Shown piece after piece: positions 1-64,000 of a DNA stretch of 64,000 bases. How positions within the stretch are numbered: position 1 is the first letter of the stretch; each line of letters begins with the position of its first letter. The stretch is from NCBI GenBank assembly GCA_028824295.1, contig JAPPED010000007.1, positions 62,001-126,000 on the forward strand. The letters run 5' to 3'. Under the pieces are notes generated by a model. The model was not told where the DNA came from, ran no database searches, and saw only the letters and a list, made by a program, of their open reading frames with translations. A program made the position numbers and the translations under genes. The stretch is from Rhodospirillales bacterium (lineage in GTDB: Bacteria > Pseudomonadota > Alphaproteobacteria > TMED109).

Positions 1-97
1 CCATGACCTCGGCAGCGAAACTGTTCGGAATGGCAAGCCAGCCGTTCACGACGGCGCCGCCTTCCTGCCAAATTCTCTGAACGGCGTTCTCGCGCAT
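1..97 (-). CDS. HpcH/HpaI aldolase family protein, N-terminal fragment
   Basis: The first 32 codons of a minus-strand gene are visible before the window edge. The peptide begins MRENAVQRIWQEGGAVVNGW and continues with LAIPNSFAAEVM, which resembles the start of class II HpcH/HpaI aldolases (2-keto-3-deoxy-rhamnonate or 4-hydroxy-2-oxoheptanedioate aldolase type). Such enzymes cleave 2-keto-3-deoxy acids to pyruvate and an aldehyde in the cytoplasm. It starts 5 bases after the stop of the dehydrogenase gene, so the two are almost certainly co-transcribed. Substrate cannot be judged from this fragment. Confidence 0.7.
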   Translation of the reverse strand, partial: MRENAVQRIWQEGGAVVNGWLAIPNSFAAEVM

Positions 98-102
98 GGT
101 TG

Positions 103-1083
103 CTACTCCAGTACTTCGGGATTGACGATGTGCGCGGGCTTGATCCGGCCGTCGAACGCGTCCAATACGTTCTGGCAGGTGACTTCCGCCATGGCACGCA
201 TGGATTCGTTGGTTACACCGGCCACGTGCGGTGAAAACAGCACGTTTTCAAGATCGAGAAGCGGATGGTCGTCCGGCGGCGGCTCCAGATCGAAGACATC
301 GAGGCCTGCGGCACGAATTCCGCCGCCCCGGAGCGCTTCGACCAGCGCCTCCTCGTCGATGATTCCCCCGCGAGCAGTATTGACGAGGATGGCCGTCGGC
401 TTCATCAGACCGAGCTCGGCGGCGCCGATCAGGCCTTCGGTCTCGGCATTCCGGGGACAATGGACGGTGACAAAATCCGCCGTCGGGAGCGCCTCCGCCA
501 GGCGCGCAACGCGGCGGGCGCCAGCCCGTTCCACGGCAGCGTCCTCGACGTAGGGATCGAAGACGTCGACCGCCATTCCAAGTCCCTTGCCGATCGACGT
601 CGTACGGGTGCCAATTCGACCGAAGCCGATCACCAGCAGCCGTTTTCGGAACAATTCGGTATTGTCCCGCTCGGTCCCGAACCGATCCTGGAAGCGGCGT
701 CCCTGCACCGCCCCGTGGTATTGGAGGGAGCGCTTGGCAAGCGCCATCATCATGAAGACGGCATGCTCCGCGACCGACCTCGAGTTGGCTTCGCCGGCGA
801 TCAACAGCGGGATGCCACGCTCGGTCAGCGCCTCAACGTCCACGGAGTCGTAACCGACGCCAAAGCGCGCCACCGCTTCCAGCTTCGGTGCAGCCTCGAT
901 GAATTTCCGGTCGCAGATGGTCGTGCGCAGGGTCACTGCAGCGACATCTCTCATGCGCTCGAGCAGCGTGTCGAGCTCATCGTTGGAGCACTCCTCGACC
1001 AGGACGTCGTCGCGGGCCTCGAGAAGGGAGCGTCCCGCTGCCGGCATGCCCTGCACCAGCATCACTTTGCGCTGATTCGCCAT
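103..1083 (-). CDS. D-isomer specific 2-hydroxyacid dehydrogenase
   Basis: This 326-residue protein is an NAD(P)-dependent D-2-hydroxyacid dehydrogenase of the phosphoglycerate/hydroxypyruvate dehydrogenase family. The Rossmann motif VIGFGRIGTRT lies near the middle, followed by the catalytic set: Arg in NTARGGIIDEEAL, Glu in DVFDLEPPPDDHPLL and His in SPHVAGVTNES. The start at 1083 (MANQRKVMLVQG) is chosen because upstream in-frame residues are Arg-rich, unlike the family, and would run into the preceding gene. It lies between an RraA-like gene and an HpcH/HpaI aldolase, which suggests oxidation or reduction of a sugar-derived hydroxy acid rather than serine biosynthesis. The exact substrate is unknown. 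Confidence 0.88.
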   Translation of the reverse strand: MANQRKVMLVQGMPAAGRSLLEARDDVLVEECSNDELDTLLERMRDVAAVTLRTTICDRKFIEAAPKLEAVARFGVGYDSVDVEALTERGIPLLIAGEANSRSVAEHAVFMMMALAKRSLQYHGAVQGRRFQDRFGTERDNTELFRKRLLVIGFGRIGTRTTSIGKGLGMAVDVFDPYVEDAAVERAGARRVARLAEALPTADFVTVHCPRNAETEGLIGAAELGLMKPTAILVNTARGGIIDEEALVEALRGGGIRAAGLDVFDLEPPPDDHPLLDLENVLFSPHVAGVTNESMRAMAEVTCQNVLDAFDGRIKPAHIVNPEVLE

Positions 1084-1094
1084 ATGTTCGTCCC

Positions 1095-1778
1095 TCAAAT
1101 CTCTTCGACACCGCGTTCCGCGTAGCGGGCACGGTCCCACAAGGTCGTGATCTCGCCGCGAGCCATCCGCTCCTCGAGCGCGTCTTCCTTTGCCTGCACG
1201 TCCGCCAGCGCAGAGATCACCCGTTCGGCGTGGACGCGAGGCACCACCACCACGCCATCTTCGTCAGCCACCACGATGTCTCCCGGCTGCACGACCACGT
1301 CGCCTACGCTGACGGGGCCGTTCAGCTCCCCCGGTCCGTTGCGGTACCCACCGTTCGGCCTGAGTCCTCGCGAAAACGTCGGGGGGCCCTTGGCGCGGAT
1401 ACCCGCCGCATCACGCACCAAGCCGTCCGTGACGATCCCGATCACCCCATTCTGCTTGGCAACCGCAGCGTAGTGGTCGCCGATGACTGCCCCGCTCTCA
1501 TCGCGCCCGGTGGCCAGTACCAGAACATCGCCCGGCGCCACAACATCAAGCGCTGCTATCGCTGCAAGATTGTCACGCGGCCCGCCCGAGGCGGTGACGG
1601 CAATGCCGGCAAAACGCATGTCCGGGTCGAGCGGCCGAATCCTCACGTCCATGCAGTTCCAGCCCTGTTGAGCATCGGCGAGGAAACTGGTTGGCGCGCC
1701 GGCCACGGCCGCCACCTGCTCAGGCGTTGCCCGTCCGACCGGCGTGTGAATCCGGAGGGCGAGCGGGTCGCCGATCAT
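1095..1778 (-). CDS. RraA-like / 4-hydroxy-4-methyl-2-oxoglutarate aldolase family protein
   Basis: The protein of about 227 residues has the RraA/HMG-aldolase fold signature. GDHYAAVAKQNGVIGIVTDG is followed by VRD, whose Arg and Asp form the divalent-metal/pyruvate site in aldolase members, and VQPGDIVVADEDGVVVVP is typical of the C-terminal half. Family members either cleave 4-hydroxy-2-oxo acids or decarboxylate oxaloacetate, or (true RraA) inhibit RNase E. The operon with a hydroxyacid dehydrogenase and an aldolase favours a catabolic enzyme. The start is uncertain: ATG at 1778 is preferred for family length, but ATG at 1829 is also in frame. It is the first gene of the minus-strand operon. 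Confidence 0.8.
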   Translation of the reverse strand: MIGDPLALRIHTPVGRATPEQVAAVAGAPTSFLADAQQGWNCMDVRIRPLDPDMRFAGIAVTASGGPRDNLAAIAALDVVAPGDVLVLATGRDESGAVIGDHYAAVAKQNGVIGIVTDGLVRDAAGIRAKGPPTFSRGLRPNGGYRNGPGELNGPVSVGDVVVQPGDIVVADEDGVVVVPRVHAERVISALADVQAKEDALEERMARGEITTLWDRARYAERGVEEI

Positions 1779-2025
1779 GAGAACATACTGGGGAACACGG
1801 TCACGGCCCTCTGGTGACCGCGACACCATAGCGCAGCCGGACCCGGCACCCAATTTCGGCTTTTCTTGATCTATGCGCCGCCTGCCGATGTGGCCGGGCC
1901 ATTCACTTACGGGTGTTCATGCCGCGGCCAACCCGACCCGCGAACGCCCGTAGCCACCATCCCTGCCCCACCGGCAGGCGATCGGCGCGAGGTCGGCTTG
2001 GCAATCGGGCAACGGCGGTAGCCTG

Positions 2026-2101
2026 TGGTGCCCCCTACGGGACTCGAACCCGTGTTTCCGCCGTGAAAGGGCGGCGTCCTGGACCACTAGACGAAGGGGA
2101 C
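2026..2101 (-). tRNA. tRNA-Glu (anticodon TTC)
   Basis: On the minus strand a complete cloverleaf can be folded. The acceptor GTCCCCT pairs with AGGGGGC, the D-arm region reads TCGTCTAGTGGTCCAGGAC, and the anticodon stem CCGCC/GGCGG encloses loop CTTTCAC with anticodon TTC. The T-arm reads ACGGG-TTCGAGT-CCCGT. The 3' CCA is encoded in the genome (2026-2028). The sequence closely matches bacterial tRNA-Glu. It stands alone between the RraA operon and pdxA; no obvious terminator follows. Confidence 0.97.
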
Positions 2102-2373
2102 ACGAAACCGGCGATCAAGCGCCGACCCCGGGCGGGTCGCCGCGCGCCAGCCTGATGCCGGCTCAACTCTGCCGGCAGCGACACGTGAGCAACCGGATCA
2201 AATCCTACTCCGGTCCGCGCTGCAAGTCATGGCACTCGGGCGAACCGACGAACGGAAGCCGCAGCGCCGGGGCTGAACCGCCCTGCCGACCATAACTCAA
2301 GCACATCCTGCACGATCATTCCGGAACCGGGTCGTGCCGCCGCGCTCCGCCGTATAGTCGATGCGCAGGGCCG

Positions 2374-3387
2374 ATGCCCGCACGTACGATCTGGGCCTGC
2401 TTCATGCCTGACGCAACCCGACCTCCCCATTTGCCGCGGTTTGGCGTAACGCTGGGCGATCCCGGAGGAATCGGGCCCGAAATCGTCGTCAAGGCCCTGG
2501 CGGCTCTCCCGGCGGACATGCGGCGCCGGATCGTCATCATCGGCGACATCGCCGCCCTTCGGCGCGCGGAGCAGGCGTTTGGGCGCGGCTCGCATCCTGC
2601 CGCGACGTGCATTCTCGAGGACACCGGCGCCACCGACGGGCCCGCCCCGGTCGGCACAGCCTCGGCCGCCGGCGGAGCCGCGAGCCATGCCGCAGTGGTG
2701 CGGGCCGTCGAACTGGCCCGCGCCGGCTCGATCAATGTCATCGTGACCGCCCCCATTTCCAAGGAAGCGCTCCACCTCGCCGGCCATCCGTACGACGGGC
2801 ACACCGGCCTGCTCGCCCATCTGTGCGGTGTCGATGATCCCTTCATGCTGCTGGCAGCGCCGGACTTTGCCGTGATCCACGTCTCGGCGCACGTGCCGCT
2901 CCAGGTGGCGATTGATCGGGTGCGCACAGCGCGAATCCTCGACGCGATCCAGACCGGTGCGCGTCACTTCCGGCGGATGGGTGTCCGTGCTCCGCGGATC
3001 CGGGTTGCCGGCCTCAACCCCCATGCCGGCGAGGGCGGCATCCTGGGATCGGAGGACGAAGCCGAAATCGCGCCCGCCGTGGCGCAGGCTCGGGCCACGG
3101 GCCTTGACGTCACCGGACCACACCCGCCGGACACGGTGTTCCGGTTGGCGGCAGCAGGCGAAGCCGATCTGGTGGTGGCCCAGTACCATGACCAGGGGCA
3201 CATCCCGGTCAAGCTGAACGCGTTCGACGCGGCAGTGAATGTGACGCTGGGGCTTCCGATTCTCCGTGTCTCGGTCGACCACGGGACCGCCTTCGACATT
3301 GCCTGGCAGGGTGTCGCGCGACCCGACAATCTGCACGCGGCGCTTGCCTATGCCGACCGACTGGCCGGGACGCCGGGATCTGATTGA
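2374..3387 (+). CDS. pdxA: 4-hydroxythreonine-4-phosphate dehydrogenase family (PdxA)
   Basis: This 337-residue protein is PdxA or a PdxA2-type paralogue. It shows VTLGDPGGIGPEIVVKAL at the N-terminus, metal-binding His in YDGHTGLLAHLCG, and QYHDQGHIPVKLNAF near the C-terminus with LRVSVDHGTAFDIAW. PdxA oxidises 4-phosphohydroxy-L-threonine in pyridoxal phosphate synthesis. Paralogues (DenD/DhnD-like, PdxA2) act on phosphorylated or free sugar acids. Its neighbours are catabolic dehydrogenases rather than pdxJ or ksgA, so a catabolic PdxA2 role is possible. Starts at 2374 or 2404 are both in frame; neither has a strong Shine-Dalgarno site. Confidence 0.88.
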   Translation: MPARTIWACFMPDATRPPHLPRFGVTLGDPGGIGPEIVVKALAALPADMRRRIVIIGDIAALRRAEQAFGRGSHPAATCILEDTGATDGPAPVGTASAAGGAASHAAVVRAVELARAGSINVIVTAPISKEALHLAGHPYDGHTGLLAHLCGVDDPFMLLAAPDFAVIHVSAHVPLQVAIDRVRTARILDAIQTGARHFRRMGVRAPRIRVAGLNPHAGEGGILGSEDEAEIAPAVAQARATGLDVTGPHPPDTVFRLAAAGEADLVVAQYHDQGHIPVKLNAFDAAVNVTLGLPILRVSVDHGTAFDIAWQGVARPDNLHAALAYADRLAGTPGSD

Positions 3388-3477
3388 AGCCGCCGCAGGC
3401 AGGCCGCGGTCCGGACCTCCCGGTCGCGTTGATCGTGCCCCCGGGGGACGCCTGCAGCGAAGAGCGGGCGACAGCGA

Positions 3478-4248
3478 TCAGTGCGCGGTCCAGCCGCCAT
3501 CCACCCTTAGGCTTGTCCCGTTTACGATGCTCGATGCCGGAGAGGCCAGATAGAGGACGGCCGCCGCCACATCGTCGACGCTACCGTACCGGTTCATCTT
3601 GATCATGTTGCGGACGAACTCGGCGAAGGCGGGATCCTCCAAGTAGGGACGCGTCATTGGCGTCTCGATGAACGTCGGCGCCACCGCGTTGACCCGAATC
3701 CCCTGCGGTCCGAGCTCGACGCCCATGGCCTTGGTGAGGCCCTCGATTGCATGCTTCGTCATGCAGTACACGGACCGATCGGCGGCACCCACGTGACCCA
3801 TCTGCGAACTCATGTGGATGATCGACCCGGATTTTCTGCGAAGCATCACGCGGGCGGCACTTCGGGCCACCCGGAAAGCAGAACGCACGTTGAGATCCAG
3901 CAAGCGGTCAAGGGCCGCGTCGGTGACCTCCGGAAACGGCTGCGGCTGATTCGTGCCGGCGTTATTCACCAGCACGTCGAGGCGGTCCATCCCTTCGATG
4001 CGGCCTAGTAGGCCTTCGTCGGTCACGTCCTCGACCCAGGTCTCGACCGGCGCCGTCGCCTCGCTGGCCAGACGTTGCAGATCCGCCTCGGTCCGGGCCA
4101 CCGCGACGACCGCCGCGCCCGCCTCGGCCAATGCCAGCGCACACGCCCGGCCCAGGCCGCGCCCGGCGCCGGTCACCAGCGCAACCTGACCATCAAGTCC
4201 CTGCGCCCAGACCGGCAGTCCCTGCGGTTTTCCGTCAGTATCGATCAT
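3478..4248 (-). CDS. Short-chain dehydrogenase/reductase (SDR)
   Basis: This classical SDR has about 256 residues. The cofactor motif TGAGRGLG is near residue 28, NNAG follows in the middle, catalytic Tyr/Lys lie in YCMTKH, and the C-terminus ends [11 protein letters not shown], a common SDR ending. The start at 4248 is supported by a GGGAGAGAAGG stretch just upstream. The gene is convergent with pdxA and divergent from the HisD-like gene (72 bases between start codons), a layout suggesting shared control. SDR-family DHPS-2-dehydrogenase (HpsO) accompanies HpsN in sulfopropanediol oxidation, so that pairing is a possible but unproven role. Confidence 0.85.
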
Positions 4249-4319
4249 CCTTCTCTCCCGATTCCGGCGCACGATGGCGTGCTACGATCGCCGGCCGATT
4301 CAATCCCTGGACATGCATC

Positions 4320-5633
4320 ATGGCCCGTCACCTCAAGACCGGGATCAGCGACGACGCCAAGGCGGATGCCGACGCCAAGGTACGGCAGACGGTCGAGGAC
4401 ATTCTGGCCCAGATCGAGACGCGCGGGGACGCCGCCGTCCGCGAATACTCGGAGCGTTTTGACCGGTGGTCACCGGAAACGTTCCGCCTCGATCGGGCGG
4501 CCATCGACGCCTGCTACGCCCGCGTGAGCGCCCGCGAGCGCGCCGACATCGAATTCGCACAGGCCCAGATCCGCAACTTTGCCTCGATCCAGCGGGATGC
4601 GCTGCAAGACGTGGAGCACGAGACCATGCCGGGCGTCGTACTCGGCCACAAGAACATCCCGGTCAACAGCGTGGGATCCTATGTTCCCGGTGGCAAGTAT
4701 CCGATGGTCGCTTCGGCACACATGAGCGTGGTGACGGCCAAGGTCGCGGGCGTAAAGAGGATCGTCACGTGCGCGCCGCCCTACGAGGGCGAGCCAAATC
4801 CGGCGATCGTCGTTGCCCAAGACCTCGGCGGAGCCGACGAGATCTATTGCCTCGGCGGCGTGCAGGCGGTCGGCGCCATGGCGCTTGGTACCGAATCCAT
4901 CGCGCCGGTCGACATGCTCGTCGGGCCGGGCAACATGTTCGTCGCCGAGGCCAAGCGGCAGCTGTTCGGGCGCGTCGGCATCGACCTCTTCGCCGGCCCC
5001 ACCGAAACGCTGGTCATCGCCGACGACTCCGTCGACGGCGAACTGTGTGCGGCCGACCTGCTCGGGCAGGCCGAACACGGACCGACTTCCCCGGCCATCC
5101 TGCTGACGAATTCGGAGGCCCTGGCCCGCGACACGCTGACGGAGGTCGAACGGCAGCTCGAAACCCTGGCCACGGCTGAAACCGCCGGGCAGGCCTGGCG
5201 CGACTACGGCCAGGTGATCGTCTGCGACGGCTACGACGAGATGATCACGGTGGCCGACGCCATCGCGGCCGAGCATGTCCAGGTGATGACCCGGGACCCG
5301 CAGTACTTTCTCGACCGACTGACGAATTACGGGGCGCTGTTTCTCGGCCCCGAGACCAACGTGTCCTACGGAGACAAGGTGATCGGCACCAACCACACGC
5401 TCCCGACCCGGGGGGCGGCCAGGTACACCGGCGGTCTGTGGGTCGGCAAGTTCATCAAGACATGCACCTACCAACGGATTTCCGAGGAAGCCTCGGTTGC
5501 GGTCGGCCAATACTGCTCCCGGCTCTGCGCCCTCGAACACTTTGCCGGCCACAAGGAGCAGGCGGATATCCGCCTGCGTCGGTACGGAGGGATGAACGTC
5601 CGGGGGCTGGAGGCGCTGCCAGGCGCCGACTAA
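4320..5633 (+). CDS. HisD-family dehydrogenase, HpsN (sulfopropanediol 3-dehydrogenase)-like
   Basis: The protein (437 residues) belongs to the histidinol dehydrogenase family, NAD-dependent enzymes that oxidise a primary alcohol to a carboxylate in two steps. Conserved family residues are present: Gln/His in LLGQAEHG, Glu/His in AAEHVQVMT, Asp in [15 protein letters not shown] and a C-terminal His in [14 protein letters not shown]. Several stretches ([43 protein letters not shown]) match what I remember of HpsN from Ruegeria rather than biosynthetic HisD, and no his genes are nearby. Start ATG at 4320 fits the family N-terminus. The neighbouring SDR genes fit DHPS or polyol oxidation, but substrate is inference. 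Confidence 0.78.
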
Positions 5634-5891
5634 CTCGCCGCAATTGCATCCGCACCGCTGCCGTGGAGCCCCCCGGTCGATCCGGGCAGCCGTGCGGCGT
5701 CACGGGCCGGCGGTTTCCGGGTGCGCGGCCCGCCCGGGCATGCGAAACTCCGCTAGGCCGTCGGCCCTGGCGCCGAACTGCGGTCGCTTGCGGGGACCGG
5801 ACCCAGTACTCCACCGGACGAGGCCGCACCGCTGCCTTCCCAGCCGCTGACAGGGGGCTGCAGGCACCCTGATCAAGACAAGGAGTTGTCC

Positions 5892-6632
5892 ATGAACCAG
5901 ATTGATCTGAAGGGCCGCGTCGCCGTCGTGACAGGCGCCGCGAGTGGCATCGGCCGCGCGACGGCGAAGCGTCTCGGCGCCGACGGGGCCGCTCTCGAAC
6001 TTTGGGACGCCGCCGCCGACGGCCTGGCGGAGACCGCCGACAGCACCGGGGGGACGGCAACGGTCCTCAGTGTCGCCGACGATGACGCCGTGGCCGCCGC
6101 CGCCGCAGCGGCGGCGGAACGGCACGGGCGCGTCGACATCCTCGTCAACTGCGCGGGTATCGCCGGCGACATCGCTCCGGTCGCGGAAGCGGACCCGGCC
6201 GAATGGCGACGCGTGATCGAAGTCAACCTGACCGGAACGTTCCTCTGCTGCCGAGCGGTCGTGCCGCACATGGTGCGCTCGGGCTACGGCCGGATCGTCA
6301 ACATCGCGTCCGTCGCGGGCAAGGAAGGCAACCCGAATGCCGCCCACTACAGCGCTTCGAAGGCAGGCGTGATCACGTTTACGCGCGCGCTCGGCAAGGA
6401 AGTGGCAGGCAGCGGCGTACTCGTGAACTGCATCACGCCGGCGGTGATTGACACGGCCATACTGGGGCAGGTCACCGAAGCGCAGGTGAAGTACATGGTC
6501 GAGCGCATCCCGCTCGGTCGCATGGGACGCCCCGAAGAAGTCGCCGCCCTCATCGCGTGGCTGTCGTCGGAGGAGTGCTCGTTCTCGACCGCTGCGGCCT
6601 TCGATCTCTCGGGCGGTCGTACCACGTACTGA
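5892..6632 (+). CDS. SDR family oxidoreductase (FabG-like)
   Basis: This is a 246-residue classical SDR. It has TGAASGIG in the first 25 residues, NCAGIAG, the catalytic Ser in VNIASVAG and YSASKAG with Tyr/Lys, ending in FDLSGGRTTY. An AAGGAG ribosome-binding site at 5880-5885 fixes the start at 5892 rather than the ATG-like codon at 5886. It is followed 49 bases later by an enolase-superfamily gene, so the two probably form one operon that oxidises then dehydrates a hydroxylated acid or sugar derivative. FabG-like sequence alone does not define the substrate. Confidence 0.86.
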   Translation: MNQIDLKGRVAVVTGAASGIGRATAKRLGADGAALELWDAAADGLAETADSTGGTATVLSVADDDAVAAAAAAAAERHGRVDILVNCAGIAGDIAPVAEADPAEWRRVIEVNLTGTFLCCRAVVPHMVRSGYGRIVNIASVAGKEGNPNAAHYSASKAGVITFTRALGKEVAGSGVLVNCITPAVIDTAILGQVTEAQVKYMVERIPLGRMGRPEEVAALIAWLSSEECSFSTAAAFDLSGGRTTY

Positions 6633-6681
6633 GCCAGACTGTCCACCAGCCCGGCACCCTCGCCCAGATCCAGGAGCAAGC

Positions 6682-7767
6682 ATGCACCCGCTCACCATTC
6701 GTTCGGTCTCCACGCGCGCCGTTGAGGTCCCGTTCCGCCGTCCGCTGGCCACGCGCATCGGCACGTTCACGAAGGTTCCGTATCTGCTGATCGACATGCT
6801 GACCGAGGAAGGCGTCACCGGCCACAGCTACCTGTTCGGCTACCGGCCCAACGGAGCGCGTCTGCAGGCGACCGTGCTCGAAGAGATCGAGGCCATGGTC
6901 AAGGGACGGCCGTGCACGCCGGCGACGCTCTACGACGAGCTGACGGAGGGGCTCAACCTGTACGGGCCCCAGGGAATTGCGCTCCAGGCGATCTCGGGCT
7001 TCGACATGGCTGCCTGGGATGCCTGCGCCCGCGCCGCGAGCCTGCCGCTGGCTGCCCTCCTCGGAGGGACACCCGGCCCGGTGCGCGCCTACAACTCCAA
7101 CGGCTTGGGCCTGATGGAACCCGACGCGGTGGCCGCCCAGGCCGTGGAACTGCTCGAAGGCGGCTTCCGGGCAATGAAGATCCGCTTCGGGCGCGATCAC
7201 GTGGACGGTGATCTGGCGGCGTTCGACGCGGTGCGCGCGGCCGTTCCCGAAGACTGTCTGCTCATGTCCGACTTCAACCAGGGCCTGTCGCGGCGGGAGG
7301 CGCTGCGGCGGTTGCCGATGCTCGACGACCTCGGTCTGGTCTGGTTCGAGGAGCCGATCGCCTACGACGATTACGATGGCTGCCGGGAGCTCCGCGAGAC
7401 CGTCGCCACGCCGATTCAGCTCGGCGAGAACTTCTACGGCCCGGCGGACCTTCAGGCAGCGGTTGCCGCCGACGCGGCGGACTTCGTGATGCCGGACGCC
7501 CAGCGCATCGGCGGCGTGACGGGATGGCTGCGCGCGGCCGCTATCGCCCACGGCGCACAGCTTCCCGTGTCGACCCACCTGTTCCCGGAGGTGTCATCCC
7601 ACCTCATGCGCGTGACGCCGGGCGCCCACTGGCTCGAGTACGTCGATTGGGCGACGCCGTTTCTCGCGGAACCGCTGCAGGTGCAGGATGGCTACGCCCA
7701 GATGACGACCAGCCCAGGGACTGGCATCGAATGGGACGAGGACGCGGTCCGCAGGCTCGCCGCCTGA
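6682..7767 (+). CDS. Mandelate racemase / muconate lactonizing enzyme family protein (enolase superfamily)
   Basis: This 361-residue protein has the enolase-superfamily capping domain (about 1-125) and a beta-barrel domain. Metal ligands are visible in order: Asp in MSDFNQ, Glu in WFEEPIAYDD and Glu in LGENFYG. Asp in PDAQRIGGVTGW and His in VSTHLFPEVS form the Asp/His dyad of the mandelate racemase subgroup. The second catalytic-strand motif reads MKIRFG, so it is K-x-R rather than K-x-K, which narrows the possible chemistry. Family reactions are racemisation or dehydration of alpha-hydroxy acids. It lies directly after an SDR gene. Substrate is not predictable from sequence alone. Confidence 0.87.
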   Translation: MHPLTIRSVSTRAVEVPFRRPLATRIGTFTKVPYLLIDMLTEEGVTGHSYLFGYRPNGARLQATVLEEIEAMVKGRPCTPATLYDELTEGLNLYGPQGIALQAISGFDMAAWDACARAASLPLAALLGGTPGPVRAYNSNGLGLMEPDAVAAQAVELLEGGFRAMKIRFGRDHVDGDLAAFDAVRAAVPEDCLLMSDFNQGLSRREALRRLPMLDDLGLVWFEEPIAYDDYDGCRELRETVATPIQLGENFYGPADLQAAVAADAADFVMPDAQRIGGVTGWLRAAAIAHGAQLPVSTHLFPEVSSHLMRVTPGAHWLEYVDWATPFLAEPLQVQDGYAQMTTSPGTGIEWDEDAVRRLAA

Positions 7768-7809
7768 CGCGGTGCCCGGGCAGCGCCGGGCGACCGGGCG
7801 GAGGCTGAC

Positions 7810-8856
7810 ATGTTGGCTCCCGACCGGACCGTGCTGGGGATCGAAAGCAGCTGCGACGAGACCGCCGCCGCCATCGTCGATTCCCGGCGCCGGATTCGCG
7901 CGAACGTCATCCTGTCGCAGCACGCCCAGCACTCCCCCTTCCGGGGGGTCGTGCCCGAACTCGCCGCGCGGAGCCACGCCGACCGCCTCGACCTGACGAT
8001 CCAGGAGGCGCTCCGCGAGGCGGAATGCTCCTGGGAAGCCCTCGACGCTGTCGCCGCGACCGCGGGTCCCGGCCTCCTCGGCGGCGTGCTCGTGGGCACC
8101 GTAACCGCGAAATGCATCGCCCTCGTCCACGGCCTCCCGTACATCGCCGTGAACCATCTCGAGGCGCACGCTCTCACGCCGAGGCTCACCGACAGCGTGG
8201 AGTTTCCCTATCTGGCCCTGCTCGTGTCCGGGGGGCACAGCCAGTTCGTCGCCGTGGCCGGCGTCGGCCGTCACCGGCTGCTCGGCACAACCCTTGACGA
8301 TGCTGCCGGAGAGGCATTCGACAAGGCGGCCCGGCTCCTGGGCCTCGGCTTCCCCGGCGGGCCGGCCATCGAACGCGCGGCCCGCGACGGAGACCCCGAC
8401 CGGTTTCCCCTGCCCCGGCCCCTGGCCGGCCGGGCCAACGCGGACCTGTCCTTCAGCGGCCTGAAGACCGCATTGGTACACGTGATGGGACGGCAGGGTT
8501 CGGACCCCCTCGATACCCGGACCCGCGCCGATCTTGCCGCGTCCTTCCAGAAGGCGGTGGCGGAAACCCTGGCGGACCGACTGGAGCAGGCCGTCCGCGC
8601 CTTCCGGAGGCTGCATCCGACCGGAACCGTCGTCGTGCTGGCCGGCGGCGTGGCGGCAAACCAGTCGTTGCGCGCGCGGCTGGACGTGGTTGCCTCGAAT
8701 CACGCGATGCGCCTCGTCGCGCCGCCGCCGCGGCTGTGCACGGACAATGCGGCGATGGTGGCCTGGGCCGGACTTGAACGGCTGGCGGAAGGCTCGGTGT
8801 CACCGCTGGAAGAACCGGCCCGAGCCCGCTGGCCGCTCGCCGGCGGCCATCCATGA
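7810..8856 (+). CDS. tsaD: tRNA N6-adenosine threonylcarbamoyltransferase TsaD
   Basis: TsaD (348 residues) transfers threonylcarbamoyl to A37 of ANN-decoding tRNAs, working with TsaB, TsaC and TsaE. The N-terminal ATP-binding motif GIESSCDETAAAIVD, the metal-binding HxxxH in NHLEAHA, the LLVSGGHSQF motif and GGVAANQSLR are all present, and length is normal. The ATG at 7810 follows a short GGAGG-containing leader. The stop overlaps the start of gpsA by four bases (ATGA), showing translational coupling; tsaD-gpsA adjacency is common in Alphaproteobacteria. Confidence 0.97.
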   Translation: MLAPDRTVLGIESSCDETAAAIVDSRRRIRANVILSQHAQHSPFRGVVPELAARSHADRLDLTIQEALREAECSWEALDAVAATAGPGLLGGVLVGTVTAKCIALVHGLPYIAVNHLEAHALTPRLTDSVEFPYLALLVSGGHSQFVAVAGVGRHRLLGTTLDDAAGEAFDKAARLLGLGFPGGPAIERAARDGDPDRFPLPRPLAGRANADLSFSGLKTALVHVMGRQGSDPLDTRTRADLAASFQKAVAETLADRLEQAVRAFRRLHPTGTVVVLAGGVAANQSLRARLDVVASNHAMRLVAPPPRLCTDNAAMVAWAGLERLAEGSVSPLEEPARARWPLAGGHP

Positions 8857-9851
8857 CCCGCATCTCGGTCATCGGCGCGGGGGCATGGGGGACCGCTCTT
8901 GGAGCGGTCCTTGCCCGCGCCACCGGCAGCGAGACCACCCTGTGGGCACGGCGACGGGAAGTGGCCGACGCCATCAATCGCACCCATGGCAATCCCGAGC
9001 TCCTGCCGGGTGTCGACTTGCCACCGACCCTCCGCGCCACTGCCACGCTGCGCGAAGCGACGGCTGACGTTATGGTGGTCGCCGTTCCCGCCCAACACGT
9101 CCGGACGGTCATTTCCCTGCTCGGCGGATCGGTTCCGCCGGACGCGGCACTGGTGCTCTGCGCCAAGGGCATCGAACGGACCAGCGGCTACCTGATGAGC
9201 GAGGTGATTGCCGACATCCTCCCGACGGCCCGGGTCGCCATCCTCTCGGGGCCATCCTTCGCGAGCGAAGTGGCGCAGGGCCTGCCGACCGCGCTTGCCC
9301 TTGCCACCGATGATGCCGGCCTCGCGGACCGGGTTCAGGGCCTGTTCGCCGGGTCTGCCCTGCGGATCTACGCGAATGACGACCCCATCGGGACGCAGGT
9401 CGGGGGCGCCGCCAAGAATGTATTGGCAATCGCCTGTGGCATCGCCATTGGGGCCGGCTACGGCGAGAACGCCCGCGCCGCATTGATCGCGCGTGGGATC
9501 GCGGAGATTCGCCGACTGGGGATTGCGTGCGGCGGGCGCGCGGAAACCCTTGCCGGTCTCGCGGGGATCGGCGACATCGTGCTGACCTGCACCAGCGCCG
9601 CGTCCCGGAACTATGCGTTCGGCCTTCGCCTGGGTTCCGGCGCCAGTGCCGACAACCCGCGGACCCAGGGCCGGGCCGTTGTGGAGGGCGCAGCCAGCGC
9701 CGGCGCCATCTGGCAGCTCGCGCGACGCCTTGATGTGGACATGCCGATCGCCGAAAGCGTCGTGCAAATCCTCGATGAAGGCGGCGACCTCCGAACGGTC
9801 GCGGCGGAGTTGCTCGCGCGACCGCCCCGCGTGGACGGCGAGGCCGCCTGA
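8853..9851 (+). CDS. gpsA: Glycerol-3-phosphate dehydrogenase (NAD(P)+)
   Basis: GpsA (332 residues) reduces dihydroxyacetone phosphate to sn-glycerol-3-phosphate for phospholipid synthesis in the cytoplasm. The N-terminal nucleotide motif VIGAGAWGTALG, the LCAKGIE segment, LSGPSFASEVAQGLPTALAL and the catalytic Lys in GGAAKNVLAIACG identify it clearly. Its start overlaps the tsaD stop by 4 bases. A 56-base gap separates it from uppP on the same strand. Confidence 0.97.
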   Translation: MTRISVIGAGAWGTALGAVLARATGSETTLWARRREVADAINRTHGNPELLPGVDLPPTLRATATLREATADVMVVAVPAQHVRTVISLLGGSVPPDAALVLCAKGIERTSGYLMSEVIADILPTARVAILSGPSFASEVAQGLPTALALATDDAGLADRVQGLFAGSALRIYANDDPIGTQVGGAAKNVLAIACGIAIGAGYGENARAALIARGIAEIRRLGIACGGRAETLAGLAGIGDIVLTCTSAASRNYAFGLRLGSGASADNPRTQGRAVVEGAASAGAIWQLARRLDVDMPIAESVVQILDEGGDLRTVAAELLARPPRVDGEAA

Positions 9852-9907
9852 GTGGCCCTGATTGAGGCGGCGGCACGTGCCTGGGAGCGGTGCGACGGAG
9901 GGGCGCC

Positions 9908-10717
9908 GTGACCACGCTCGAACTCTGGATCTACGGTTTCGTACAGGGCGCCACGGAGTTTCTTCCCGTCAGTTCCTCGGCGCATCTGTACGCGCTAGAG
10001 GAGTTCTTCGGCTGGCCTGACGCAGGACGCGCGCTCGCCGTGGCGAGCCACACCGGCACCCTGGTCGCCGTCATCATGGCCTGTCGCAGCCAGGTGGTCA
10101 GGTTAGCGAGCGGAATCCTGATGCTCGCCCTTGGACGCTCCGACCAGACAGAAGCCCGGGAGGCGCTTCGAATCCTGGCGGCAAGCGTACCCTTGTTCAT
10201 TGCCGGTGTGGTTGTCGCCCTCCAGGTGCCCACGGCGACACTCGCGCAGCTTCCCGTCATGGCGGCCGCCACCGCGGGCGGCGGGCTCCTGCTGCTGGCG
10301 GCAGACCGTGGATGGCTGCGGTTCCGGTCAGCTCGGATGGATGGGTTCGCCACCTACTGGTTCATCGGGCTCATGCAGGCTCTGGCACTCGTCCCCGGCG
10401 CCAGCCGAGCTGGTTGCGTGATGACCGCCGCCCGAATCGCCGGCTGGGACCGAACTGCCTCGGCCAACGTGGCTTTCGTGCTCGGCCTGCCGGCAATCGC
10501 AGGCGCCACGGCCGTGGAAGCGTGGAGACTCGCCCAGACCGGCGATGTCGGGCTGGTCACCGCGGCGGCAACGGTGCTGGTGGTGGCGTTCGTTTCGGCG
10601 CTCGCAGCGATCTGGCTGCTGATGCGCTGGCTGCGGCAACGGAGCTTCCTTCCGTTCGTGATCTACCGGTTCGTGCTGGCCGGTCTCCTCGCGTGGATGG
10701 CGCTCCACGCCCCGTAG
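9908..10717 (+). CDS. uppP: Undecaprenyl-diphosphatase (BacA/UppP family)
   Basis: This inner-membrane enzyme of about 269 residues recycles undecaprenyl pyrophosphate for cell-wall synthesis. The first signature, FVQGATEFLPVSSSAHL, begins about residue 10 and contains the catalytic Glu. The second, LVPGASRAG, lies near the middle; its SRAG replaces the more usual SRSG. Several hydrophobic membrane segments follow. A GTG at 9908 is chosen as start because GGAGGGG lies 6-8 bases upstream; an upstream in-frame GTG at 9890 has no such site. It closes the tsaD-gpsA-uppP run. Confidence 0.93.
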   Translation: MTTLELWIYGFVQGATEFLPVSSSAHLYALEEFFGWPDAGRALAVASHTGTLVAVIMACRSQVVRLASGILMLALGRSDQTEAREALRILAASVPLFIAGVVVALQVPTATLAQLPVMAAATAGGGLLLLAADRGWLRFRSARMDGFATYWFIGLMQALALVPGASRAGCVMTAARIAGWDRTASANVAFVLGLPAIAGATAVEAWRLAQTGDVGLVTAAATVLVVAFVSALAAIWLLMRWLRQRSFLPFVIYRFVLAGLLAWMALHAP

Positions 10718-10775
10718 AAGAGCTTGGTCCGCGCGCACGGAGGCGCAACGCGACCAGCTGACGTCGGTCGCGCAA

Positions 10776-10802
10776 TTGACTTCGCGCGGGTGCTGGCATA
10801 AA
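10776..10802 (+). promoter_or_regulatory. Candidate sigma-70-type promoter for the rpsP operon
   Basis: In the 192-base gap before rpsP there is TTGACT at 10776-10781 and CATAAA at 10797-10802, a 15-base spacer, about 105 bases ahead of the rpsP start. This is the best -35/-10-like pair in the gap and matches the expectation of a strong promoter for a ribosomal-protein operon. The spacer is shorter than ideal, so this is a visual call only. Confidence 0.4.
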
Positions 10803-10909
10803 CAGGCCTGCACGAACGCCCGCCGCCACCCGCACACCCTGCCAAGCGGCAACGTGGTGCCGCTCCGCAGTCTCTGGGCGCTCGTTCCCGTTCTTCCTGA
10901 GTGCACAGC

Positions 10910-11236
10910 ATGTCGCTGAAGATTCGTTTGAGCCGTGGCGGGGCCAAGAAAAACCCGCACTACCGGATCGTCGTGGCCGACTCCCGGAGTCCGCGCGATG
11001 GCCGCTTCATCGAACGGGTGGGCACGTACCACCCGTTGCGGCCCAAGGACGCCGACGACCGGGTCAACCTAGATCTTGACCGCATTCGACACTGGATGGA
11101 GCGCGGGGCGAATCCAACGGACCGGATCAAACGGTTTCTTGTCGACGCCGGCGTGCTGCCACGGCCTGCCAAGTTTGGCGCCGTGCCGGCCTCACCGGCC
11201 GAGCCCGAGGACACGGCGGCCGAACCTACCGCCTGA
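10910..11236 (+). CDS. rpsP: 30S ribosomal protein S16
   Basis: The protein of 108 residues begins [20 protein letters not shown] and continues with [23 protein letters not shown] and the [20 protein letters not shown] region, all diagnostic of bacterial S16. The C-terminal tail is Ala/Pro/Glu-rich, as often seen in Alphaproteobacteria. The ATG at 10910 is chosen over a GTG at 10901 because S16 starts at this Met. It is the first gene of the rpsP-NnrU-rimM-trmD-rplS cluster. Confidence 0.97.
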
Positions 11237-11239
11237 ACC

Positions 11240-11791
11240 ATGGTTGCGCTGGCGGCCGGCGTCGTCCTGTTCGTAGCCCTGCACCTGCTGCCGATGCTGC
11301 GTGGGTCGGCCCGCGCCTACCTCACCCGAGTCCTGGGCGAAATCCCCTACCGGGCGCTCTTCGCGGTGGGCGCCCTGATCGCCGTGGGCCTCATGGTCTG
11401 GGGCTGGCGAGTCGCCCCCGTCATTCCGGTGTATGCAGTGCCGCCATCGATCGCGTGGCTGGGTACCGGGCTGGCCTTCGCCTCGGTCGTGCTGTTCCTG
11501 TCGAGCGTCTACCCGTCGCGTCTGCGTCAATGGGCCCGGCATCCGCAGCTTGCCGGGGTCGCCCTATGGAGCGCCGGGCATTTGCTGCACGGTGCTGCCG
11601 TGCACGGCCTCGTGCTCTTCGGGGGGCTCGGAGCATGGGCGCTCGCATGGGCATTCGTGGAGGGTTGGGGGCCGTCGAAGTCGAAGCGGGTCGTGGCGCT
11701 CCACTTCGACCTGCTGGGGCTTTCCGCTTCCGTCTTGGCGGCCGTCATCATCGGCTGGGTCCACGGGCTGGTGTACGGCAACCTCGTGTAG
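11240..11791 (+). CDS. NnrU family integral membrane protein
   Basis: The 183-residue protein is mostly hydrophobic, with about five membrane segments, starting with LAAGVVLFVALHLLPMLRG and ending with VLAAVIIGWVHGLVYGNLV. Conserved features such as ALHLLPMLRG, HPQLAGVALWSAGHLLHG and VALHFDLLG match the NnrU family. NnrU was named from denitrification gene clusters, but most members are of unknown function; related MAPEG-like or isoprenoid roles have been suggested. It starts 3 bases after the rpsP stop, inside a ribosomal operon where rpsP and rimM are normally adjacent, so it is probably co-expressed with translation genes. Confidence 0.85.
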   Translation: MVALAAGVVLFVALHLLPMLRGSARAYLTRVLGEIPYRALFAVGALIAVGLMVWGWRVAPVIPVYAVPPSIAWLGTGLAFASVVLFLSSVYPSRLRQWARHPQLAGVALWSAGHLLHGAAVHGLVLFGGLGAWALAWAFVEGWGPSKSKRVVALHFDLLGLSASVLAAVIIGWVHGLVYGNLV

Positions 11792-11813
11792 CCCGCAGTG
11801 GACCTGTCCCAGC

Positions 11814-12410
11814 ATGAGCCGTCCCACGCCCAGCGACGACCCGACGCGGGGTGCTTGCGCGGCCCACCGGATCGTGCTCGCGCGCATCGTTCGGGCACAT
11901 GGCGTCCGCGGCGCCGTTCGATGTCGCCTGTACGTGGAAGAGGCCGACGCCCTGTCCCGCGCTGGCCCGGTGCGCCTGTCGGACGGAAGAGTCACCCGGG
12001 TGCGGGTGCTCGCAGCCGACGGCGAGCACGCCCTTTGCGAACTCGACGGGGTCGATGACCGTACCGCTGCAGCGGCCCTCGCCGGGAGCGAGCTGACGGT
12101 TCCCCGCAGCAGGCTCCCCGATCCCGAATCCGGCAGTTACTACCACGCTGATCTGACGGGCCTGAGGGTCCGCGACACCGCTGACCAACCGCAGGGCACG
12201 GTGGTCGCGGTGCACAATTTCGGTGCCGGCGACCTCCTGGAAGTCAAACCGGCGAACCGACCCACGGTATTCGTCCCGTTCACCAGCGAAGCCGTGCCGG
12301 CCGTGGACCTCGCCGGAGGTTTCCTCCGGGCGGACGCCCGATGGTTCGCCACCGAGACGGTGAATGATCCCACTCCGGCGACCGCAGGCATGCAGCATGA
12401 CGACCCGTGA
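11814..12410 (+). CDS. rimM: Ribosome maturation factor RimM
   Basis: RimM (198 residues) assists 16S rRNA processing and 30S head assembly and binds S19. The N-terminal domain starts [20 protein letters not shown] and the C-terminal PRC-barrel contains [28 protein letters not shown] and [11 protein letters not shown]. The ATG at 11814 gives normal length. Its 3' end overlaps the trmD start by 14 bases, indicating coupling. Gene order with trmD and rplS is the standard bacterial arrangement. Confidence 0.95.
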
Positions 12411-13143
12411 TGCGCCCTGGCGGGCCACCGTCTTTACGATCTTTCCCGAGATGTTTCCGGGGCCCCTCGGACATTCGCTGGCCGGCCGCGCGCTGGAGAC
12501 CGGAGTCTGGTCCGTTGAGACAGTGGACATTCGTCGCTTCGCAAGCGATAAACACGCCTCAGTAGACGGACCGGCCTTCGGGGACGGCGGGGGCATGGTC
12601 ATGCGCCCCGACGTTCTTGCCGCCGCCTTCGACGCGCATGCCACCGCACCCGGGCCTGCGCTGGCGCTGTCGGCGCGAGGGCAACCCCTCACGCAGACGC
12701 GGGTTCGGGCTCTCGTGGCCGGGCCAGGGGTGCGCCTGGTGTGCGGACGCTACGAGGGAATCGACGAGCGCTTCCTCGAGGCGCGCGACGTGGAGGAGAT
12801 TTCGGTCGGTGATTACGTGTTGTCCGGCGGTGAGCCGGCGGCGCTTGCGGTCATCGATGCTGTAGTGCGGTTGCTGCCCGGGGTTACTGGGACAGTGGAG
12901 CGCCTTGCAAACGAATCGTTCGAGGACGGTTTGCTCGAGCATCCCCAGTACACGCGGCCGCGCACGTTCGAGGGCCGCGTGCCTCCGGCGGTGCTGGTGT
13001 CGGGCGACCACGCCGCGATCGCACGCTGGCGGCGTGCCGCGTCGGAACAGAGTACCCGGGCACGGCGTCCGGACCTTTGGCGGGAGCACCTCCGGACCCG
13101 CCACCCAGACGGCCCCGCAAGCGGCCAGGAGAACGACCGATGA
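12397..13143 (+). CDS. trmD: tRNA (guanine-37-N1)-methyltransferase TrmD
   Basis: TrmD (248 residues) methylates G37 of tRNAs reading CNN codons, preventing frameshifts. The SPOUT-knot motifs are clear: [10 protein letters not shown] at the start, [32 protein letters not shown] and [15 protein letters not shown]. The chosen ATG at 12397 lies inside the end of rimM, and the stop codon overlaps the rplS start (ATGA), so rimM, trmD and rplS are translationally linked. Confidence 0.97.
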
Positions 13144-13544
13144 ACGTCATCGACGCGATCGAGCGAGAGCAGATTGCCGAGGCCAAGGCGCGGCACTCGG
13201 TACCGGATTTCAGGCCCGGGGACACCGTGCGCGTGAGCGTCCGCGTGACCGAAGGTTCGCGCCAGCGCGTACAGGCGTTCGAAGGGGTCTGCATCGGCCG
13301 CACCAGCCGCGGCATGGGCTCGACGTTCACCGTCCGAAAGGTGAGCTACGGCGAGGGGGTGGAGCGCGTCTTCCCGCTATACGCGCCGATCATCGAAAGC
13401 ATCGAGGTCGTGCGTCAGGGCCGCGTGCGGCGCGCCAAACTGTACTACCTGCGCGAACGTTCCGGGAAGTCGGCGCGGATTCGCGAGCGCCGCCGAACCG
13501 CTTCCGGCCGCGCGGCGAAGACAGCGCCGGCCGACGAGGACTGA
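13140..13544 (+). CDS. rplS: 50S ribosomal protein L19
   Basis: This 134-residue protein is L19, located at the 30S-50S interface. It begins [20 protein letters not shown] and carries [40 protein letters not shown] and [18 protein letters not shown], all typical. It has a short basic C-terminal extension. The start codon overlaps the trmD stop. It is followed 8 bases later by leuC, an arrangement characteristic of Alphaproteobacteria. Confidence 0.97.
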
Positions 13545-13552
13545 CGCCCGTC

Positions 13553-14977
13553 ATGCCCGCGACCGGTCCGCAGACCCTATTTGCGAAAATCTGGGATCGC
13601 CACGTCGTCGAGACCCGCGACGACGGGGTCACACTCCTGTACATCGACCGTCACCTCGTTCACGAAGTCACCAGTCCGCAGGCTTTCGAGGGCCTCCGCG
13701 CGGCCGGGCGACCGGTACGGCGCCCCGAACTGGCGCTGGCAGTCGCCGATCACAACGTTCCGACTGAAGGCCGGGTTCACGGAATTGCGGACGAAACCGC
13801 TCGCCTGCAGGTCGTCACGCTCGAGGACAACGTCCGGGAGTTCGCGATCCCCTATCTGCCATTGCTCGATGCCCGGCAGGGAATCGTGCACGTCATCGGT
13901 CCTGAACAGGGGTTCACGCTGCCCGGGACGACGGTCGTCTGTGGCGACAGCCACACCGCGACCCACGGCGCATTCGGCGCCCTCGCCTTCGGGATTGGCA
14001 CCAGTGAAGTCGAGCACGTGCTCGCCACGCAGACGCTGCTCCAGCGCCGACCGAAGACCATGCGGATCACCATCACCGGTCAGCCGCCGGTCAGCGTGGA
14101 TGCCAAGGACCTGATCCTCAGCGTGATCGGCCGCATTGGCGCGGCCGGCGGAACCGGGCACGTGATCGAGTACGCCGGTGCTGCGGTCCGCGCCTTGTCG
14201 ATGGAAGGCCGCATGACGGTCTGCAACATGTCGATCGAGGCCGGGGCGCGGGCGGGGCTGATCGCTCCCGACGCGACGACGTTCGACTACCTCCAGGGAC
14301 GGCCGATGGCACCCGCCGGAGATGCCTGGGAAGCGGCCTGCGCCGACTGGCGCACGTTGCCGACCGACCCCGGCGCGACGTTCGACCGGGAAGTAGAACT
14401 GGATGTCGCGGAGCTCAAGCCGCACGTGACGTGGGGAACGAGTCCGCAGGACGCTGTTGCGATCGACGCGGCCGTGCCGGACCCGGCCGCCGAAGCGAAC
14501 CCGGACCGTCGCGAAATCATGGAGCGCGGGCTTGCCTATATGGACCTGGCGCCGGGAACGCTGCTGGCAGAGGTTCCTATTGACCGGGTGTTCATCGGAT
14601 CGTGCACGAACGCCCGAATCGAGGATATCCGGGCCGCCGCAGCCGTTGCCCGCGGCCAGACCGTGGCCGAGCGTGTGCAGGCCATGGTCGTGCCGGGATC
14701 AGGCTTGGTGAAGGAGCAGGCTGAAGCCGAGGGGCTGGACCGGATCCTGGTCGATGCCGGGTTCGACTGGCGCGAGCCCGGCTGCTCGATGTGCCTCGGA
14801 ATGAACCCCGACCAGCTTGCGCCGGGCGAGCGTTGTGTATCGACTTCCAATCGAAATTTCGAGGGCCGTCAGGGACGCGGTGGACGCACCCATCTGGCAA
14901 GTCCGGCGACGGCTGCAGCGAGTGCCATTCGCGGCATGATTGCGGACCACCGGGCCCTGGCCGGAGGGGCTGCCTGA
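13553..14977 (+). CDS. leuC: 3-isopropylmalate dehydratase large subunit
   Basis: LeuC (474 residues) is the 4Fe-4S aconitase-family subunit that, with LeuD, isomerises 2- to 3-isopropylmalate in leucine biosynthesis. It begins with [12 protein letters not shown] and has [20 protein letters not shown] and the cluster cysteines in [13 protein letters not shown] and [12 protein letters not shown]. The start at 13553 matches the family N-terminus. Although the reading frame stays open far upstream through trmD and rplS, that part has no LeuC similarity. Stop and leuD start overlap. Confidence 0.97.
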
Positions 14978-15594
14978 TGGATGCATTTGTCCGCCTGGAG
15001 GGGGTCGCTGCCGCGCTCCCGATGGCGAATGTCGACACCGACATGATTATCCCGAAGCAGTTCCTGAAGACCATTCAGCGAACCGGCCTCGGCAAGTTTC
15101 TCTTCCACGACCGCCGGCAAACGCAGGACGGCCGCGAGATCGACACGTTCGTGCTCAACCGCTCCCCGTGGCGGGACGCGGAGATCCTGATTGCCGGCAC
15201 CAATTTCGGGTGCGGTTCGTCGCGCGAGCACGCGCCCTGGGCGCTTGCCGACTTTGGCATCCGGTGTGTCGTGGCGCCGTCGTTCGCCGATATCTTCTTC
15301 AACAACAGTTCGAAGAACGGAATCCTGCTGGTCGCATTGCCGGAATCGGACATCGAGACACTGATGAAGGATGCAAGCGAGCCCGAAACCGCCCGCATGA
15401 TCGTCGACCTCGAACAGTGCACCATCACGCGAGCTGACGGCACGGTCCTCGCGTTCGAGGTGGATGCGCACCGCAGGCACTGCCTGCTCAACGGCCTCGA
15501 TGACATTGGGCTCACGCTCGAGCGCACACGCGAAATCGTGTCCTACGAAGCACAGGCGGCAGACTCCCGGCCCTGGCTCACTCCGGGTCCGTGA
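14977..15594 (+). CDS. leuD: 3-isopropylmalate dehydratase small subunit
   Basis: LeuD (205 residues) forms the swivel domain of isopropylmalate isomerase. It contains [33 protein letters not shown] and [16 protein letters not shown], all signature segments. The ATG at 14977 shares a base with the leuC stop, so the two subunits are translationally coupled. leuB follows directly, giving the common alphaproteobacterial leuC-leuD-leuB order. Confidence 0.97.
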
Positions 15595-15596
15595 CG

Positions 15597-16709
15597 ATGG
15601 CAAGCAACCGACGCGTCGTACTCCTCGCGGGAGACGGGATCGGGCCCGAAGTGGCAAACGAAGCGCGGCGCGTGGTGGAGTGGCTTGACCACCGCCGGTC
15701 CGTCGGTTTCGACCTGTCCGAGGCACTGATCGGGGGCGCAGCCTACGAGGCCACCGGCCACCCGCTGCCCGATGCGACGATGGAGGCCGCCCAGGGGTCG
15801 GATGCCGTGCTCCTCGGGGCGGTCGGTGGTCCGCAGTGGGAGGCTCTCGACTTTTCCCTCCGACCCGAGCGCGCGATCCTGGGCCTTCGAAAGCAGCTTG
15901 ACCTGTTTGCGAACCTGCGCCCGGCCAAGGTCTTCGACGCTCTGAGCGATGCCTCCAGCTTGAAGCCCGAAGTCCTGCGCGGCCTCGATCTCATGATCAT
16001 CCGTGAACTCACTGGCGGCATCTATTTCGGAGAGCCCAGAGGCGTCGAGACGCTCCCTGACGGCACCCGCCGGGGGGTCAATACGGAGGTCTACACCACG
16101 CCCGAGATTCGGCGCGTGGGAGCGGTGGCATTCGAACTTGCGCGTGGGCGTGGAGGAAAGGTCCATTCGGTCGAAAAGGCCAACGTGATGGAATCGGGCG
16201 GCCTGTGGCGCGAGGAGATTCAGGAGCTTCGTGACGCCGACTTTGCCGATGTCGAACTCCACCACATGTACGCCGACAACTGCGCCATGCAGCTGGTCCG
16301 TGATCCGCACCAGTTTGATGTCGTGGTGACCAGCAACCTGTTCGGCGATCTGCTCTCCGACATCTCGGCGCAGCTGACGGGATCACTCGGCATGCTGCCG
16401 TCCGCTTCGCTCGGCGCGTTGGGACCGGGCGGGTCCCGGGCCGCCCTTTACGAACCCGTCCACGGAAGCGCGCCTGACATCGCCGGCGAAGGAAAGGCAA
16501 ACCCCATCGCCATGGTGCTGTCCCTCGCAATGCTGCTTCGGCATTCGCTGGATCAGGATGCGGACGCCGAATTGATTGAGCGGGCTGTCGGCAATGTCTT
16601 GGACAGCGGCCTTCGGACTGCCGACATTCTCCAACCCGGTCTGACCGCCGTCTCCACCGAGGACATGGGCCGGGCAATCTGCACCGAACTCGACCGGCTC
16701 GCTGCCTGA
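15597..16709 (+). CDS. leuB: 3-isopropylmalate dehydrogenase
   Basis: LeuB (370 residues) oxidatively decarboxylates 3-isopropylmalate with NAD+. It shows [17 protein letters not shown] at the N-terminus, [10 protein letters not shown], the [14 protein letters not shown] motif, [20 protein letters not shown] and [20 protein letters not shown] with the metal-binding Asp residues. A GTG at 15591 overlapping the leuD stop is an alternative start; the ATG at 15597 is preferred. It is the last leu gene of the run; asd follows after 112 bases. Confidence 0.97.
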
Positions 16710-16821
16710 TCCGGGCCAGAATCAATCTCGTGAAGACGGACAACTTCTGCTCGAGGGATCCGATCGGACACTGCCGACACAGGGCCTCACAGCCACGGAG
16801 CCGGATCCGGAGTCTGTACCG

Positions 16822-17841
16822 ATGAGTGTGCGAGTTGCCGTGGTCGGGGCTACCGGTGCCGTCGGGCGGCGGATGTTGCACACGCTGGATGCGCGGAACT
16901 TTCCAGCTTCTTCCGTGGTGGCGCTGGCTTCATCGCGATCCCGTGGCCGCAAGGTGTCCTTCGGTGAGGGCCGAACCCTTACGGTGCAGTCTCTCGAGGA
17001 CTTTGACTTCACCGAAACTGATCTTGCCCTGTTCTCTGCAGGTGGCAGTGTCTCCGCAGAACACGCACCGCGGGCGGCGGCAACCGGTACGATCGTCGTG
17101 GACAACTCCTCCTATTTCCGGATGGAGGAAGACGTTCCGCTCGTGGTCCCGGAAGTCAATGCCGACGCGCTGCGACGGGTCGGGCAACGCAACATCGTTG
17201 CAAATCCCAATTGTTCAACCATTCAGCTGGTCGTCGCGCTGAAGCCCCTGCATGACATTGTTCCCATCCGGCGCGTGGTGGTCTCGACGTATCAGTCCGT
17301 GTCCGGGGCCGGCATGGGTGCCATGGAAGAGCTGGAGGCCCAGGTCCGCGGAGAACTCTTCAACGAACAGGCTGCAATCGAACGGCTTCCCCGGCGGATT
17401 GCCTTCAACGTGGTCCCGCACATCGACGTATTCGAAGACGATGGGTCCACGCGCGAAGAATGGAAAATGGTGCACGAGACCCGCAAGATCCTCGATCCGG
17501 AGATCGCGCTCGCCGCGACTTGCGTGCGGGTACCGGTGTTCATCGGACATGCGGAAGCGGTGAACGTGGAGTTTGCGGGCCCGGTTTCGCCCTCCGACGC
17601 GACCGACGCGCTCATGGTGGCCCCCGGTGTGGAGGTCGTCGATGCCGACGATGTTCAGATGTATGCGACACCGATTGACTGCGTACATGAGGATCCGGTG
17701 TTCGTGTCGCGAATCCGGACCGACCCCACGGTGGATCACGGGCTGCAATTCTGGACCGTTGCGGACAATGTGGGCAAAGGGGCGGCGCTGAACGCGGTGC
17801 AGATCGCTGAGCAGCTGCTGCGCGGCAACTTCCTGCACTGA
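16822..17841 (+). CDS. asd: Aspartate-semialdehyde dehydrogenase
   Basis: Asd (339 residues) reduces aspartyl phosphate to the semialdehyde, the branch point to lysine/diaminopimelate, threonine and methionine. It has the NADP motif VVGATGAVGRRML, the catalytic Cys131 in NPNCSTIQ, the STYQSVSGAGMGAMEEL segment and VPVFIGHAEAVNVEF containing the active-site His. Start ATG at 16822 is the family start. It lies downstream of leuB as in many Alphaproteobacteria but with its own 112-base leader. Confidence 0.97.
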   Translation: MSVRVAVVGATGAVGRRMLHTLDARNFPASSVVALASSRSRGRKVSFGEGRTLTVQSLEDFDFTETDLALFSAGGSVSAEHAPRAAATGTIVVDNSSYFRMEEDVPLVVPEVNADALRRVGQRNIVANPNCSTIQLVVALKPLHDIVPIRRVVVSTYQSVSGAGMGAMEELEAQVRGELFNEQAAIERLPRRIAFNVVPHIDVFEDDGSTREEWKMVHETRKILDPEIALAATCVRVPVFIGHAEAVNVEFAGPVSPSDATDALMVAPGVEVVDADDVQMYATPIDCVHEDPVFVSRIRTDPTVDHGLQFWTVADNVGKGAALNAVQIAEQLLRGNFLH

Positions 17842-18297
17842 CGAAGCCTCACGGGCGATCGGGCGCCGCAGACACCGCTCTTGATGCTGGGCGCTTACCC
17901 AGTGCTGCTGCCGCCATCGAGCACTGGCCGGACGGTGGTCCAGCCAACTGTCGAGGAAGCCCCCTGCCAAATGGATTCCGGCACAGGGCGACAAGCACTA
18001 CCGTACCTCAAGGGCTACTTTCACTCGCGTCAACAAGAACAGTCTCACCTGACTATCGAATTTGTCTTGGCTCGCATTGGACAGCATCGTCACGTCATGG
18101 AAAGGCTATCCATCCGTATACTTTCTGACTATTAATCGCTCGGCATAGCAACTATGCTACCCGCCCGAGTCTGTCGAAATGCAGCGAGATGCCGCGCTTT
18201 CAGTTGAACCGGCACTCTAGTCCATGAATTTGCAGCCCTATTTTGCCTGTCACATCTTCTCTCCTATCGCCTGACTTGCGTTCCTGAGGAAGCCTCG
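17842..18297 (+). other. 456-base intergenic region, AT-richer than surroundings
   Basis: No coding region is supported here. The right half (about 18030-18250) is clearly richer in A and T than the flanking genes and contains several TATA-like stretches (for example GTATACTTT near 18116), so it is the likely promoter region of the MpaB-family gene at 18298. It contains the small inverted repeat listed at 18143-18157. Confidence 0.5.
18143..18157. promoter_or_regulatory. Inverted repeat GCATAG-CAA-CTATGC, candidate operator
   Basis: A perfect 6-base inverted repeat with a 3-base spacer sits about 140 bases upstream of the MpaB-family start, within the AT-rich stretch. Size and symmetry suit a dimeric helix-turn-helix repressor such as TetR or MarR type, but no regulator gene is adjacent. 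It is a candidate only. Confidence 0.3.
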
Positions 18298-19476
18298 ATG
18301 CCCGCACTCGACCAGTCCGAGGTAGAGCTGCGAATTCCGACGGCGTATGTCGACGGCTATGCGACAGCCCGCGCGGCGAACGAGTCCCTGGCGACGAACT
18401 ACATCAAGCACACGACCATCGGTGATCCCGTCCTCGACCCGGTCATGGATGAACTGGCTGAACTGGAACCAAGCAAACTGCACAAGTTTGTCGAAGCCGG
18501 CATCATGCAGCAGGAGGAACTGCGTGAGGCGCCGGAAGCGTTACGCAAATTCTTCGACAACCTGGGGACCCCCGACTGGCTGGACTTCGAGGCCTTCCGG
18601 CCCGGCGTAAGCGCCTTCCACGGGAACACCCAGCACATCCTTCTCGCATTCATTTGCGGCGTCCTAGTCGAAGGGTTCGCGACCCTGATCAGCAAGTCCT
18701 TCGCCATTACCGGCCGAGTCGTCCACACCCACCGACGCCTGAAGCAGAACAACCGGCAACTGGTGGAGATTTTCTTCCCCGGCGGCCTGCACCGGGATGG
18801 TGACGGTTTCCGGCTCTCGATCCGCATCCGCTTCGTGCATGCACGGATCAGGCAGTTGCTGAAGAAATCCGAGGAATGGGACGAGGCTGCCTGGGGCGCC
18901 CCGATCAGTGCCGCTCACCTGGGCTATGCCATCTCGGTGTTCTCCATGCGTCTACTGCAATACTCGGTCCTAGTTGGCGCACGGTTCGACCAGGAGGCCC
19001 GGGACAGCATTCTCGACGTCTGGCGGTACGCTGGCCATGTGATGGGAATCCCGGAGAGCATCCTCTACACGAACGGGAAGGTGGCCAGCGAACTGTACGA
19101 GATCGGACGTTTGTGCGAACCGCCGCCCGATGAAGACTCCGTGCTGATGGCCAACGCCCTGATCAATTCCGCTCCCTTGATTGCCGGGATCACGGACCCG
19201 AAGGAGCGACGCTCCCTCACTCGTTTGGCATTCCGACTCTCGCGTGCTCTCATCGGCAACGAACTCGCGAAAGGCCTGGGTTATCCGAAGAGCGCCGGCA
19301 TCGGAACCCTGTTTCTCTACCGCCTGGATCAGCGGGTTCGGGCGCTTCTCAAGGCCGCCCAGATCGCCAGGTCGGAAAATTTCTCCCTGCTTCTTCAGAT
19401 TTCGGCATTCGACGACTCCGGTATGAGCTACCGGCTTCCCGACCACGTCAAGCACGTCAAATCCAGCGATTGGTGA
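18298..19476 (+). CDS. Oxygenase MpaB / DUF2236 family protein
   Basis: This 392-residue protein resembles the MpaB/latex-clearing-protein family of haem oxygenases (DUF2236). The region FHGNTQHILLAFICGVLVEG and the segment around RIRFVHARIRQLL are typical; the His there is a candidate haem ligand, though I cannot confirm this. Next come WGAPISAAHLGYAISVFS and WRYAGHVMGIPESIL, which also fit. Members oxidise hydrophobic substrates (rubber, fungal meroterpenoids), and most bacterial ones are uncharacterised. A GAGGAAG site precedes the ATG. It is followed by an RND/MMPL-type transporter gene, suggesting a lipid or hydrophobic-molecule context. Confidence 0.75.
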   Translation: MPALDQSEVELRIPTAYVDGYATARAANESLATNYIKHTTIGDPVLDPVMDELAELEPSKLHKFVEAGIMQQEELREAPEALRKFFDNLGTPDWLDFEAFRPGVSAFHGNTQHILLAFICGVLVEGFATLISKSFAITGRVVHTHRRLKQNNRQLVEIFFPGGLHRDGDGFRLSIRIRFVHARIRQLLKKSEEWDEAAWGAPISAAHLGYAISVFSMRLLQYSVLVGARFDQEARDSILDVWRYAGHVMGIPESILYTNGKVASELYEIGRLCEPPPDEDSVLMANALINSAPLIAGITDPKERRSLTRLAFRLSRALIGNELAKGLGYPKSAGIGTLFLYRLDQRVRALLKAAQIARSENFSLLLQISAFDDSGMSYRLPDHVKHVKSSDW

Positions 19477-19578
19477 ACTCCGCCATGAGGTCATGCTCGA
19501 GCCACCAGGCCAGGTCACACGCGGCAGGAGCGTGCCCCGACTTCGGTCGACTAGTCACCAGCAGCCAAGTCTGCGCAG

Positions 19579-19604
19579 ACGGGGCCGCCCTTGCGAGGCC
19601 CCGT
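19579..19604 (+). terminator. Hairpin between MpaB-family gene and RND gene
   Basis: ACGGGGCC (19579-19586) pairs perfectly with GGCCCCGT (19597-19604) around a 10-base loop. It is about 100 bases after the MpaB-family stop and 38 bases before the transporter start. There is no U-tract, so it may be a weak terminator or attenuator rather than a classic intrinsic terminator. Confidence 0.35.
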
Positions 19605-19642
19605 TAGCCCCGTAGCACCCAGCCTCCAGGACAATCACCAAG

Positions 19643-21976
19643 ATGTTCGATCGTGCACAACTCGACCACTACCTTGACGTAGTTATGCGACGGCGATGGC
19701 TGGTAGTTGCTGTCGCCGGGCTGGTAATGCTGACGGTATCCGCCGGGGCAGTCTTTATCGGCATTTCAAACGACTACCGCATCATGTTCAACGAAGACGA
19801 TCCCCAGCTGGCAACCCTGGACCAGCTTGAGAGGACTTATTCGGAATCGCGAGCTGTGCTGATCGCACTGGCTCCAAATGATGGATCGATATTTACCCGG
19901 GAAGGTCTCGGCGCCCTGGAGGAAATGACCGAAACGGCCTGGCGCGCGCCGCACTCGAGTCGCGTCAATTCGCTCACCAACTACTCACACAGCGAGGCAT
20001 TGGGGGACGACCTGATCGTCGAGCCGCTCGTGGTAGACGCCAGCTCGCTGAGCGATGCGGACCTGGCCCGCGTGGAAGCCATCGCCCTCAACGAAATCGA
20101 AGTTGCCGGTCGCCTCGTATCCCTGGATGGTCGGGTCGGAGGATTGGTAATCAATTTTGTCTTGCCGGACAACGAGGACGCCGCGGTGGTCGAGATTACC
20201 GACTACCTGAACGGCGTTCTGGACGAGGCGCGCACACAACATACGGACATCGCCTACTACATGACCGGCGACGTGGTCATGAGCCGAACCTTCGCGGACG
20301 CCACGCGGGACGACCTCGAGATTCTGGGGCCGGTCGTATTCCTCGTCATCGTTGCGGCTGCGGCCCTCCTTCTCCGATCCCTCTACGGCACGATCGCGCT
20401 CGCGGTCCTGCTCATGTTCATCGTCAACACCACGATGGGGGTCGCGGGTTGGCTGGGGACGATGTTCAGCCCCGCCAACGCCGGGGTCCCGATCATCGTC
20501 ATGACCGTGGCGATCGCGCACTCTGTCCACATCGTCACTGCCACTCTCCACCGCATGAGCCATGGGATGGAGAAGAACGCCGCCATCGCGGCGGCATTCC
20601 ATGCCAATGTCTATCCGGTGTTCTTGACCTCGTTGACGACGATCATCGGCTTTCTCAGCCTGAACGCGTCCGATTCGCCACCGTTCCACGTGCTGGGCAA
20701 TTTCGTCGCGTTCGGCGTCCTTATGGCTTTCGTCTATTCGGTCACGCTCCTGCCGGCCCTGCTGTCCATCCTGCCCCTGCGGGCGCCCGCCGCCCGCTCC
20801 GAGCAGACACCGTTCTTCGATCGTTTCGGCGCTTTCGTGGTCAAACGCCCGACCGCGCTGCTGTGCCTGATGGTGGTACTGGTCGCTGCCCTCATCTCGG
20901 GCGTACCCCGAAACGTGCTTACCGATAACTGGCCCGAGTATTTCGACGATCGCTACGAGTTCCGGCGGGACACCGACTTCATCCTTCAGAACCTGAACGG
21001 CTTGTACAAGCTGGAGTATTCGCTGCATGCCGGATCAGAAGGGGCCATCACCGAACCGGAGTACCTGCAGGCGGTAGACGCCTTTGCGGAATGGTACCGG
21101 GAGCAGCCCGATGTGACCCATGTCCAGGCCTTCTCAGACATCATGAAGCGCCTCAACAAGAACATGCACGGCGACGACGCTGCGCTGTACCGGTTGCCTG
21201 ACGATCCCGAACTCGCCGCTCAGTACCTGCTGCTGTACGAGCTGTCGCTTCCGTTCGGGGCGGACCTGAATGACCGCATCGATGTCGGCAAGTCCGCCAC
21301 GCGATTGACGGTCACCGTTCGGGGCGTCTCCTCGCAGGCGCTGCTCGAACTGGACGCCCGCGCGCAGGCCTGGCTTCAGGCGAACGCACCCGACCTCGCC
21401 ACCGAGGCGACGGGATTCAGTATCGTCTTCTCCGATCTTTTCCAGCGCAACATTTACAGCATGTTGCGGGGAACGATCATCGCGATGGGCCTGATTTCAC
21501 TAATCCTGATCGTGGTTTTCAGAAGCGTGAAATTGGGGCTGGTGAGCCTCATACCGAACTTCATTCCCGCGATCATGACGTTCGGACTGTGGGGGCACTT
21601 GGTGGGCCAGGTCGGATTGGCCGGCTCGATCATGACGGCCATTGCCTTCGGGATCGTCGTTGACGATACGATCCATTTCCTGACCAAGTACCGGAAGGCC
21701 CGACGCGAGGGTCAATCGAGCACGGATGCCGTGCGTGAAACGTTCCGCACCGTCGGCAAGGCGCTATGGACCACGACCGCGGTCCTGTCGGCCGGCTTCC
21801 TGATATTTGCGACGTCCGGTTTCGAGGTCAGCTGGACGCTGGGCGTGATGGTGACCATGACGATCGTGCTGGCGCTGCTTGCGGATTTTCTGCTTCTTCC
21901 CGCCATTCTGATCGCCCTCGACCGGAAGAAATCCGGGACCGTTGCGACCGGCGGAGCATCGGGGACGTCGGCCTAG
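19643..21976 (+). CDS. RND superfamily / MMPL-type transporter
   Basis: This 777-residue membrane protein has the two-repeat RND layout. TM1 is at about 17-38, a periplasmic loop follows to about 225, TM2-6 span about 225-385, TM7 is near 400, a second loop follows, and TM8-12 run from about 615 to 770. The segment TAIAFGIVVDDTIHFLTKYR carries paired Asp residues where RND pumps relay protons, and the first half has VMTVAIAHSVHIVTATLHR in the equivalent place. Its size resembles HpnN/MMPL lipid exporters more than 1000-residue drug pumps. No membrane-fusion or outer-membrane partner is adjacent. Substrate unknown; neighbour is an MpaB-family oxygenase. Confidence 0.85.
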   Translation: MFDRAQLDHYLDVVMRRRWLVVAVAGLVMLTVSAGAVFIGISNDYRIMFNEDDPQLATLDQLERTYSESRAVLIALAPNDGSIFTREGLGALEEMTETAWRAPHSSRVNSLTNYSHSEALGDDLIVEPLVVDASSLSDADLARVEAIALNEIEVAGRLVSLDGRVGGLVINFVLPDNEDAAVVEITDYLNGVLDEARTQHTDIAYYMTGDVVMSRTFADATRDDLEILGPVVFLVIVAAAALLLRSLYGTIALAVLLMFIVNTTMGVAGWLGTMFSPANAGVPIIVMTVAIAHSVHIVTATLHRMSHGMEKNAAIAAAFHANVYPVFLTSLTTIIGFLSLNASDSPPFHVLGNFVAFGVLMAFVYSVTLLPALLSILPLRAPAARSEQTPFFDRFGAFVVKRPTALLCLMVVLVAALISGVPRNVLTDNWPEYFDDRYEFRRDTDFILQNLNGLYKLEYSLHAGSEGAITEPEYLQAVDAFAEWYREQPDVTHVQAFSDIMKRLNKNMHGDDAALYRLPDDPELAAQYLLLYELSLPFGADLNDRIDVGKSATRLTVTVRGVSSQALLELDARAQAWLQANAPDLATEATGFSIVFSDLFQRNIYSMLRGTIIAMGLISLILIVVFRSVKLGLVSLIPNFIPAIMTFGLWGHLVGQVGLAGSIMTAIAFGIVVDDTIHFLTKYRKARREGQSSTDAVRETFRTVGKALWTTTAVLSAGFLIFATSGFEVSWTLGVMVTMTIVLALLADFLLLPAILIALDRKKSGTVATGGASGTSA

Positions 21977-22391
21977 CGCAGCCGCCCGAAACATTCCCCC
22001 TGCCGAAGGCGCGATGCCCGCCCGGTTCGTCGTATCGCGTCGCCGAGCCTGCGCCGCCTCGCACGCGCCTGGTATCAGGCGCGCTCGTGACCGCCGCGTA
22101 CGGCAGCTGCGGACCCCAAACGTCCAACGACCATCGCCCGCAGCGACCCTTCAGCCGAGCGTGGTCGGGAACCCCGTCGACGATGGTGTCGGACGCGAAC
22201 TTCAGTTCGCGCTGTGTCTCTGCCACCCGAAACGATCGGGTCTGAAATCGGTCGGACCTAGGGGGTGTGCGCTGGCACCGAATGGTCGACAGCCCAAGTG
22301 GTCGGTGAATGCAGGGCCGCGAAGCGGGCGGCGGGCCCGGGCACAATCGGCGGCCGAGCTCCGGCGCCCCGTGTCCGGAACGCCCGCCGCG
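21977..22391. other. 415-base intergenic region between convergent genes
   Basis: I see no supported gene between the RND transporter and the convergent gmaS gene. The only structure is a perfect 8-base stem with a 4-base loop at 22064-22083 (CGCGCCTG-GTAT-CAGGCGCG), about 90 bases after the transporter stop. It lacks a U-tract; it could act as a bidirectional transcript end or protect a 3' end. Confidence 0.4.
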
Positions 22392-23699
22392 TCAGCAGTC
22401 CAAGGTGTGTTCGAATTCCCAGCGCGATAGCGTCGTCGCGTAACTCCGCCACTCCTCGTTCTTGAGTTTCGCGTAGCTCGCCACGAACTCGGCCCCCAAG
22501 GCCTCGCGGGCAACCCGGCTCTTCTCGAACAGCCGCAATGCGTCGAGCAGATTGACCGGCAGCTTGCGCAGGCGCCGAAGGCGCGCGCCCTCAGTGTACA
22601 TGTTCACGTCCAGGCGCTTGCCAGGGTCTCGCCGATTCATGATCCCGTCAAGCCCTGCAGCCAGAACGCCCGCCTGCAGCAGATACGGATTGGCCGACCC
22701 GTCCATGAGCCTGAGTTCAAAGCGTCCGGGTTCGGGAATCCGCACCATGTGCGTGCGGTTGTTGCCCGAATAGCTGACCGCGTTGGGCGACCAGGTGGCG
22801 CCGGACTGGGTGACCGCCGCATCGATCCGCTTGTAGCTGTTGACGGTGGGGTTGAACAGCGCGCACATCGCATCCGCGGAGTGGAGGATGCCGCCGAGGA
22901 AACTGTAAGCCAGTGCGGAGAGGCCCAGCTCGCCGTCGTCATCGTCGAAGAGATTGACCGTCCCGTCGGAATCCCAGATCGAGACATGGCAGTGGCAGCC
23001 GCTACCGGTCAAATGTGGAAACGGTTTGGGCATGAACGTCGCGCGGTACCCGTGCTTTTCCGCAATCGACTTGACCATGTACTTGAAGAACGCGTGCCGA
23101 TCCGCCGTCGTGAGGCAGTCCGCGTACTCCCAATTCATCTCGAACTGCCCGTTGGCATCCTCATGATCGTTCTGATACGGGTTCCAGCCCAGCTCGATCA
23201 TGGCGTCGCAGATCTCGCTGATCACGTCGTACCGGCGCATCAGTGCGGTCTGGTCGTAGCAGGGTTTCGCCTGCACGTCGCGTGCGTCCGAAATCGCGTC
23301 GTCGTCCGCCGCCAGAAGGAAATACTCGCATTCGACGCCGGTCTTCATCCTGTATCCATGTGCGGACGCGCGGGCGATCTGGTTCTTGAGGACGGCGCGC
23401 GGGGATGCCGCGACCTCTTTCCCGTCCATCCACAAGTCTGCCGCTAGCCAGCCGACCTCGCGGTTCCAGGGCAGTTGGATGAGACTCGCCGGATCGGGAA
23501 TCGCGAACATGTCCGGATCGGCGGGCGTCATGTCCAGCCACGCAGCGAAGCCGGCGAACCCCGCGCCGTCGACCTGCATGTCGCCGATGGCATGCGCCGG
23601 CACCAGCTTCGCGCGCAGTACGCCGAACAAATCGACAAAACTGACAAGGAAGTAACGAATTCCGTTTTCCTGTGCGACTTTTGCCAGATCGATGGCCAT
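22392..23699 (-). CDS. gmaS: Gamma-glutamylmethylamide synthetase / GlnT-type glutamine synthetase
   Basis: This 435-residue protein belongs to the GlnT/GmaS branch of the glutamine synthetase family, which ligates methylamine (GmaS) or ammonia to glutamate using ATP. Metal and substrate residues are intact: E123/E125 in GVECEYF, the QNDHEDANGQFEMNW segment, His in GSGCHCHVS, Arg in NRTHMVRIP and RFELRLMDGSANPYL. GGGGG precedes the ATG. It is the last gene of a minus-strand run after mgsA, mgsB and mgsC, the arrangement of the N-methylglutamate pathway and of rhizobial glxBCD-glnT. GmaS rather than a plain glutamine synthetase is favoured by the mgdABCD genes 16 kb away. Confidence 0.85.
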   Translation of the reverse strand: MAIDLAKVAQENGIRYFLVSFVDLFGVLRAKLVPAHAIGDMQVDGAGFAGFAAWLDMTPADPDMFAIPDPASLIQLPWNREVGWLAADLWMDGKEVAASPRAVLKNQIARASAHGYRMKTGVECEYFLLAADDDAISDARDVQAKPCYDQTALMRRYDVISEICDAMIELGWNPYQNDHEDANGQFEMNWEYADCLTTADRHAFFKYMVKSIAEKHGYRATFMPKPFPHLTGSGCHCHVSIWDSDGTVNLFDDDDGELGLSALAYSFLGGILHSADAMCALFNPTVNSYKRIDAAVTQSGATWSPNAVSYSGNNRTHMVRIPEPGRFELRLMDGSANPYLLQAGVLAAGLDGIMNRRDPGKRLDVNMYTEGARLRRLRKLPVNLLDALRLFEKSRVAREALGAEFVASYAKLKNEEWRSYATTLSRWEFEHTLDC

Positions 23700-23773
23700 G
23701 CTGACCCCCTAACGTTTTTCCCGTCGCCCTGCCCAGTCGGCAAGACTGATGGCGTTGCCCCGAGTTTCTTCAG

Positions 23774-25093
23774 TCACCCCTTGCCGGGAATCCAGCTGGT
23801 TCCGGCGAGCGGGATCCCCGCCATGGCGGCGGCCTCCACGGTCAGTGCCGCCATATCCTCGGGCTCGAGATTGAGCACGTGGCTCTTGCCGTTGGCGCGG
23901 GCGATCGTCTGCAGTTCAAGGACCATCGCGGTCAGATAGTTCCTCAGCCACCGCGCACCTTGCTCGGGCCGGAGCCTGGCTTCCAGCACCGGGTCCTGTG
24001 TTGTCACGCCGACCGGACAGCGCCCGGTGTGGCAATGGTGGCAGTAGCCGGGCTCCGTCCCGATGGCTTGGTAGTCCTCGACGTGCACGGCCTTGTTGCA
24101 ACCCAGGGCGACCATCGCGGCGGAGCCGATGGAGACCGCATCCGCACCCAACGCCAAGGCCTTGGCGACGTCGGCGCCCGAGCGGATGCCCCCCGATACG
24201 ACCAGTTGAACCTCTCGGTGCACGTCGAGGGACTGCAGCGCCTCAACCGCTTGGCGTAGGGCCGGAAGGGTCGGAATCCCGACGTGCTCGATGAACACAT
24301 CCTGCGTCGCCGCCGTCCCGCCCTGCATGCCGTCCAGGACAATCACGTCGGCACCCGCCTTCACGGCAAGTGCCACGTCGTACGTCGGGCGGGAAGCCCC
24401 GATCTTCACGTACACCGGCTTCTCCCAACCGGTAACTTCGCGCAACTCCTGAATCTTGATGGCGAGGTCGTCGGGCCCGGTCCAATCCGGATGCCGGCAT
24501 GCGCTGCGCTGATCGATGCCCTCCGGAAGATCTCTCATGCCGGCGACGCGCTCGGTGATCTTCTGGCCGAGAAGCACGCCGCCGCCGCCGGGTTTCGCCC
24601 CTTGCCCGACGACAATCTCGATGGCGTCCGCGCGTCGCAGGTCGTCGGGATTCATGCCGTAGCGCGAGGGGAGCACCTGGTACACGAGGGTCTCTGACGA
24701 TTGCCGTTCCTCCTCGGTCATGCCCCCGTCACCGGTGGTGGAACTTATTCCCATCGCCGTGCAGGCACGACCGATCGCCTCCTTCGCGTTGGCGCCGAGG
24801 GCACCGAAACTCATGCCTGCAATGGTGATTGGAATCTTCAGTTCGATTGGTCTCGAAGCGAAGCGGGTCCCCAGCGTCACCCCGGTGTCGCAGCGTTCCC
24901 GGTAGCCCTCCAGGGGGTAGCGCGACATGGACGCCCCCAGAAAGACCAGATCGTCGAAACCGGGAAGCGGGCGCTTGGTGCCAAATCCCCTGATCTCGTA
25001 GACGCCCTGGTCGGCTGCACGGTGGATCTCGGCCAGCACGTGGGCTGGAAAGGTGTGGGAGGGCCTTAACCCGCGCGGGTCAACGACTGTCAA
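23774..25093 (-). CDS. mgsC: N-methylglutamate synthase subunit C (GltB FMN-domain-like)
   Basis: This 439-residue protein corresponds to the FMN-binding synthase domain of glutamate synthase (GlxD/MgsC). The barrel carries ITIAGMSFGALGANAKEAIG, VVGQGAKPGGGGVL, VSGGIRSGADVAKALALGADAVSIG and the iron-sulfur cysteines in CHHCHTGRCPVG. The start codon is TTG at 25093, with AGGAAG just upstream. In the N-methylglutamate pathway MgsABC transfers methylamine from gamma-glutamylmethylamide to form N-methylglutamate. It starts 8 bases after mgsB and is followed by gmaS 74 bases downstream. A plain glutamate synthase-like role cannot be excluded. Confidence 0.87.
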   Translation of the reverse strand: MTVVDPRGLRPSHTFPAHVLAEIHRAADQGVYEIRGFGTKRPLPGFDDLVFLGASMSRYPLEGYRERCDTGVTLGTRFASRPIELKIPITIAGMSFGALGANAKEAIGRACTAMGISSTTGDGGMTEEERQSSETLVYQVLPSRYGMNPDDLRRADAIEIVVGQGAKPGGGGVLLGQKITERVAGMRDLPEGIDQRSACRHPDWTGPDDLAIKIQELREVTGWEKPVYVKIGASRPTYDVALAVKAGADVIVLDGMQGGTAATQDVFIEHVGIPTLPALRQAVEALQSLDVHREVQLVVSGGIRSGADVAKALALGADAVSIGSAAMVALGCNKAVHVEDYQAIGTEPGYCHHCHTGRCPVGVTTQDPVLEARLRPEQGARWLRNYLTAMVLELQTIARANGKSHVLNLEPEDMAALTVEAAAMAGIPLAGTSWIPGKG

Positions 25094-25101
25094 GATGCTT
25101 C

Positions 25102-25785
25102 CTAATACGAATCGGCGTGATCGACATGAAAGTGGTACAGCCTCCGCGCCGAACCGAAACGCCGGAAGCGGTCAAGGTCCCGCTCCATCCCGGCTCGGGA
25201 GAGGAGATCCTGAAGACGCGAACGGTGCTTCGGGGTCATTTCCTTCTCGACGCAGTCGGCACCCAAGCTTGCCGCAGAGCCGCCGACATAGATCACTGCT
25301 TCGTAAATGGAGTCGCCGAGATCGTTCCCCGCATCCCCACAGATGACCAGATTTCCAGACTGCGCCATGAATCCGCTCATATGGCCGGTTTTTCCGCCTA
25401 CGACGATGTCGATGCCCTTCATCGAAATCCCGCAGCGAGGTCCGGCATTGCCCTCGATAACCAGCATGCCGCCGTGACCAGAGGCGCCGGCACTCTGTGA
25501 CGCGTTGCCCCGGATACGGACGATGCCGGACATCATGTTCTCGGCCACCCCCGTCCCGCAGTGTCCGTCGACGGTGATTGCGGCGTGCTGGTTCATGCCG
25601 GCACAGTAGTACCCCACGTGGCCATCGATCTGGACCTGAACAGGCCCCGTCAGGCCGGCGGCCACCGCATGCGCCCCCTTGGGATCGGTGACGCGCCAGG
25701 CCGGCACCGACCCGTCGTCCGGAGCCCCACGCAGCTGCTCGTTCAGTTCACGAACGCTCGTGAGCGACAGGCTCACCGTATTCAT
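25102..25785 (-). CDS. mgsB: N-methylglutamate synthase subunit B (GXGXG domain protein)
   Basis: This 227-residue protein matches the GXGXG beta-helix domain at the C-terminus of glutamate synthase, here as a free subunit (GlxC/MgsB). The repeated right-handed helix turns are visible in GTGVAENMMSGIVRIRGNAS, GGMLVIEGNAGPRCGISMKG and NLVICGDAGNDLGDSIYEAV. It probably holds the FMN subunit and the amidotransferase subunit together. Its start overlaps the end of mgsA by four bases and its stop is 8 bases before mgsC, so subunit stoichiometry is likely kept by translational coupling. Confidence 0.87.
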   Translation of the reverse strand: MNTVSLSLTSVRELNEQLRGAPDDGSVPAWRVTDPKGAHAVAAGLTGPVQVQIDGHVGYYCAGMNQHAAITVDGHCGTGVAENMMSGIVRIRGNASQSAGASGHGGMLVIEGNAGPRCGISMKGIDIVVGGKTGHMSGFMAQSGNLVICGDAGNDLGDSIYEAVIYVGGSAASLGADCVEKEMTPKHRSRLQDLLSRAGMERDLDRFRRFGSARRLYHFHVDHADSY

Positions 25786-26690
25786 GCGCTGTGCCCCAGC
25801 GTCCAGTCGTACACCACCTGGGGTTCCGGCTCCCAGATTCTCGCGTCGTCGACGCCGGGCAGGTCCGCGAGCGACCGGAACTCAGAGGCCATGGCCACCC
25901 AGTCGCCGGTTTCCGCCAGCACCGCCGGCTTGCAGGAAAATCCGTCTCGAAGCACGGCGAAACCAGTGCGCGTGCCGGCCGCAAAGGTAAAGAAGCCGTC
26001 GAGGTCGTGAAGGCCGGCTTCCATCGCTTCCTTGAGGTCGGCTCCCTGCTGCAGCCGGTAGGCGAAATAGCGCGCCGCTACTTCGGTATCGTTATCGGTC
26101 TCGAACCGCATGCCTCGCCGGGCCAGCCAACCGCGCAACCGATTGTGGTTGCTGAGCGATCCGTTGTGCACCAGGCAAACATCTTCGTCCGCGATGAACG
26201 GATGCGCGTGCGCCGTGGTGACGTCACTTTCCGTCGCCATCCGCGTGTGCCCGATCGCGTGCGTCCCGGCCATGTCTGCAAGGCCGAAACGCGTCACGAT
26301 CTCGTCAGCGCTGCCCTTGTCCTTGAAGACCGCAATGGACTTGCCGTACCCGACGAGACGAATGTCCGGACTGATGTCGGTCAGCCGACGGGTAACGGTG
26401 GACACATCCTGGTCAGCGTCGAGTAGCGCATGGTTTCCCTTGACGACGACATTGACCTCGGTCTCGAGTTCCCCGGACAGGCCCTTCGCCACGTCCTGCC
26501 ACGGAAACCCCGCGTCGGGATGAAACAACGTCACCCTGCACTGGAAGCCGTTCGGCACGTCCTGATACACGGCGATTCCAGCGCTGTCGGGGCCTCGCTC
26601 CCCCATACCCGCGAGCATGGTCGCGAAATGGCTCCCAAGGCGGTCTCGGAGCGCCGGGTTCTTGAGAAAAAGGCCTACGATTCCACACAT
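25782..26690 (-). CDS. mgsA: N-methylglutamate synthase subunit A (class II glutamine amidotransferase-like)
   Basis: This 302-residue protein is the N-terminal-nucleophile amidotransferase domain of glutamate synthase as a free subunit (GlxB/MgsA). The mature N-terminus would be Cys2 in MCGIVGLFL, and GERGPDSAGIAVY, HTRMATESDVTTAHAHPF and CLVHNGSLSNHNRLR are typical of the class. The start at 26690 is fixed by the MCG motif; upstream in-frame residues are not conserved. It is the first gene of the mgsA-mgsB-mgsC-gmaS run. It likely releases methylamine from gamma-glutamylmethylamide and channels it to MgsC. Confidence 0.88.
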   Translation of the reverse strand: MCGIVGLFLKNPALRDRLGSHFATMLAGMGERGPDSAGIAVYQDVPNGFQCRVTLFHPDAGFPWQDVAKGLSGELETEVNVVVKGNHALLDADQDVSTVTRRLTDISPDIRLVGYGKSIAVFKDKGSADEIVTRFGLADMAGTHAIGHTRMATESDVTTAHAHPFIADEDVCLVHNGSLSNHNRLRGWLARRGMRFETDNDTEVAARYFAYRLQQGADLKEAMEAGLHDLDGFFTFAAGTRTGFAVLRDGFSCKPAVLAETGDWVAMASEFRSLADLPGVDDARIWEPEPQVVYDWTLGHSA

Positions 26691-27128
26691 GTGCAATCCA
26701 ACCCTGCACCAGAGTCGGCGAACCTCGAAAGCACGATATCCCGGAGTGCATCGCGTTGGCAATCGATACCGGGCACGGTGGGGACCGTCCCGGAAGGCCC
26801 CGTCCGAGAACGGTGAGGTAGTGCCGGCGCCAGCGAAACCCAGTGATCATGTGTCGGAGAGATCGGAGACAGGCCCGTCCAGCTTCGCCCAGTCGAATTC
26901 ATCCGAACCGGCCAGCACGTACCGGCCGTGGGCGCGGGCTCGTCGCTGCTGGCCCTGCCGAAGACCGGCCAACCCGAACGCGGAGGTGCGCATGCAACGT
27001 TGCCAGCAGAGGCTCGGCAGCTTGTTCAAGCGGCGAGGAGGCGCTTGCGATTCTCCCCGGCTTCGGACAATCTCTCTGCCACTCCGATGCGTCGAATCCG
27101 ATGTCCGCGTTCCGCGAGGGAGCAGCAA
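26691..27128. other. 438-base divergent intergenic region
   Basis: This space separates the mgsA start (minus) from the PhyH-family start (plus), so it should hold two promoters. Short open frames here lack any recognisable protein features. I find no clear -35/-10 pair, and none of the ACCAATT direct repeats seen in the 46-64 kb region occurs here, which suggests that this copy of the pathway is controlled differently. Confidence 0.4.
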
Positions 27129-27920
27129 ATGAACCTCTCTAGAGAGCAACTCGCCCACTTCGATACCGAGGGCTACCTGTTCCTGCCGGAGGTGTTCACC
27201 CCGGAGGAGGCCAGTCTGCTGCGGACAGCGGCGGACGAAGTGTTGGCCCTAGAACGTCCCGAAGTGTGGCGGGAGTCGAGCGGTGTAGCGCGTACGGCAT
27301 TTGCCGCGCACGAGTATCACGAAACGTTCCGCCGCCTCGGTCGTCACCCGCGCTTGATCACACCGGTCATGCAGCTTCTCGACGGACCGGTCTACATGCA
27401 CCAGTTCAAGGTCAATGCAAAGGCCGCCTTTAACGGAGAGGTCTGGCAATGGCACCAGGACTTCGGCACCTGGCATCGGGACGACGAGATGCCCGAGCCA
27501 AGGGCCATGAACATTGCCGTTTTCCTAGATGAGGTGACAGCTGCCAACGGCCCCCTCCTGCTGATCCCGCGCAGCCACAAGCACGGGGTGGTGAATGCGG
27601 TGCACGACAAGCAGACGACGAGCTATCCCCTGTGGACCTTGAGCGAGGAAAAGGTGACGGAGCTCTCCGACCAGGGCGGCTGCGTCGCCCCGACCGGGGC
27701 GCCAGGGGGCGTGCTGCTGTTTTCGTCACTGATGGTGCATGCCAGTCCGCCGAACATCAGCCCGTTGAGCCGTACCATCGTTTACCTGTCGCTGTGCCAC
27801 GTGGACAACCACATTCGCCGCTTCCAGCGCCCGGCTTGGGTGGCGCATCGAGATTTTGCGCCGATTCAGGCGCTTGAGGACGACTGCATCGGCGCGTCAA
27901 CGGTCCCGCACGCCGCCTGA
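27129..27920 (+). CDS. Phytanoyl-CoA dioxygenase family protein, ectoine-hydroxylase-like
   Basis: This 263-residue Fe(II)/2-oxoglutarate dioxygenase has the iron ligands H109 and D111 in WQWHQDFGTWHRDDEMPEPR and H204 in LMVHASPPN, and a 2-oxoglutarate-binding Arg in SPLSRTIVY. The first motif closely resembles the ectoine hydroxylase signature (WHSDFxTWHxEDGMP), but with HQD and DDE variations. An AGGGAG site precedes ATG 27129. No ectoine biosynthesis genes are nearby, so ectoine is doubtful. Members hydroxylate small amino acid-like or quaternary-amine molecules, which could fit the adjacent methylated-amine genes. Substrate is unknown. Confidence 0.8.
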   Translation: MNLSREQLAHFDTEGYLFLPEVFTPEEASLLRTAADEVLALERPEVWRESSGVARTAFAAHEYHETFRRLGRHPRLITPVMQLLDGPVYMHQFKVNAKAAFNGEVWQWHQDFGTWHRDDEMPEPRAMNIAVFLDEVTAANGPLLLIPRSHKHGVVNAVHDKQTTSYPLWTLSEEKVTELSDQGGCVAPTGAPGGVLLFSSLMVHASPPNISPLSRTIVYLSLCHVDNHIRRFQRPAWVAHRDFAPIQALEDDCIGASTVPHAA

Positions 27921-28324
27921 ATTGGAATCGCGCCGGGTCCGGGAGCGGACTGGCGTCAAATCGCGCCGACACGTGGCGGAGTTCCTAGCTGGCCGTTCGT
28001 CGGTGGAGTGCCAGCTTCCGGCGAGGATGGACCGGTCACGACCAGCCGCGATCACGACGGCGGGCAACCTGACCAGCAAGTCTTACGCCTGTGGCGACAA
28101 CCCACGAATCTTGATCCGGACGTCTCACCGCGGCTGACACAGGCGGTGCCCGCCGGAGCCGGCGTCGTCAATCGCCGGGATCTGCGTCATGTTCCATCGA
28201 ATCGCGCAAGGAACGGACAGAAGTCATCCTGGCGCGGGGGGTGCGGAAGCCCCGGTCTCTGGCGTTGAAACGGACGCGGCCCCCGTCCGATCGGTTCCTG
28301 GATAACGCGTCCGGGCCGAATTCC
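27921..28324. other. 404-base intergenic region between convergent dioxygenase genes
   Basis: The sequence between the two convergent PhyH-family genes holds no supported gene, RNA or clear terminator. Open frames here are short and Arg-rich, as expected for non-coding GC-rich DNA. Confidence 0.4.
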
Positions 28325-29257
28325 CTAATCGTTCCCCGCGGCTGCTCGACGAGTGTCAGACACCTGCGTCTGCTCGGCCGCCTGCTGACGTTTCCAGGGT
28401 CCGCCATAACCCTGCCTGGCCCAGTCCGGAGGCAGTTCGCAGGGACGGATGTCGAAACTCGCGTACCGAGCCGGGCTGCCGCGGACGATTTCTCCCAGGC
28501 GGGGACTATCGATCGGACTGGCGGTGTAGGCGAACGAGTCGGCGCTCGAATAGACCACCAGCAATAGCGGCCGGTCCCGGAGGGAATGGTTCCGCACGGA
28601 GCCGTGGATCGTCCTGCATCCGAGCAGTACCGCAGTGCCGGCGGGTCCCGTAGGTGCATCCACCGCGCCATCGTCGAGCCACTCCAGTTCCTCGGGCGGA
28701 ATTCGGACCGCAAACGAGCCGGCCTCGTCGTACATGCTGTAGAGCTTGCCGTGGTGGCTGCCGGGAACCATCGCAAGCGGGCCCTGATCCGCGGCACAGC
28801 CTTCGATGTACACCCCGATCGTGACCGGGCTGTAGTCGGTATGCGGCCACGCCTGAATGTCCTGATGCCAGTCGAATCCCCTGCTGCCGCGCGCCGACTT
28901 GAGATTGAGCTTGGCGTGATGAAACTTGACGTCTGGCCCGACGACGTCCGCCGCCAGGGCCGTCATCTCCTCGCTGCAGATGAAGTCCCAGAACACAGGA
29001 TGATGATCCTGCGGGCTGTAGACGCGGTGCAGCCGCGGGGATTCAGCGGAATGTCCCTCCTCCAGTTCGAAGACGCTGCCTGAAGCGGAGCACCGCCGGC
29101 TCTCCTCCACGAGCTCCCGCGATGCGGCCTGCAGCTTCTCGGTCCAGCTGGAGCCAATGGCGTTGGGAAGCGCGACGTAGCCCTGCGCAAAGTAGTGCCG
29201 CCGCTGGTCCTCGGTCAGTTGTACGGCGGGGTGCGCAAGAACGTCTTCGGGGAGCAT
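28325..29257 (-). CDS. Phytanoyl-CoA dioxygenase (PhyH) family protein
   Basis: This 310-residue protein is a second PhyH-type Fe(II)/2-oxoglutarate oxygenase. Iron ligands are H131 and D133 in FDWHQDIQAWPHTDY and H218 in CRTIHGSVRN; MVPGSHHG and the C-terminal RPLLLVVYSSAD strand also fit. It is only distantly similar to the neighbouring PhyH protein, so this is not a recent duplication. The C-terminal 40 residues are low-complexity and polar. The ATG at 29257 lacks a strong Shine-Dalgarno site. It lies in a group of oxygenase genes; no partner identifies the substrate. Confidence 0.82.
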   Translation of the reverse strand: MLPEDVLAHPAVQLTEDQRRHYFAQGYVALPNAIGSSWTEKLQAASRELVEESRRCSASGSVFELEEGHSAESPRLHRVYSPQDHHPVFWDFICSEEMTALAADVVGPDVKFHHAKLNLKSARGSRGFDWHQDIQAWPHTDYSPVTIGVYIEGCAADQGPLAMVPGSHHGKLYSMYDEAGSFAVRIPPEELEWLDDGAVDAPTGPAGTAVLLGCRTIHGSVRNHSLRDRPLLLVVYSSADSFAYTASPIDSPRLGEIVRGSPARYASFDIRPCELPPDWARQGYGGPWKRQQAAEQTQVSDTRRAAAGND

Positions 29258-29770
29258 AAGCGGTTCAACTCCGTCGCTTCATCGCGGTCGCCGCGAAGTC
29301 CAGCTGAGTCTCACGTGCCGATGATAGCTGGACCGGGCGCCTTGGCGCGCCGCTGCCGGCGCGGCTCGCCTCCGACCACTCCGAATCCTTCCTTGCGAGA
29401 GTGCTGTGAGTGACCATGCCGGGGATCTTCTGTTTGCCGATCGGTCCTAGGAATCCGGAGAATCCACCCGAGACGCCCGCTTCCATCGGCGGGCGGGACC
29501 TACTTCCTGACCCTGAAGAACCCCCGGTAGCGCCTGACTCGAGTGCGGGCTGGCGGAGCGCAGAGCATCAGCCACGCCAGCGTCCAGCGCCGATTGGCAC
29601 CGCTCGACAAGTGCCGTGCCGGCCGCCCTGCCATCGACTGCCGAGCGGGAGCCTGCAAGCCAGGCGCGGGTGGTGCGGGAAGTCGCCGTGGTTGCATCGC
29701 CGGGCTCGCGGAAGCGTCGGCTGACCGGGCGGGCCGACGGGGATTGTTCGCTGGCGAACCCGGTCCGGGG
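29258..29770. other. 513-base intergenic region
   Basis: This lies between two minus-strand genes and should contain the promoter of the PhyH gene at 29257 and the 3' end of the class V PLP gene. No gene is supported. A 7-base stem with 8-base loop occurs at 29474-29495 (CGCCCGC/GCGGGCG) without a U-tract; its role is unclear. Confidence 0.4.
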
Positions 29771-30940
29771 TCAGCGTTTCGCTTGCACCGCCTTGCCGAG
29801 CACGTCGAGGAACCGCTCGACATCCGCATCCGTGTTGTAGAGGTGGGGTGTCACCCGTATGGACGAACCGCGGACGCTGACGTAAACCCGTTCCGTGGCG
29901 AATTCCGCAGCAAGGCCGTCCGGTGGTTCGCCATCGGGAAACCGGAGGCCGAGAAAGTGTCCTGCCCGTGCCGCTTCGGGGAGTGCCCTGAAGCCGAGGC
30001 CGGTGGCCCGTTCCGCGATTCGAGCGGTGCGTAGCGCGAGCGTCTCCTCAATCGCCGCCACGCCCCATTCGAGAATTTGCTCGAGCGCCGCGTTGAGCAT
30101 GGGAACCAGCACGAAATTCGCGTTCTCTCCCACGTCGAAGCGACGTGCCCCCGGTCGGTATTCGTCCCGATAGCTGACGAGTCGCGCGAAATCCTCCGCA
30201 CCCGCCCGCACCGACCAGTTGTACTCGATGGGCTTGCCGTCGCGATGGGCCGGCGCCACCCAGAGAAAGCCCAAGGAATAGGGTCCAAGCAGCCACTTGT
30301 AGCCTGCGCAGACGACGTAATCCGGCTGCACTGCGGCCGTGTCGAACTGGAGCGCGCCGGCTGACTGCGTGAGATCCAGGACCAGCGCGGCACCTACTTC
30401 TCGACAGCGAGCGCCGATCCGATTGAGGTTCAGCAGGCCGCCGTCGGTCCAGTGGCAGTGTGGCAGCGCGACCACGGCGGTGCGCTCGTCGATCGCAGCG
30501 AGCACCGCGTGGGACCAGTCGTCGTCCGCCGGCCGTGCGATCGTCACCAGCGAGGCGCCGCTGGAGCGCGCCGCCTCGCGCCAGACGTAGACATTCGAGG
30601 GAAACTGATCCGCCAGCACGATGATTCGGTCGCCGGGCGCCAGCTGTACGTTTCGGGCAGCGCACGACAGTCCGTAGCTGGCCGACGGAACGAGCGCTAC
30701 GCCTTCGCCATCGGCGCCGATCACCCGCGCAAAGAGCTCGCGGGCGCGTTCACCGTCTCTGAAGAAATCGCCGGGGCCGATTCCCCATGGACGAGCCTTG
30801 GCCCGAACGCCCCGCTCCCCAGCTTCAAGTGCCGTGTGCAACAAGGGCCCCATGTAGGCGCAGTTCAGGTAGGCCACGTCATCGGGAATGTCGAAGAGAT
30901 GGCGCTGGCTCGGAAGCCCTGAGGGGTTCGCTCGGGTCAT
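29771..30940 (-). CDS. Class V aminotransferase / isopenicillin-N epimerase-like PLP enzyme
   Basis: This 389-residue PLP enzyme of the class V fold has AYLNCAYMGPLLHTAL at the start, a substrate/PLP segment in VPSASYGLSCAARN, Asp in LVLDLTQSAGALQFD and the PLP-binding Lys in VVCAGYKWLLGPYSLGFLWV. The family includes cysteine desulfurases, kynureninase and isopenicillin-N epimerase (CefD); overall layout is closest to the CefD/EgtE-like branch. No SufE or iron-sulfur genes are near, so a C-S lyase or epimerase-like role on an amino acid derivative is more likely. The ATG at 30940 is preferred. A perfect palindrome 160 bases upstream may be its operator. Confidence 0.8.
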   Translation of the reverse strand: MTRANPSGLPSQRHLFDIPDDVAYLNCAYMGPLLHTALEAGERGVRAKARPWGIGPGDFFRDGERARELFARVIGADGEGVALVPSASYGLSCAARNVQLAPGDRIIVLADQFPSNVYVWREAARSSGASLVTIARPADDDWSHAVLAAIDERTAVVALPHCHWTDGGLLNLNRIGARCREVGAALVLDLTQSAGALQFDTAAVQPDYVVCAGYKWLLGPYSLGFLWVAPAHRDGKPIEYNWSVRAGAEDFARLVSYRDEYRPGARRFDVGENANFVLVPMLNAALEQILEWGVAAIEETLALRTARIAERATGLGFRALPEAARAGHFLGLRFPDGEPPDGLAAEFATERVYVSVRGSSIRVTPHLYNTDADVERFLDVLGKAVQAKR

Positions 30941-31635
30941 GTTGTCGGCGTTCCTTCCAGTCAATCAATCTACAGTGACACGGAGCCCAAACAGCCAGGC
31001 AGCAGTCTCAGCCGAACGGGCCGACCGGACCAGCAGCGACGGCATTCGACGATGCTGCACCGCCCCATGCTGCCCGCGCAACATCGCGTGCAAGGGTTAT
31101 GCGAATGCATTGCATTCGCAAGATGCGCCGCCTATCATCGCCCCGCCGAATCGCGGCCAGCGAATGCGTCTGACCGACTGCCTGTGATGTGGTCGGCGAC
31201 TCCTCACGGGCCCATTTGCTGGAGCGAAGCGTGGAGGGACATTCTGACGGTCTGTCTGCACACCGGCTCGACCCTCGATGTCTCTTCACGCTACCGGCGA
31301 CGGCGAAGGTACCAAATGCAAGCCGCTTGACATTGCCCGTCAGTTCCCACGCCCCAAGACCACCCAACCGCGGGACACGGCAGCTTCCGCATTGAACGGC
31401 CCCCCTTCGGGTGACTCGTTCCTGACCACGTGGAATGGCGCTGTCGATCGATCGTCCGCCTGCCTGTGGATCCATTGGCTTCGCTGCCGTTTACGCCCCC
31501 ACGTAGTCTCAATGGATTCCCGGATCCATAGCGCCCGCCTTCAGGTGGCGGCGGACGCCACCGCCGGTTCAACGCTCTGAGGCATTCCCACCAGGCGAGG
31601 CTATCGCCGTTCCGCGTTCTCCTGCCCGGCAATGG
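30941..31635. other. 695-base intergenic region
   Basis: This is the longest non-coding gap in the window. It should carry the promoter of the PLP-enzyme gene (minus) and the 3' end of the alpha/beta hydrolase gene. Open frames in it are short, Arg/Trp-rich and without recognisable domains. Its one striking element is the palindrome at 31101-31119. Confidence 0.45.
31101..31119. promoter_or_regulatory. Perfect 19-bp palindrome GCGAATGCATTGCATTCGC, candidate operator
   Basis: Two 9-base arms (GCGAATGCA and TGCATTCGC) flank a single central T; the outer bases 31100 and 31120 also pair, giving 21 bases of symmetry. It lies about 160 bases upstream of the class V PLP gene start on the minus strand. 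Such long perfect symmetry is unlikely by chance and fits a dimeric repressor site (GntR, LacI or MarR size). No regulator gene is adjacent in this gap. Confidence 0.5.
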
Positions 31636-32535
31636 TCAGACGAGCTTCGACTGCTTCAGGAATTCAATCGCAAGTTCGGCGCACACGGCCGGCTGCTCAA
31701 GCTGGAGCAGGTGAGTCGTATCGGGCACGAAATCGTAGTCCAGCAGTTCGATTTGCTCGAGGCTGACGGTCGGCAGAAACGAGAACTTGGCCAAGGGGTC
31801 CCCACCGATCACCTTGAGCGGAAAGTCGAACGTGAAGATGTCGATCGCCAGTGCCCATTTGTACATTTGTTCGAACAGCTTGGCCTCGTACGCCGGTGGA
31901 CAGCAGAGTTCGAAACCTGCCTTGCTGCGCCGCAGCGTCGTTCTCGCCAGGAGGTCGATGTCTTCGTGCCGCACCAGTTCAAACACGGGAGAATTCTTGT
32001 AGGTCTCCGCCAGGTCCTCCCAGTGCTCGAAGGCGCCTTGTCGCGTGGCTGCCCGCTCCGACATCCGGGCACCGGTTAGGCGGATGGCCCGCTCCCGCGC
32101 TTCCGGCAGGCCGGGTGGACAAACCGGCGGATCGAACAGGACCAGGCCCGCGAAGCTGCTTTCCTCGACCGCCTGAAAGACCGCGATGGCGGCCGAGACC
32201 GAGTGGTAAATGCCGATCTTGGGCTTCGGGCCAAAGTGCCGATCGATGGCACGGACAACACGAAGGTTGTCCCAGACCATCATTGGCATGTGATGGCTGC
32301 CAAGATCGCCCAGCGGGTTCAATCCGTGGTTTCGAAGATCGTAGACGACGACATCGTAGTCTCGAAGCAAGAGCGACCAGAACGGGAAATACGCGTCCGC
32401 GGAAAAGCTGCTGCCGTGGCTAAGCACGATGCGCGCGCCGTCCGGATTGCCGTGGCGTCGCAGCAGGATCGTGCCTCCATCCGCAAGTTCGACTGTCGCT
32501 GCGTCATTGGGCTCGGGGATCGTCCGGACAGCCAT
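31636..32535 (-). CDS. Alpha/beta-fold hydrolase
   Basis: This 299-residue protein has the alpha/beta hydrolase plan: oxyanion segment RIVLSHGSSFSADAYF, VVVYDLRNHGLNP, then the nucleophile elbow GIYHSVSAAIAVF, where the usual G-x-S-x-G reads H-S-V-S-A, so the nucleophile Ser is present but flanking glycines are replaced. The late His is likely in DTTHLLQLEQP. GAGAGGAA lies before ATG 32535. It sits 130 bases downstream of the IPNS-family gene on the same strand and may form a unit with it. Ester, thioester or lactone hydrolysis is possible; substrate unknown. Confidence 0.78.
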   Translation of the reverse strand: MAVRTIPEPNDAATVELADGGTILLRRHGNPDGARIVLSHGSSFSADAYFPFWSLLLRDYDVVVYDLRNHGLNPLGDLGSHHMPMMVWDNLRVVRAIDRHFGPKPKIGIYHSVSAAIAVFQAVEESSFAGLVLFDPPVCPPGLPEARERAIRLTGARMSERAATRQGAFEHWEDLAETYKNSPVFELVRHEDIDLLARTTLRRSKAGFELCCPPAYEAKLFEQMYKWALAIDIFTFDFPLKVIGGDPLAKFSFLPTVSLEQIELLDYDFVPDTTHLLQLEQPAVCAELAIEFLKQSKLV

Positions 32536-32665
32536 GAGTCGTTCCTCTCGAGCAAACACCTGCCGCCGCGCCCTCTACCCGCAGGGCGCGGGCCGTGGCC
32601 CCCAAACCGGGAAGAGCGCGCAACGCGGCGGCCTGATCGATCCCGGCGCGACTTCCCGAAAAGGT

Positions 32666-33778
32666 TCAATCAGCCGTCAAGCTTGCCTGCCGAACCGAGT
32701 CTGGCCAGTGCCGTGCGACGTTGTCGGGATAGCTGCGTGCAAAGTAATTCCATAGCTGCTCGCCGTAGGTGCAGGGATGGTGCCTGCTCTCCATGTCGCC
32801 GACGCCCGCCTCGGTTTCGTCGCGCTGGGCCATGAAGCCCGCACCAGCGTGACGCGGACTGCGGGCGACCGCCTCTGCGAAACGCGGATGCAGGTCGAGC
32901 GGATCGAGTCGCATGTCCAGCGACGGGCCATGGAAATAGCCGGCCGAGAGCCGCGGTTCTCGGGTAACGACCCGGTGCGGGGTGGCGACAAAGTAGTTGC
33001 CGGTGATGGCCTGGAGGATCTCACCGAGATTGACCACCAGGGAGTCCGGTATCACCGGCACCGGGATCCAGTCCCCGTCGGCGTTCTCGACCTCAAGGCC
33101 CGGGATCGTCCCGGGCGCGAGGATGGTCATGAAACCGGTATCGTGATGGGCGTTGACGCCGAATTGGTCCGGGGGCGTCTCCGGGTAGCTGATCAGCTTG
33201 GTCAGCGACATTCGCTCGGTTCCGAACACATCGTCGAAATGGTTTTCGGCGAGTCCCAGACTGAGGGCGAGGAGACGCAACAGGTCGTCCGCCAGCAACG
33301 CCATTTCGTCGAACCAGCGTTCCAACGCCGGCCTGAATCCCGGCGTCAGCTCTTCCGGCGGCCACTGGTTCGGCCCCAGCAGCCGCAGGTAGTGGGGTTC
33401 CGCATCAGGGGGCCGGGCCGGATGATCGGTCCACAGGTCGATCTGCTCCCGGATGTCGGGCCGGTTGTTGGTGGATTCGCTGCCGACCGGCTCCCAGCCG
33501 CGGAAATGACGCGAATTGCGCTTGTCGATGCTGCGTTTGTCAGCTTCGGATAGGGAGAAGAAGCGGGCCGCGTGCCCGAAGACGTCGCGGATCACTCCGG
33601 GCGCGATGCCATGACGCGTGACGATCACGAAACCGACCTGGTGGCTGATCTCGCCGAGTCGCTGCGCGAGCGCGCGCCGGGCCGCAGGACCGTCGGTCCG
33701 AACGCCGATATCGACGACCGGCACCGCCGTGAATGCGCCGGTGTTGACAGGAATGGGTGCGGATGTGGCGCGGCTCAT
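32666..33778 (-). CDS. Isopenicillin N synthase family Fe(II)/2-oxoglutarate dioxygenase
   Basis: This 370-residue protein has the N-terminal DIOX_N region (VPVVDIGVRTDG, VGFVIVTRHGI) and a C-terminal jelly-roll domain. The latter contains VNAHHDTGFMTIL (His and Asp ligands), FVATPHRVV (His ligand) and TREPRLSAGYFHG with the Arg-x-Ser 2-oxoglutarate motif. The start at 33778 is chosen because upstream in-frame sequence looks non-coding. The Arg-x-Ser motif points to a 2-oxoglutarate oxygenase rather than true isopenicillin N synthase. It is the first gene of a minus-strand pair with the hydrolase. Confidence 0.85.
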   Translation of the reverse strand: MSRATSAPIPVNTGAFTAVPVVDIGVRTDGPAARRALAQRLGEISHQVGFVIVTRHGIAPGVIRDVFGHAARFFSLSEADKRSIDKRNSRHFRGWEPVGSESTNNRPDIREQIDLWTDHPARPPDAEPHYLRLLGPNQWPPEELTPGFRPALERWFDEMALLADDLLRLLALSLGLAENHFDDVFGTERMSLTKLISYPETPPDQFGVNAHHDTGFMTILAPGTIPGLEVENADGDWIPVPVIPDSLVVNLGEILQAITGNYFVATPHRVVTREPRLSAGYFHGPSLDMRLDPLDLHPRFAEAVARSPRHAGAGFMAQRDETEAGVGDMESRHHPCTYGEQLWNYFARSYPDNVARHWPDSVRQASLTAD

Positions 33779-34113
33779 GGCGCGGCCCCGGTTTGCTGCG
33801 GGCTGCCCGGCGGCACGGGATCCGGCAGGGACTGCCAAGTATAAGATGCCAGCGGGGGCGGCCCAAGCCGCACGTCCGCCCCGGTCCCGTATCACCCACG
33901 AACTCTCTCCGCTCGTCGGAGCCTCCACCGAATCATCACGGAGCGCCTGAGGGTCGCCTTTCTCGGATACAGTGACCCGACTTTCCGGGTACAGGTCAGC
34001 CCGGTCTTGTATCCGCCATCCATGGTGGCCTGGCCATTGAGGCCGATCTGCGGCGGCTGGCGGTCCGAGGTCGGCAGGCTCCCGAGCCCGATGCGAGCAA
34101 TTTCAGAGAGCCG
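33779..34113. other. 335-base divergent intergenic region
   Basis: Promoters for the IPNS-family gene (minus) and the mxaR-S-A-C-K-L-like operon (plus) should lie here. Nothing else is recognisable; no ACCAATT repeats and no long palindromes are seen. Confidence 0.4.
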
Positions 34114-35136
34114 ATGATCGAACCTGGAACCGAGATCGACCCATGGCGCGATCGGGCACTGCAGCTCGATGCCAGTGCCAATCAGATCATGGTCGGGCAG
34201 CAGCGGGCCGTACGCCTGTTGCTGCTCGCGACCTTTGCACGCGGCCATGTCCTGCTCGAAGGGGACGTGGGCGTGGGCAAGACGACGCTCCTCCAGACCC
34301 TCGCTCGCGGAATCGGCGGTGCATTCGAGCGCATCGAAGGCACCGTCGACCTGATGCCGAGCGATCTCCTTTACTACACCTACGTCACCCAGGACGGCCA
34401 GCCACGCGTCGAAGCCGGTCCGCTGCTCAAGCATGGCCCCGACCTCTCCATCTTCTTCTTCAACGAGATCAACCGGGCCCGGCCGCAGGTTCACTCGCTC
34501 ATGCTTCGAGCGATGGCGGAGCGCCACGTGAACGCCTTCAACACCGAGCACCAGTTTCCCCACCTGCAGGTCTTCGCCGATCGCAACCGCGTCGAGCGCG
34601 AAGAGACGTTCGAGATCCCGGCAGCCGTGCGCGACCGCTTCTTCATGGAAATCACCATCGAGATGCCGGATGACCCGGCGCTGCTCCGTGATCTCATGGT
34701 CGACACCCGGTACCACGACGTGGGCGCGCTGATCAACGAGATGGAGCCGGCAACCGTACCGTTTCACGAGCTCAACGACGTGGCCGCGCGCATCCAAGCG
34801 TCGGTCGGAACGTCCGAGACGCTGCTGCGCTATGCGCTCGACCTCTGCGCCGCGACCCGCAACCCGGCGGCGTTCGGCATCGAGCTTGCGGGCGTGACCG
34901 CTGCCGAACTCGTCCAGGCAGGGGCGAGTCCCCGCGGCATGAGCATGCTGCTGCGGGCGGCTCGGGTAGCCGCGTGGCTGGCCGGACGGTCGGAGGTCGT
35001 CCCTGAAGACATTCACACGGTGTTCGAACCGGCGATCGCGCACCGCATCTTCTTCAATCCGATTTACGAGATGCGCCGGTCGGAGATCGCGGGACCGTTC
35101 ACGTCGGCAATCCTGGAAGCCGTCGCGTCGCCATGA
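34114..35136 (+). CDS. mxaR: MoxR-type AAA+ ATPase, MxaR-like
   Basis: This 340-residue MoxR-family ATPase has Walker A in LEGDVGVGKTTLL (about residue 50), Walker B in IFFFNEINRARP, sensor residues in AAVRDRFFMEI and a C-terminal lid. MoxR ATPases work with vWA proteins to assemble or insert metal into enzymes; in methylotrophs MxaR with MxaS, A, C, K and L is needed for active calcium-methanol dehydrogenase. It heads a tight operon of six genes in exactly that order, with its stop overlapping the next start. The symbol rests on family plus gene order; no mxaF, J, G or I is in the window. Confidence 0.8.
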   Translation: MIEPGTEIDPWRDRALQLDASANQIMVGQQRAVRLLLLATFARGHVLLEGDVGVGKTTLLQTLARGIGGAFERIEGTVDLMPSDLLYYTYVTQDGQPRVEAGPLLKHGPDLSIFFFNEINRARPQVHSLMLRAMAERHVNAFNTEHQFPHLQVFADRNRVEREETFEIPAAVRDRFFMEITIEMPDDPALLRDLMVDTRYHDVGALINEMEPATVPFHELNDVAARIQASVGTSETLLRYALDLCAATRNPAAFGIELAGVTAAELVQAGASPRGMSMLLRAARVAAWLAGRSEVVPEDIHTVFEPAIAHRIFFNPIYEMRRSEIAGPFTSAILEAVASP

Positions 35137-36026
35137 ACGAAACGCACGGGCCGTTTCCCGGACAGGCTCCGAATGGACGTTCGCCAGCCCCTGCCGAGGT
35201 GGTCTACCGCTTGAACCGTCGCGCGCGAAGCATCCGTCCGGGCATGCACCCGGGAACGGAGACCGGCGGCGGCCTGGAGCCGATGGTCCGAACGACACTG
35301 CTGGATGGGCGCGATCCGCGACGTCTGGATCTGCTGGCAAGCTCGCGGGATCCGCTCAGGCGGCTGTTGGTGCGACGCTATCGCCAGCGCGCATCGATCC
35401 GCGTCTACGTGCTTGCGGATCTGTCCGCTTCGCTCGGATTCCGAGGTCGGGGGGATCGAATCAAGACCCTGGCCTCGCTCGTGTCGGCACTCGGTTACTC
35501 CGCCGGGAGCGCAGGTGACGCCTTCGCGTTCATCGGCTGCGACGTGCATGTGCGCCGAGAGTTCTTGCTGCCGCCGACGAGGATGTCGGGCGCCTACCTC
35601 GACCTGGCCGATCGGCTGCGCGATTGCATCCCGTGCGGGCAAGGGTCCGACGGTCTGCTGGAGGCGATCCCGCTGATCGGAAACCGTCGTGCGCTCGTCT
35701 TCCTGGTCTCCGACTTTCATTTCCCGCTCGCTCTGCTCGAGTCCGTCCTCACCGGCGTGGCGCGCCACCAGGTCGTTCCGGTCGTTCTTGAGGACAGCCG
35801 CGAATCGGAGCCATCGCCACGGGTGGGGCTCGTGCGGGTTCTGGATCCGGAGACCGGGGAGGAGCGGACGCTCTTGATGCGCCCTTCGTTGCGGCATCGG
35901 CTCCGGGCCCAGGCGGAGCGGAGAAGGACGGCGGTGTTCGACTGCCTCGCTGCGCACGGCGCCCCGCCGTTGGTGCTCACCGACCGATTCGATGTCGACC
36001 GCGTCAATCGTTACTTCAGTCCGTAG
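35133..36026 (+). CDS. mxaS: DUF58 family protein, MxaS-like
   Basis: This 297-residue DUF58 protein starts inside the last codons of the MoxR gene (4-base overlap). The conserved core appears in YRQRASIRVYVLADLSASLG, a degenerate vWA metal site (DLSAS), and in RRALVFLVSDFHFP. DUF58 proteins act with MoxR ATPases; MxaS holds this place in methanol dehydrogenase maturation clusters. No membrane segment is seen, so it is probably cytoplasmic. The assignment depends on its position between the MoxR and MxaA-like genes. Confidence 0.75.
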   Translation: MNETHGPFPGQAPNGRSPAPAEVVYRLNRRARSIRPGMHPGTETGGGLEPMVRTTLLDGRDPRRLDLLASSRDPLRRLLVRRYRQRASIRVYVLADLSASLGFRGRGDRIKTLASLVSALGYSAGSAGDAFAFIGCDVHVRREFLLPPTRMSGAYLDLADRLRDCIPCGQGSDGLLEAIPLIGNRRALVFLVSDFHFPLALLESVLTGVARHQVVPVVLEDSRESEPSPRVGLVRVLDPETGEERTLLMRPSLRHRLRAQAERRRTAVFDCLAAHGAPPLVLTDRFDVDRVNRYFSP

Positions 36027-36356
36027 CGCCATGCTGCCGATCCTTGACCCGATCCCAGCGGCCGGCGTTGCGGGTTCTTGCTCCAAGGCAGACATTTCAT
36101 GCGCTCGGTGAGCGCCGGGGCTCCGACCAGCACTCGTGTTCAGGCTGGGCAGCGTCTTGCCGCAACGCGAGGCGGGGTCATCGGCGAGAGCTCCGGTACG
36201 CTCGGGGGCACGGGCTCCCCCCTGGCCCCTGCGCCAATTCGATCCGAGTGGCAGCCGAGGCATGCCCTCGCGAAATTCATCTCCGGCCGGACTGCGTCCG
36301 ACAAATCCAGCGGCAGCCGGCGAATCGAACTTCCCAGAGCCCGTCCGGTCAGCCCG

Positions 36357-37292
36357 GTGCCGAACTTGCGCGGATCCATCTGCCTGAGGCTTGCGGCCGT
36401 GCTGACGGGGTTGCTGTTGACCGTGTCACCGCCCGTGGATGCCGCCGTCGAGCATCTGTCGGTGAAGACCCCGCGGTCGTTCGGGTACGTGATCGGCGAC
36501 ACGATCGAGCACGAGGTGTCACTGGCGCTGGATCCCGGATTCGAGCTGGACCTCCAGTCCATCCCGGAACCGGGGCGTGTGAGCCGTTGGCTGTCCCTCA
36601 ATGACGTGGCGCACGAGGGCAGGAACCGGGACGGCACCTCCCGCCACACCATTCGCCTCCGCTTCCAGGTGGTGAATGCGGCCCAGGGCGTGATTGGGGC
36701 CGGCACGCCGCCGCTGAGTCTTCGAATCGTCGGACCCGAGGATGATTTCCCGGTGGTGGTTCCCGGTTGGGCTTTCACGATTTCCCCGATGCTGGCCCCG
36801 GAGAACAGGCCACCCGGGCGCCTGCCGGATCTGCGGCCGGCTCTGCTCCCCGAACCTGCTTCGACCACGATGCGCACGGCACGCGTCACTGCGCTGGGCG
36901 TGCTGGTGCTTGGTCTGGCCGCGCTGATCGCCCGGCGGCATCTGGCAGGGCAATTCGGAATGCGGACGCACGGGCACTTCGAGCGTGCCTACCGCCGGAT
37001 CCAGCACCGGATGAAGGGACCCGGAGCGCCGGTGGCGTACGCGGACGCGCTGGTCGAGATGCACGCTGCATTCAATGCCACCGCAGGCCGGGCCGTGTTC
37101 AAGCATGATCTCGAGCGTTTCTTCGTCGAGCACCCCCGCTTCAAACCGCTTCAAGCGCCGATCTCGGCACTGTTCGCGGAGTCGGGAGCGGTGTTCTATG
37201 GCAGCGGCACGGACTCCACCACGGACTCCCGGAGCCTGGACAGCGTGCGCGACCTGTGCCGGGCGTGCCGCGACGTGGAGCGCATCCCGTGA
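36357..37292 (+). CDS. mxaA: MxaA-like membrane-anchored protein
   Basis: The protein has a likely signal segment (LRLAAVLTGLLLTVSPPVDA), a periplasmic domain of about 170 residues and a membrane helix (VTALGVLVLGLAALIARRHL), then a cytoplasmic tail. This is the layout of MxaA, implicated in calcium incorporation into methanol dehydrogenase. The start is uncertain: GTG at 36357 gives 311 residues and places the signal peptide at the N-terminus. ATG 36099 would add 86 residues of low-complexity sequence. Its stop overlaps the next gene's GTG. Similarity is judged mainly by layout and order. Confidence 0.68.
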   Translation: MPNLRGSICLRLAAVLTGLLLTVSPPVDAAVEHLSVKTPRSFGYVIGDTIEHEVSLALDPGFELDLQSIPEPGRVSRWLSLNDVAHEGRNRDGTSRHTIRLRFQVVNAAQGVIGAGTPPLSLRIVGPEDDFPVVVPGWAFTISPMLAPENRPPGRLPDLRPALLPEPASTTMRTARVTALGVLVLGLAALIARRHLAGQFGMRTHGHFERAYRRIQHRMKGPGAPVAYADALVEMHAAFNATAGRAVFKHDLERFFVEHPRFKPLQAPISALFAESGAVFYGSGTDSTTDSRSLDSVRDLCRACRDVERIP

Positions 37293-38308
37293 GCATGTTC
37301 GGGATCACGCTTGGAGTGGTGCACGGCTGGCCGCTGGCGCTCCTTCCGCTCGCGGTGCTCCCTTTCTTCCGGTCAGTCACATCGGCCGTGCCGTACTCGT
37401 GGCTTGGGCTGCTGCTGCCCGATCCCGTCTCCCGCTGGACCGACCATCTCCTCCGCGCGATCGGAAGCCTCGCGATCATTTCGCTGGTGCTCGCGGCAAG
37501 CGGCTTGCACCGGTCCGCATACGAGGTCGAGCGGCTCGGCCACGGGGCGCACATGGTGCTGCTGGTCGACCGGAGCACCAGCATGGACCAGCCGTTTGCA
37601 CGCAGGACCGCCGCAAGCGCGACGAACCAAGGGAGATACCGGCCCAAAGGGGAGGTAGCGCGCGAACTCCTGTCAAAGTTCGTCGCCGAACGGCGCAACG
37701 ACCTGTTCGGGATGGTCGTGTTCAGCTCCTTTCCGATCCCGGTGCTTCGACCCACCGATCGCCACGCGGTCGTGCACGCGTCGATCGCCGCGGGCGACGT
37801 GGGACGCGGGCTCGCCGAAACCAACATCGGGGCCGCGCTGGAGCAGGCGCTCGATTACTTCGAGGGCGAGCCGTATACCGGGGCGCGGATCGTGGTGCTG
37901 GTCTCCGACGGCGCAGGGGAGATTTCACAAACCCCGAGGCTCCGCATCGCCCATCGGATGCAGCGGTTGCGTGCATCCCTGTACTGGATCTACATCCGAT
38001 CCGAACGGGGGCCGACGATCCTTGCCACGTCCGAACCGGGCGATGACGCCGCGGCCTTGCGGATGACGCCGGAGCGTGCGCTGCACAAGTTCTTCTCCAG
38101 CCTGGGCAGCTCGTACCGGGCCTATACGGCCGAGAACCCGGAGGATCTCGAGAGGGCGATTGCCGACGTGAACCGCCTGCAGAACCTTCCCGTGCGTTAC
38201 CTGGAGACCATCGCCAGGCGGGATCTCACGTCCGCGTGCCTTGCAGCCGCCCTGGCGTGCCTCGTCCTGCTGGTCGGGGCGAAACTCTCGGAACGGTCGG
38301 CATGGTAG
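37289..38308 (+). CDS. mxaC: von Willebrand factor A domain protein, MxaC-like
   Basis: This protein (about 339 residues) has an N-terminal hydrophobic region (WPLALLPLAVLPFF and LLRAIGSLAIISLVLAASGL), a periplasmic vWA domain with the metal site DRSTSMD, and a C-terminal helix (TSACLAAALACLVLLVGA). MxaC in methanol dehydrogenase clusters has this shape. The GTG start overlaps the mxaA-like stop (GTGA), and its end overlaps the mxaK-like start by 7 bases. Aerotolerance BatA/BatB proteins are similar in plan, but the surrounding genes fit mxa better. Confidence 0.73.
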   Translation: MSMFGITLGVVHGWPLALLPLAVLPFFRSVTSAVPYSWLGLLLPDPVSRWTDHLLRAIGSLAIISLVLAASGLHRSAYEVERLGHGAHMVLLVDRSTSMDQPFARRTAASATNQGRYRPKGEVARELLSKFVAERRNDLFGMVVFSSFPIPVLRPTDRHAVVHASIAAGDVGRGLAETNIGAALEQALDYFEGEPYTGARIVVLVSDGAGEISQTPRLRIAHRMQRLRASLYWIYIRSERGPTILATSEPGDDAAALRMTPERALHKFFSSLGSSYRAYTAENPEDLERAIADVNRLQNLPVRYLETIARRDLTSACLAAALACLVLLVGAKLSERSAW

Positions 38309-38910
38309 GACCGAACCGCAGGCGGGCGGGCGCAGGCGACCCGGGAGCGCCTCCCCACAGGCGAGCCGGCCTCGCTGGCGGGAGCCCCTGGTGGTACCTC
38401 GCGGTTCTCCTGCCGCTGGCGGGAGCCCTCGCCCTCGATCTGCACGGTCTGCTGGAAGACCGGCGAGTCAACCGGGCGCTGGCCCAGAATCAGGTAGCGT
38501 TCGTCGCGGAACGCGACACTCTCCGCGGTTCGCTCGCCCGCGCCTACCGACTGCATGCAGGCGGGGAGCTCAGCGCGGCGGTTGCCGCCTACGGCTCAGT
38601 CGCGCTGGACGAGGAGCCGGAATTACGCGCAGTGCAACTCTTCAATCTCGCGAACCTCTACCTGGAGCAGGCGGTGGAGCTTGAGCGGGCCGACGAAATG
38701 CAGTCCTCGGTGTCGCTCGTGGAGCTCGCGAAGCAAAACTACCGCGAGATTCTTGCCCGCGACCCCCACCACTGGGACGCCCGTCACAACCTGTCCCGCG
38801 CGCTTGAAATGCTCCCGGACATTGCCGCGGTCGACTACGAGAACGAGCGCAACCCTGAACGCAGCCCGCGGGCGCGACAAGCGGCCCGAACCTACGAGGG
38901 TTTGCCGTGA
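38302..38910 (+). CDS. mxaK: MxaK-like small membrane protein
   Basis: This 202-residue protein has a basic, Arg/Gly-rich N-terminus, one membrane helix (WWYLAVLLPLAGALALDLHG) and a helical, TPR-like periplasmic part (LAVAAYGSVALDEEPELRA-type repeats, LVELAKQNYREILARDPHHW). MxaK is a poorly conserved protein at this position in mxa clusters. It overlaps both neighbours (7 bases upstream, 4 downstream), so it is clearly part of the operon. Family identity rests on order and size, not on strong motifs. Confidence 0.65.
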   Translation: MVGPNRRRAGAGDPGAPPHRRAGLAGGSPWWYLAVLLPLAGALALDLHGLLEDRRVNRALAQNQVAFVAERDTLRGSLARAYRLHAGGELSAAVAAYGSVALDEEPELRAVQLFNLANLYLEQAVELERADEMQSSVSLVELAKQNYREILARDPHHWDARHNLSRALEMLPDIAAVDYENERNPERSPRARQAARTYEGLP

Positions 38911-39953
38911 GCTTCGTGGGTTCGTCGGGTCGCCGCAGCCCCCTGGCGAGCGGCCAGCTCGGGTTGCTGGCGTTGGCCTCGGCGCTGGCGGTGACCGCTC
39001 TTGGCAGACCGGTGCTGCCTCTGTCATCCGACGTGTTCCGACACCTGATCGTGTTCGACATCACCCAGAGCATGAATGTCGGCGATGCTGTGCCCTTGGA
39101 CGACGGGCCAACGACGCGTCTGGAGCATGCCAAGGCCGCGGTGCTCGAAGCGACGGCGGCTCTCCCCTGCGGCTCCGAGATCGGGCTGGCCCTGTTCACC
39201 GGTCACCGGGCCTTTCTCGTACTCGCGCCGGTTGAGGTGTGTGCGAACTACGCCGACATTTCCAACGTCGTGGACGCGGTGGACTGGCGCATGGCCTGGG
39301 CAGCCCGCAGCGAAATCGCCAAAGGAGTCCACTCCGGGCTCACGATCGCCGAGGCGCTCGGTTCAACCACCTCGCTGGTGTTCGTCACCGACGGACACGA
39401 GGCCCCGCCCCTGCATGCTGAACTTCGACCGCGATTCACGGGCGATCCCGGCTCGGTCCGCGGATTGCTCGCCGGTGTGGGCGGCTCGGTACCGCTGGCG
39501 ATCCCCAAACTTGACCCGCAGGGCCGGAATCTCGGGCATTGGGAAGCGGACGAGGTCATTCAGGTGGACGAACTCTCGCTCGGACGACCGACGAGCGTTC
39601 CGGAGAGCTACGCGGGGGAAGAGATCGGAGACGTGGAGGCTCGCATCGCTTCGGGCACCGAACATCTTTCGATGCTGCGTGAAAGCTACCTCCGATCCCT
39701 GGCGAACGAGCTTCGGCTGCACTATCGGCGAGTGGGAGACACCGGCGATCTGAAGCAGGCACTTCAGCATCCCGAGTTGGCCAATGACACCGAGGTGTCG
39801 AGAAACCTTCGGCCCCTGCTCGCCGGCATGGCCGCCCTGCTCCTGGCCGGGAGCTACCTCCTGCCGGGGAGATGGCGGCGTGGTCGCGCCGCCGGGGCGT
39901 CCCGTTCCGAACAGGGAGTCCAGGTCCCCGCCGGAGAGGCGGACCGTGCCTAG
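38907..39953 (+). CDS. mxaL: von Willebrand factor A domain protein, MxaL-like
   Basis: This 348-residue protein has an N-terminal membrane helix (LGLLALASALAVTALG), a vWA domain beginning HLIVFDITQSMNVGD, where D-x-T-x-S is a MIDAS motif, and a C-terminal membrane helix (LLAGMAALLLAGSYLLP). ITQSMNV is close to what I remember of MxaL proteins. Its GTG start overlaps the previous stop. It ends the six-gene operon; 181 bases separate it from the convergent mgdD gene. Confidence 0.73.
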   Translation: MSFVGSSGRRSPLASGQLGLLALASALAVTALGRPVLPLSSDVFRHLIVFDITQSMNVGDAVPLDDGPTTRLEHAKAAVLEATAALPCGSEIGLALFTGHRAFLVLAPVEVCANYADISNVVDAVDWRMAWAARSEIAKGVHSGLTIAEALGSTTSLVFVTDGHEAPPLHAELRPRFTGDPGSVRGLLAGVGGSVPLAIPKLDPQGRNLGHWEADEVIQVDELSLGRPTSVPESYAGEEIGDVEARIASGTEHLSMLRESYLRSLANELRLHYRRVGDTGDLKQALQHPELANDTEVSRNLRPLLAGMAALLLAGSYLLPGRWRRGRAAGASRSEQGVQVPAGEADRA

Positions 39954-40134
39954 CGAGAAACGCCCCGCTCAGGAGACCGTCTGACCGGAGGGTTTTCCAG
40001 CCGATCGTCCTCGGGGTGGTGAGCGCGATGGCGCGAGATGCCCGGTCACGACGGGACCGACGCCTCCGGCTCCGGCTATCCGTGTTTAGGAGTTGCTGCG
40101 AGTCACGCCGCGTCCCTGCGTTCGGCGAGGGCTC

Positions 40135-40710
40135 CTATTCCGACACATGCTCGACCGACAGCTCCACCGCGTGCCGGAAGGAGCGCGCTGACGAACGCGG
40201 GCTCATGAGCAGGAAACTGTCCGCGCCGTCGCGCAGGACAATCACCGAGAGGTGCTCCATCGCGGTGCGCGCCACCCTGTCCTGCGGGAAGACCCGGTCG
40301 TCAAGGTCAAGGGGACAGATGCGTTCCAGCGCCGTGCGAACGCCGACGCCGGTCATCCGCAACATCGCCCAGCTGTCCGACTGATCGGTGACGTAGGCGG
40401 CGGACGCGAGGGCGGCTGAAACGGTTACGGCCGGCCGGTCCGGGTCCGGTGGTGCGAACAGGATGAACACCTGGTCCGGCTGCATGCCAAGGACACGGGC
40501 CGCGTGCCTGTCACCGAGAGTCGAGTCGCCGGTCGCCGGTCGCGCCGCGCCGAAGCCGCGGACGAGCGCAGCGGCGAAGGCCTCGTCGCCGCCCCGCGGG
40601 ACGGCTGCCGAAACGAGCGCCAGATCGGTGACCTCGGCGACGGCGACGGTACCGATCGTGCGCTCGTGGCCATCGAGCGGCGCGCGCGCCGTGAGTTCGC
40701 GGTCAGGCAC
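40135..40710 (-). CDS. mgdD: Sarcosine oxidase gamma subunit family, N-methylglutamate dehydrogenase subunit D
   Basis: This protein of about 191 residues is the small gamma (SoxG) subunit of the heterotetrameric amine dehydrogenase. Typical segments are SAALASAAYVTDQSDSWAMLRM and ALERICPLDLDDRVFPQDRVARTAMEHLSVIVLRD, where the ICPLDL motif is common in SoxG. A GTG at 40710 is the likely start and overlaps the end of mgdC by 8 bases. It is the last gene of the mgdA-B-C-D run and contributes structurally to the complex. It shares a GcvT-like fold but has no known separate activity. Confidence 0.82.
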   Translation of the reverse strand: MPDRELTARAPLDGHERTIGTVAVAEVTDLALVSAAVPRGGDEAFAAALVRGFGAARPATGDSTLGDRHAARVLGMQPDQVFILFAPPDPDRPAVTVSAALASAAYVTDQSDSWAMLRMTGVGVRTALERICPLDLDDRVFPQDRVARTAMEHLSVIVLRDGADSFLLMSPRSSARSFRHAVELSVEHVSE

Positions 40711-43651
40711 GAAGCAGTTCCCCGTCCGGATCGTGGAAATGCGGCGAAACGATCTCGACGTGAACATCGCTGCCCTGCAGCGCGTCCCAGGCCCGGAGGG
40801 TCTCGCCGACGCGGGCGTGCCCTTGCCGGACAAAACCGAGACCGATGGACGTTTCGAGGGTCGGCGAATACGCCACCGAGGAGATCCAGCCCTCGTCATT
40901 CGCCGTGTCGGCCGGCGCGTTGAGCGCCAAGAGGTGTGCACCCGCCGTCAGTTCATCGCCGGAACTGAGCGGTTTGAACCCCATCAGCTCCATCCCGTCG
41001 TCGCGGTTCATCGCCGGCCGTTCAGACAGCACGTTGCCGATACAGTCCTTCCGCTTCGACACCATGCGCTGCAGGCCGAGCATGCGGGCGGTGGTCTGGC
41101 CGTTCAGTTCGTTGCCGGCAGCATGCCCTTTCTCGATGCGCATGACTCCGAGCGCCTCGGTGCCATAGGCAACCGCGTCGAACTCCTCGCCGGCTGCCAT
41201 CAACGCCTCCATCAGGGCTTCGCCGTAACGCGCCGCGACCGCGATCTCATAGGCCAGTTCACCGGAGAAGGAGATGCGGAAGAGCCGGGCCGGGGTACCG
41301 CCGCACACGCTGACCTCGGCACACGCCATGAACGGGAATGCCTCGTTGGAAATGTCGTGTTCCGGATCGACGACCTTCGCCAGCAGCCGGCGCGAATTCG
41401 GGCCGGCAACTGCGTACTGCGCCCACTGTTCAGTCACCGAGATGAGGTGGACGTCCAATCCCGGCCACAGGCACTGGCGGGCGAACTCCATGTTGCGGAA
41501 CACGAGAACCGCGTTCGCCGTCGTCGTCGTCATGACGAAATGGTCCTCGCCGAGACGGGCCGTCGTGCCATCGTCGTAGGCAATGCCGTCTTCACGCAGC
41601 ATCAGCCCGTAGCGCACCTTGCCGACTGCGAGCTTGGCAAAACCGTTGGCATAGATCCGGTTCAGAAACTCGGCGGCGTCACGGCCCTGGATATCGATTT
41701 TGCCCAGGGTCGTGACATCGCAGATGCCGACCGAGCCGCGGGTGCCGGTCACCTCGCGATCAACGGACTGCCGCCAGTGGGTCTCACCTGCCTGCGGGAA
41801 CCATTGGGCGCGCAGCCACATGCCGGCATCGACGAAGACCGCCCCCCGTCCTTCCGCCCAGTCGTGGCTCGGCGTCAGGCGGGTCGGCCGGAAGTCCTTG
41901 CCCCGCGACCGCCCGGCGAAGGCCGCGATCGGCACCGGCGTGTAGGGGGCCCGGAACGCGGTCGTGCCGGTCTCCTGGATGGTGCGGCCGGTCAAACCGG
42001 CCATGATGGCGAGCGCCAAGACGTTCGCCGTCCTGCCCTGGTCGGTCGCCATGCCAAGCGTGGTGTAGCGCTTCAACAGCTCCACCGAGCGGAAGCCCTC
42101 ACGGTGCGCCTGCTCCACGTCCTTCACGGTCACATCGTTCTGCAGATCCAGCCAGGCCCGGCCTCGGCTTTCCCGGACATGCCAGAAGGGTGCGGCCTCG
42201 GTCGCTTCGTCGCTCGCGACCGGCGGCTCGCCCGCGGCAACGGCAAGCCCGAGTTCACCGAGCGCGGCAGCAGCCGCCCGATGTCCGTCGGCGAGAGCGC
42301 CCGCAGTCGTGAAGCCGCCCGCGGCAGCACCGGCGACACTCATGCCGCCGGGGAGCCGGTCGCCGGGGACAAAACTGGCGATCGCGTCACGCCAGACCGG
42401 CCTGGCGCCGTGATGACAGGCGAGATGGACGTTCGGGTTCCAGCCGCCGGCAACTGCGAGGCAGTCCAGCGCGATCCGCTCGCCCGTCGCCAACGTGATC
42501 CCCCTCAGGCCATGACGGCCCCAGGTGCCCACGACCCGGCTGTTCATCCGGATCCTGGCGTCGGCGACGGCCGCGGCCGGATCCGCATCCCGCACGTCGA
42601 TGACGGCAGCGATCGGGACGCCCTTGGCTGAGAGGTCGCCAGCCGTACGCCATCCGTCGTCGTTGTTGGTGAACACCCCGACCCGACGGCCGGTACCCAC
42701 GGCGAACCGGTTGGCGTAGGTACGGACCGCGCCTGCCAGCATGATCCCGGGCCGGTCATTGCCTCCGAACGCAATGGGTCGCTCCGTGGCTCCCGTGCAC
42801 AGGATGGTCCGCCTGGTATAGAGCCGCCACAGGATTTGCCGGGGTTTGCCCATGGCGGCGGCCAAGTGATCGGTCCGACGTTCCAGTGCGCCGTAGACAC
42901 CGTGGTCGTAAGCGCCAATCACCGTGGTTCGCGGCATCAGGCGCACCCTGTCCATGGATGCCAGTTCGCGCACGGCGTCGGCGGCCCAGGCCGCCCCGGG
43001 CCGGCCGTTCACTTCGTGGGACTCGGCGTTCAGCCGGCCACCCATGAGAAAATCCTCGTCGGCAAGGATGATCCGCGCCCCGCTGCGTCCGGCTTCGAGT
43101 GCGGCGGCAAGGCCCGCGGGACCCGCACCGACAATGAGCAGGTCGCAGTGCAGGAAGCCCTTGTCGTAGCCATCCGGGTCGGCCTCGCCCGACAGGCGGC
43201 CGAGCCCGGCAGATGCCCGGATGGCCGGCTCGTAGACCCGCTCCCAGAAAGACCTGGGCCACATGAACGTCTTGTAATAGAAGCCGGCCGAAAGGAAGGG
43301 CGCGAGGAGGTCATTGACCGCCAGCAGATCATGGCGCAGCGAGCCAAGGTAGTTCTGACTGGTGGCCTCCAGCCCGTCGAACAACTCGGCGACGGTCGCC
43401 CGCGTATTTGGCTCCCGGTACGCACCGCTCCGCAATTCGACGAGCGCGTTCGGTTCCTCCGAACCGGCCGAGAACACGCCTCGGGGCCGGTGATACTTGA
43501 AACTCCTGGCCACCAGCCGGACCCCGTTGGCGAGCAGCGCCGAGGCCAGTGTGTCGCCGGGATGTCCCGTCAGGCGCCGGCCGTCGAAGTGAAAGGCCAG
43601 CGTTCGGCCGCGCTCGATCGCGCCACCGTCGAGCCGGAACGCACCGCTCAC
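40703..43651 (-). CDS. mgdC: Sarcosine oxidase alpha subunit family, N-methylglutamate dehydrogenase subunit C
   Basis: This 982-residue protein has the alpha-subunit plan. A ferredoxin-like N-terminus lacks cluster cysteines (about 15-95, GHPGDTLASALLANGV). A dinucleotide-binding flavoprotein part begins LLIVGAGPAGLAAALEA (171-187), with ILCTGATERPIAFGGNDRPG and a second nucleotide site VGVFTNN. A C-terminal aminomethyltransferase domain (about 610-975) carries SVGICDVTTLGKIDIQG, FSGELAYEIAV and GTEALGVMRIEKGH. In this family the last domain passes the methyl-derived C1 unit to tetrahydrofolate. It overlaps mgdB by 4 bases. N-methylglutamate rather than sarcosine is favoured by the mgs/gmaS genes in this window. 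Confidence 0.87.
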   Translation of the reverse strand: MSGAFRLDGGAIERGRTLAFHFDGRRLTGHPGDTLASALLANGVRLVARSFKYHRPRGVFSAGSEEPNALVELRSGAYREPNTRATVAELFDGLEATSQNYLGSLRHDLLAVNDLLAPFLSAGFYYKTFMWPRSFWERVYEPAIRASAGLGRLSGEADPDGYDKGFLHCDLLIVGAGPAGLAAALEAGRSGARIILADEDFLMGGRLNAESHEVNGRPGAAWAADAVRELASMDRVRLMPRTTVIGAYDHGVYGALERRTDHLAAAMGKPRQILWRLYTRRTILCTGATERPIAFGGNDRPGIMLAGAVRTYANRFAVGTGRRVGVFTNNDDGWRTAGDLSAKGVPIAAVIDVRDADPAAAVADARIRMNSRVVGTWGRHGLRGITLATGERIALDCLAVAGGWNPNVHLACHHGARPVWRDAIASFVPGDRLPGGMSVAGAAAGGFTTAGALADGHRAAAAALGELGLAVAAGEPPVASDEATEAAPFWHVRESRGRAWLDLQNDVTVKDVEQAHREGFRSVELLKRYTTLGMATDQGRTANVLALAIMAGLTGRTIQETGTTAFRAPYTPVPIAAFAGRSRGKDFRPTRLTPSHDWAEGRGAVFVDAGMWLRAQWFPQAGETHWRQSVDREVTGTRGSVGICDVTTLGKIDIQGRDAAEFLNRIYANGFAKLAVGKVRYGLMLREDGIAYDDGTTARLGEDHFVMTTTTANAVLVFRNMEFARQCLWPGLDVHLISVTEQWAQYAVAGPNSRRLLAKVVDPEHDISNEAFPFMACAEVSVCGGTPARLFRISFSGELAYEIAVAARYGEALMEALMAAGEEFDAVAYGTEALGVMRIEKGHAAGNELNGQTTARMLGLQRMVSKRKDCIGNVLSERPAMNRDDGMELMGFKPLSSGDELTAGAHLLALNAPADTANDEGWISSVAYSPTLETSIGLGFVRQGHARVGETLRAWDALQGSDVHVEIVSPHFHDPDGELLRA

Positions 43652-43935
43652 CGGTCCCGTCCCCGGGCAAGTGCGACATCGCGCGCCAATTCGACCCCCA
43701 CGATCTCGTGGGTCAGCGTGTTGCGGGTCACGACCAGCCAGGACCGATCGCCGTGTTCGTGAAACCAGAGCTCCCGGTGCTCGCCGGCGGGGTTGTCCCG
43801 GATATGGAGGTAATCGTGGAACAACCGAGCCGCGTTCTCGTCCCCCGGATCGGGCCGGTCGATCAGGCAGGCATCGCCGAGATAGACGAACTCCGCCGCG
43901 TCGCGCGGGCCAAGCAGAGGGTGGTCAATGATCAT
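43648..43935 (-). CDS. mgdB: Sarcosine oxidase delta subunit family, N-methylglutamate dehydrogenase subunit B
   Basis: This 95-residue protein matches SoxD in length and in the segments HDYLHIRDNPAGEHRELWFH and GDRSWLVVTRNTLTHEIVGV. In heterotetrameric sarcosine oxidase the delta subunit binds zinc through cysteines in a C-P-x-C-G motif and a later Cys. Here the start reads MIIDHPLLGPRD and the later segment reads GDRSWLV, so both Cys of the first motif and the late Cys are absent. Loss of the zinc site argues for the N-methylglutamate dehydrogenase branch. It overlaps mgdC by 4 bases. Confidence 0.83.
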   Translation of the reverse strand: MIIDHPLLGPRDAAEFVYLGDACLIDRPDPGDENAARLFHDYLHIRDNPAGEHRELWFHEHGDRSWLVVTRNTLTHEIVGVELARDVALARGRDR

Positions 43936-44092
43936 TCCTTCACCCCGCCGCTCGCCACGGCCTGCGGGCTTCTGCCCTGAGGCCGCTCAGCCATTGGTCC
44001 CGCCCACGTCGAACGCGGCCGCCCGAGTAGCCACCCTCCGGTGAGCAGTCTGGATTGCGACAACGACATGGTCTCTTTCTCTCCCGGCCCGG

Positions 44093-45343
44093 CTAGTGGA
44101 GGTTGGCCTGGGCACCCATGCCCTTCTCGTCGATCACGGCACCGGTCACGAAACGGTCAAGCCGCATCGCCTCCGCCACCCGATGCGGCACGCCGGTCGC
44201 CATCAGGTGGGCGAGGCAGTAGCCGCCCGCCGGGACTGCCTTGAACCCGCCGTAGCACCAGCCGCCGCTGAAAAAGAGGCCTTCGACCGGCGTTCGGTCG
44301 ATGAAGGGCGACCCGTCCATCGACATGTCGACGACACCACCCCACATGCGCAGCACGCGGGCGCGCCCGATCATCGGCATCAGCGCCATGCCGCCCTCGC
44401 AGACATCCTCCACAGTGGGTAAGTTGCCGCGTTGCGCGTAGGTGTTATAGCCGTCGATGTCGCCGCCGAAGACGAGCCCGCCCTTGTCCGATTGGCTGAC
44501 GTAGAAATGCCCGGCGCCAAAGGTGATCACCCCGGGGATCGCCGGTTTCAGCCCTTCGGTCACGCAGGCCTGCAGCACGTGGCTTTCGATCGGTAGCCGC
44601 AATCCCGCGAGGCCCATCACCTGACTGGAGGAACCGGCCACACAGACGGCCACCTTGTCGGCGCTGATCGCCCCGCGGGTGGTCTCGACCCCTCGGCAGG
44701 CCCCGTCACGGATATCGAACCCGGTGACCTCGCAGTTCTGGATCACGTCGACGCCTCGCTGGTCGGCGCCCCGGGCATAGCCCCAAACGACTGCATCGTG
44801 CCGTACCGTGCCGCCGCGCGGCTGCCACAGGCCTCCCTTGATCGGGAAGCGCTCGTTGTCGAAGTCCAGGAAGGGGCACTTCCGCCGGAGGGCCTCGCGG
44901 TCCAGCAGCACCGCGCCCGCTCCGGCCAGGAGCATCGCATTGCCGCGCCGGACAGCCGCATCGCGCTGTGGGTCAGTATGGAACAGGTTGATCAGCCCGC
45001 GCTGCGAAACCATGGCGTTGTAGTTGATGTCCTGTTCCAGGCCCTCCCACAGCTTCATCGACAGTTCGTAGAACGGCTCATTGCCGGGCAGCAGATAGTT
45101 GGAACGGATAATCGTCGTGTTGCGACCCACATTGCCGCTGCCGATCCAGCCTTTCTCCAGCACCGCGATATCGGTCAGCCCGTGGACCGATGCCAGATAG
45201 TAGGCCGTGGCCATGCCGTGTCCGCCCCCGCCCACGATGACCGTGTCGTAGTGCCGCTTCGGGTCCGGCTCGCGCCACACCGGCTTCCAGCCGCGGTTGC
45301 CGGTCAAGCCTTCCTTCAGGATCTGCAGGACGGAATAGCGCAT
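44093..45343 (-). CDS. mgdA: Sarcosine oxidase beta subunit family, N-methylglutamate dehydrogenase subunit A
   Basis: This 416-residue flavoprotein holds the amine-oxidising active site. The start at 45343 gives the family N-terminus MRYSVLQILKEGLTGN and has AGAGGA just upstream; longer in-frame starts would run into the divergent regulator. The FAD motif VIVGGGGHGMATAYYL begins near residue 35, GRNTTIIRSNYLLPGN follows, and H182 in GGTVRHDAV corresponds to the His that carries covalent FMN in heterotetrameric sarcosine oxidase. The C-terminus has FSGGWCYGGFKAVPAGG. It is first in the mgd operon, with 157 bases before mgdB, and is transcribed divergently from a GlxA-type regulator. Confidence 0.88.
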   Translation of the reverse strand: MRYSVLQILKEGLTGNRGWKPVWREPDPKRHYDTVIVGGGGHGMATAYYLASVHGLTDIAVLEKGWIGSGNVGRNTTIIRSNYLLPGNEPFYELSMKLWEGLEQDINYNAMVSQRGLINLFHTDPQRDAAVRRGNAMLLAGAGAVLLDREALRRKCPFLDFDNERFPIKGGLWQPRGGTVRHDAVVWGYARGADQRGVDVIQNCEVTGFDIRDGACRGVETTRGAISADKVAVCVAGSSSQVMGLAGLRLPIESHVLQACVTEGLKPAIPGVITFGAGHFYVSQSDKGGLVFGGDIDGYNTYAQRGNLPTVEDVCEGGMALMPMIGRARVLRMWGGVVDMSMDGSPFIDRTPVEGLFFSGGWCYGGFKAVPAGGYCLAHLMATGVPHRVAEAMRLDRFVTGAVIDEKGMGAQANLH

Positions 45344-45416
45344 GACGTCCTCTGCCAAGACCTGATTGATGCGTCGTTCGCGCCGCCGGTGCTTTCTGAA
45401 AAAGGACGGATCTATT

Positions 45417-46409
45417 ATGATTTCGGACATGCTGGAGTCCCGGTTGGTCAACCGCCGCGTTGCCTTCGTCTTGGTCGAGGGCTTCGCCCTGATGTCCTTC
45501 GCGGCCGTGACCGAGCCCCTGCGCGCGGCCAACCTGCTGGCTGGCAGGCGCATCTACGAACTGTTCCATTTCGCCGCCGGACCGGGAGCCACGAAGACGC
45601 TGAACAGCTCGTCCGCAGCCTCGGTCACGGTCGGTGACCTGCAGGAAACGACGGAAACCTTTGATCTCGCGTTCGTCGTTGCAGGAGGCGACCCGGTCGG
45701 CTTTCGCAGTCCCCGACTGTTCCAGTGGCTAAGGCGACAGGCGCAGCACGGCTGCATGCTGGGAGGTGTGTCCGGCGGACCGGCGATCCTTGCCAGCGCA
45801 GGCGTCATGGACAACCGGCGGATGACGGTTCACTGGGAGCACTATGCCGCCCTCGCCGAGCGTCATCCCGGCCTCCTTCTCGAACGCACCCTCTACGTCG
45901 TCGACCGGGACCGGATGACATGTGCCGGGGGGACGGCTCCGCTGGACATGATGCACGCTCTGATCGCCGAACATCACGGACCGGACTTCGCCCGGAAGGT
46001 CAGTGACTGGTTCATGCACACCGATGTCAGGCCTGCCGGAGGCCCGCAGCGGGCCGGACTGGCGCAGCGCTACGGCACCAACCGTCCCGCCGTTCTGGCC
46101 GCGATCGAGGTCATGGAAAACCACGTTGCGGACCCGCTGCCGCTCACCGTCCTCGCCCAGGTGGTCGGCGTGAGCGTCCGCCAACTGAATCGCCAGTTCA
46201 AGGCCGGGCTGGGCCGCAGTGCCGGGGGGTTCTACCGGGCTCTCCGCCTCGAGAAATCCCGAGAACTGCTGCATCAGACCAGCCTGCCCGTTCTCGAGAT
46301 CGCGATCGCCACGGGCTTTTCCGGCGCGGCACATTTCGCGACCGCCTACCGTCAGCGGTACGGCGCGGCACCGTCACACGATCGCCTGGAAGCGCTGCAC
46401 GGGCACTGA
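45417..46409 (+). CDS. GlxA-type AraC-family transcriptional regulator (DJ-1/PfpI domain)
   Basis: This 330-residue regulator has an N-terminal DJ-1/PfpI-like sensor domain (about 10-175; RRVAFVLVEGFALMSFAAVTEP-like start, VSGGPAILASAGVMD, MTCAGGTAPLDMMHAL). A C-terminal AraC DNA-binding domain follows (about 225-325; LTVLAQVVGVSVRQLNRQFK and VLEIAIATGFSGAAHFATAY). The same architecture controls glycine betaine, carnitine and the rhizobial glx operon. It is divergent from mgdA with only 73 bases between starts, so it most likely controls mgd. ATG 45417 has AAGGA about 10 bases upstream; ATG 45429 is also possible. Confidence 0.88.
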   Translation: MISDMLESRLVNRRVAFVLVEGFALMSFAAVTEPLRAANLLAGRRIYELFHFAAGPGATKTLNSSSAASVTVGDLQETTETFDLAFVVAGGDPVGFRSPRLFQWLRRQAQHGCMLGGVSGGPAILASAGVMDNRRMTVHWEHYAALAERHPGLLLERTLYVVDRDRMTCAGGTAPLDMMHALIAEHHGPDFARKVSDWFMHTDVRPAGGPQRAGLAQRYGTNRPAVLAAIEVMENHVADPLPLTVLAQVVGVSVRQLNRQFKAGLGRSAGGFYRALRLEKSRELLHQTSLPVLEIAIATGFSGAAHFATAYRQRYGAAPSHDRLEALHGH

Positions 46410-46438
46410 CTTTGAAACATTGGAACGTGTTCAATCGA

Positions 46439-46456
46439 GACCAATTCTGACCAATT
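46439..46456 (+). promoter_or_regulatory. Direct repeat GACCAATTCTGACCAATT upstream of amt
   Basis: Two ACCAATT units (46440-46446 and 46450-46456) lie exactly 10 bases apart, 30 bases after the glxA-type stop and about 160 bases before the amt start. The same 18-base sequence occurs on the minus strand at 63536-63553 between tmm and the binding-protein gene, and related repeats flank the gntR and second synthetase genes. One-turn spacing suggests protein binding on one DNA face. Confidence 0.65.
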
Positions 46457-46617
46457 TTTCGCTGAAATGATTGAAGTATCCGATGGAAAGCGCCATGCTG
46501 CCCGAGAACGGATATTTGCCGGCCGGCGGACAGTTGGTTGGAACCGGTTCTTGCGGTACGACCCACGGAGCGCGGCGCGATGAGACAGCCGTTCGAGTAA
46601 CCGGGGGAGCCAAAACC

Positions 46618-47970
46618 GTGGAAGGCAATCTTAATGCCCTGACAACGGTGTTCACCGAGTTCTATTACTGGGCGACCATACCGTTGATGTTTTTCATTCA
46701 TATCGGCTTTTGCATGTACGAGGTCGGCGCCAGTAGGCGGCGCAATCACCTGCATACGCTGATGAAGAACACGATGCTGATCCCATTGGTGACGATCACG
46801 TTCTTCTTCTTCGGCTGGTGGTTGTACTGGGCGATGCCGAACGGCCCGTTCATCACCGGCGGCCTTGACACCGAAATGGCGGCAGCCAACACCGCCTGGT
46901 CGGAGAACATGGGTCCGCATACCGGCGACCGCATAACCGGCGTGTTCTGGGCAGCCTTCCTGCTGTTCTCCTGGACGGCAGCTTCCATTGTCTCCGGCTC
47001 CGTCATCGAACGGATCAAGTCCGGCGCGTTCTGGATCCTTGCGGTGGTCATCGGATCGGTCGCATGGATTATCGACGCAGCCTGGGGCTGGCACTACGGC
47101 GGCTGGATGGTCCAGTTGCTCGGCTACCACGACGCGTACGCCTCCGGCGTGATTCACGCGATCGCTGGGGGATTCGCGCTGGGTGTCCTTGTCGTCCTGG
47201 GGCCGCGGCTTGGCAAGTTCGCCAAGGACGGCACTCCCCGAAGCATCAATCCACACAACCCCTGGATGGTGTGTCTCGGCCTGTTCTTGATCTACGCGGG
47301 CTTCTGGGGCTTCTACGTGGCCTGCAACGTCCCGATCATCGATCCTGGCGGCATTGGCGGGCAGATCACCGGCGATACCTGGACAGCGACAACGATTTAC
47401 CTGACCCCGACGACACTCGGTGCCATCACGGTGAATTTCCTGATGTCGCTTTCGGGCGGATTGCTGGTCGGCTTCCTCGCCTCCAAGGGCAATCCTTTCT
47501 GGACCTATTCCGGTGGACTTGCCGGCATCATCACGGCGTCGGCCGGGAACGACCTGTATCACCCGATCCACGCGATGATCATCGCCGGCATCGGTACCTA
47601 CTGTGCCTACAAGCTGCACTACTGGGTGGAAGAGAAGTTCAAGATCGACGACGCGGTCGGCGCGGTGGCAGTGCACGGCTACGCCGGCTTCATCGGTCTG
47701 GTGATTTGCGGCTTCGTGCTGTGGGGTCACCCGAGCTCGCCGTACGAAGGCTACGCGGCCATCAATCCGCTCGGCCAGTTCATCGGCGCGATCATCATGT
47801 TCTTCGTGCTGGGATTCGTGCCGGGCTGGATCGTGGCCAAGATCCTGGCGGCAATGGACCTGCTGCGGATTCCAAGGCGGGTCGAACTGCTGGGACTTGA
47901 CTTCAAGTCCAACCGGGAAGAGCAGGCGGCTGCGGCCGATGTCCGCTCAACCGAGAAGGCGGCCGTCTGA
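46618..47970 (+). CDS. amt: Ammonium/methylammonium transporter (Amt family)
   Basis: This protein (450 residues) is an 11-helix Amt channel. The two pore histidines are in GVIHAIAGG and VAVHGYAGF, and AWGWHYGGWMVQLLGY lies in the expected region. Amt proteins carry ammonium and methylammonium. The start is placed at GTG 46618 because GGGGGAG lies 9-14 bases upstream and the protein then begins VEGNLNALTTVFTEFYYW. Earlier in-frame ATGs would add a poorly conserved 49-residue segment. It lies between the GlxA-type gene and a small membrane-protein gene. No glnK partner is present. Methylamine uptake is inferred from context and from the repeat at 46439. Confidence 0.88.
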   Translation: MEGNLNALTTVFTEFYYWATIPLMFFIHIGFCMYEVGASRRRNHLHTLMKNTMLIPLVTITFFFFGWWLYWAMPNGPFITGGLDTEMAAANTAWSENMGPHTGDRITGVFWAAFLLFSWTAASIVSGSVIERIKSGAFWILAVVIGSVAWIIDAAWGWHYGGWMVQLLGYHDAYASGVIHAIAGGFALGVLVVLGPRLGKFAKDGTPRSINPHNPWMVCLGLFLIYAGFWGFYVACNVPIIDPGGIGGQITGDTWTATTIYLTPTTLGAITVNFLMSLSGGLLVGFLASKGNPFWTYSGGLAGIITASAGNDLYHPIHAMIIAGIGTYCAYKLHYWVEEKFKIDDAVGAVAVHGYAGFIGLVICGFVLWGHPSSPYEGYAAINPLGQFIGAIIMFFVLGFVPGWIVAKILAAMDLLRIPRRVELLGLDFKSNREEQAAAADVRSTEKAAV

Positions 47971-48050
47971 CAGGCTCGCTACCCCATTCGCCTGAGGGCC
48001 CGCCGGCAGGCATCTGCCGGCGGGCCAGCGGCCAGAGAGGAGACTGAAGC

Positions 48051-48269
48051 ATGGCTACGACAGGTATCGAAAGCTGGGCGGTCGATCTGAAGGACATCGG
48101 CGCCATCTACCCGTTCCAAGGCACGGAAGGGCTGTTCGTGCTCGCGGGCGTAATCCTGTGGCTCGGCTGGCATCTTTTGCAGATGCGCGCCGAAAACGAG
48201 GAGTATGACGGCATCGTGAGCCAGCACGGCGACGACGCCAGCGTCAACCAAGCGCTCGACGGCGACTGA
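48051..48269 (+). CDS. Small single-helix membrane protein downstream of amt
   Basis: This 72-residue protein has a soluble N-terminus, one predicted membrane helix (LFVLAGVILWLGWHLLQM, about residues 30-47) and an acidic tail. GAGAGGAGAC lies just upstream of the ATG, giving a strong ribosome-binding site. It begins 80 bases after amt and is followed by a strong terminator hairpin, so amt and this gene appear to form one transcript. I do not recognise the family. A role as an Amt partner is plausible, since this position is otherwise often taken by glnK. Confidence 0.7.
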   Translation: MATTGIESWAVDLKDIGAIYPFQGTEGLFVLAGVILWLGWHLLQMRAENEEYDGIVSQHGDDASVNQALDGD

Positions 48270-48273
48270 CTGA

Positions 48274-48301
48274 AGGGGGGCGCGGGCGACCGCGCCCCCT
48301 T
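48274..48301. terminator. Strong hairpin terminator, probably bidirectional
   Basis: Ten perfect G-C pairs (48276-48285 with 48290-48299) enclose a GCGA tetraloop, extended by a G-T and an A-T pair at the base. It lies 5 bases after the small membrane-protein stop and 46 bases before the end of the convergent FAD oxidoreductase gene. Only a short T run follows on the plus strand, but stem stability and position between convergent genes support termination on both strands. Confidence 0.75.
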
Positions 48302-48346
48302 ACTGCACCGCAGTGTTTCCGCCCCGGTCCTTGCGCTGCCGGGCGG

Positions 48347-49690
48347 TCAGCTCCAGGGAAACGGGCTGTTGCTCAGCGGATGCAGCTTCCCATCCGCGTA
48401 GCGGCTGAACCGGAAAGGCTCCAGCAGGGCCTGCTTCCGGCCCATGATCTCGTCGGCAACCAGGTGCCCGACACCGATCATCTTGAACCCATGGTTGCTG
48501 TCGGCGATGACGTAGACGTTCTCGCAGAAGGTGTCGAATACCGGAAAGCTGTCCGGTGTGAAGCACCCCAGGCCACCGGACGGTTCTTTCTTGAATTTCC
48601 CGATCTGGCCGGTGAAGCGTTCCTGGCAGAAGGCCAGGGCCGAGCACCACATGTGGGCGAAGTCGGGGCCGACCACGAACTCGGGCGAATCCGGGCCGTA
48701 GGGATCGATCGCCACATCGTCCGCCGGAGTCTTCACCTCGTACGGCATGCCGCCGCCCTGGACTCCGCCGAAATGGAAGTCCGGCTTGTAATAGATCCCC
48801 CACGGCTCCTCGGTGATGACCGAGCCATCGACATCGGAGCGGAGCGGCACGTCGGTGTCGACGTGGATCACCGGCGGCATGCCGCCGTCGTTGAGCTTCT
48901 GCAGGCCGGGATCCACCCCGATGACACCCTCCTCCAGGCACCAGTAGCGCCATGTCGGAATCCCACGGTGCATCGTACCGTCGGGGCCCTTGATCGACAC
49001 TTCACGCGGCAACTCGAGCAGGTCCCAGATCGTCTTGACCCAAGGACCCACGGCCACGATCACCTGGTCGCACTCGATCGTGCCCCGGTCGGTGACCACG
49101 GCCGTCACCGCGTCGGACTGGCCGCCACGCTCGAATGCGCTGACCGACACACCGGTGAGAATGCGGACGCCCCGGGCCTCAGCCTTGTCCGCCAGGCCGT
49201 AGATGGCGGCAGTGTTGTTCGCATAGCCGCCTTTCTTCTCGTGCAGGACGGAGGTGATGCCGTCGGCACGCCAGTCGTTCAGGAGGCCGCGCATGTAGGC
49301 CGTGCAGTCTCGCTGGCCCTCGATGAACTCGGAGGGGTAGCCGATCGCCTTCTGCTGCTCGTAGATGCTGGTCACATCTTCACGCATGGCCTCGTGGCTG
49401 ACCTGCATGTAGCCGACCGGGTGATAACTGAAGGCCTTTGGATCGGATTCCCATACCTCTACGCTGTGCGCCATCAGTTCGCGCATCGCCGGCTGGAAAT
49501 AGTTGTTCCGCACGACGCCGCAGGCGATGCCGCTCGCACCGGCGGCGATCGCGGTCTTGTCGATCACCAGGATGTCCTGGCCGCCACCCTTGCCAGCCGC
49601 CGCCGATTGCTCGGCGAGTCGCCAAGCGGTCGACAGCCCGTGGACTCCGGCCCCGATCACGACATAGCGGGCATGTGTGGGAAAACTCAT
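48347..49690 (-). CDS. FAD-dependent amine oxidoreductase (DAO family)
   Basis: This 447-residue flavoprotein has the DAO/sarcosine-oxidase plan: ARYVVIGAGVHGLSTAWRLA at the N-terminus, ASGIACGVVRNNYFQP, QVIVAVGPWVKTIWDLL in the middle, and a C-terminal FAD-contacting segment ADSNHGFKMIGVGHLVADEI. It differs from mgdA (no RHDAV covalent-FMN motif, no partner delta or gamma genes), so it should act alone. It is divergent from a second GlxA-type regulator, mirroring mgdA and its regulator. Oxidation of an N-methyl amino acid such as N-methylglutamate, N,N-dimethylglutamate or dimethylglycine fits, but the substrate is inference. Confidence 0.82.
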   Translation of the reverse strand: MSFPTHARYVVIGAGVHGLSTAWRLAEQSAAAGKGGGQDILVIDKTAIAAGASGIACGVVRNNYFQPAMRELMAHSVEVWESDPKAFSYHPVGYMQVSHEAMREDVTSIYEQQKAIGYPSEFIEGQRDCTAYMRGLLNDWRADGITSVLHEKKGGYANNTAAIYGLADKAEARGVRILTGVSVSAFERGGQSDAVTAVVTDRGTIECDQVIVAVGPWVKTIWDLLELPREVSIKGPDGTMHRGIPTWRYWCLEEGVIGVDPGLQKLNDGGMPPVIHVDTDVPLRSDVDGSVITEEPWGIYYKPDFHFGGVQGGGMPYEVKTPADDVAIDPYGPDSPEFVVGPDFAHMWCSALAFCQERFTGQIGKFKKEPSGGLGCFTPDSFPVFDTFCENVYVIADSNHGFKMIGVGHLVADEIMGRKQALLEPFRFSRYADGKLHPLSNSPFPWS

Positions 49691-49830
49691 GGAAATGCCT
49701 CATCTGGCGGGGCCGCAAGAGCGGAAGTCGACCCATTCTGCGTATTTCGAATGTTCGACAAAACAACTTTCCGGACAACAAAAGGCATTATTGTGCCACA
49801 GCACGGCCGTATTTCAGGGGACCGGGAGCG

Positions 49831-50802
49831 ATGGTGAAGTCGGTTCAGGTGGAATTCGTACTGGTGCCGGGCTTTTCGCTGCTGTCCCTGTCCTGTGCGG
49901 TGGACGCCCTGCGAGCGGCGAACCTGGTCCTCGGCCGGACGGTTTACGCGTGGCGCCTGTCTGCCGACTTCGATGCCTTGGCATCCGGGGACGGTGTGCC
50001 CTCCTCTAGCGATATCCGTCTCTCGGCGGTACCTCTGGCAGCCCGGAGTTCATCGGACACGCCACCGGATCTGCTCGCCGTGGTCGGTGGTGAACGATCT
50101 CACCACTATGATTCCGAGGCACTTGCAGTATCGCTGAAGCGGGCCGCAGCCCGTGGCGCCCGGGTCGGGTCGATCTCGGACGGCGCCTTTCCGGTCGCCG
50201 CCAACGGGCTGTTTGACGGCTATCGCTCGACCATTCACTGGAAATGCCTTGACGCATACCGGGAACGGTTTCCCGACCTCGATATCCGCACTTCAATCTA
50301 CGAGATTGATCGCGACCGGTTCAGCTGTGCCGGCGGAACCACCAGCCTGGATCTCATGCTGACGTTTGTCATGGAGGCGCATGGCGCGAGGACCGCATCC
50401 CTCGTGGCGGAAAACTATGCCCACGACCGGATCCGTGAAGCGGCGCAGGAGCAGCACGTCACGGCTGCCATTCGCATGGCGGGCCGGAACCGGCATGTTG
50501 CGGAAGCGGCGCTTCTCATGGAACAACACCTGGAAGACCCGCTGTCCGTGGACCGGATCGCTCGCGCGGCAGGCATTTCGACCCGGCAGCTCACCCGGCT
50601 GTTCCGCAGCCAGCTGGGACGCTCGCCTGGGCAGTTCTATCTTGACCTGCGGGTCGACCGGGCAGCCAGTCTGCTCCGGCAGACCAGCATGAGCATTTCG
50701 GAGATTGCCGTCGGTTGCGGTTTCCAGTCAGCTTCCCACCTTGGCCGCTTCCTCAAGCGGCGACACGGCGCGACCCCGGGGCAGTGGCGTCGCGGCCCCT
50801 AG
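49831..50802 (+). CDS. GlxA-type AraC-family transcriptional regulator (second copy)
   Basis: This 323-residue regulator has the same plan as the one at 45417: a DJ-1/PfpI-like sensor (VQVEFVLVPGFSLLSLSCAV, GSISDGAFPVAANGLF, FSCAGGTTSLDLMLTF) and an AraC DNA-binding domain (VDRIARAAGISTRQLTRLFR, ISEIAVGCGFQSASHLGRFL). The two proteins are clearly distinct paralogues. ATG 49831 follows GGGAG. It is divergent from the FAD oxidoreductase gene with 140 bases between starts and is followed by a 186-residue unknown, so it probably controls one or both. Confidence 0.88.
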   Translation: MVKSVQVEFVLVPGFSLLSLSCAVDALRAANLVLGRTVYAWRLSADFDALASGDGVPSSSDIRLSAVPLAARSSSDTPPDLLAVVGGERSHHYDSEALAVSLKRAAARGARVGSISDGAFPVAANGLFDGYRSTIHWKCLDAYRERFPDLDIRTSIYEIDRDRFSCAGGTTSLDLMLTFVMEAHGARTASLVAENYAHDRIREAAQEQHVTAAIRMAGRNRHVAEAALLMEQHLEDPLSVDRIARAAGISTRQLTRLFRSQLGRSPGQFYLDLRVDRAASLLRQTSMSISEIAVGCGFQSASHLGRFLKRRHGATPGQWRRGP

Positions 50803-50859
50803 TCCGCCGTCTTCCACCTTGCTAACGTCTCCGTCGGCCAACGAGACCGGTCGAGAGTC

Positions 50860-51420
50860 GTGACTCCCGAGACCCTGCGCCAGCAGTTCCTCACTTGGCA
50901 ATGCCGCCTTCGCCAGATCGCCATGCGCGAGGACGGCGGGCGGCCTTCCGCAGGCATGCGGCCGAAAATACTGTCGCCCGACCTACGCACGCTTTCCGAA
51001 GGCGTGATCGTCCTCCTGGTCCGCAGTGACCCGGCAGAAAGCACGGACTTCTTCCAGTTCCAGCTGAGAAAGAACCATGACCCCAACGAGGTCTACCAGA
51101 AAGGCCTGTCCTTTCTGCAATCGACCCACTATCACCGGGCCAGTCAGTTTTCGGACGAAATGACAGCCCTGTTCCTGCCCGAATCCCGGCTTGCAGCACT
51201 GCTGGTCGCCCTGCAGGCGTGCCGGCTGGATTTCCGGCAGTTCGGCCAGTCCTATCGCCTGCCCTGCGAGGTGCGCGAACTGGCGCCGGAAGAACCGGCC
51301 TACAGGAATACGCTGTGGCACAACCGGCTGTTCAACGCCCAGCTCTCCGACGACGTGCGGATTCTCGGCTTCAAACCGGACTGGAGAGCTGCGACGGAGA
51401 GGCAGGTCGAAGCGGGCTGA
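50860..51420 (+). CDS. Conserved-looking protein of unknown function (186 aa)
   Basis: I do not recognise this family. The protein starts with GTG at 50860 and is soluble, with no signal peptide or membrane helix. It has even amino acid use typical of a real gene, an early WQCRLRQIAMREDGGRPSAG segment and a Cys-containing LLVALQACRLDFRQFGQSYR segment. It begins 57 bases after the second GlxA-type gene on the same strand, and converges with the 136-residue unknown of the second synthase module. Its place in the amine cluster suggests an accessory role. Confidence 0.7.
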   Translation: MTPETLRQQFLTWQCRLRQIAMREDGGRPSAGMRPKILSPDLRTLSEGVIVLLVRSDPAESTDFFQFQLRKNHDPNEVYQKGLSFLQSTHYHRASQFSDEMTALFLPESRLAALLVALQACRLDFRQFGQSYRLPCEVRELAPEEPAYRNTLWHNRLFNAQLSDDVRILGFKPDWRAATERQVEAG

Positions 51421-51533
51421 TCCCGACGGATTACCGGCAATCCCGGCGCCAGGCAGACACCGGCATCAACGACTGTCTCGACCTGGCTCCCGCTGGAGGT
51501 CAGGCAGGCGAGATGAACAGTGTGCTTCGGGCG

Positions 51534-51944
51534 TCAGAACTTTCGATAGGCCCGGTAGAGGTCGACCAACGGATGATCCGGCGACATCTGGAACTTGATC
51601 AGCATTTCCCGGGCGATCATGTCGCGGTCCTGCTGGTTGTCCGGCAATTCCATGTCTTCGGGAATGGCGACCCAACCGTTGATGTTTCGGTCGAACACTG
51701 CGGCCTGCCCGTCGTCGTAACCCATGTGGACGTCTTCCAGCCAGTTGAGGTCATCCCAGCCCATGAATTCCAGGTAGTCCTTCAGAAACGGTGTCAGCCT
51801 GTCATAGTCAGGCAGGAGATTGACATCGTACCGGTAGCCGATGTGCTGCCCGATAGCCTGTTCGCGTTCCGAATCAATGCCGTCGCCCTTCAGGAAGTGG
51901 TCGACATCGTCGATCTGAGCGCCCTTGTAACCGGATCCCGGCAT
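51534..51944 (-). CDS. Unrecognised small acidic protein at the end of the second synthase operon (136 aa)
   Basis: No family is recognised. The protein is acidic and soluble, rich in Asp, Tyr and Trp (for example KDYLEFMGWDDLNWLEDVHM), with no membrane segment or cysteine motif. GGGAGGGG upstream supports ATG 51944. It begins 16 bases after the stop of the FMN-subunit gene, so it is very likely co-transcribed with, and may be an extra subunit or chaperone of, the second glutamate-synthase-like complex. The first (mgsABC-gmaS) set has no equivalent gene. Confidence 0.72.
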   Translation of the reverse strand: MPGSGYKGAQIDDVDHFLKGDGIDSEREQAIGQHIGYRYDVNLLPDYDRLTPFLKDYLEFMGWDDLNWLEDVHMGYDDGQAAVFDRNINGWVAIPEDMELPDNQQDRDMIAREMLIKFQMSPDHPLVDLYRAYRKF

Positions 51945-51960
51945 CCTGTTCCCCTCCCGC

Positions 51961-53337
51961 CTAAATGTGGTGGTAGTCCTCGACACCAACCGTGAAGTCG
52001 GTGCCGGCGAGCGGAACCTGCGCGATCGCGGAGGCCTCCATCGTCAACGCCGCCAGGTCTTCCGGCTCAAGGCTGTGGATGTTGGTCTTGCCGCACGCGC
52101 GGGCCATCATCTGCGCTTCCAGAGTCAGCGTGTGCAGGAAATTGTAGACGCGCTCGGCAGCCTCATCGGGATTGAGGCGCTTGCGCAACGCCGGATCCTG
52201 CGTGGCCACGCCGACCGGGCAGCGCCCAGTGTGGCAGTGATAGCAGGCGCCCGCCGGCACCCCCATCTCCGATGGAAAGTCAGCTTCCGGGATGTCCTTG
52301 TTGCAGTTCAGCGCCATCATCGCCGAATGGCCGACCGCGATCGCGTCCGCGCCGAGGGCAAGCGCCTTGGCGACATCGCCACCGTTGCGGATACCGCCGG
52401 CATAGATCAGTGAGATTTCGCCTCGCTTGCCCAGATCGTCGATCGCCCGACGGGCCTGCCTGATCGCGGCCATGCCGGGCACGCCGGTGTCTTCGGTCGC
52501 CAGGTGCGGGCCGGCGCCGGTGCCGCCTTCCATGCCGTCGATATAGATCGAGTCCGGGTCGCACTTCACCGCCATGCGGACATCGTCATAGACGCGGGCG
52601 GCGCCGAGCTTGAGCTGAATCGGGATTTGCCAATCCGTCGCCTCCCTGATTTCGAGAATCTTCAGCGCCAGATCGTCGGGCCCCAGCCAGTCGGGATGCC
52701 GGGCCGGTGAACGTTGGTCGATACCGGCGGGGAGCGACCGCATCTCGGCGACCTGGTCGGTCACCTTCTGTCCCATCAGATGGCCACCCAACCCGACCTT
52801 GCAGCCCTGACCAATGAAGAACTCGCACCCGTCCGCCAGCAGCAGATGGTGCGGATTGAAGCCGTAGCGCGACTGGATGCACTGGTAGAACCACTTGGCC
52901 GAGTAGCGCCGTTCGTCCGGGATCATGCCGCCTTCGCCCGAACAGGTCGCGGTGCCGGCCATCGTGGCGCCGCGGGCGAGTGCCGTCTTGGCCTCGAACG
53001 AAAGTGCCCCGAAGCTCATGCCCGTGATGTAGATGGGAATGTCCAGTTCCAGCGGGCATTTGGCGCGCGGCCCGATGACCGTCTTGGTTTCGCACTTCTC
53101 GCGATAGCCCTCAATGACGAAACGCGTCAGTGTGCCTGGCAGGAACGTCAGATCATCCCAATGCGGGATCTTCTTGAACAGGGAGAATCCGCGCATACGG
53201 TAACGGCCGAGCTCGGATTTCACGTGGATGTCGTTGATGACTTCCGGCGTGAAAATCTGACTTCTGCCGAGAACGTACTTTTCTTCAGCTTCCAGCTTGG
53301 AGTGGCCGTTGCCACCCGGGTTCGGATCGTCCGACAT
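51961..53337 (-). CDS. Glutamate synthase FMN-domain-like protein (second set)
   Basis: This 458-residue protein is a paralogue of MgsC/GlxD. The FMN barrel shows IYITGMSFGALSFEAKTALA, FIGQGCKVGLGGHLMGQKVT, YAGGIRNGGDVAKALALGADAIAVG and the cluster cysteines in ACYHCHTGRCPVG. Compared with MgsC at 23774 it is longer at the N-terminus and only moderately similar, so the sets are old paralogues. The start at 53337 (MSDDPNPGGNG) is preferred. It follows the GXGXG gene by 47 bases and precedes the unknown 136-residue gene. It should transfer an amine or ammonia derived from an amide to 2-oxoglutarate or a related acceptor. Confidence 0.83.
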   Translation of the reverse strand: MSDDPNPGGNGHSKLEAEEKYVLGRSQIFTPEVINDIHVKSELGRYRMRGFSLFKKIPHWDDLTFLPGTLTRFVIEGYREKCETKTVIGPRAKCPLELDIPIYITGMSFGALSFEAKTALARGATMAGTATCSGEGGMIPDERRYSAKWFYQCIQSRYGFNPHHLLLADGCEFFIGQGCKVGLGGHLMGQKVTDQVAEMRSLPAGIDQRSPARHPDWLGPDDLALKILEIREATDWQIPIQLKLGAARVYDDVRMAVKCDPDSIYIDGMEGGTGAGPHLATEDTGVPGMAAIRQARRAIDDLGKRGEISLIYAGGIRNGGDVAKALALGADAIAVGHSAMMALNCNKDIPEADFPSEMGVPAGACYHCHTGRCPVGVATQDPALRKRLNPDEAAERVYNFLHTLTLEAQMMARACGKTNIHSLEPEDLAALTMEASAIAQVPLAGTDFTVGVEDYHHI

Positions 53338-53384
53338 GGCGGTCTCTTTCTTCGTACCTCGTTGCAGGAGAAGCAGGGCTGGTC

Positions 53385-54227
53385 CTAGAGGACCAGCTTC
53401 TTCTCCGTCGGCTCGAGATTGTCGTAACTCCACAGCTGCTTGCCCGCGACGATCTTGGTGAAATGATCCACGCCCTGTCCGGGCAGCAGTTCGTACATCT
53501 TCAGCTTGCGGCTCAGCCAGGCGCGATCGAGATCGGTCAGCTGGGCAAAAACGGCATCCACGCCCAGATCCCGGATCTTGCCACCCACGTAGATCGTGCC
53601 GTCATACATCGAGTCACCGAGATTCTTGCCGGCATCTCCGCAAACGACGATGCGCCCGCGCTGCATCATGAACCCGGAAAAAGCCCCCGTATCGCCGCCG
53701 ACGAGAATGGTGCCGCCCTTCTGGTCGATCCCGGTTCGCGAGCCGACCGAGCCCCTGCAGACCAGGTCACCGCCGCGCAACGCGGCACCGAACGTGGAGC
53801 CGGCATTCTCTTCCACGACGCAGACCCCGGCCATCATGTTTTCGCCGAACGACCAGCCGACGCGGCCGGAGATCCGGACGGTCGGGCCGTCCAGCAGGCC
53901 GCAGCCGAAGTAGCCGAGGCTACCTTCGACGATGATGTTCATCCGGTTCAGGATCCCAACGATCAGCGAGTGTTTGGCACCTGGATTCCGGAGGACAATG
54001 CTGCCGTAACCGGAATCCATGAGTTCCCGGATCTTCCGGTTGATCTCCGTCGGCTCCAGTTCGGCGCAATCGATCTCAGCACGTCGGTTGAAGTCGACAT
54101 CGCGGCCAAAGTGGTAGGCAAAGCCGCCTTCGTGCTCGAGTGTGAACTTCGTCTTGATATCCCGGCCCGTCAGGGGCTCGGTGTGCATGCCCATCTGGGT
54201 GGAGGTGGAATCGGTCAGGCCTGCCAT
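53385..54227 (-). CDS. Glutamate synthase GXGXG-domain-like protein (second set)
   Basis: This 280-residue protein has the glutamate synthase GXGXG beta-helix, visible as repeated turns in RISGRVGWSFGENMMAGVCV, GTILVGGDTGAFSGFMMQRG and RIVVCGDAGKNLGDSMYDGT. It is 53 residues longer than MgsB of the first set, mainly through an N-terminal segment (DIKTKFTLEHEGGFAYHFGR) and a C-terminal tail. It overlaps the amidotransferase gene by 13 bases and lies between it and the FMN-subunit gene, as in the first set. It likely forms the structural core of a three-subunit synthase. Confidence 0.82.
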   Translation of the reverse strand: MAGLTDSTSTQMGMHTEPLTGRDIKTKFTLEHEGGFAYHFGRDVDFNRRAEIDCAELEPTEINRKIRELMDSGYGSIVLRNPGAKHSLIVGILNRMNIIVEGSLGYFGCGLLDGPTVRISGRVGWSFGENMMAGVCVVEENAGSTFGAALRGGDLVCRGSVGSRTGIDQKGGTILVGGDTGAFSGFMMQRGRIVVCGDAGKNLGDSMYDGTIYVGGKIRDLGVDAVFAQLTDLDRAWLSRKLKMYELLPGQGVDHFTKIVAGKQLWSYDNLEPTEKKLVL

Positions 54228-55150
54228 ACCCGGACCTCCTCATCGTAGGGATCGGTCGTATCGATTTCGTGGGGGAGGATGGCCCGAATCGCGACTTCCT
54301 CGGAAGCAAGCGCGACCATGTCGTCCGCTTCGTAGAGCACCATCGGCTTTGCGGCCATCGTGTCCTTGGCCATGCCCAGTTCGTTTCCGGTCGTGATCAG
54401 ATAGGTGAACACCCCGTCGATCTCGTCGATGGACCTGTGGAGAGACTCCTCGAGCGTCATTCCCTTCTCGAGATTCACCGCCGTGTAGACCGCGAGAAGT
54501 TCCGAATCACAGTGGCTGACGAAACGCTGCCCGTCCCGCTCGAGCTGCCTGCGCATCAGCCAGTAATTGGTGATCTGGCCGTTATGGACGACGGCGATAT
54601 CATTGTACGGATAGGCCCAGTAGGGATGAGCGGAGCGAATGTCGACGTCGGATTCCGTGGCCATCCTCGTGTGGCCGATGCCGTGGGTCCCTTCGAACGT
54701 ACTCAGGGCGTAGGTTTCGGAAACCGACGCTGCGTCCCCGAGGTCCTTGATCAGTTCCAGGGCGTTGCCGATCGACAGGATTTCCCCGCCCTCGACCTCC
54801 TCGATGTGGTCGGCAAGGTTCTTCAGGTCGCCGCCGAACGAAATCCGGGAACGTAGGGCGTATTCCGTCGGCTCTTCCTGTTCCAGTACGTCGACCCCGA
54901 GTTCCTCCAGGACCGCGCCGACCGCCGCCTTGCGCTCCCTGATGGCCCGGTGAATCTTGGTCCCGCCGTCCAGGTCCTCCTTCTCAGCAACCTTGAAGCG
55001 CATGACGTACTCGTTCGGGCCGGGTGCGCCATACATGGCGAAGCCGGTGGAATCCGGGCCCCGGTGTTTCAATGCCTGCAGCATGGCGGTCATCTCTTCG
55101 CCAATCTTGCGGGCGCCGTCGCGATAAATCAGTCCGGCTATGCCACACAT
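54215..55150 (-). CDS. Class II glutamine amidotransferase-like protein (second set)
   Basis: This 311-residue protein begins MCGIAGLIYRDGARK, giving Cys2 as N-terminal nucleophile, and has KHRGPDSTGFAMYG, GIGHTRMATESDVDIRSAHP and AVVHNGQITNYWLMRRQL, matching the amidotransferase domain of glutamate synthase. It hydrolyses the gamma-amide of glutamine or a gamma-glutamyl amide and passes the amine on. It lies 65 bases downstream of the divergent glutamine-synthetase-like gene and overlaps the GXGXG gene. As a paralogue of MgsA it may have a different amide preference. Confidence 0.84.
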   Translation of the reverse strand: MCGIAGLIYRDGARKIGEEMTAMLQALKHRGPDSTGFAMYGAPGPNEYVMRFKVAEKEDLDGGTKIHRAIRERKAAVGAVLEELGVDVLEQEEPTEYALRSRISFGGDLKNLADHIEEVEGGEILSIGNALELIKDLGDAASVSETYALSTFEGTHGIGHTRMATESDVDIRSAHPYWAYPYNDIAVVHNGQITNYWLMRRQLERDGQRFVSHCDSELLAVYTAVNLEKGMTLEESLHRSIDEIDGVFTYLITTGNELGMAKDTMAAKPMVLYEADDMVALASEEVAIRAILPHEIDTTDPYDEEVRVWQA

Positions 55151-55215
55151 GGCCGATCACTCCTTCCAGGGACCCGAGTGTCTGAGGCGGGAAGCTCAAG
55201 CATCTCCGGGCGGCC

Positions 55216-56685
55216 CTACGGCAGACAGTCCAGGTAGGTGTCGATGTCCCATTCGGTGGTCGTGTGCAGGAACCGCTCCCATTCGTCTCGCTTGTACTCG
55301 TCGTACAACCGATACATCTCGCCGGGCATGGCGGACTTGATGACCTCGTCGGTAGCGAGCGCGTCCAGCGCGGCGCCCAGCGTCATCGGCAGCCTCTTGA
55401 CCTGCTTGCCCGCTTCCATTGCCTCGTAGATGTTGCGGTCTTCCGGCGGACCCGGATCGATGTCGTTCCTGATGCCGTCATCGGCCGCCTTGAGGATGGC
55501 GCCGGCCATCAGGTGCGGGTTCACCATCGAGTCCACCGAGCGGTACTCGAATCTGCCCGGTGCCGAAATCCGCAGGCCGGTCGTGCGGTTCTGGTAGCCC
55601 CAGTCGGCGAATACCGGCGCCCAGAAACCGGTGTCCCAAAGTCGACGGTATGAGTTCACCGTCGAAGCGCCGATGGCAGTCAATGCGGCCAGGTGCTTCA
55701 CGATGCCGCCAACCACCTGCAGGCCTACCTTGCCCGGCAGCTGCGGATCGTCGGTATCGGGCATGAACGTGTTCTCGCCATCCTTCCGGTACATGAAGTT
55801 CTGTTCCATGCCGGGTAGCGGATCGTTATTCAGCGGGACGAGTTCATCCTGGCCACCGCGCCACAGCGAGATGTTGTGGTGACACCCGGAGGCCGACACG
55901 TTCATGAACGGCTTCGACAGGAAGCAGGCGATGAGGTTGAACTCGCGGGCGACCTGCGCACAGATCTGACGATAGGTCGTCAGTCGGTCGGCCGTCCGCA
56001 ATGCGTCGTCGAATGTGAAATTCAGTTCGAGCTGACCCGGCGCGTCCTCATGGTCGCCCTGGATCATGTCCAGCCCCATGGCACGCGAATACTCGATCAC
56101 CCGCAGGTACACCGGTCGAAGGCTCTCGAACTGGTCGATGTGGTAGCAGTACGGATTGGAAAAACCGCCGTCGGGCTTGCCGTCTTCGCCTTTCTTCAGC
56201 CACATCATCTCCGGCTCGGTGCCGTGGCGCAGGTGCAGGCCGTCATGGTCTTCCTGGAACTGCTCGTGGATCCGCCGCAAGTTGCCTCGGCAATCCGCGG
56301 TCAGGAATGCGCCCGGGTTCTCGCGTTCCTCCCGGTTGCGGAACAGGGTGCACCACACGCGCGCCACCCGTTTGTCCCACGGCAGCTGGCAGAAGGTCTC
56401 CGGCTCCGGGATGCCCACCAGTTCCTTCTCGTGTGGTCCGTACCCGAGGTACTCGCCGTGGCGGTTCAGGAACAGGTTGACGGTCGCGCCGTAGACCAGT
56501 TGGAAACCGCGCTCGGCGATGGCTTCCCAGTGATCCGCCGGAATGCCCTTGCCGCAGATCCGTCCGGTGACCGACACGAATTGGAGGTACAGGTACTCGA
56601 CACCCAACTCGTCGATCTTGCTGCGCACCTGCTTGACCAGATCGTCCCGGCCGTCCTGTCGCACAAAGACTTCGATATCCGTCAT
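55216..56685 (-). CDS. Glutamine synthetase family protein, divergent second copy
   Basis: This 489-residue ATP-dependent ligase belongs to the glutamine synthetase family but is 54 residues longer than GmaS at 22392 and much diverged. Metal and substrate residues are kept: E157 and E159 in GTEPEMM, the MIQGDHEDAPGQLELNF segment with E213 and E220, His in SASGCHHNIS, Arg in NRTTGLRIS and RFEYRSVDSMVNPHL. GGGAAGG precedes ATG 56685. It heads the operon with the three glutamate-synthase-like genes and the unknown 136-residue protein, and an ACCAATA/ACCATTT repeat lies about 60 bases upstream. It should ligate an amine to glutamate; which amine is unknown. Confidence 0.82.
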   Translation of the reverse strand: MTDIEVFVRQDGRDDLVKQVRSKIDELGVEYLYLQFVSVTGRICGKGIPADHWEAIAERGFQLVYGATVNLFLNRHGEYLGYGPHEKELVGIPEPETFCQLPWDKRVARVWCTLFRNREERENPGAFLTADCRGNLRRIHEQFQEDHDGLHLRHGTEPEMMWLKKGEDGKPDGGFSNPYCYHIDQFESLRPVYLRVIEYSRAMGLDMIQGDHEDAPGQLELNFTFDDALRTADRLTTYRQICAQVAREFNLIACFLSKPFMNVSASGCHHNISLWRGGQDELVPLNNDPLPGMEQNFMYRKDGENTFMPDTDDPQLPGKVGLQVVGGIVKHLAALTAIGASTVNSYRRLWDTGFWAPVFADWGYQNRTTGLRISAPGRFEYRSVDSMVNPHLMAGAILKAADDGIRNDIDPGPPEDRNIYEAMEAGKQVKRLPMTLGAALDALATDEVIKSAMPGEMYRLYDEYKRDEWERFLHTTTEWDIDTYLDCLP

Positions 56686-56746
56686 GTCGCCTTCCCTTTC
56701 TGGCACGCTGTACCGACACCGATCACGCCCCTCCGGCGATTGACGT

Positions 56747-56764
56747 GACCAATACGAACCATTT
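56747..56764 (+). promoter_or_regulatory. ACCAAT-type direct repeat upstream of the second synthetase
   Basis: GACCAATACGAACCATTT contains two related 7-base units (56748-56754 and 56758-56764) at exactly 10-base spacing, a weaker version of the repeat at 46439 and 63536. It lies about 60 bases from the synthetase start (minus strand), where a regulator could control its promoter. Confidence 0.5.
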
Positions 56765-56898
56765 AGCTGAATGCGGCCGGACGAACTCGGGTGAAACGAT
56801 TAGCAGCGAAAAATCAAGAATCCGCGCTAATTCTGGCTCCGCAACGGGCGCGGCCGGATGACCAGCTTGACTGAACGAACGCTACTTTGCACAGTTGC

Positions 56899-56938
56899 TT
56901 GACCAATTGCAAACCAATTACGCCAATATCGACCAATT
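56899..56938 (+). promoter_or_regulatory. Four-fold ACCAATT repeat over the putative gntR promoter
   Basis: Four units, ACCAATT (56902), ACCAATT (56913), GCCAATA (56922) and ACCAATT (56932), are spaced 11, 9 and 10 bases apart; the last forms the palindrome CCAATTGG. The array overlaps a possible promoter, TTGACC at 56899-56904 and CAATAT at 56924-56929 (19-base spacer), and lies 44 bases before the GTG start of gntR. This arrangement suggests autoregulation. Confidence 0.6.
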
Positions 56939-56981
56939 GGCGGATGTATGCTGTTTGCGGGAAATTCGGGGGAGTGCTGTC

Positions 56982-57722
56982 GTGGCCGACGCGCGTGCGC
57001 CTGTACAAGAATCTCGGCTAACAGCCGGTCCAGGCCTTGCCGAGGACGGCCGGCATGTCGGGTATATCACGACCCAACTGCGCGAGGCCATCCGCAGCGG
57101 TTTCTACGTCAACGGGGACCAGTTGCCCGCCGAGCGTGAGCTGGCCGAGCGGTTCGACACCGCACGCAGCACGATTCGCAAGGTCCTGTTCAATCTCGAG
57201 ACCGACGGCCTGATCGAACGCCGGGTGGGAAGCGGCACCTTCGTCAAATGCGAGGACATGGCGATCAGCGCTGCCCTCGACATCGTCAGCCGGGTCAGTC
57301 CACTGGAATTGATCGAGGCGCGGATGGCGGTCGAGCCGTACATGACCCGCCTGGCAGTACTCAATGCGACTGCCAACGAGATCAAGATGCTGGGATCGAT
57401 CCTGAACGATCTCGACCAATGCCGGAATGACAAGGAGGCCTTCTCCCGGCACGACAGCATGTTCCACGAATGGCTTGCCCGGAGCTCCAAGAATCCGCTG
57501 ATGCTCCACCTGTATCAGCAAATCAACGCGGTCCGCAGCCATGACCAGTGGGACGCGATGAAGAACAAGATCCTGACACCGGACGAGATCGACGAGTACA
57601 ACCGTCAGCACCGCGAGCTGTTCGAGGCGATCAAGCGTCGGGATCTGGTCTCCGCAGTCAAGCACATCGGCGACCACCTGGAAAAAGCACGGCAGGACCT
57701 GATGGGCGCTGCCGCGCTCTAG
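56982..57722 (+). CDS. GntR family transcriptional regulator, FadR/FCD type
   Basis: This 246-residue regulator has an N-terminal winged helix (YITTQLREAIRSGFYVNGDQ, LAERFDTARSTIRKVLFNLE, RRVGSGTFV) and an all-helical FCD ligand domain. The FCD metal residues are visible as Asp and His in SRHDSMFHEWLA, His in NRQHRELFEAI and His in VKHIGDHLEKAR, so it probably senses a small carboxylate. GTG 56982 is chosen because GGGGGAG lies 7 bases upstream. It is divergent from the second synthetase operon, and ACCAATT repeats cover its promoter, making it the best candidate for the factor that binds them. Confidence 0.87.
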   Translation: MADARAPVQESRLTAGPGLAEDGRHVGYITTQLREAIRSGFYVNGDQLPAERELAERFDTARSTIRKVLFNLETDGLIERRVGSGTFVKCEDMAISAALDIVSRVSPLELIEARMAVEPYMTRLAVLNATANEIKMLGSILNDLDQCRNDKEAFSRHDSMFHEWLARSSKNPLMLHLYQQINAVRSHDQWDAMKNKILTPDEIDEYNRQHRELFEAIKRRDLVSAVKHIGDHLEKARQDLMGAAAL

Positions 57723-57764
57723 CCGGCGCTCCCGTCAAATGGTCTGCTTGCCGGTTAGGCGGTG

Positions 57765-58592
57765 CTACGGCGACTCTGGCGCAATCGGTCGGTCGTGATC
57801 GAGGACAGGGATCTTTTGACGCGCTTCCGCCACGGCTGCCAGGTCGACGTCGGCCACAACGATGCCCTCGCTGTCGCCACCGTCTGCCAGGACCTTGCCC
57901 CACGGATCGACGATCAGCGAATGGCCGAAACAGGCGCCGCCGCCCTCGACCTCGCCATACTGGCAGGGCGAGATCATGTAGCAGGCGTGTTCGATCGCCC
58001 GCGCCCGATTCAGGACATGCCAGTGCGCTTCGCCTGTTACCCGGGTGAAGGCAGCCGGGGCCGCCAGCATGGACGCGCCGTTGTGGGCAAGCTGCCGGTA
58101 CAACGGCGCAAACCGCAGGTCGTAGCAGATCGACAGGCCCAGTCCGCCCCACGGCGTGGGCACCACGACCGACCGGTCGCCAGGCGCGATCGTGGCCGAT
58201 TCCGTCAGTGGACCGGAGTCGAGCACGACATCGAACATGTGGACCTTGTTGTAACGCGCGACGACATCGCCGTCGCTGTTGATCACGTAGGACCGGTTCG
58301 AGATCCGGCCGTCTGGGTTCAGCACACCCAGCGAGCCGAGCAGGAACCAGACGTTCCAGTTGCGGGCCGCGGCGGCGAAGGCCGGCAGGACCGGGTGCGC
58401 GGCTTCCTCGAAGGCCGCAGGATGAAAGAGGCCATCCTCGGTTCGAAGCCCCGAGAAATATTCCGGCGTGCAGATCAGATCGGCTCCTGCCTCCACCGCC
58501 CGCTCCGCGAGGCGCAACGACGTCTCGATGTTGTGGGTAACGTCCGGCGTGGCATTGTTCTGGACGCAGGCCGCGACAAACCTGTTCGACAT
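57765..58592 (-). CDS. Carbon-nitrogen hydrolase (nitrilase superfamily, Nit/omega-amidase-like)
   Basis: This 275-residue protein has the nitrilase triad: E44 in CTPEYFSG, K116 in RYNKVHMFD and C156 in GLSICYDLRF. Length and motifs fit the Nit1/Nit2 branch (deaminated glutathione amidase or omega-amidase), which hydrolyses free amides of dicarboxylic acids. AGGAG lies just before ATG 58592. It begins 25 bases after the tdm stop on the same strand, so it is part of the tmm-TPR-tdm run, and it converges with gntR. It could hydrolyse a gamma-glutamyl or alpha-keto amide made in this pathway; that is inference. Confidence 0.85.
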   Translation of the reverse strand: MSNRFVAACVQNNATPDVTHNIETSLRLAERAVEAGADLICTPEYFSGLRTEDGLFHPAAFEEAAHPVLPAFAAAARNWNVWFLLGSLGVLNPDGRISNRSYVINSDGDVVARYNKVHMFDVVLDSGPLTESATIAPGDRSVVVPTPWGGLGLSICYDLRFAPLYRQLAHNGASMLAAPAAFTRVTGEAHWHVLNRARAIEHACYMISPCQYGEVEGGGACFGHSLIVDPWGKVLADGGDSEGIVVADVDLAAVAEARQKIPVLDHDRPIAPESP

Positions 58593-58617
58593 CGCATTCT
58601 CCTGCCGTTCAGCCGGA

Positions 58618-60990
58618 CTAGGCCCGTACCCGCGATTTCGTGGGATCGTAGAAGGGGAACGGCACCACCCGTGCCGGGATGCGCTTCTGGTGGCCGTCCA
58701 GCTTGCCGACTTCGACGGCGGTCCCGTCGTCCGAGGCGGTCACGTCTATGCGGCACAGGGCGATGTTCTTGCGCAGGACCGGTGAACGCATGGCGCTGGT
58801 GATGGTGCCGACCTGCGCCCGTCCGATGTGGACGCAGTCACCGTGGGCCGCCGGTTCCTGCCCATCCAGCTCCAAACCGACCAGCTTGCGCTGCGGGGAT
58901 TGCTTGCGCCGGACCAGGGCTTCCCGGCCGACGAAATCGTCTTCCTTCGTCTTCAGCGGAACCGTGAAGCCGATCCCGGCCTCGAACGGGTCGGTCTGGT
59001 CGTCAAATTCGTGGTTGGCGAAGATCAGACCGGCCTCAATCCGCACCATGTCAAGCGCTTCCAGTCCGAAGGGCGAGAGCCCGTGCGGTTCGCCGGCGGC
59101 CCAGATGGCATCCCAGACGTCACCAGCGTCGCGCGGATGGCACCAGACCTCGAAACCCAATTCGCCGGTGTAGCCGGTGCGGGAAACGACGACCGGAATT
59201 CCGGCATGATCGCCTATCCGGCCGATCGTGAACCGGAACCAGCCCAGCTCTTCCACTGCCGGCTGAGCCGGTGGAGTCCACACCACTTCCCGGAGGATCT
59301 CCCGGCTCTTCGGGCCCTGGACGGCCACGTTGTGAATCTGATCGGTCGACGAGCGCACCCAGACGTTGAGGTCGAGTGCTGCCGCCTGTTCACGCATCCA
59401 TTCGCCGCCGTAGTCGCATCCGCCGATCCACCGGAAATTGTCGTCGCCCAGCCGAAACGCCGTGCCGTCGTCGATCATGCCGCCGGTTTCGTAGCACATG
59501 GCCGAGTAGACCACCTGACCGGTGGCCAAGCGTCGCATGTTCCGGGTGAGCACCCACTGCATCAGGCGTTCGGCGTCCGGCCCCAGCACCTCGAACTTCC
59601 GGAGCGCGGACAGGTCCATGATCACCGCCCGCTCGCGGCAGGCCCAGTACTCGTCCAGCGCCCCCCGGTTGGTGAAACAGTTCGCTAGCCAATAACCGTT
59701 GTATTCGGTGAAGTTCCTCGTGTGCCTCGCAAACCGGCTGTGGAAACCGGTCTCCTTGGTCAGCTTCGGATCGGCGTCAGGGGTCATGCGATAGGCCATC
59801 GCTTTCGAGAAAACGTTCTCGCGCGGGTAGACCCGCACGTGAATGTCGGTCGGATTCCAGCCGTTGGCGGCATCGATATCGTCCGGACAGGCGGACGAGA
59901 CGCAGACGAGGTCGGTCAACGCCTGCAGCAGCACGTAATCGCCCGGTCGCGACCAGGGATTGTCGTGGAACGCCTGGTTGGCATCGTCGAATCCGGTGTT
60001 GAAGAAGAAGTTCAGCGCCATCCAGCCGCGGCGCGGCGCGATTCCGAACGGCCCCAGCGCTGTGTTGAAGTTGGCGGTGCAGTTGACATGGCCGGGATAG
60101 CCCATGTCGTCGTAGTACTTCGCCGTGCAGGCATACAGGAAACTGTCATGCCGGCCACACGTGTCGCGAATCACCTCGACCATCGGCTGCAGGTTCTGGT
60201 CGAAACACTTCGACAGCAGGCCCGGCGCCGGATACGCGCGGCCCATCAGGGTCCGCGTCGCCGTTGCGTCCAGGCAAAGTTCCAGATCCTTTTCCAGGCC
60301 GGCCGCGGCGAACGCCTGAAAGTCGGAGCTCTGCCGCCCCTGCACGTCGATGATCTGGATGAATTCGCCGGCCCTGACCTCGTAGGCCTCGGCCGTGCGG
60401 GCGGCAACGCGCCGGTCGATACGCGGGTCAGTCAGGGGCTCCGGCACCGGATGCTCGGCGGGTGCAACCGGGTTTGCACGGGTAACGAAGATTTCGATCC
60501 TAGTCGGCGGATCCTGCCGATCGACCCGCATCGCAGCACCCGGCGCTGCCACAAAGCACACCAGCGGCCGTTCGGCGGTGAATGTGGCCTCGTCGCCGGG
60601 GCGCGAGTCACCGCCCAGGACTTCTGTCGACCGCGCCGAGGCGATATCGAGACCGCGCCGTTGCAAGCTGACCGCAAGCGACCTGGCCGGTTCGTCGCCT
60701 GCGCCCAGGATCGCCTTCAGGCCTGCCGCAGTTCCGGTCGCCGCAACACCCAGCCCCTCCGTGTCCGCCGAGCCGGTCGGCGCGAAGGCGGATATCTCCG
60801 CGGCCTGCCGGCCCTCCCGGTCACGAACCGTGACCCTGTCGCCCGGTTCCAGTGAAAAGACCGTCGCGCCGCCGCCCTCGGCAACGTAGCGCTCGACTCC
60901 GACGCCCAGCGTGGGCATGCCGGGCAGCAGGACGGCGCCAGCCGTGGAGGGCACCTGCGAAATCGGCGGTTGCAGCGTCTGGATGATCAT
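58618..60990 (-). CDS. tdm: Trimethylamine N-oxide demethylase (aldolase) Tdm
   Basis: This 790-residue protein has the two-part Tdm layout. An N-terminal DUF1989-type region spans about 25-400 and an aminomethyltransferase (GcvT-like) domain about 420-785. Tdm splits TMAO into dimethylamine and formaldehyde, and the C-terminal domain can capture formaldehyde on tetrahydrofolate. Metal-site candidates are C288, H301 and C304 (GYPGHVNC) and C363 and C368 (VCVSSACPDD); their spacing agrees with cysteines reported for the Methylocella enzyme as I remember it. It lies downstream of tmm and a TPR-like gene and upstream of the nitrilase gene. A dimethylglycine dehydrogenase-like relative is the main alternative, but the FAD domain is missing. 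Confidence 0.88.
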   Translation of the reverse strand: MIIQTLQPPISQVPSTAGAVLLPGMPTLGVGVERYVAEGGGATVFSLEPGDRVTVRDREGRQAAEISAFAPTGSADTEGLGVAATGTAAGLKAILGAGDEPARSLAVSLQRRGLDIASARSTEVLGGDSRPGDEATFTAERPLVCFVAAPGAAMRVDRQDPPTRIEIFVTRANPVAPAEHPVPEPLTDPRIDRRVAARTAEAYEVRAGEFIQIIDVQGRQSSDFQAFAAAGLEKDLELCLDATATRTLMGRAYPAPGLLSKCFDQNLQPMVEVIRDTCGRHDSFLYACTAKYYDDMGYPGHVNCTANFNTALGPFGIAPRRGWMALNFFFNTGFDDANQAFHDNPWSRPGDYVLLQALTDLVCVSSACPDDIDAANGWNPTDIHVRVYPRENVFSKAMAYRMTPDADPKLTKETGFHSRFARHTRNFTEYNGYWLANCFTNRGALDEYWACRERAVIMDLSALRKFEVLGPDAERLMQWVLTRNMRRLATGQVVYSAMCYETGGMIDDGTAFRLGDDNFRWIGGCDYGGEWMREQAAALDLNVWVRSSTDQIHNVAVQGPKSREILREVVWTPPAQPAVEELGWFRFTIGRIGDHAGIPVVVSRTGYTGELGFEVWCHPRDAGDVWDAIWAAGEPHGLSPFGLEALDMVRIEAGLIFANHEFDDQTDPFEAGIGFTVPLKTKEDDFVGREALVRRKQSPQRKLVGLELDGQEPAAHGDCVHIGRAQVGTITSAMRSPVLRKNIALCRIDVTASDDGTAVEVGKLDGHQKRIPARVVPFPFYDPTKSRVRA

Positions 60991-61152
60991 TTCGAACCTG
61001 GCACCTTCTTTCGTCCGTCAGCCTAGGAACTGGGCCGCCGGTCGGCAATCAGATCTAGGAAGGCGGCGCTCCCCGGACGGGCGCGACCTGCACGGCGGCG
61101 GGCGTCCGTCGGCAGGTGGCGATGCGCGTGAAGTCGACGACATCGTCACGCG

Positions 61153-61887
61153 CTACATGAAATCGCGCTCATGCACGATCGCCGTGAGATAGCCGGCTGC
61201 CAGGAGTCGACGGGTATCAGTCATCTCCGGCGGCTGTTCCCGGTGCCACGTGTCGAGCACGTCGGACGCTTGGTTCTTGACAGCAGCCTCGATCTTGGCG
61301 TCGTACGCGGCCATCCGGTCATCGTCCTCGGCGGCGTCGGCGCGACCCGACAGCACGCGCGCAATCTCCACGACCTCGGCATTGTTGGGCCCAAACGCTT
61401 GCTCGCGTTCGGCCAGCGCGGCCGCGAGCAGGCGGTCGGCCGTTTCGTCTTCATTCTGGAACAGCCGGGCGATGGCGAGGTTGAATCGCGTGAGGGCCGC
61501 CGCGCCGGCCAGGAATTCCCGGTGCCGGGCCCGCCGGACATCACCGTAGGTCTGGACGTGGCGCTGTTCCATGCGCTGGTGATAGAGCGAACTGCGGGCC
61601 ACGGCGGCAACCGCCATGCCGCGGGTCCACTCCAGCGCCGCATTCCACAAAGAAAGCGCTGACGACAGTGCCGGGACGGCGCAGCCATGATCCTGTTCGA
61701 TCAGGAAGACAAGCGCGCTGTTGTTCTCGCTGGCGGCCCGGCGTGGATCGCCCGCCGGAAAATCCTGCGACAACTCGCCGGCCCGACGCCACAAGTGGAC
61801 CGCTTCCTCCCGTCGCGCCGCCCGATAGGCGCCGAGTGCGGCGGCCGAGAGAGCGTCCCACTCCCATTCCATCGACACGTCGGCCAT
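61153..61887 (-). CDS. TPR-like helical protein between tmm and tdm
   Basis: This 244-residue protein is all-helical and Ala-rich, with tetratricopeptide-like turns such as GAYRAARREEAVHLWRRAGE and LTRFNLAIARLFQNEDETAD. No enzyme motif, signal peptide or membrane helix is seen. It begins 21 bases after the tmm stop and is followed by tdm 162 bases later, so it appears to be an operon member. A role as scaffold or chaperone for Tmm or Tdm is possible. I do not recognise a specific family. Confidence 0.72.
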   Translation of the reverse strand: MADVSMEWEWDALSAAALGAYRAARREEAVHLWRRAGELSQDFPAGDPRRAASENNSALVFLIEQDHGCAVPALSSALSLWNAALEWTRGMAVAAVARSSLYHQRMEQRHVQTYGDVRRARHREFLAGAAALTRFNLAIARLFQNEDETADRLLAAALAEREQAFGPNNAEVVEIARVLSGRADAAEDDDRMAAYDAKIEAAVKNQASDVLDTWHREQPPEMTDTRRLLAAGYLTAIVHERDFM

Positions 61888-61908
61888 GGCCGGGATGCAC
61901 CGGTCGCG

Positions 61909-63252
61909 TTATCCGCTCCGGAGATAGCTCTCCATCGAATCGTCCATGGCATCGACCCAGGGAGTGTGGTGGTTGGGGGCCATGGTGCCGGTCATCACCG
62001 ACTTGTACCCGTTGTCCCGGAACGCCATGATGTTCTGCTTCTTGTGCTTCTTCCACTGGAAGAACGCCTCGTTGGCCCCATCCACGTCGAAGCTGGGATA
62101 GTCAGTCTCGGCAATCAGTTCCCGGACGTAGTCGCCCTGGTACCGGATCGCGCCGTAGTCGTCCTCGATCGCGTCCTCCCTGGCCTCGCGGTCGACAACG
62201 TCGGCCGCCCGGGCTTCGCGGTCAGGCAGCTGGACCCGGCCCATGACGATGTCCCGGACATACCAAGCCTGCGCGTCGAACATGTTGAAGGTGTACCACT
62301 GGTCCTGCATGCCCAGGTAGAAGAGCTTCGGATTGTTGACCCACACAACCCCCTTGTAGAGGTCCGCCGCCGCCAGCCGGTTGGCTGTCCGCAGGCGGAG
62401 TTCTGACGCCATGAAGGGGAAGTAATGCAGATAGCCGGTGCACAGGATGATCGCGTCGACGTCGGCCGTCGAGCCGTCCTTGAAGGTGCAGGTATTCCCC
62501 ACGACCTTCTGCAGCAGCGGCACCTCTTTCCAGTTGTCCGGCCAGTCGTATCCCATGGCCGCGGTCCGGTGGCTCACGGTGACCGACTTGCAGCCGTACT
62601 TCCAGCATTGGGAGCCGATGTCCTCGGCCGAGTAACTGGTGCCGATGATCAGAATGTCCTTGTCCTTGAATTCCACGGCGTCACGGAAATCGTGGGCATG
62701 CATGACGCGGCCGTTGAACCGGTCCAAGCCGTCGAAATGCGGCACGTTCGGGGTCGAGAAGTGGCCGGTCGCCACAACGACATGGTCGAATTTCTCGGTG
62801 GTCTCGACGTCGTTCACCAAATCGTGTGCTGCGACGCTGAACAGGCCCGTCGTGTCGTCGTAGTCGACCCATCGCACCGTCGTCCGGAAGCGGATCGCAT
62901 CGCGCACCCCCGCCTTCTTCACCCGGCCTTCGATGTAATCGAACAGGACTTCACGCGGCGGGTAGGAGGCGATCTGCTTGCCGAAATGCTCTTCGAACGA
63001 GTAGTCCGCGAACTCCAGCCCTTCCTTGGGGCCATTCGACCACAGATATCGGTACATGGAGCAATGGACCGGCTCACCGTATTCGTCCAGCCCGGTGCGC
63101 CACGTGTAGTTCCACAAGCCGCCCCAGTCCGCCTGCTTCTCGTAGCAGACGACCTCCGGGACCCCCGCCCCGCCGGTCTTTGCCGCCTGGAACGCCCTTA
63201 GCTGGGCGAGGCCGGACGGCCCCGCGCCGATCACCGCAACTCGTTTGCCCAT
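61909..63252 (-). CDS. tmm: Trimethylamine monooxygenase Tmm (flavin-containing monooxygenase)
   Basis: This 447-residue FMO oxidises trimethylamine to TMAO using NADPH and O2. It has the FAD site [17 protein letters not shown], Tmm-like [20 protein letters not shown] and [20 protein letters not shown], the FMO-type [13 protein letters not shown], the NADP site [16 protein letters not shown] and the CTGY motif. These long stretches closely match what I recall of Tmm from Ruegeria. ATG 63252 is used; GTG 63264 is also in frame, and both have weak ribosome-binding sites. It heads the minus-strand run tmm-TPR-tdm-nitrilase and is divergent from an ABC binding-protein gene, with direct repeats between. 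Confidence 0.93.
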
Positions 63253-63333
63253 CGTCTTACTCACTGTACTGGCGGGCAATCCGGTCTGACCCCGGTCACC
63301 CGCGCGGGTTCAAGTTTCGCCCGGAGGGCCGAA

Positions 63334-63360
63334 ACCAATCTATACCAATCTACACCACTA
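63334..63360 (+). promoter_or_regulatory. Triple ACCAATC/ACCACTA direct repeat upstream of tmm
   Basis: Units ACCAATC (63334), ACCAATC (63344) and ACCACTA (63354) follow one another at exactly 10-base spacing, about 80-110 bases upstream of the tmm start. They belong to the same motif family as the repeats near amt and gntR, with C replacing the last T. Confidence 0.55.
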
Positions 63361-63535
63361 TGTGCCGAAATACGCTCATGTGGTTTCGATTAGTAATGGT
63401 CATTCAGTTCGGCAGAGCCGAGCGCAGTCGAGTGGAATGGCGACAATAATGCATATTTCGCTTGCATCCAGCCCCTAATTTGTCATGCTGTACGGGATTG
63501 ACCGCAAACGTGCAAAGTCGGCCGCCCGCCGAGCG

Positions 63536-63553
63536 AATTGGTCAGAATTGGTC
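63536..63553 (-). promoter_or_regulatory. Direct repeat GACCAATTCTGACCAATT (minus strand), upstream of the binding-protein gene
   Basis: Read on the minus strand, this is identical over 18 bases to the element upstream of amt at 46439-46456. It is 122 bases before the start of the ABC binding-protein gene and about 280 bases from tmm. Confidence 0.65.
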
Positions 63554-63675
63554 ATGGCGCTGACGGACCGGCCTCCGGTTGCGGTCGCGCAGACTCTGCG
63601 GTGTGTCGCCGGACCCTTCGGAAGCACCGCTGGGCAATGGACGCCCGCGCAGGCGTATCAAACTAGGAGGCACGT

Positions 63676-64000
63676 ATGTCGCGCAAGTCACTTGACCGCA
63701 AAATCAGTAGGCGGAAATTTCTCGGCACTTCAGCGGCCTCGGGGGCAGCGCTGGCAGCGATGAGCACAGGCCTGTCGCGCGTCTCCTTCGCTGACAGCCA
63801 TACCATCAAGATCGGCTTTCTGGCGCCGCTTACCGGTCCCGTCGCGGCCTGGGGCAAACCCGGCCTGGACGGCTGCCTGATCTGGGCGGACTGGGTCAAT
63901 TCCAGGGGCGGGGTCAACATTGGCGGCCAGTCGTACAACATCGAGTTCATCGGCTACGACAACGAGTACGATGCCGCCAAGGCACGCACCGGCGCCACCA
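63676..64000 (+). CDS. ABC transporter substrate-binding protein (branched-chain amino acid/amide type), N-terminal fragment
   Basis: The first 108 codons are present before the window ends. A twin-arginine signal (SRRKFLGTSAASGAALAAMS) is followed by the mature start HTIKIGFLAPLTGPVAAWGK and DGCLIWADWVNSRGGVNIGG, typical of Peripla_BP_6/LivJ-family proteins. AGGAGG at 63665-63670 gives a strong ribosome-binding site. Such proteins feed HAAT-family importers for amino acids, urea or amides. It is divergent from tmm and shares the ACCAATT element, so a nitrogenous substrate linked to methylated amines is likely. It is not of the glycine-betaine type used by TmoX. Confidence 0.87.
   Translation, partial: MSRKSLDRKISRRKFLGTSAASGAALAAMSTGLSRVSFADSHTIKIGFLAPLTGPVAAWGKPGLDGCLIWADWVNSRGGVNIGGQSYNIEFIGYDNEYDAAKARTGAT

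Follow-up and report, generated by a model that had tools for sequence, protein, structure and literature searches.

Which enzyme does a complete set of methanol dehydrogenase maturation genes serve when no dehydrogenase gene lies beside it? The question is raised by six forward-strand genes (34114-39953) in the window, by which we mean the whole 64,000-nucleotide stretch of DNA analysed here; they form a complete mxaR-S-A-C-K-L set with its order intact (Table 1). The original prediction, made from the sequence alone, had described these genes as lacking mxaF, J, G and I and as lying between oxygenase and mgd genes, and both statements hold at the locus, where mxaD is also lacking. For the client it offered an unlinked MxaF, an unlinked XoxF or another periplasmic metalloenzyme. 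On balance we favour a genuine maturation operon whose lineage is associated with the rare-earth enzyme XoxF, and not with the calcium enzyme MxaFI, and we infer XoxF to be its client.

Table 1. Genes of the operon and its flanks, with positions in the window
Feature	Position	Strand	Basis
2OG-Fe oxygenase gene	32666..33778	-	
mxaR: MoxR-family AAA+ ATPase, 340 aa	34114..35136	+	Pfam AAA_3 5e-26, AAA_lid_2
mxaS: DUF58 protein, 297 aa (260 aa if start 35244)	35133..36026	+	Pfam DUF58 7e-22; MIDAS-type DLSAS
mxaA: anchored protein, start uncertain	about 36357..37292	+	Match to Methylobacterium nodulans MxaA; AlphaFold2 model; hydrophobic segments
mxaC: membrane-anchored vWA protein, 337 aa	37295..38308	+	Pfam VWA_2 1e-10; MIDAS DRSTS
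mxaK: small TPR-like protein, 202 aa	38302..38910	+	Weak TPR matches; N-terminal hydrophobic segment 33-51
mxaL: membrane-anchored vWA protein, 348 aa	38907..39953	+	VWA_2 2e-5 (under Pfam cut-off); MIDAS DITQS
soxGADB/mgd-type genes	40135..45553	-	

Organisation and conservation of the operon

Three of the five junctions overlap (R/S by 4 nt, C/K by 7 nt and K/L by 4 nt), A and C are separated by a 2 nt spacer, and between S and A there is a gap of about 50-330 nt, set by the choice of mxaA start (an alternative in-frame start codon lies upstream at 36078). The predicted "six overlapping genes" are therefore present and in order, and the description is slightly overstated at S/A, where there is no overlap, and at the A/C spacer.

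Hydrophobic segments lie close to both ends of MxaC, and at residues 6-24 and 174-192 of MxaA. The AlphaFold2 model of MxaA (pLDDT 80.9, pTM 0.42) has an N-terminal signal/anchor helix, a beta-sandwich (31-142), a transmembrane helix (about 171-201) and a helical C-terminal domain. Fold comparison returned generic Ig-like beta-sandwich matches only (Z at most 8.1, with an rmsd of 2.7 over 107 aligned residues) and gave no functional lead, the helical C-terminal part being barely covered.

The operon is under purifying selection and its MIDAS residues are conserved. In MxaS the D and last S of DxSxS are each retained in 92 of 93 aligned rows, in MxaC the D, S and S in all 88, and in MxaL the D and last S in all 80. 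The same gene order recurs in 5 of the 7 genomes of the genus with dN/dS of 0.09-0.36 across the genes (mxaR 0.09-0.10), which together exclude a chance arrangement.

The operon is of the Mxa type

Five of the proteins were compared with their counterparts in M. nodulans, whose plasmid pMNOD02 bears a true mxaFJGIRSACKLDEH operon; identities are 57% (R), 39% (S), 30% (A), 38% (C) and 41% (L). The sixth, MxaK, is 35% identical to MxaK of Caballeronia (E 7e-11). These matches and the gene order bear out the predicted mxaRSACKL identity, as does a MoxR tree in which the window protein falls inside the MxaR clade at 100/100 (51 Mxa-type rows, with 3 MoxR paralogs of the same genome as outgroup); the gap in identity from 50-58% to 36% also backs its membership of the MxaR family.

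Bat (aerotolerance) operons encode proteins of the same kinds, in the order MoxR-DUF58-BatD/DUF4381-vWA-vWA-TPR, and the NCBIfam BatA model weakly touches a vWA protein of the window (25 bits, where the cut-off is 380). The original prediction had named a grouping with such operons as the result that would speak against it; that the operon is of Bat type is, however, scarcely credible, since its gene order differs, its MoxR is only 34% identical to the best Bat-type MoxR of its own genome, which carries distinct MoxR/DUF58/vWA operons elsewhere, and the MoxR tree rules out Bat membership as far as three outgroup rows allow.

The operon groups with those linked to xoxF

From at least 400 relatives, the 80 best MxaR loci were taken as the sample. 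With one locus (L106) relabelled, xoxF lies in the locus in 10 cases, mxaF/I in 22 and neither, with at least 7 kb of upstream sequence, in 33; the remaining 15 loci are truncated. Since the neighbour search used only XoxF and Mxa dehydrogenases as queries, dehydrogenases of other kinds could be missed. In two loci S seemed to precede R, an artefact that arose because frames running from stop to stop had been sorted by their ends.

Because MxaR alone leaves the position of the window operon open, R, S, A, C and L were joined for the main tree (88 rows). Three sequence groups are seen among these 80 nearest relatives: one linked to mxaFJGI, one of orphan operons from Methylophilaceae, and a third which holds every xoxF-linked operon. 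Within the third group, the window genus belongs to a set of 24 rows (SH-aLRT 99) that contains all 10 xoxF-linked and none of the 30 mxaF-linked operons, and a mixture-model tree of 37 rows gives the same grouping (SH-aLRT 99). Forcing the window operon into the mxaF-linked group is rejected only at the borderline (p-AU 0.052); the sequences point to a separate lineage with that reservation.

Of the 19 third-group rows from outside the genus, 10 have the operon linked to xoxF; physical linkage is thus not constant in this group. XoxF (at least 64% identity) is found in 17 of the 18 whole genomes tested from this lineage and MxaI in 1 of 18. The genomes of L099 and L132 supply the closest relatives of the window genus both for XoxF (97 and 81) and for the mxa operon (89). 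Distances of XoxF correlate with those of mxa across the lineage (r 0.87, n=16, Mantel p 0.0001, without correction for species descent), and distances correlate significantly in the mxaF group too (r 0.57, n=13).

Candidate client enzymes in the genome

The prediction would have been undermined by a genome without a PQQ dehydrogenase; there are seven, and pqqC. All seven carry the Asp-x-Asp motif, which we take to mark the rare-earth type. A search for mxaF and xoxF, as originally proposed, found one enzyme nearest to XoxF structures (6dam, 965 bits; 6oc5, 897 bits; the best MxaF-type chain, 4tqo, scores 629 bits), followed downstream by a cytochrome-type gene and a solute-binding-type gene (xoxG- and xoxJ-type). 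A model search for MxaI found none in this genome, the same model being positive in 21 of 21 mxaF-linked genomes, and no MxaF-like enzyme was found. The reading with an MxaFI encoded elsewhere in the genome was dropped on these searches, and the suggestion of an unlinked MxaF is not supported. Of the clients offered, an unlinked XoxF is the best supported, by the XoxF of this genome, the lineage tree, the co-occurrence with XoxF and the distance correlation. The operon groups with xoxF-linked operons in a genome that has XoxF without MxaFI, and linkage to xoxFGJ is lacking, the operon lying on contig C7 and xoxF on contig C3.

Several observations count against XoxF as the client. One is this separation of xoxF from the operon, and another is the position of the operon in a methylated-amine island. 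One genome of the genus (G405) has the operon and no XoxF match; a xoxJ remnant at a contig end suggests deletion of its xox region. In a second one (G407) XoxF is present, but the operon is missing along with the mgd-type and TMAO-demethylase genes. In the L128 genome, which belongs to the third group, MxaI is present and XoxF is not found at the 64% identity cut-off. As a guide to the client, presence or absence across the genus has little to say, given the joint loss in G407, the apparent deletion in G405 and a contig of G191 that breaks off at the operon's expected start.

Alternatively, the operon may mature one or several of the six further PQQ dehydrogenases and not XoxF in particular, a form of the recruitment to another metalloenzyme that had been envisaged. 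G405, which retains the operon apparently without xoxF, fits this reading, as does the enzyme on contig C34, which has a cytochrome gene and a solute-binding-type gene alongside and a similar match in all 7 genus genomes. However, the recurrent dehydrogenase neighbour of the lineage is XoxF, within the limits of the queries, and no dehydrogenase was seen by eye to track the operon over the 7 genomes. We regard this reading as unlikely.

It is also conceivable, though we think it improbable, that the operon is a passenger left from a lost mxaFJGI, with no present client and kept through linkage to the methylated-amine island in which it sits; such a leftover view is taken of mxa fragments in Sphaerotilus in PMC13300288. 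The failure to find MxaI in the genome, the joint loss of operon and island genes in G407, a broken mxaS in another genome (G404) and relaxed dN/dS in mxaA and mxaL (0.23-0.36) are consistent with this. Against it, all six frames are intact in 4 of the 5 genus genomes read, the MIDAS residues are conserved with dN/dS well under 1, and the sequence lineage differs from the mxaF-linked one.

That the client is the neighbouring N-methylglutamate/sarcosine-type dehydrogenase of the island is very doubtful. Its genes adjoin the operon in all 5 genus genomes where the operon is assembled (in a further one, G191, the contig stops 74 bases past mgdC, exactly where the operon would start), and both are missing from G407, a joint absence expected from linkage; yet MgdC was seen in none of 78 loci outside the genus, and MxaA, C, K and L are predicted to be membrane-anchored whereas this dehydrogenase is presumably a member of a soluble flavoprotein family.

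Discussion

All six genes of the operon have homologues, identically ordered and likewise on one strand, in the mxaFJGIRSACKLD(EH) operons of Methylobacterium, Paracoccus and Methylocystis. Unlike those, the operon has none of mxaF, J, G, I and D beside it, MxaI was not found in its genome, and its sequence lineage stands apart from 30 mxaF-linked operons. Orphan mxaRSACKL clusters in XoxF-only Methylophilaceae are already published, and the window case is a variant of these: PMC4109929 describes extra mxaRSACKL clusters in Methylophilaceae, including XoxF-only Methylotenera, one of them (strain 13) near xoxFJG. Those clusters have in common with the window an mxaRSACKL set apart from mxaFJGI and xoxF in the genome, but they are betaproteobacterial and form another sequence group (34 rows, SH-aLRT 100), whereas the window belongs to an alphaproteobacterial MAG genus. 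The xoxFGJ-linked mxaRSACKL loci of Burkholderiales, namely those of Paraburkholderia (L113, L134, L140), Rhizobacter (L096, L123, L124), Variovorax (L130) and Piscinibacter (L106), are of the same sequence group as the window; MxaI is absent from all 7 genomes searched out of these eight, and xoxF lies about 0.5-9 kb from mxaR, whereas in the window genome it is on another contig. No description of this XoxF-linked lineage was found in the literature covered, which leaves out most subscription journals, nor in passages of PMC4109929, PMC7104280, PMC13300288, PMC6028718, PMC11845868, PMC5606694, PMC3615186, PMC4543880, PMC6414531, PMC12482762, PMC9291206, PMC12997753, PMC8999231 and PMC6908837.

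Since the closest relatives often adjoin xoxF and the host has rare-earth-type enzymes only, the operon probably helps to make XoxF. The AAA+ ATPase MxaR and the DUF58 protein MxaS would work at the cytoplasmic face of a membrane complex formed by MxaA, MxaC, MxaK and MxaL. In the periplasm, the vWA (MIDAS) and beta-sandwich domains of this complex would act on apo-XoxF, supplied from elsewhere in the genome along with XoxG and XoxJ, and would help its loading with metal and PQQ. Metal insertion as the step, like XoxF as the client and the topology beyond the hydrophobic segments, is what we infer.

Two published statements speak against such a role: according to a recent review, XoxF requires neither mxaACKLD nor mxaRSEH (PMC11845868), and in M. 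extorquens the presence of La lowers the whole mxa cluster (PMC6414531). The branch described here stands beside xoxF in 10 loci, and its genomes almost always lack MxaI, which suggests a need for it in those bacteria. Tentatively, this distinct branch could be a dedicated AAA+/vWA machine that loads Ln3+ (and PQQ) into apo-XoxF where the calcium methanol dehydrogenase is absent; if so, XoxF would depend on machinery of this kind after all, contrary to what the review states. An mxaRSACKL set should accordingly not be taken by itself to indicate calcium methanol oxidation, nor to be a relic of a lost MxaFI.

The operon is mxaRSACKL

In a protein search of plasmid records the window MoxR found eleven matches at 50-58% identity, in Azospirillum, Methylobacterium, Caballeronia, Methylocystis and Paracoccus; the next was at 36%. 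The predicted gene order of the methanol dehydrogenase maturation genes is borne out. In 8 of the 10 plasmid regions examined, mxaF, J, G and I lie immediately upstream of R-S-A-C-K-L. The other two, on Caballeronia plasmids (L039:11989-17192 and L044), carry mxaRSACKL without mxaFJGI or any mxaF nearby, flanked in L039 by heavy-metal-efflux and arsenic genes. Identities to Methylobacterium nodulans are 57% (R), 39% (S), 30% (A), 38% (C) and 41% (L). The closest paralogs compared within the genome, from a Bat-like (aerotolerance-type) operon, reach 34% (MoxR) and 31% (DUF58). The proposed phylogeny against Bat-type operons was run on 54 MoxR proteins, where 51 Mxa-type rows, including the window MoxR, are split from three same-genome MoxR paralogs with support of 100/100. 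From the plasmid matches, the M. nodulans identities and this tree it is clear, at the level of sequence, that the operon is mxaRSACKL; a Bat operon is excluded by the tree, as far as its three paralogs reach, and by identities of 57% versus 34%.

The Bat-like operon itself (MoxR-DUF58-x-vWA-vWA-TPR, L017:4380-10180) stands at the end of contig C33, which has 55 identical bases in common with the start of contig C3, so that the two may be neighbours; a divergent PQQ dehydrogenase and a cytochrome-type gene lie at that start (L021:200-2488). A MoxR/large vWA/DUF58 cluster (L015:469-11391, named partly by eye) adjoins a Rieske-type gene and a PQQ dehydrogenase with an odd WDWD motif. A third operon, DUF58-DUF4381-like-vWA-vWA-TPR-BatD-like by eye, begins contig C4 (L016:159-5277), and its MoxR is probably beyond the contig.

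The six genes were originally described as overlapping; most junctions do overlap or almost abut, but that between the DUF58 and anchored proteins does not. The operon does lie between oxygenase and mgd genes, here soxGADB-like, with mxaF, J, G and I absent from these adjacent positions. Beyond these genes the window is a methylated-amine island, carrying trimethylamine monooxygenase, TMAO demethylase and ammonium transporter genes. Two sets of glutamine synthetase III and glutamate-synthase-like genes (N-methylglutamate-synthase type; 22392-26690 and 51961-56685) flank the operon region.

Genes of the operon and its immediate neighbours
Feature	Window position	Strand	Remark
2OG-Fe oxygenase gene	32666-33778	-	divergent, left of operon
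mxaR, MoxR ATPase	within 34114-39953	+	340 aa; ATPase and lid domains
mxaS, DUF58 protein	within 34114-39953	+	297 aa
mxaA, anchored protein	within 34114-39953	+	311 aa; start uncertain
mxaC, vWA protein	within 34114-39953	+	337 aa
mxaK, small TPR-like protein	within 34114-39953	+	202 aa
mxaL, second vWA protein	within 34114-39953	+	348 aa
soxG-, soxA-, soxD-, soxB-like genes	40135-45553	-	right of operon

The genome has XoxF and no MxaI match

The search for mxaF and xoxF called for in the original prediction found seven methanol/ethanol-family PQQ dehydrogenases, one scoring below the NCBIfam cut-off. The nearest solved structures to that on C3 are XoxF 6dam and 6oc5, well above MxaF subunits, and by sequence it is XoxF, the rare-earth-type enzyme. 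It is followed by a cytochrome-type and a solute-binding-type gene, an arrangement like xoxFGJ, and is not linked to the operon on C7. All seven have Asp-x-Asp at the position of the lanthanide-binding site of XoxF, and pqqC was found. A profile search (PF02315) gave no match to MxaI, of the calcium-type enzyme, in this genome; among 49 other genomes the profile matched in 24, including 21/21 with an mxaF-linked operon (mxaF/I in the locus).

The operon groups with xoxF-linked operons

Joining the R, S, A, C and L proteins gave a tree of 88 rows with three sets. One, of 34 rows, is Methylophilaceae-type; the second is mxaF-linked (SH-aLRT 100 for 29 of its 30 rows, L078 being a long branch nearby); and the third, of 24 rows (SH-aLRT 99), holds all 10 xoxF-linked operons (xoxF in the mxaR locus), five unlinked, four truncated and five of the window's genus. 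In a 37-row reduced tree under a mixture model the xoxF-linked grouping was found again (support 99), and the genus joins L099 (Competibacteraceae) and L132 (Thiotrichales) with support of 89; forcing the window operon with the mxaF-linked rows was 24 log units worse (p-AU 0.052). When 28 rows were ranked by concatenated identity to the window operon, the top nine all belonged to the xoxF set. An MxaR-only tree does not tell the two placements apart.

XoxF at 64% identity or more was found in 17 of 18 genomes of the xoxF set (16 from the 88-row tree plus L118 and L131, with too few genes for it; L134 and plasmid rows were left out), and MxaI in one, the Methyloversatilis of L128. XoxF presence alone is unspecific, since most mxaF-linked genomes have it too, and MxaI in the latter is expected since they were labelled that way. 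In the XoxF tree the genus groups with XoxF of the L099 and L132 genomes (support 97 and 81), away from that of Hyphomicrobium and Rhodopseudomonas: operon and XoxF have the same kind of cross-class kinship. XoxF and mxa pairwise distances, species descent still included, are correlated: r is 0.87 (n 16; Mantel p 0.0001), 0.78 when the set is thinned to 10, and 0.57 among 13 mxaF-linked genomes.

Distribution

A scan of the species-genome collection confirmed at least 400 relatives by MxaR alignment. Among the best 80, a choice biased toward window-like rows (two are of the window's genus), mxaF or mxaI is nearby (within 10 kb) in 22 and xoxF (at least 60% identity) in 10; 33 lack both over 7 kb or more of upstream sequence, and 15 are truncated (counts with L106 relabelled). 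The xoxF-linked hosts among them are two betaproteobacterial MAGs and members of Paraburkholderia, Rhizobacter, Variovorax and Piscinibacter; in these loci about 0.5-9 kb separates xoxF from mxaR. Among 385 same-class genomes drawn evenly, MxaR-type MoxR occurs in three, two of them of the window's genus, and MxaI in one.

The operon is at the same place in five of seven genomes of the genus, all drafts, with dN/dS of 0.09-0.36 across its six genes. The contig of G191 ends 74 bases past mgdC, ahead of the expected operon start; G407 has XoxF and lacks the operon, an mgd-type gene and TMAO demethylase. In G405, which has the operon, no XoxF was found. A 24-residue C-terminal xoxJ remnant (L187:137-475) ends a 6.1-kb contig there, and the sequence adjoining it lies some 7 kb off in the window's genome, which suggests either deletion, with loss of xoxF and xoxG, or misassembly. 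The mxaS of G404 (L047:7423-8471) is broken into two pieces that lie in different frames and share an overlap, and may be either a pseudogene or an assembly fault.

Discussion

PMC6028718 assigns MxaACKL to calcium insertion in MxaFI. MIDAS-type metal-binding residues of MxaS, MxaC and MxaL are kept in nearly all aligned rows. Hydrophobic anchor segments occur in MxaA, C, K and L, and the structure predicted for MxaA comprises an anchored beta-sandwich, a transmembrane helix and a helical domain. With that published role, together with the domains, MIDAS residues and anchors, the natural reading is that mxaRSACKL would be an AAA+/vWA loading machine with XoxF as its client here, both client and step being inferred.

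PMC4109929 counts MxaRSACKL in a core set with XoxF and describes extra mxaRSACKL clusters in Methylophilaceae, two strains among them without mxaFJGI. Elsewhere, PMC13300288 takes the mxa fragments of XoxF-only Sphaerotilus to be remnants, and PMC11845868 says that XoxF has no requirement for these mxa genes. No description of an XoxF-linked sequence lineage of mxaRSACKL was found in the literature searched; such a lineage is directly testable.

Follow-up and report, generated by a model that had tools for sequence, protein, structure and literature searches.

Dimethylamine (DMA) is a climate-relevant marine amine. The DMA monooxygenase DmmDABC (Lidbury 2017) is missing from SAR11, the reported oceanic DMA bottleneck was inferred from the scarcity of dmmDABC, and the absence of these genes from SAR11 has served to argue that DMA builds up at the sea surface and escapes to the atmosphere (PMC5520151). 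For the SAR11 type strain Ca. Pelagibacter ubique HTCC1062, growth with TMAO has been reported and an isoenzyme has been postulated (PMC8918994). SAR11 was so far left with a DMA-making chain (Tdm) and a methylamine-using chain (GmaS), and nothing linking them. The second of these belongs to the described GmaS-MgsABC-MgdABCD system, in which GmaS-type synthetases accept several amines, GmaS itself forming the amide of DMA as well, although its affinity for DMA is poor (Km 16 mM; PMC7948447).

The window analyzed here, i.e. the whole stretch of 64,000 nucleotides, carries the monomethylamine genes gmaS-mgsABC and a second set of the same gene types, which the first-pass annotation had described as a parallel, diverged five-gene operon. 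The open reading frames are found where that annotation put them, on the minus strand, and Pfam agrees with their assignment (Table 1). As it had also stated, every subunit is longer than its gmaS-mgsABC counterpart (489/435, 311/302, 280/227 and 458/439 amino acids). We refer to the synthetase, amidotransferase, GXGXG, FMN and 136-aa protein genes (51534-56685) as the GS2 module, and to the 136-aa protein, taken as the marker of the module, as u136.

Table 1. Features of the GS2 locus and its surroundings, in window coordinates.
Feature	Position	Strand	Details
gmaS-mgsABC, monomethylamine module for comparison	22392..26690	-	gmaS TIGR03105 671 bits
SoxA/MgdC-type subunit, same N-methylglutamate dehydrogenase operon as SoxB/MgdA	40712..43630 (contig 102712-105630)	-	TIGR01372 1307 bits, cut-off 1164
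SoxB/MgdA-type subunit, N-methylglutamate dehydrogenase operon, proposed next step	44093..45553	-	TIGR01373 659 bits, cut-off 529
Tandem element upstream of amtB	46439..46456	+	ACCAWT-N4-ACCAWT match (listed as 46440)
AmtB-family transporter	46471..47970	+	34/90 loci; homologue adjoins module in HTCC1062 (SAR11_1310 amt)
FAD-dependent oxidase, DAO/sarcosine-oxidase type, proposed N,N-dimethylglutamate demethylase	48347..49690	-	447 aa; PF01266 127 bits
Accessory protein, predicted FMN split-barrel (PPOX-like) fold	50860..51420	+	186 aa; near module in 65/90 loci
u136, module marker	51534..51944	-	136 aa; SAR11_1309 in HTCC1062
FMN/Fe-S subunit, proposed amine + 2-oxoglutarate joining and reduction	51961..53337	-	458 aa; PF01645 (Glu_synthase) 302 bits
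GXGXG beta-helix subunit, structural part of glutamate-synthase-like complex	53385..54227	-	280 aa; PF01493 above cut-off
Class-II glutamine amidotransferase subunit, proposed gamma-glutamyl amide cleavage	54215..55150	-	311 aa; GATase_6/7; N-terminus MCGI
GS2 synthetase, glutamine-synthetase fold, proposed gamma-glutamyl-dimethylamide synthetase	55216..56685	-	489 aa; Gln-synt_C
Tandem element, proposed operator, between synthetase and GntR	56748..56763	+	kept in place in same-genus relatives
GntR/FCD regulator, divergent from operon	56895..57722	+	PF07729, PF00392; 64/90 loci
Carbon-nitrogen hydrolase beside module	57765..58592	-	PF00795; 33/90 loci
TMAO demethylase Tdm, DMA supply	58618..60990	-	NF053776 1236 bits, cut-off 1100
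Trimethylamine monooxygenase Tmm	61909..63279	-	NF058570 830 bits, cut-off 675
Second, weaker tandem copy upstream of tmm	63334-63349		
Tandem element upstream of tmm	63536..63553	-	ACCAWT-N4-ACCAWT match (listed as 63552)

The five genes co-occur in other genomes of alpha- and gammaproteobacteria, their order being identical in 85 of the 86 loci that contain all of them, indicating that the cluster is not due to chance. The amidotransferase nucleophile is a cysteine at residue 2 in all 101 matches that begin at residue 1, the GXGXG subunit gene is conserved within the operon across loci, and the CxxCxxxxCP cluster motif of the FMN subunit is present in nearly all homologues, so that the trio has the make-up of MgsABC. 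Its FMN subunits form a clade separate from that of MgsC (support of the latter 100/99), the lone sequence labelled mgsC among them being a duplicate of the window's own GS2 protein. As for u136, 45 of its 136 positions are invariant among 94 homologues, and it is encoded at no fewer than 582 loci on genome contigs, with none in the plasmid records searched; it matches no Pfam or NCBIfam family, and its predicted fold (pLDDT 76.5) has no meaningful match in the PDB.

The synthetase reaches 305 bits on the GmaS model TIGR03105, below the cut-off of 469.6 (671 bits for the window's own gmaS), shares 29% identity with GmaS, and forms a clade of its own (99/99) outside the GmaS clade (100/99). The residues compared, namely the catalytic Asp177, Glu186 and Arg312 and the amine-pocket Tyr147, Gln175, Glu179, Asn188 and Lys30' of GmaS (PMC7948447), are, together with W300, kept in 35 of 35 GS2 homologues, bearing out the view that the subunits had diverged while retaining catalytic residues. 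GlnA Asp50' and the flap Glu are replaced by V and W in the same 35 homologues, and the GlnA of the same genome retains Asp and Glu at these positions. An ordinary ammonia-specific glutamine synthetase is ruled out by these residues and by the tree, in which the protein does not fall inside the ammonia glutamine synthetases, the placement that the first-pass annotation had named as refuting its view. The module might instead duplicate monomethylamine or ammonia assimilation, as a redundant or a high-affinity set. This would fit its gene types, which are those of gmaS-mgsABC, and an HTCC1062 study that lists the synthetase as plain glnT, glutamine synthetase (PMC5069961). We consider this very improbable, given the separate long-branched clades of synthetase and FMN subunit, the missing ammonia-site residues and the unlikelihood of redundancy in a streamlined genome of 1.3 Mb; nor would it explain the exclusion of the DMA monooxygenase described below.

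Among 337 alphaproteobacterial genomes, 32 carry the marker and 30 encode full-length Tdm; 23 genomes contain both (p=2e-22), and nine module genomes lack full-length Tdm. DmmDABC was searched through one subunit, the haem subunit PF11927, which is a broad family: strong matches occur in none of the 23 Tdm genomes with the module versus five of the seven without it (p=1.5e-4). Similarly, among GmaS genomes 28 have the module only, 15 PF11927 only and none both (p=4e-5), and nowhere in the sample do a strong PF11927 match and the module share a genome; a weak, partial match (51-59 bits) is found in three genomes of one genus, two of which also carry the module. None of the GS2-module proteins matches PF11927, and the genome of the window has no PF11927 match even at E=1. 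It also encodes no PF00724 protein of TMADH/DMADH size, the frames being only 410-414 aa, which rules out such a dehydrogenase as its DMA enzyme. The module is thus found where DMA is made and known DMA enzymes are missing. The same chemistry might act on another small amine such as ethylamine, ethanolamine or isopropylamine, as the several amines taken by GmaS-type synthetases (PMC7948447), the nine module genomes without Tdm and the nearest synthetase relatives, which lie in clusters with no assigned amine substrate, would allow; we regard this as unlikely, since it leaves unexplained the tie to Tdm, the PF11927 exclusion, the folD-fhs genes and the operator shared with tmm (both described below).

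In HTCC1062, the module corresponds to SAR11_1305-1309 and lies between tdm-oxidase and amt-mgsABC-gmaS, in the order tdm, FAD oxidase (SAR11_1304), synthetase, three subunits, u136, amt, mgsABC and gmaS; the intergenic region 1245732-1245856, published as lying between SAR11_1309 and amt, establishes the identity of this locus. The placement of amt and mgsABC-gmaS directly downstream, together with the presence of gmaS in 28 of the 32 module genomes, would also suit a module that acts on DMA via gamma-glutamyl-dimethylamide and releases monomethylamine for GmaS/MgsABC instead of joining the pathway at N-methylglutamate. This appears improbable: the four module genomes without gmaS, one of which is rated 100% complete, all have a SoxA/MgdC-family protein, and a full second glutamate-synthase-like set would be hard to explain unless it serves to shift the amine onto the alpha-amino position, a step that yields a methylated glutamate.

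Of the 86 complete modules, 33 carry the FAD oxidase gene directly upstream of the synthetase gene and on its strand, and 13 carry it elsewhere in the locus; in 39 none was seen, the upstream sequence covered often being short. This oxidase usually accompanies the module and belongs to the GS2 system, and SAR11 has it as well. Both its place in the system and its presence in SAR11 had been overlooked in the first-pass annotation. In several gammaproteobacteria u136 is followed by folD-fhs, as would be expected of a pathway that hands a methyl group over to folate. A part of Mgd in the catabolism of homarine has been reported (as cited in PMC13390433), in line with which the module could serve the breakdown of homarine or another larger methylated compound down to N-methylglutamate; however, the conserved operon in the loci compared contains no oxygenase or ring-cleaving enzyme, and with the Tdm tie and Dmm exclusion likewise unexplained, this seems most doubtful. 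The 186-aa accessory protein gives a model of high confidence (pLDDT 94.7) whose best PDB matches are nearly all PPOX-like (E about 0.003-0.07, probability about 1), and obtains no name from the Pfam/NCBIfam profiles. It is absent from HTCC1062, HTCC7211 and HIMB5, and its absence from HTCC1062 rules it out as an essential part of the module.

The repeat earlier noticed as common to the module and the tmm region is recovered as ACCAWT-N4-ACCAWT at four places in the window, before amtB, before synthetase/GntR and twice before tmm, and in none of 30 Markov-simulated sequences; the exact 18-mer GACCAATTCTGACCAATT occurs twice (0.05 expected). We propose that this tandem element is an operator common to the GS2 operon, tmm and amtB.

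Taken together, the co-occurrence with Tdm, the gene order in SAR11, the promoter repeat shared with tmm and the mutual exclusion of module and DMA monooxygenase indicate that DMA is the most likely substrate, in agreement with the initial suggestion of another methylated amine, for example dimethylamine. We infer the following intermediates and order of steps. The GS2 synthetase would join DMA to glutamate at the expense of ATP to give gamma-glutamyl-dimethylamide, which the three-part glutamate-synthase-like enzyme would cleave via its N-terminal cysteine. The freed DMA would be passed to the FMN site, where it would form an iminium with 2-oxoglutarate that is reduced to N,N-dimethylglutamate. 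The FAD oxidase would then take off one methyl as a C1 unit for tetrahydrofolate, and the resulting N-methylglutamate would enter the existing MgdABCD step. A secondary amine in a glutamate-synthase-type enzyme is chemically plausible, and we know of no precedent. In the literature searched, we found nothing relevant on gamma-glutamyl-dimethylamide or dimethylglutamate in bacterial metabolism.

Overall, we put the probability that the GS2 module is the DMA-degrading branch of the N-methylglutamate pathway at roughly two thirds. The gene set, also present in SAR11, appears to break down DMA via attachment to glutamate and would fill a step of the marine methylamine cycle that had no known enzyme in these bacteria; where DMA arises from TMAO and DmmDABC is absent, as in SAR11, it would do the work of DmmDABC. 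The module, initially singled out as the best candidate for an undescribed system, may represent a variant of the N-methylglutamate pathway of which we found no published description in the literature searched. We consider it fairly probable that SAR11 and many marine and sponge-associated bacteria degrade DMA via gamma-glutamyl-dimethylamide, N,N-dimethylglutamate and N-methylglutamate, and that the oceanic DMA bottleneck is largely an annotation gap. A conserved block sits in exactly the gap between the two SAR11 chains, and in the type strain HTCC1062 it comes down to named genes, SAR11_1304-1309. If this is true, u136 or the synthetase could serve as a gene marker for DMA users in ocean metagenomes, and glutamate-carrier chemistry would be widened from primary to secondary amines.

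Compared with known systems, the module most resembles GmaS-MgsABC-MgdABCD in combining an amide synthetase with class-II amidotransferase, GXGXG and FMN/Fe-S proteins, in its GmaS catalytic residues and in often sharing a locus with it, and differs by its longer subunits, u136, its own FAD oxidase and the proposed secondary-amine substrate. The nearest relatives of the synthetase, encoded next to P450 or aldehyde dehydrogenase genes (Ruegeria SCSIO 43209 and Paracoccus TOH, both 56% identical to GS2, Rhodococcus and Gordonia KTR9 plasmids), have the same catalytic residues, but are accompanied by P450 or aldehyde dehydrogenase plus amidotransferase and lack glutamate-synthase-like subunits and u136. 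GltB (GOGAT) shares the three domains, the N-terminal cysteine and the Cys cluster, whereas the GS2 module distributes them over three proteins, has no GltD partner in the operon and would act on a dimethylamide instead of glutamine. The FAD oxidase has the DAO fold of the sarcosine oxidase/dimethylglycine dehydrogenase family, and its HTCC1062 homologue was listed as a monomeric sarcosine oxidase, yet it falls well short of what the sarcosine oxidase models require (73 bits versus 529 for soxB). Finally, DmmDABC does the job proposed for the module, the first demethylation of DMA in marine bacteria, with unrelated genes and chemistry: the GS2 route would require ATP and glutamate, and DmmDABC requires NADPH and O2.

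The first-pass annotation had placed a five-gene operon beside tmm (trimethylamine monooxygenase gene) and tdm (TMAO demethylase, Tdm), in parallel to a gmaS-mgsABC monomethylamine module. This layout was fully recovered: all five open reading frames were found where they had been placed, both neighbours exceed the curated cut-offs for trimethylamine monooxygenase and TMAO demethylase, and the parallel module is genuine, its synthetase scoring 671 bits on TIGR03105. The module synthetase reaches 305 bits on the same profile (cut-off 470), and by these sequence scores the former is a clear GmaS and the latter is not. A family profile search gave no match in Pfam or NCBIfam for the fifth gene product, u136, which served as marker.

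Features of the window (nucleotide positions)
Feature	Position	Strand	Remark
gmaS-mgsABC	22392-26690		monomethylamine module
SoxB/MgdA-type protein	44093-45553		family search
FAD oxidase homologue (DAO fold)	48347-49690		two opposite-strand genes separate it from the operon
186-aa protein	50860-51420		conserved; confident predicted FMN split-barrel (PPOX-like) fold; unnamed by family libraries
Five-gene module	51534-56685	minus	
u136, 136 aa	51534-51944	minus	module gene
FMN protein, 458 aa		minus	module gene
GXGXG protein, 280 aa		minus	module gene
Class-II amidotransferase, 311 aa		minus	module gene
Glutamine-synthetase relative, 489 aa		minus	module gene
Carbon-nitrogen hydrolase	57765-58592		conserved beside the module in a third of loci
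244-aa protein	61153-61887		between tdm and tmm; same-genus homologues 76-93% identity

In a maximum-likelihood tree, the module synthetases form a single clade (support 99/99) outside of which GmaS, PuuA and GlnA fall, some joins being unsure and long-branched. Their closest relatives are synthetases of Ruegeria, Paracoccus, Rhodococcus, Streptomyces and Gordonia plasmids; cytochrome P450 or aldehyde dehydrogenase genes adjoin several of these synthetases. With the solved GmaS as reference (PMC7948447), Lys30', Tyr147, Gln175, Asp177, Glu179, Glu186, Asn188, Trp300 and Arg312 are kept in 35/35 module synthetases (K46, Y181, Q209, D211, E213, E220, N222, W355 and R367 in the window protein), and Val and Trp stand at the places of Asp50' and the flap Glu of GlnA, respectively. 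This combination of kept and replaced residues leads one to expect that the module synthetases form amides with an amine other than ammonia. For GmaS, the Km is 16 mM with dimethylamine (DMA) and 27 micromolar with methylamine (PMC7948447), so that a DMA amide can form. In a degrader of a molinate-derived cyclic secondary amine, a P450 system and, close by in locus numbering, a glutamine synthetase have been reported (PMC9477822).

On Ruegeria and Paracoccus plasmids, the gene directly before a near homologue of the module synthetase encodes another glutamine-synthetase-like protein, highly diverged and lacking the catalytic Arg312 (L005:11126-12433 and L006:13490-14809); genes for P450, aldehyde dehydrogenase or class-I amidotransferase lie in the vicinity. 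A class-I glutamine amidotransferase (∼240 aa) is likewise found near the module itself (L054:10422-11141 plus 12 further loci), and similar genes flank the P450-linked synthetases. One complete genome carries a third glutamine-synthetase-like gene near both modules (L031:3927-5261, 31% to GmaS).

The glutamate-synthase-like subunits keep their characteristic residues, with Cys at position 2 of the amidotransferase in 101/101 matches beginning at residue 1 and a CxxCxxxxCP motif in nearly all homologues of the FMN subunit. A long branch divides the latter from MgsC (100/99 on the MgsC side); the lone mgsC-labelled row in the module group is a duplicate of the window's own protein.

The marker was present in 12/97 genomes, covering six genera besides the window's own, and a larger scan gave at least 582 encoding loci, of which 80 were kept, including alpha- and gammaproteobacteria, among them SAR116 and Granulosicoccaceae. 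The five genes do co-occur elsewhere, in identical order in 85 of the 86 loci holding all five. A DAO-fold FAD oxidase gene immediately precedes the operon, in the same orientation, in 33/86 complete modules and is found elsewhere in the locus in 13/86. Among 90 loci, a GntR regulator was found in 64, tdm in 38, AmtB in 34 and a carbon-nitrogen hydrolase in 33; glycine betaine/TMAO type ABC transporter genes occur in 15 loci. In seven gammaproteobacterial loci (L084, L085, L087, L093, L094, L098 and L114), u136 is followed by folD-like and formate-tetrahydrofolate-ligase-like genes, assigned by eye on the sequences.

To narrow down the amine, we analyzed 337 alphaproteobacterial genomes (each species represented once, with a completeness of at least 85%), in which u136 was found in 32, full-length Tdm in 30, GmaS in 64 and PF11927 in 44. 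The latter, which we take to be the haem subunit of the DMA monooxygenase DmmDABC (Dmm), is a broad family and was the sole Dmm subunit searched. With p-values here and below not fully corrected for kinship, u136 shares 23 genomes with Tdm (p=2e-22) and 28 with GmaS (p=4e-19). Strong PF11927 matches occur in 0/23 Tdm genomes with u136 versus 5/7 without (p=1.5e-4), and GmaS genomes hold u136 alone in 28 cases, PF11927 alone in 15 and both in none (p=4e-5). A tally over the 17 families with Tdm agrees (11 with u136 only, 4 with PF11927 only, 1 with u136 and weak PF11927, 1 with neither). In the source genome of the window, PF11927 is absent even at E=1; a TMA/DMA dehydrogenase was rejected there, the PF00724 proteins being too short. 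As DMA is the sole compound between Tdm and GmaS, and the module tracks Tdm and replaces Dmm, these distributions are most simply read as indicating a module that acts on DMA.

Among SAR11, u136 occurs in 44/147 members of a streamlined family (mostly 0.7-1.6 Mb) and in 24/54 of those at least 90% complete. In locus L178, the gap between the end of u136 (1245731) and the start of amt (1245857) coincides with an HTCC1062 intergenic region listed at 1245732-1245856, which separates the hypothetical gene SAR11_1309 from amt, SAR11_1310 (PMC2704228). This match identifies L178 as HTCC1062 and u136 as SAR11_1309. By position, SAR11_1305, recorded as glnT (PMC5069961), fits the module synthetase; the name glnT has been given in the literature to both SAR11_1305 and SAR11_1316, members of different families. 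One strand of HTCC1062 carries, in order, tdm, a 116-aa gene, the FAD oxidase, synthetase, three subunits, u136, amt, mgsABC and gmaS. Genes dmmDABC are stated to be absent from all SAR11 (PMC5520151), and growth of HTCC1062 with TMAO has been reported, a DmmDABC isoenzyme being suggested as possible (PMC8918994). The openly licensed literature searched held no functional assignment for SAR11_1305-1309.

The repeat said to be common to the module and tmm was confirmed as a tandem ACCAWT element with four sites in the window (before amtB, in the synthetase/GntR gap and two before tmm) and none in simulated sequence; it is conserved among same-genus relatives but mostly not beyond the genus. In Ruegeria pomeroyi, the GntR regulator TmoR is a tmm repressor and DMA sensor (PMC13390433).

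Judging from synthetase residues and clade, DMA, glutamate and ATP would first yield gamma-glutamyl-dimethylamide. By analogy to MgsABC, the three subunits would then cleave this amide and reductively move DMA to 2-oxoglutarate, giving N,N-dimethylglutamate. From this, one methyl group would be removed in a putative FAD-dependent step, as suggested by the oxidase of the DAO fold together with the folate genes. The resulting N-methylglutamate could enter N-methylglutamate dehydrogenase (MgdABCD), MgdA- and MgdC-type genes both lying within the window. Four module genomes without gmaS carry SoxA/MgdC-family proteins, which weakly suggests that the module product joins at N-methylglutamate, since this family also covers sarcosine oxidase. 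The 186-aa protein with the predicted PPOX-like fold, absent from SAR11, is a possible electron donor.

Overall, the chemistry families are ordinary, the arrangement and its place are, as far as searched, without earlier description in the openly licensed literature, and the case for a specific substrate is unusually good. On present sequence evidence, the module may be classed as a variant of the N-methylglutamate pathway.
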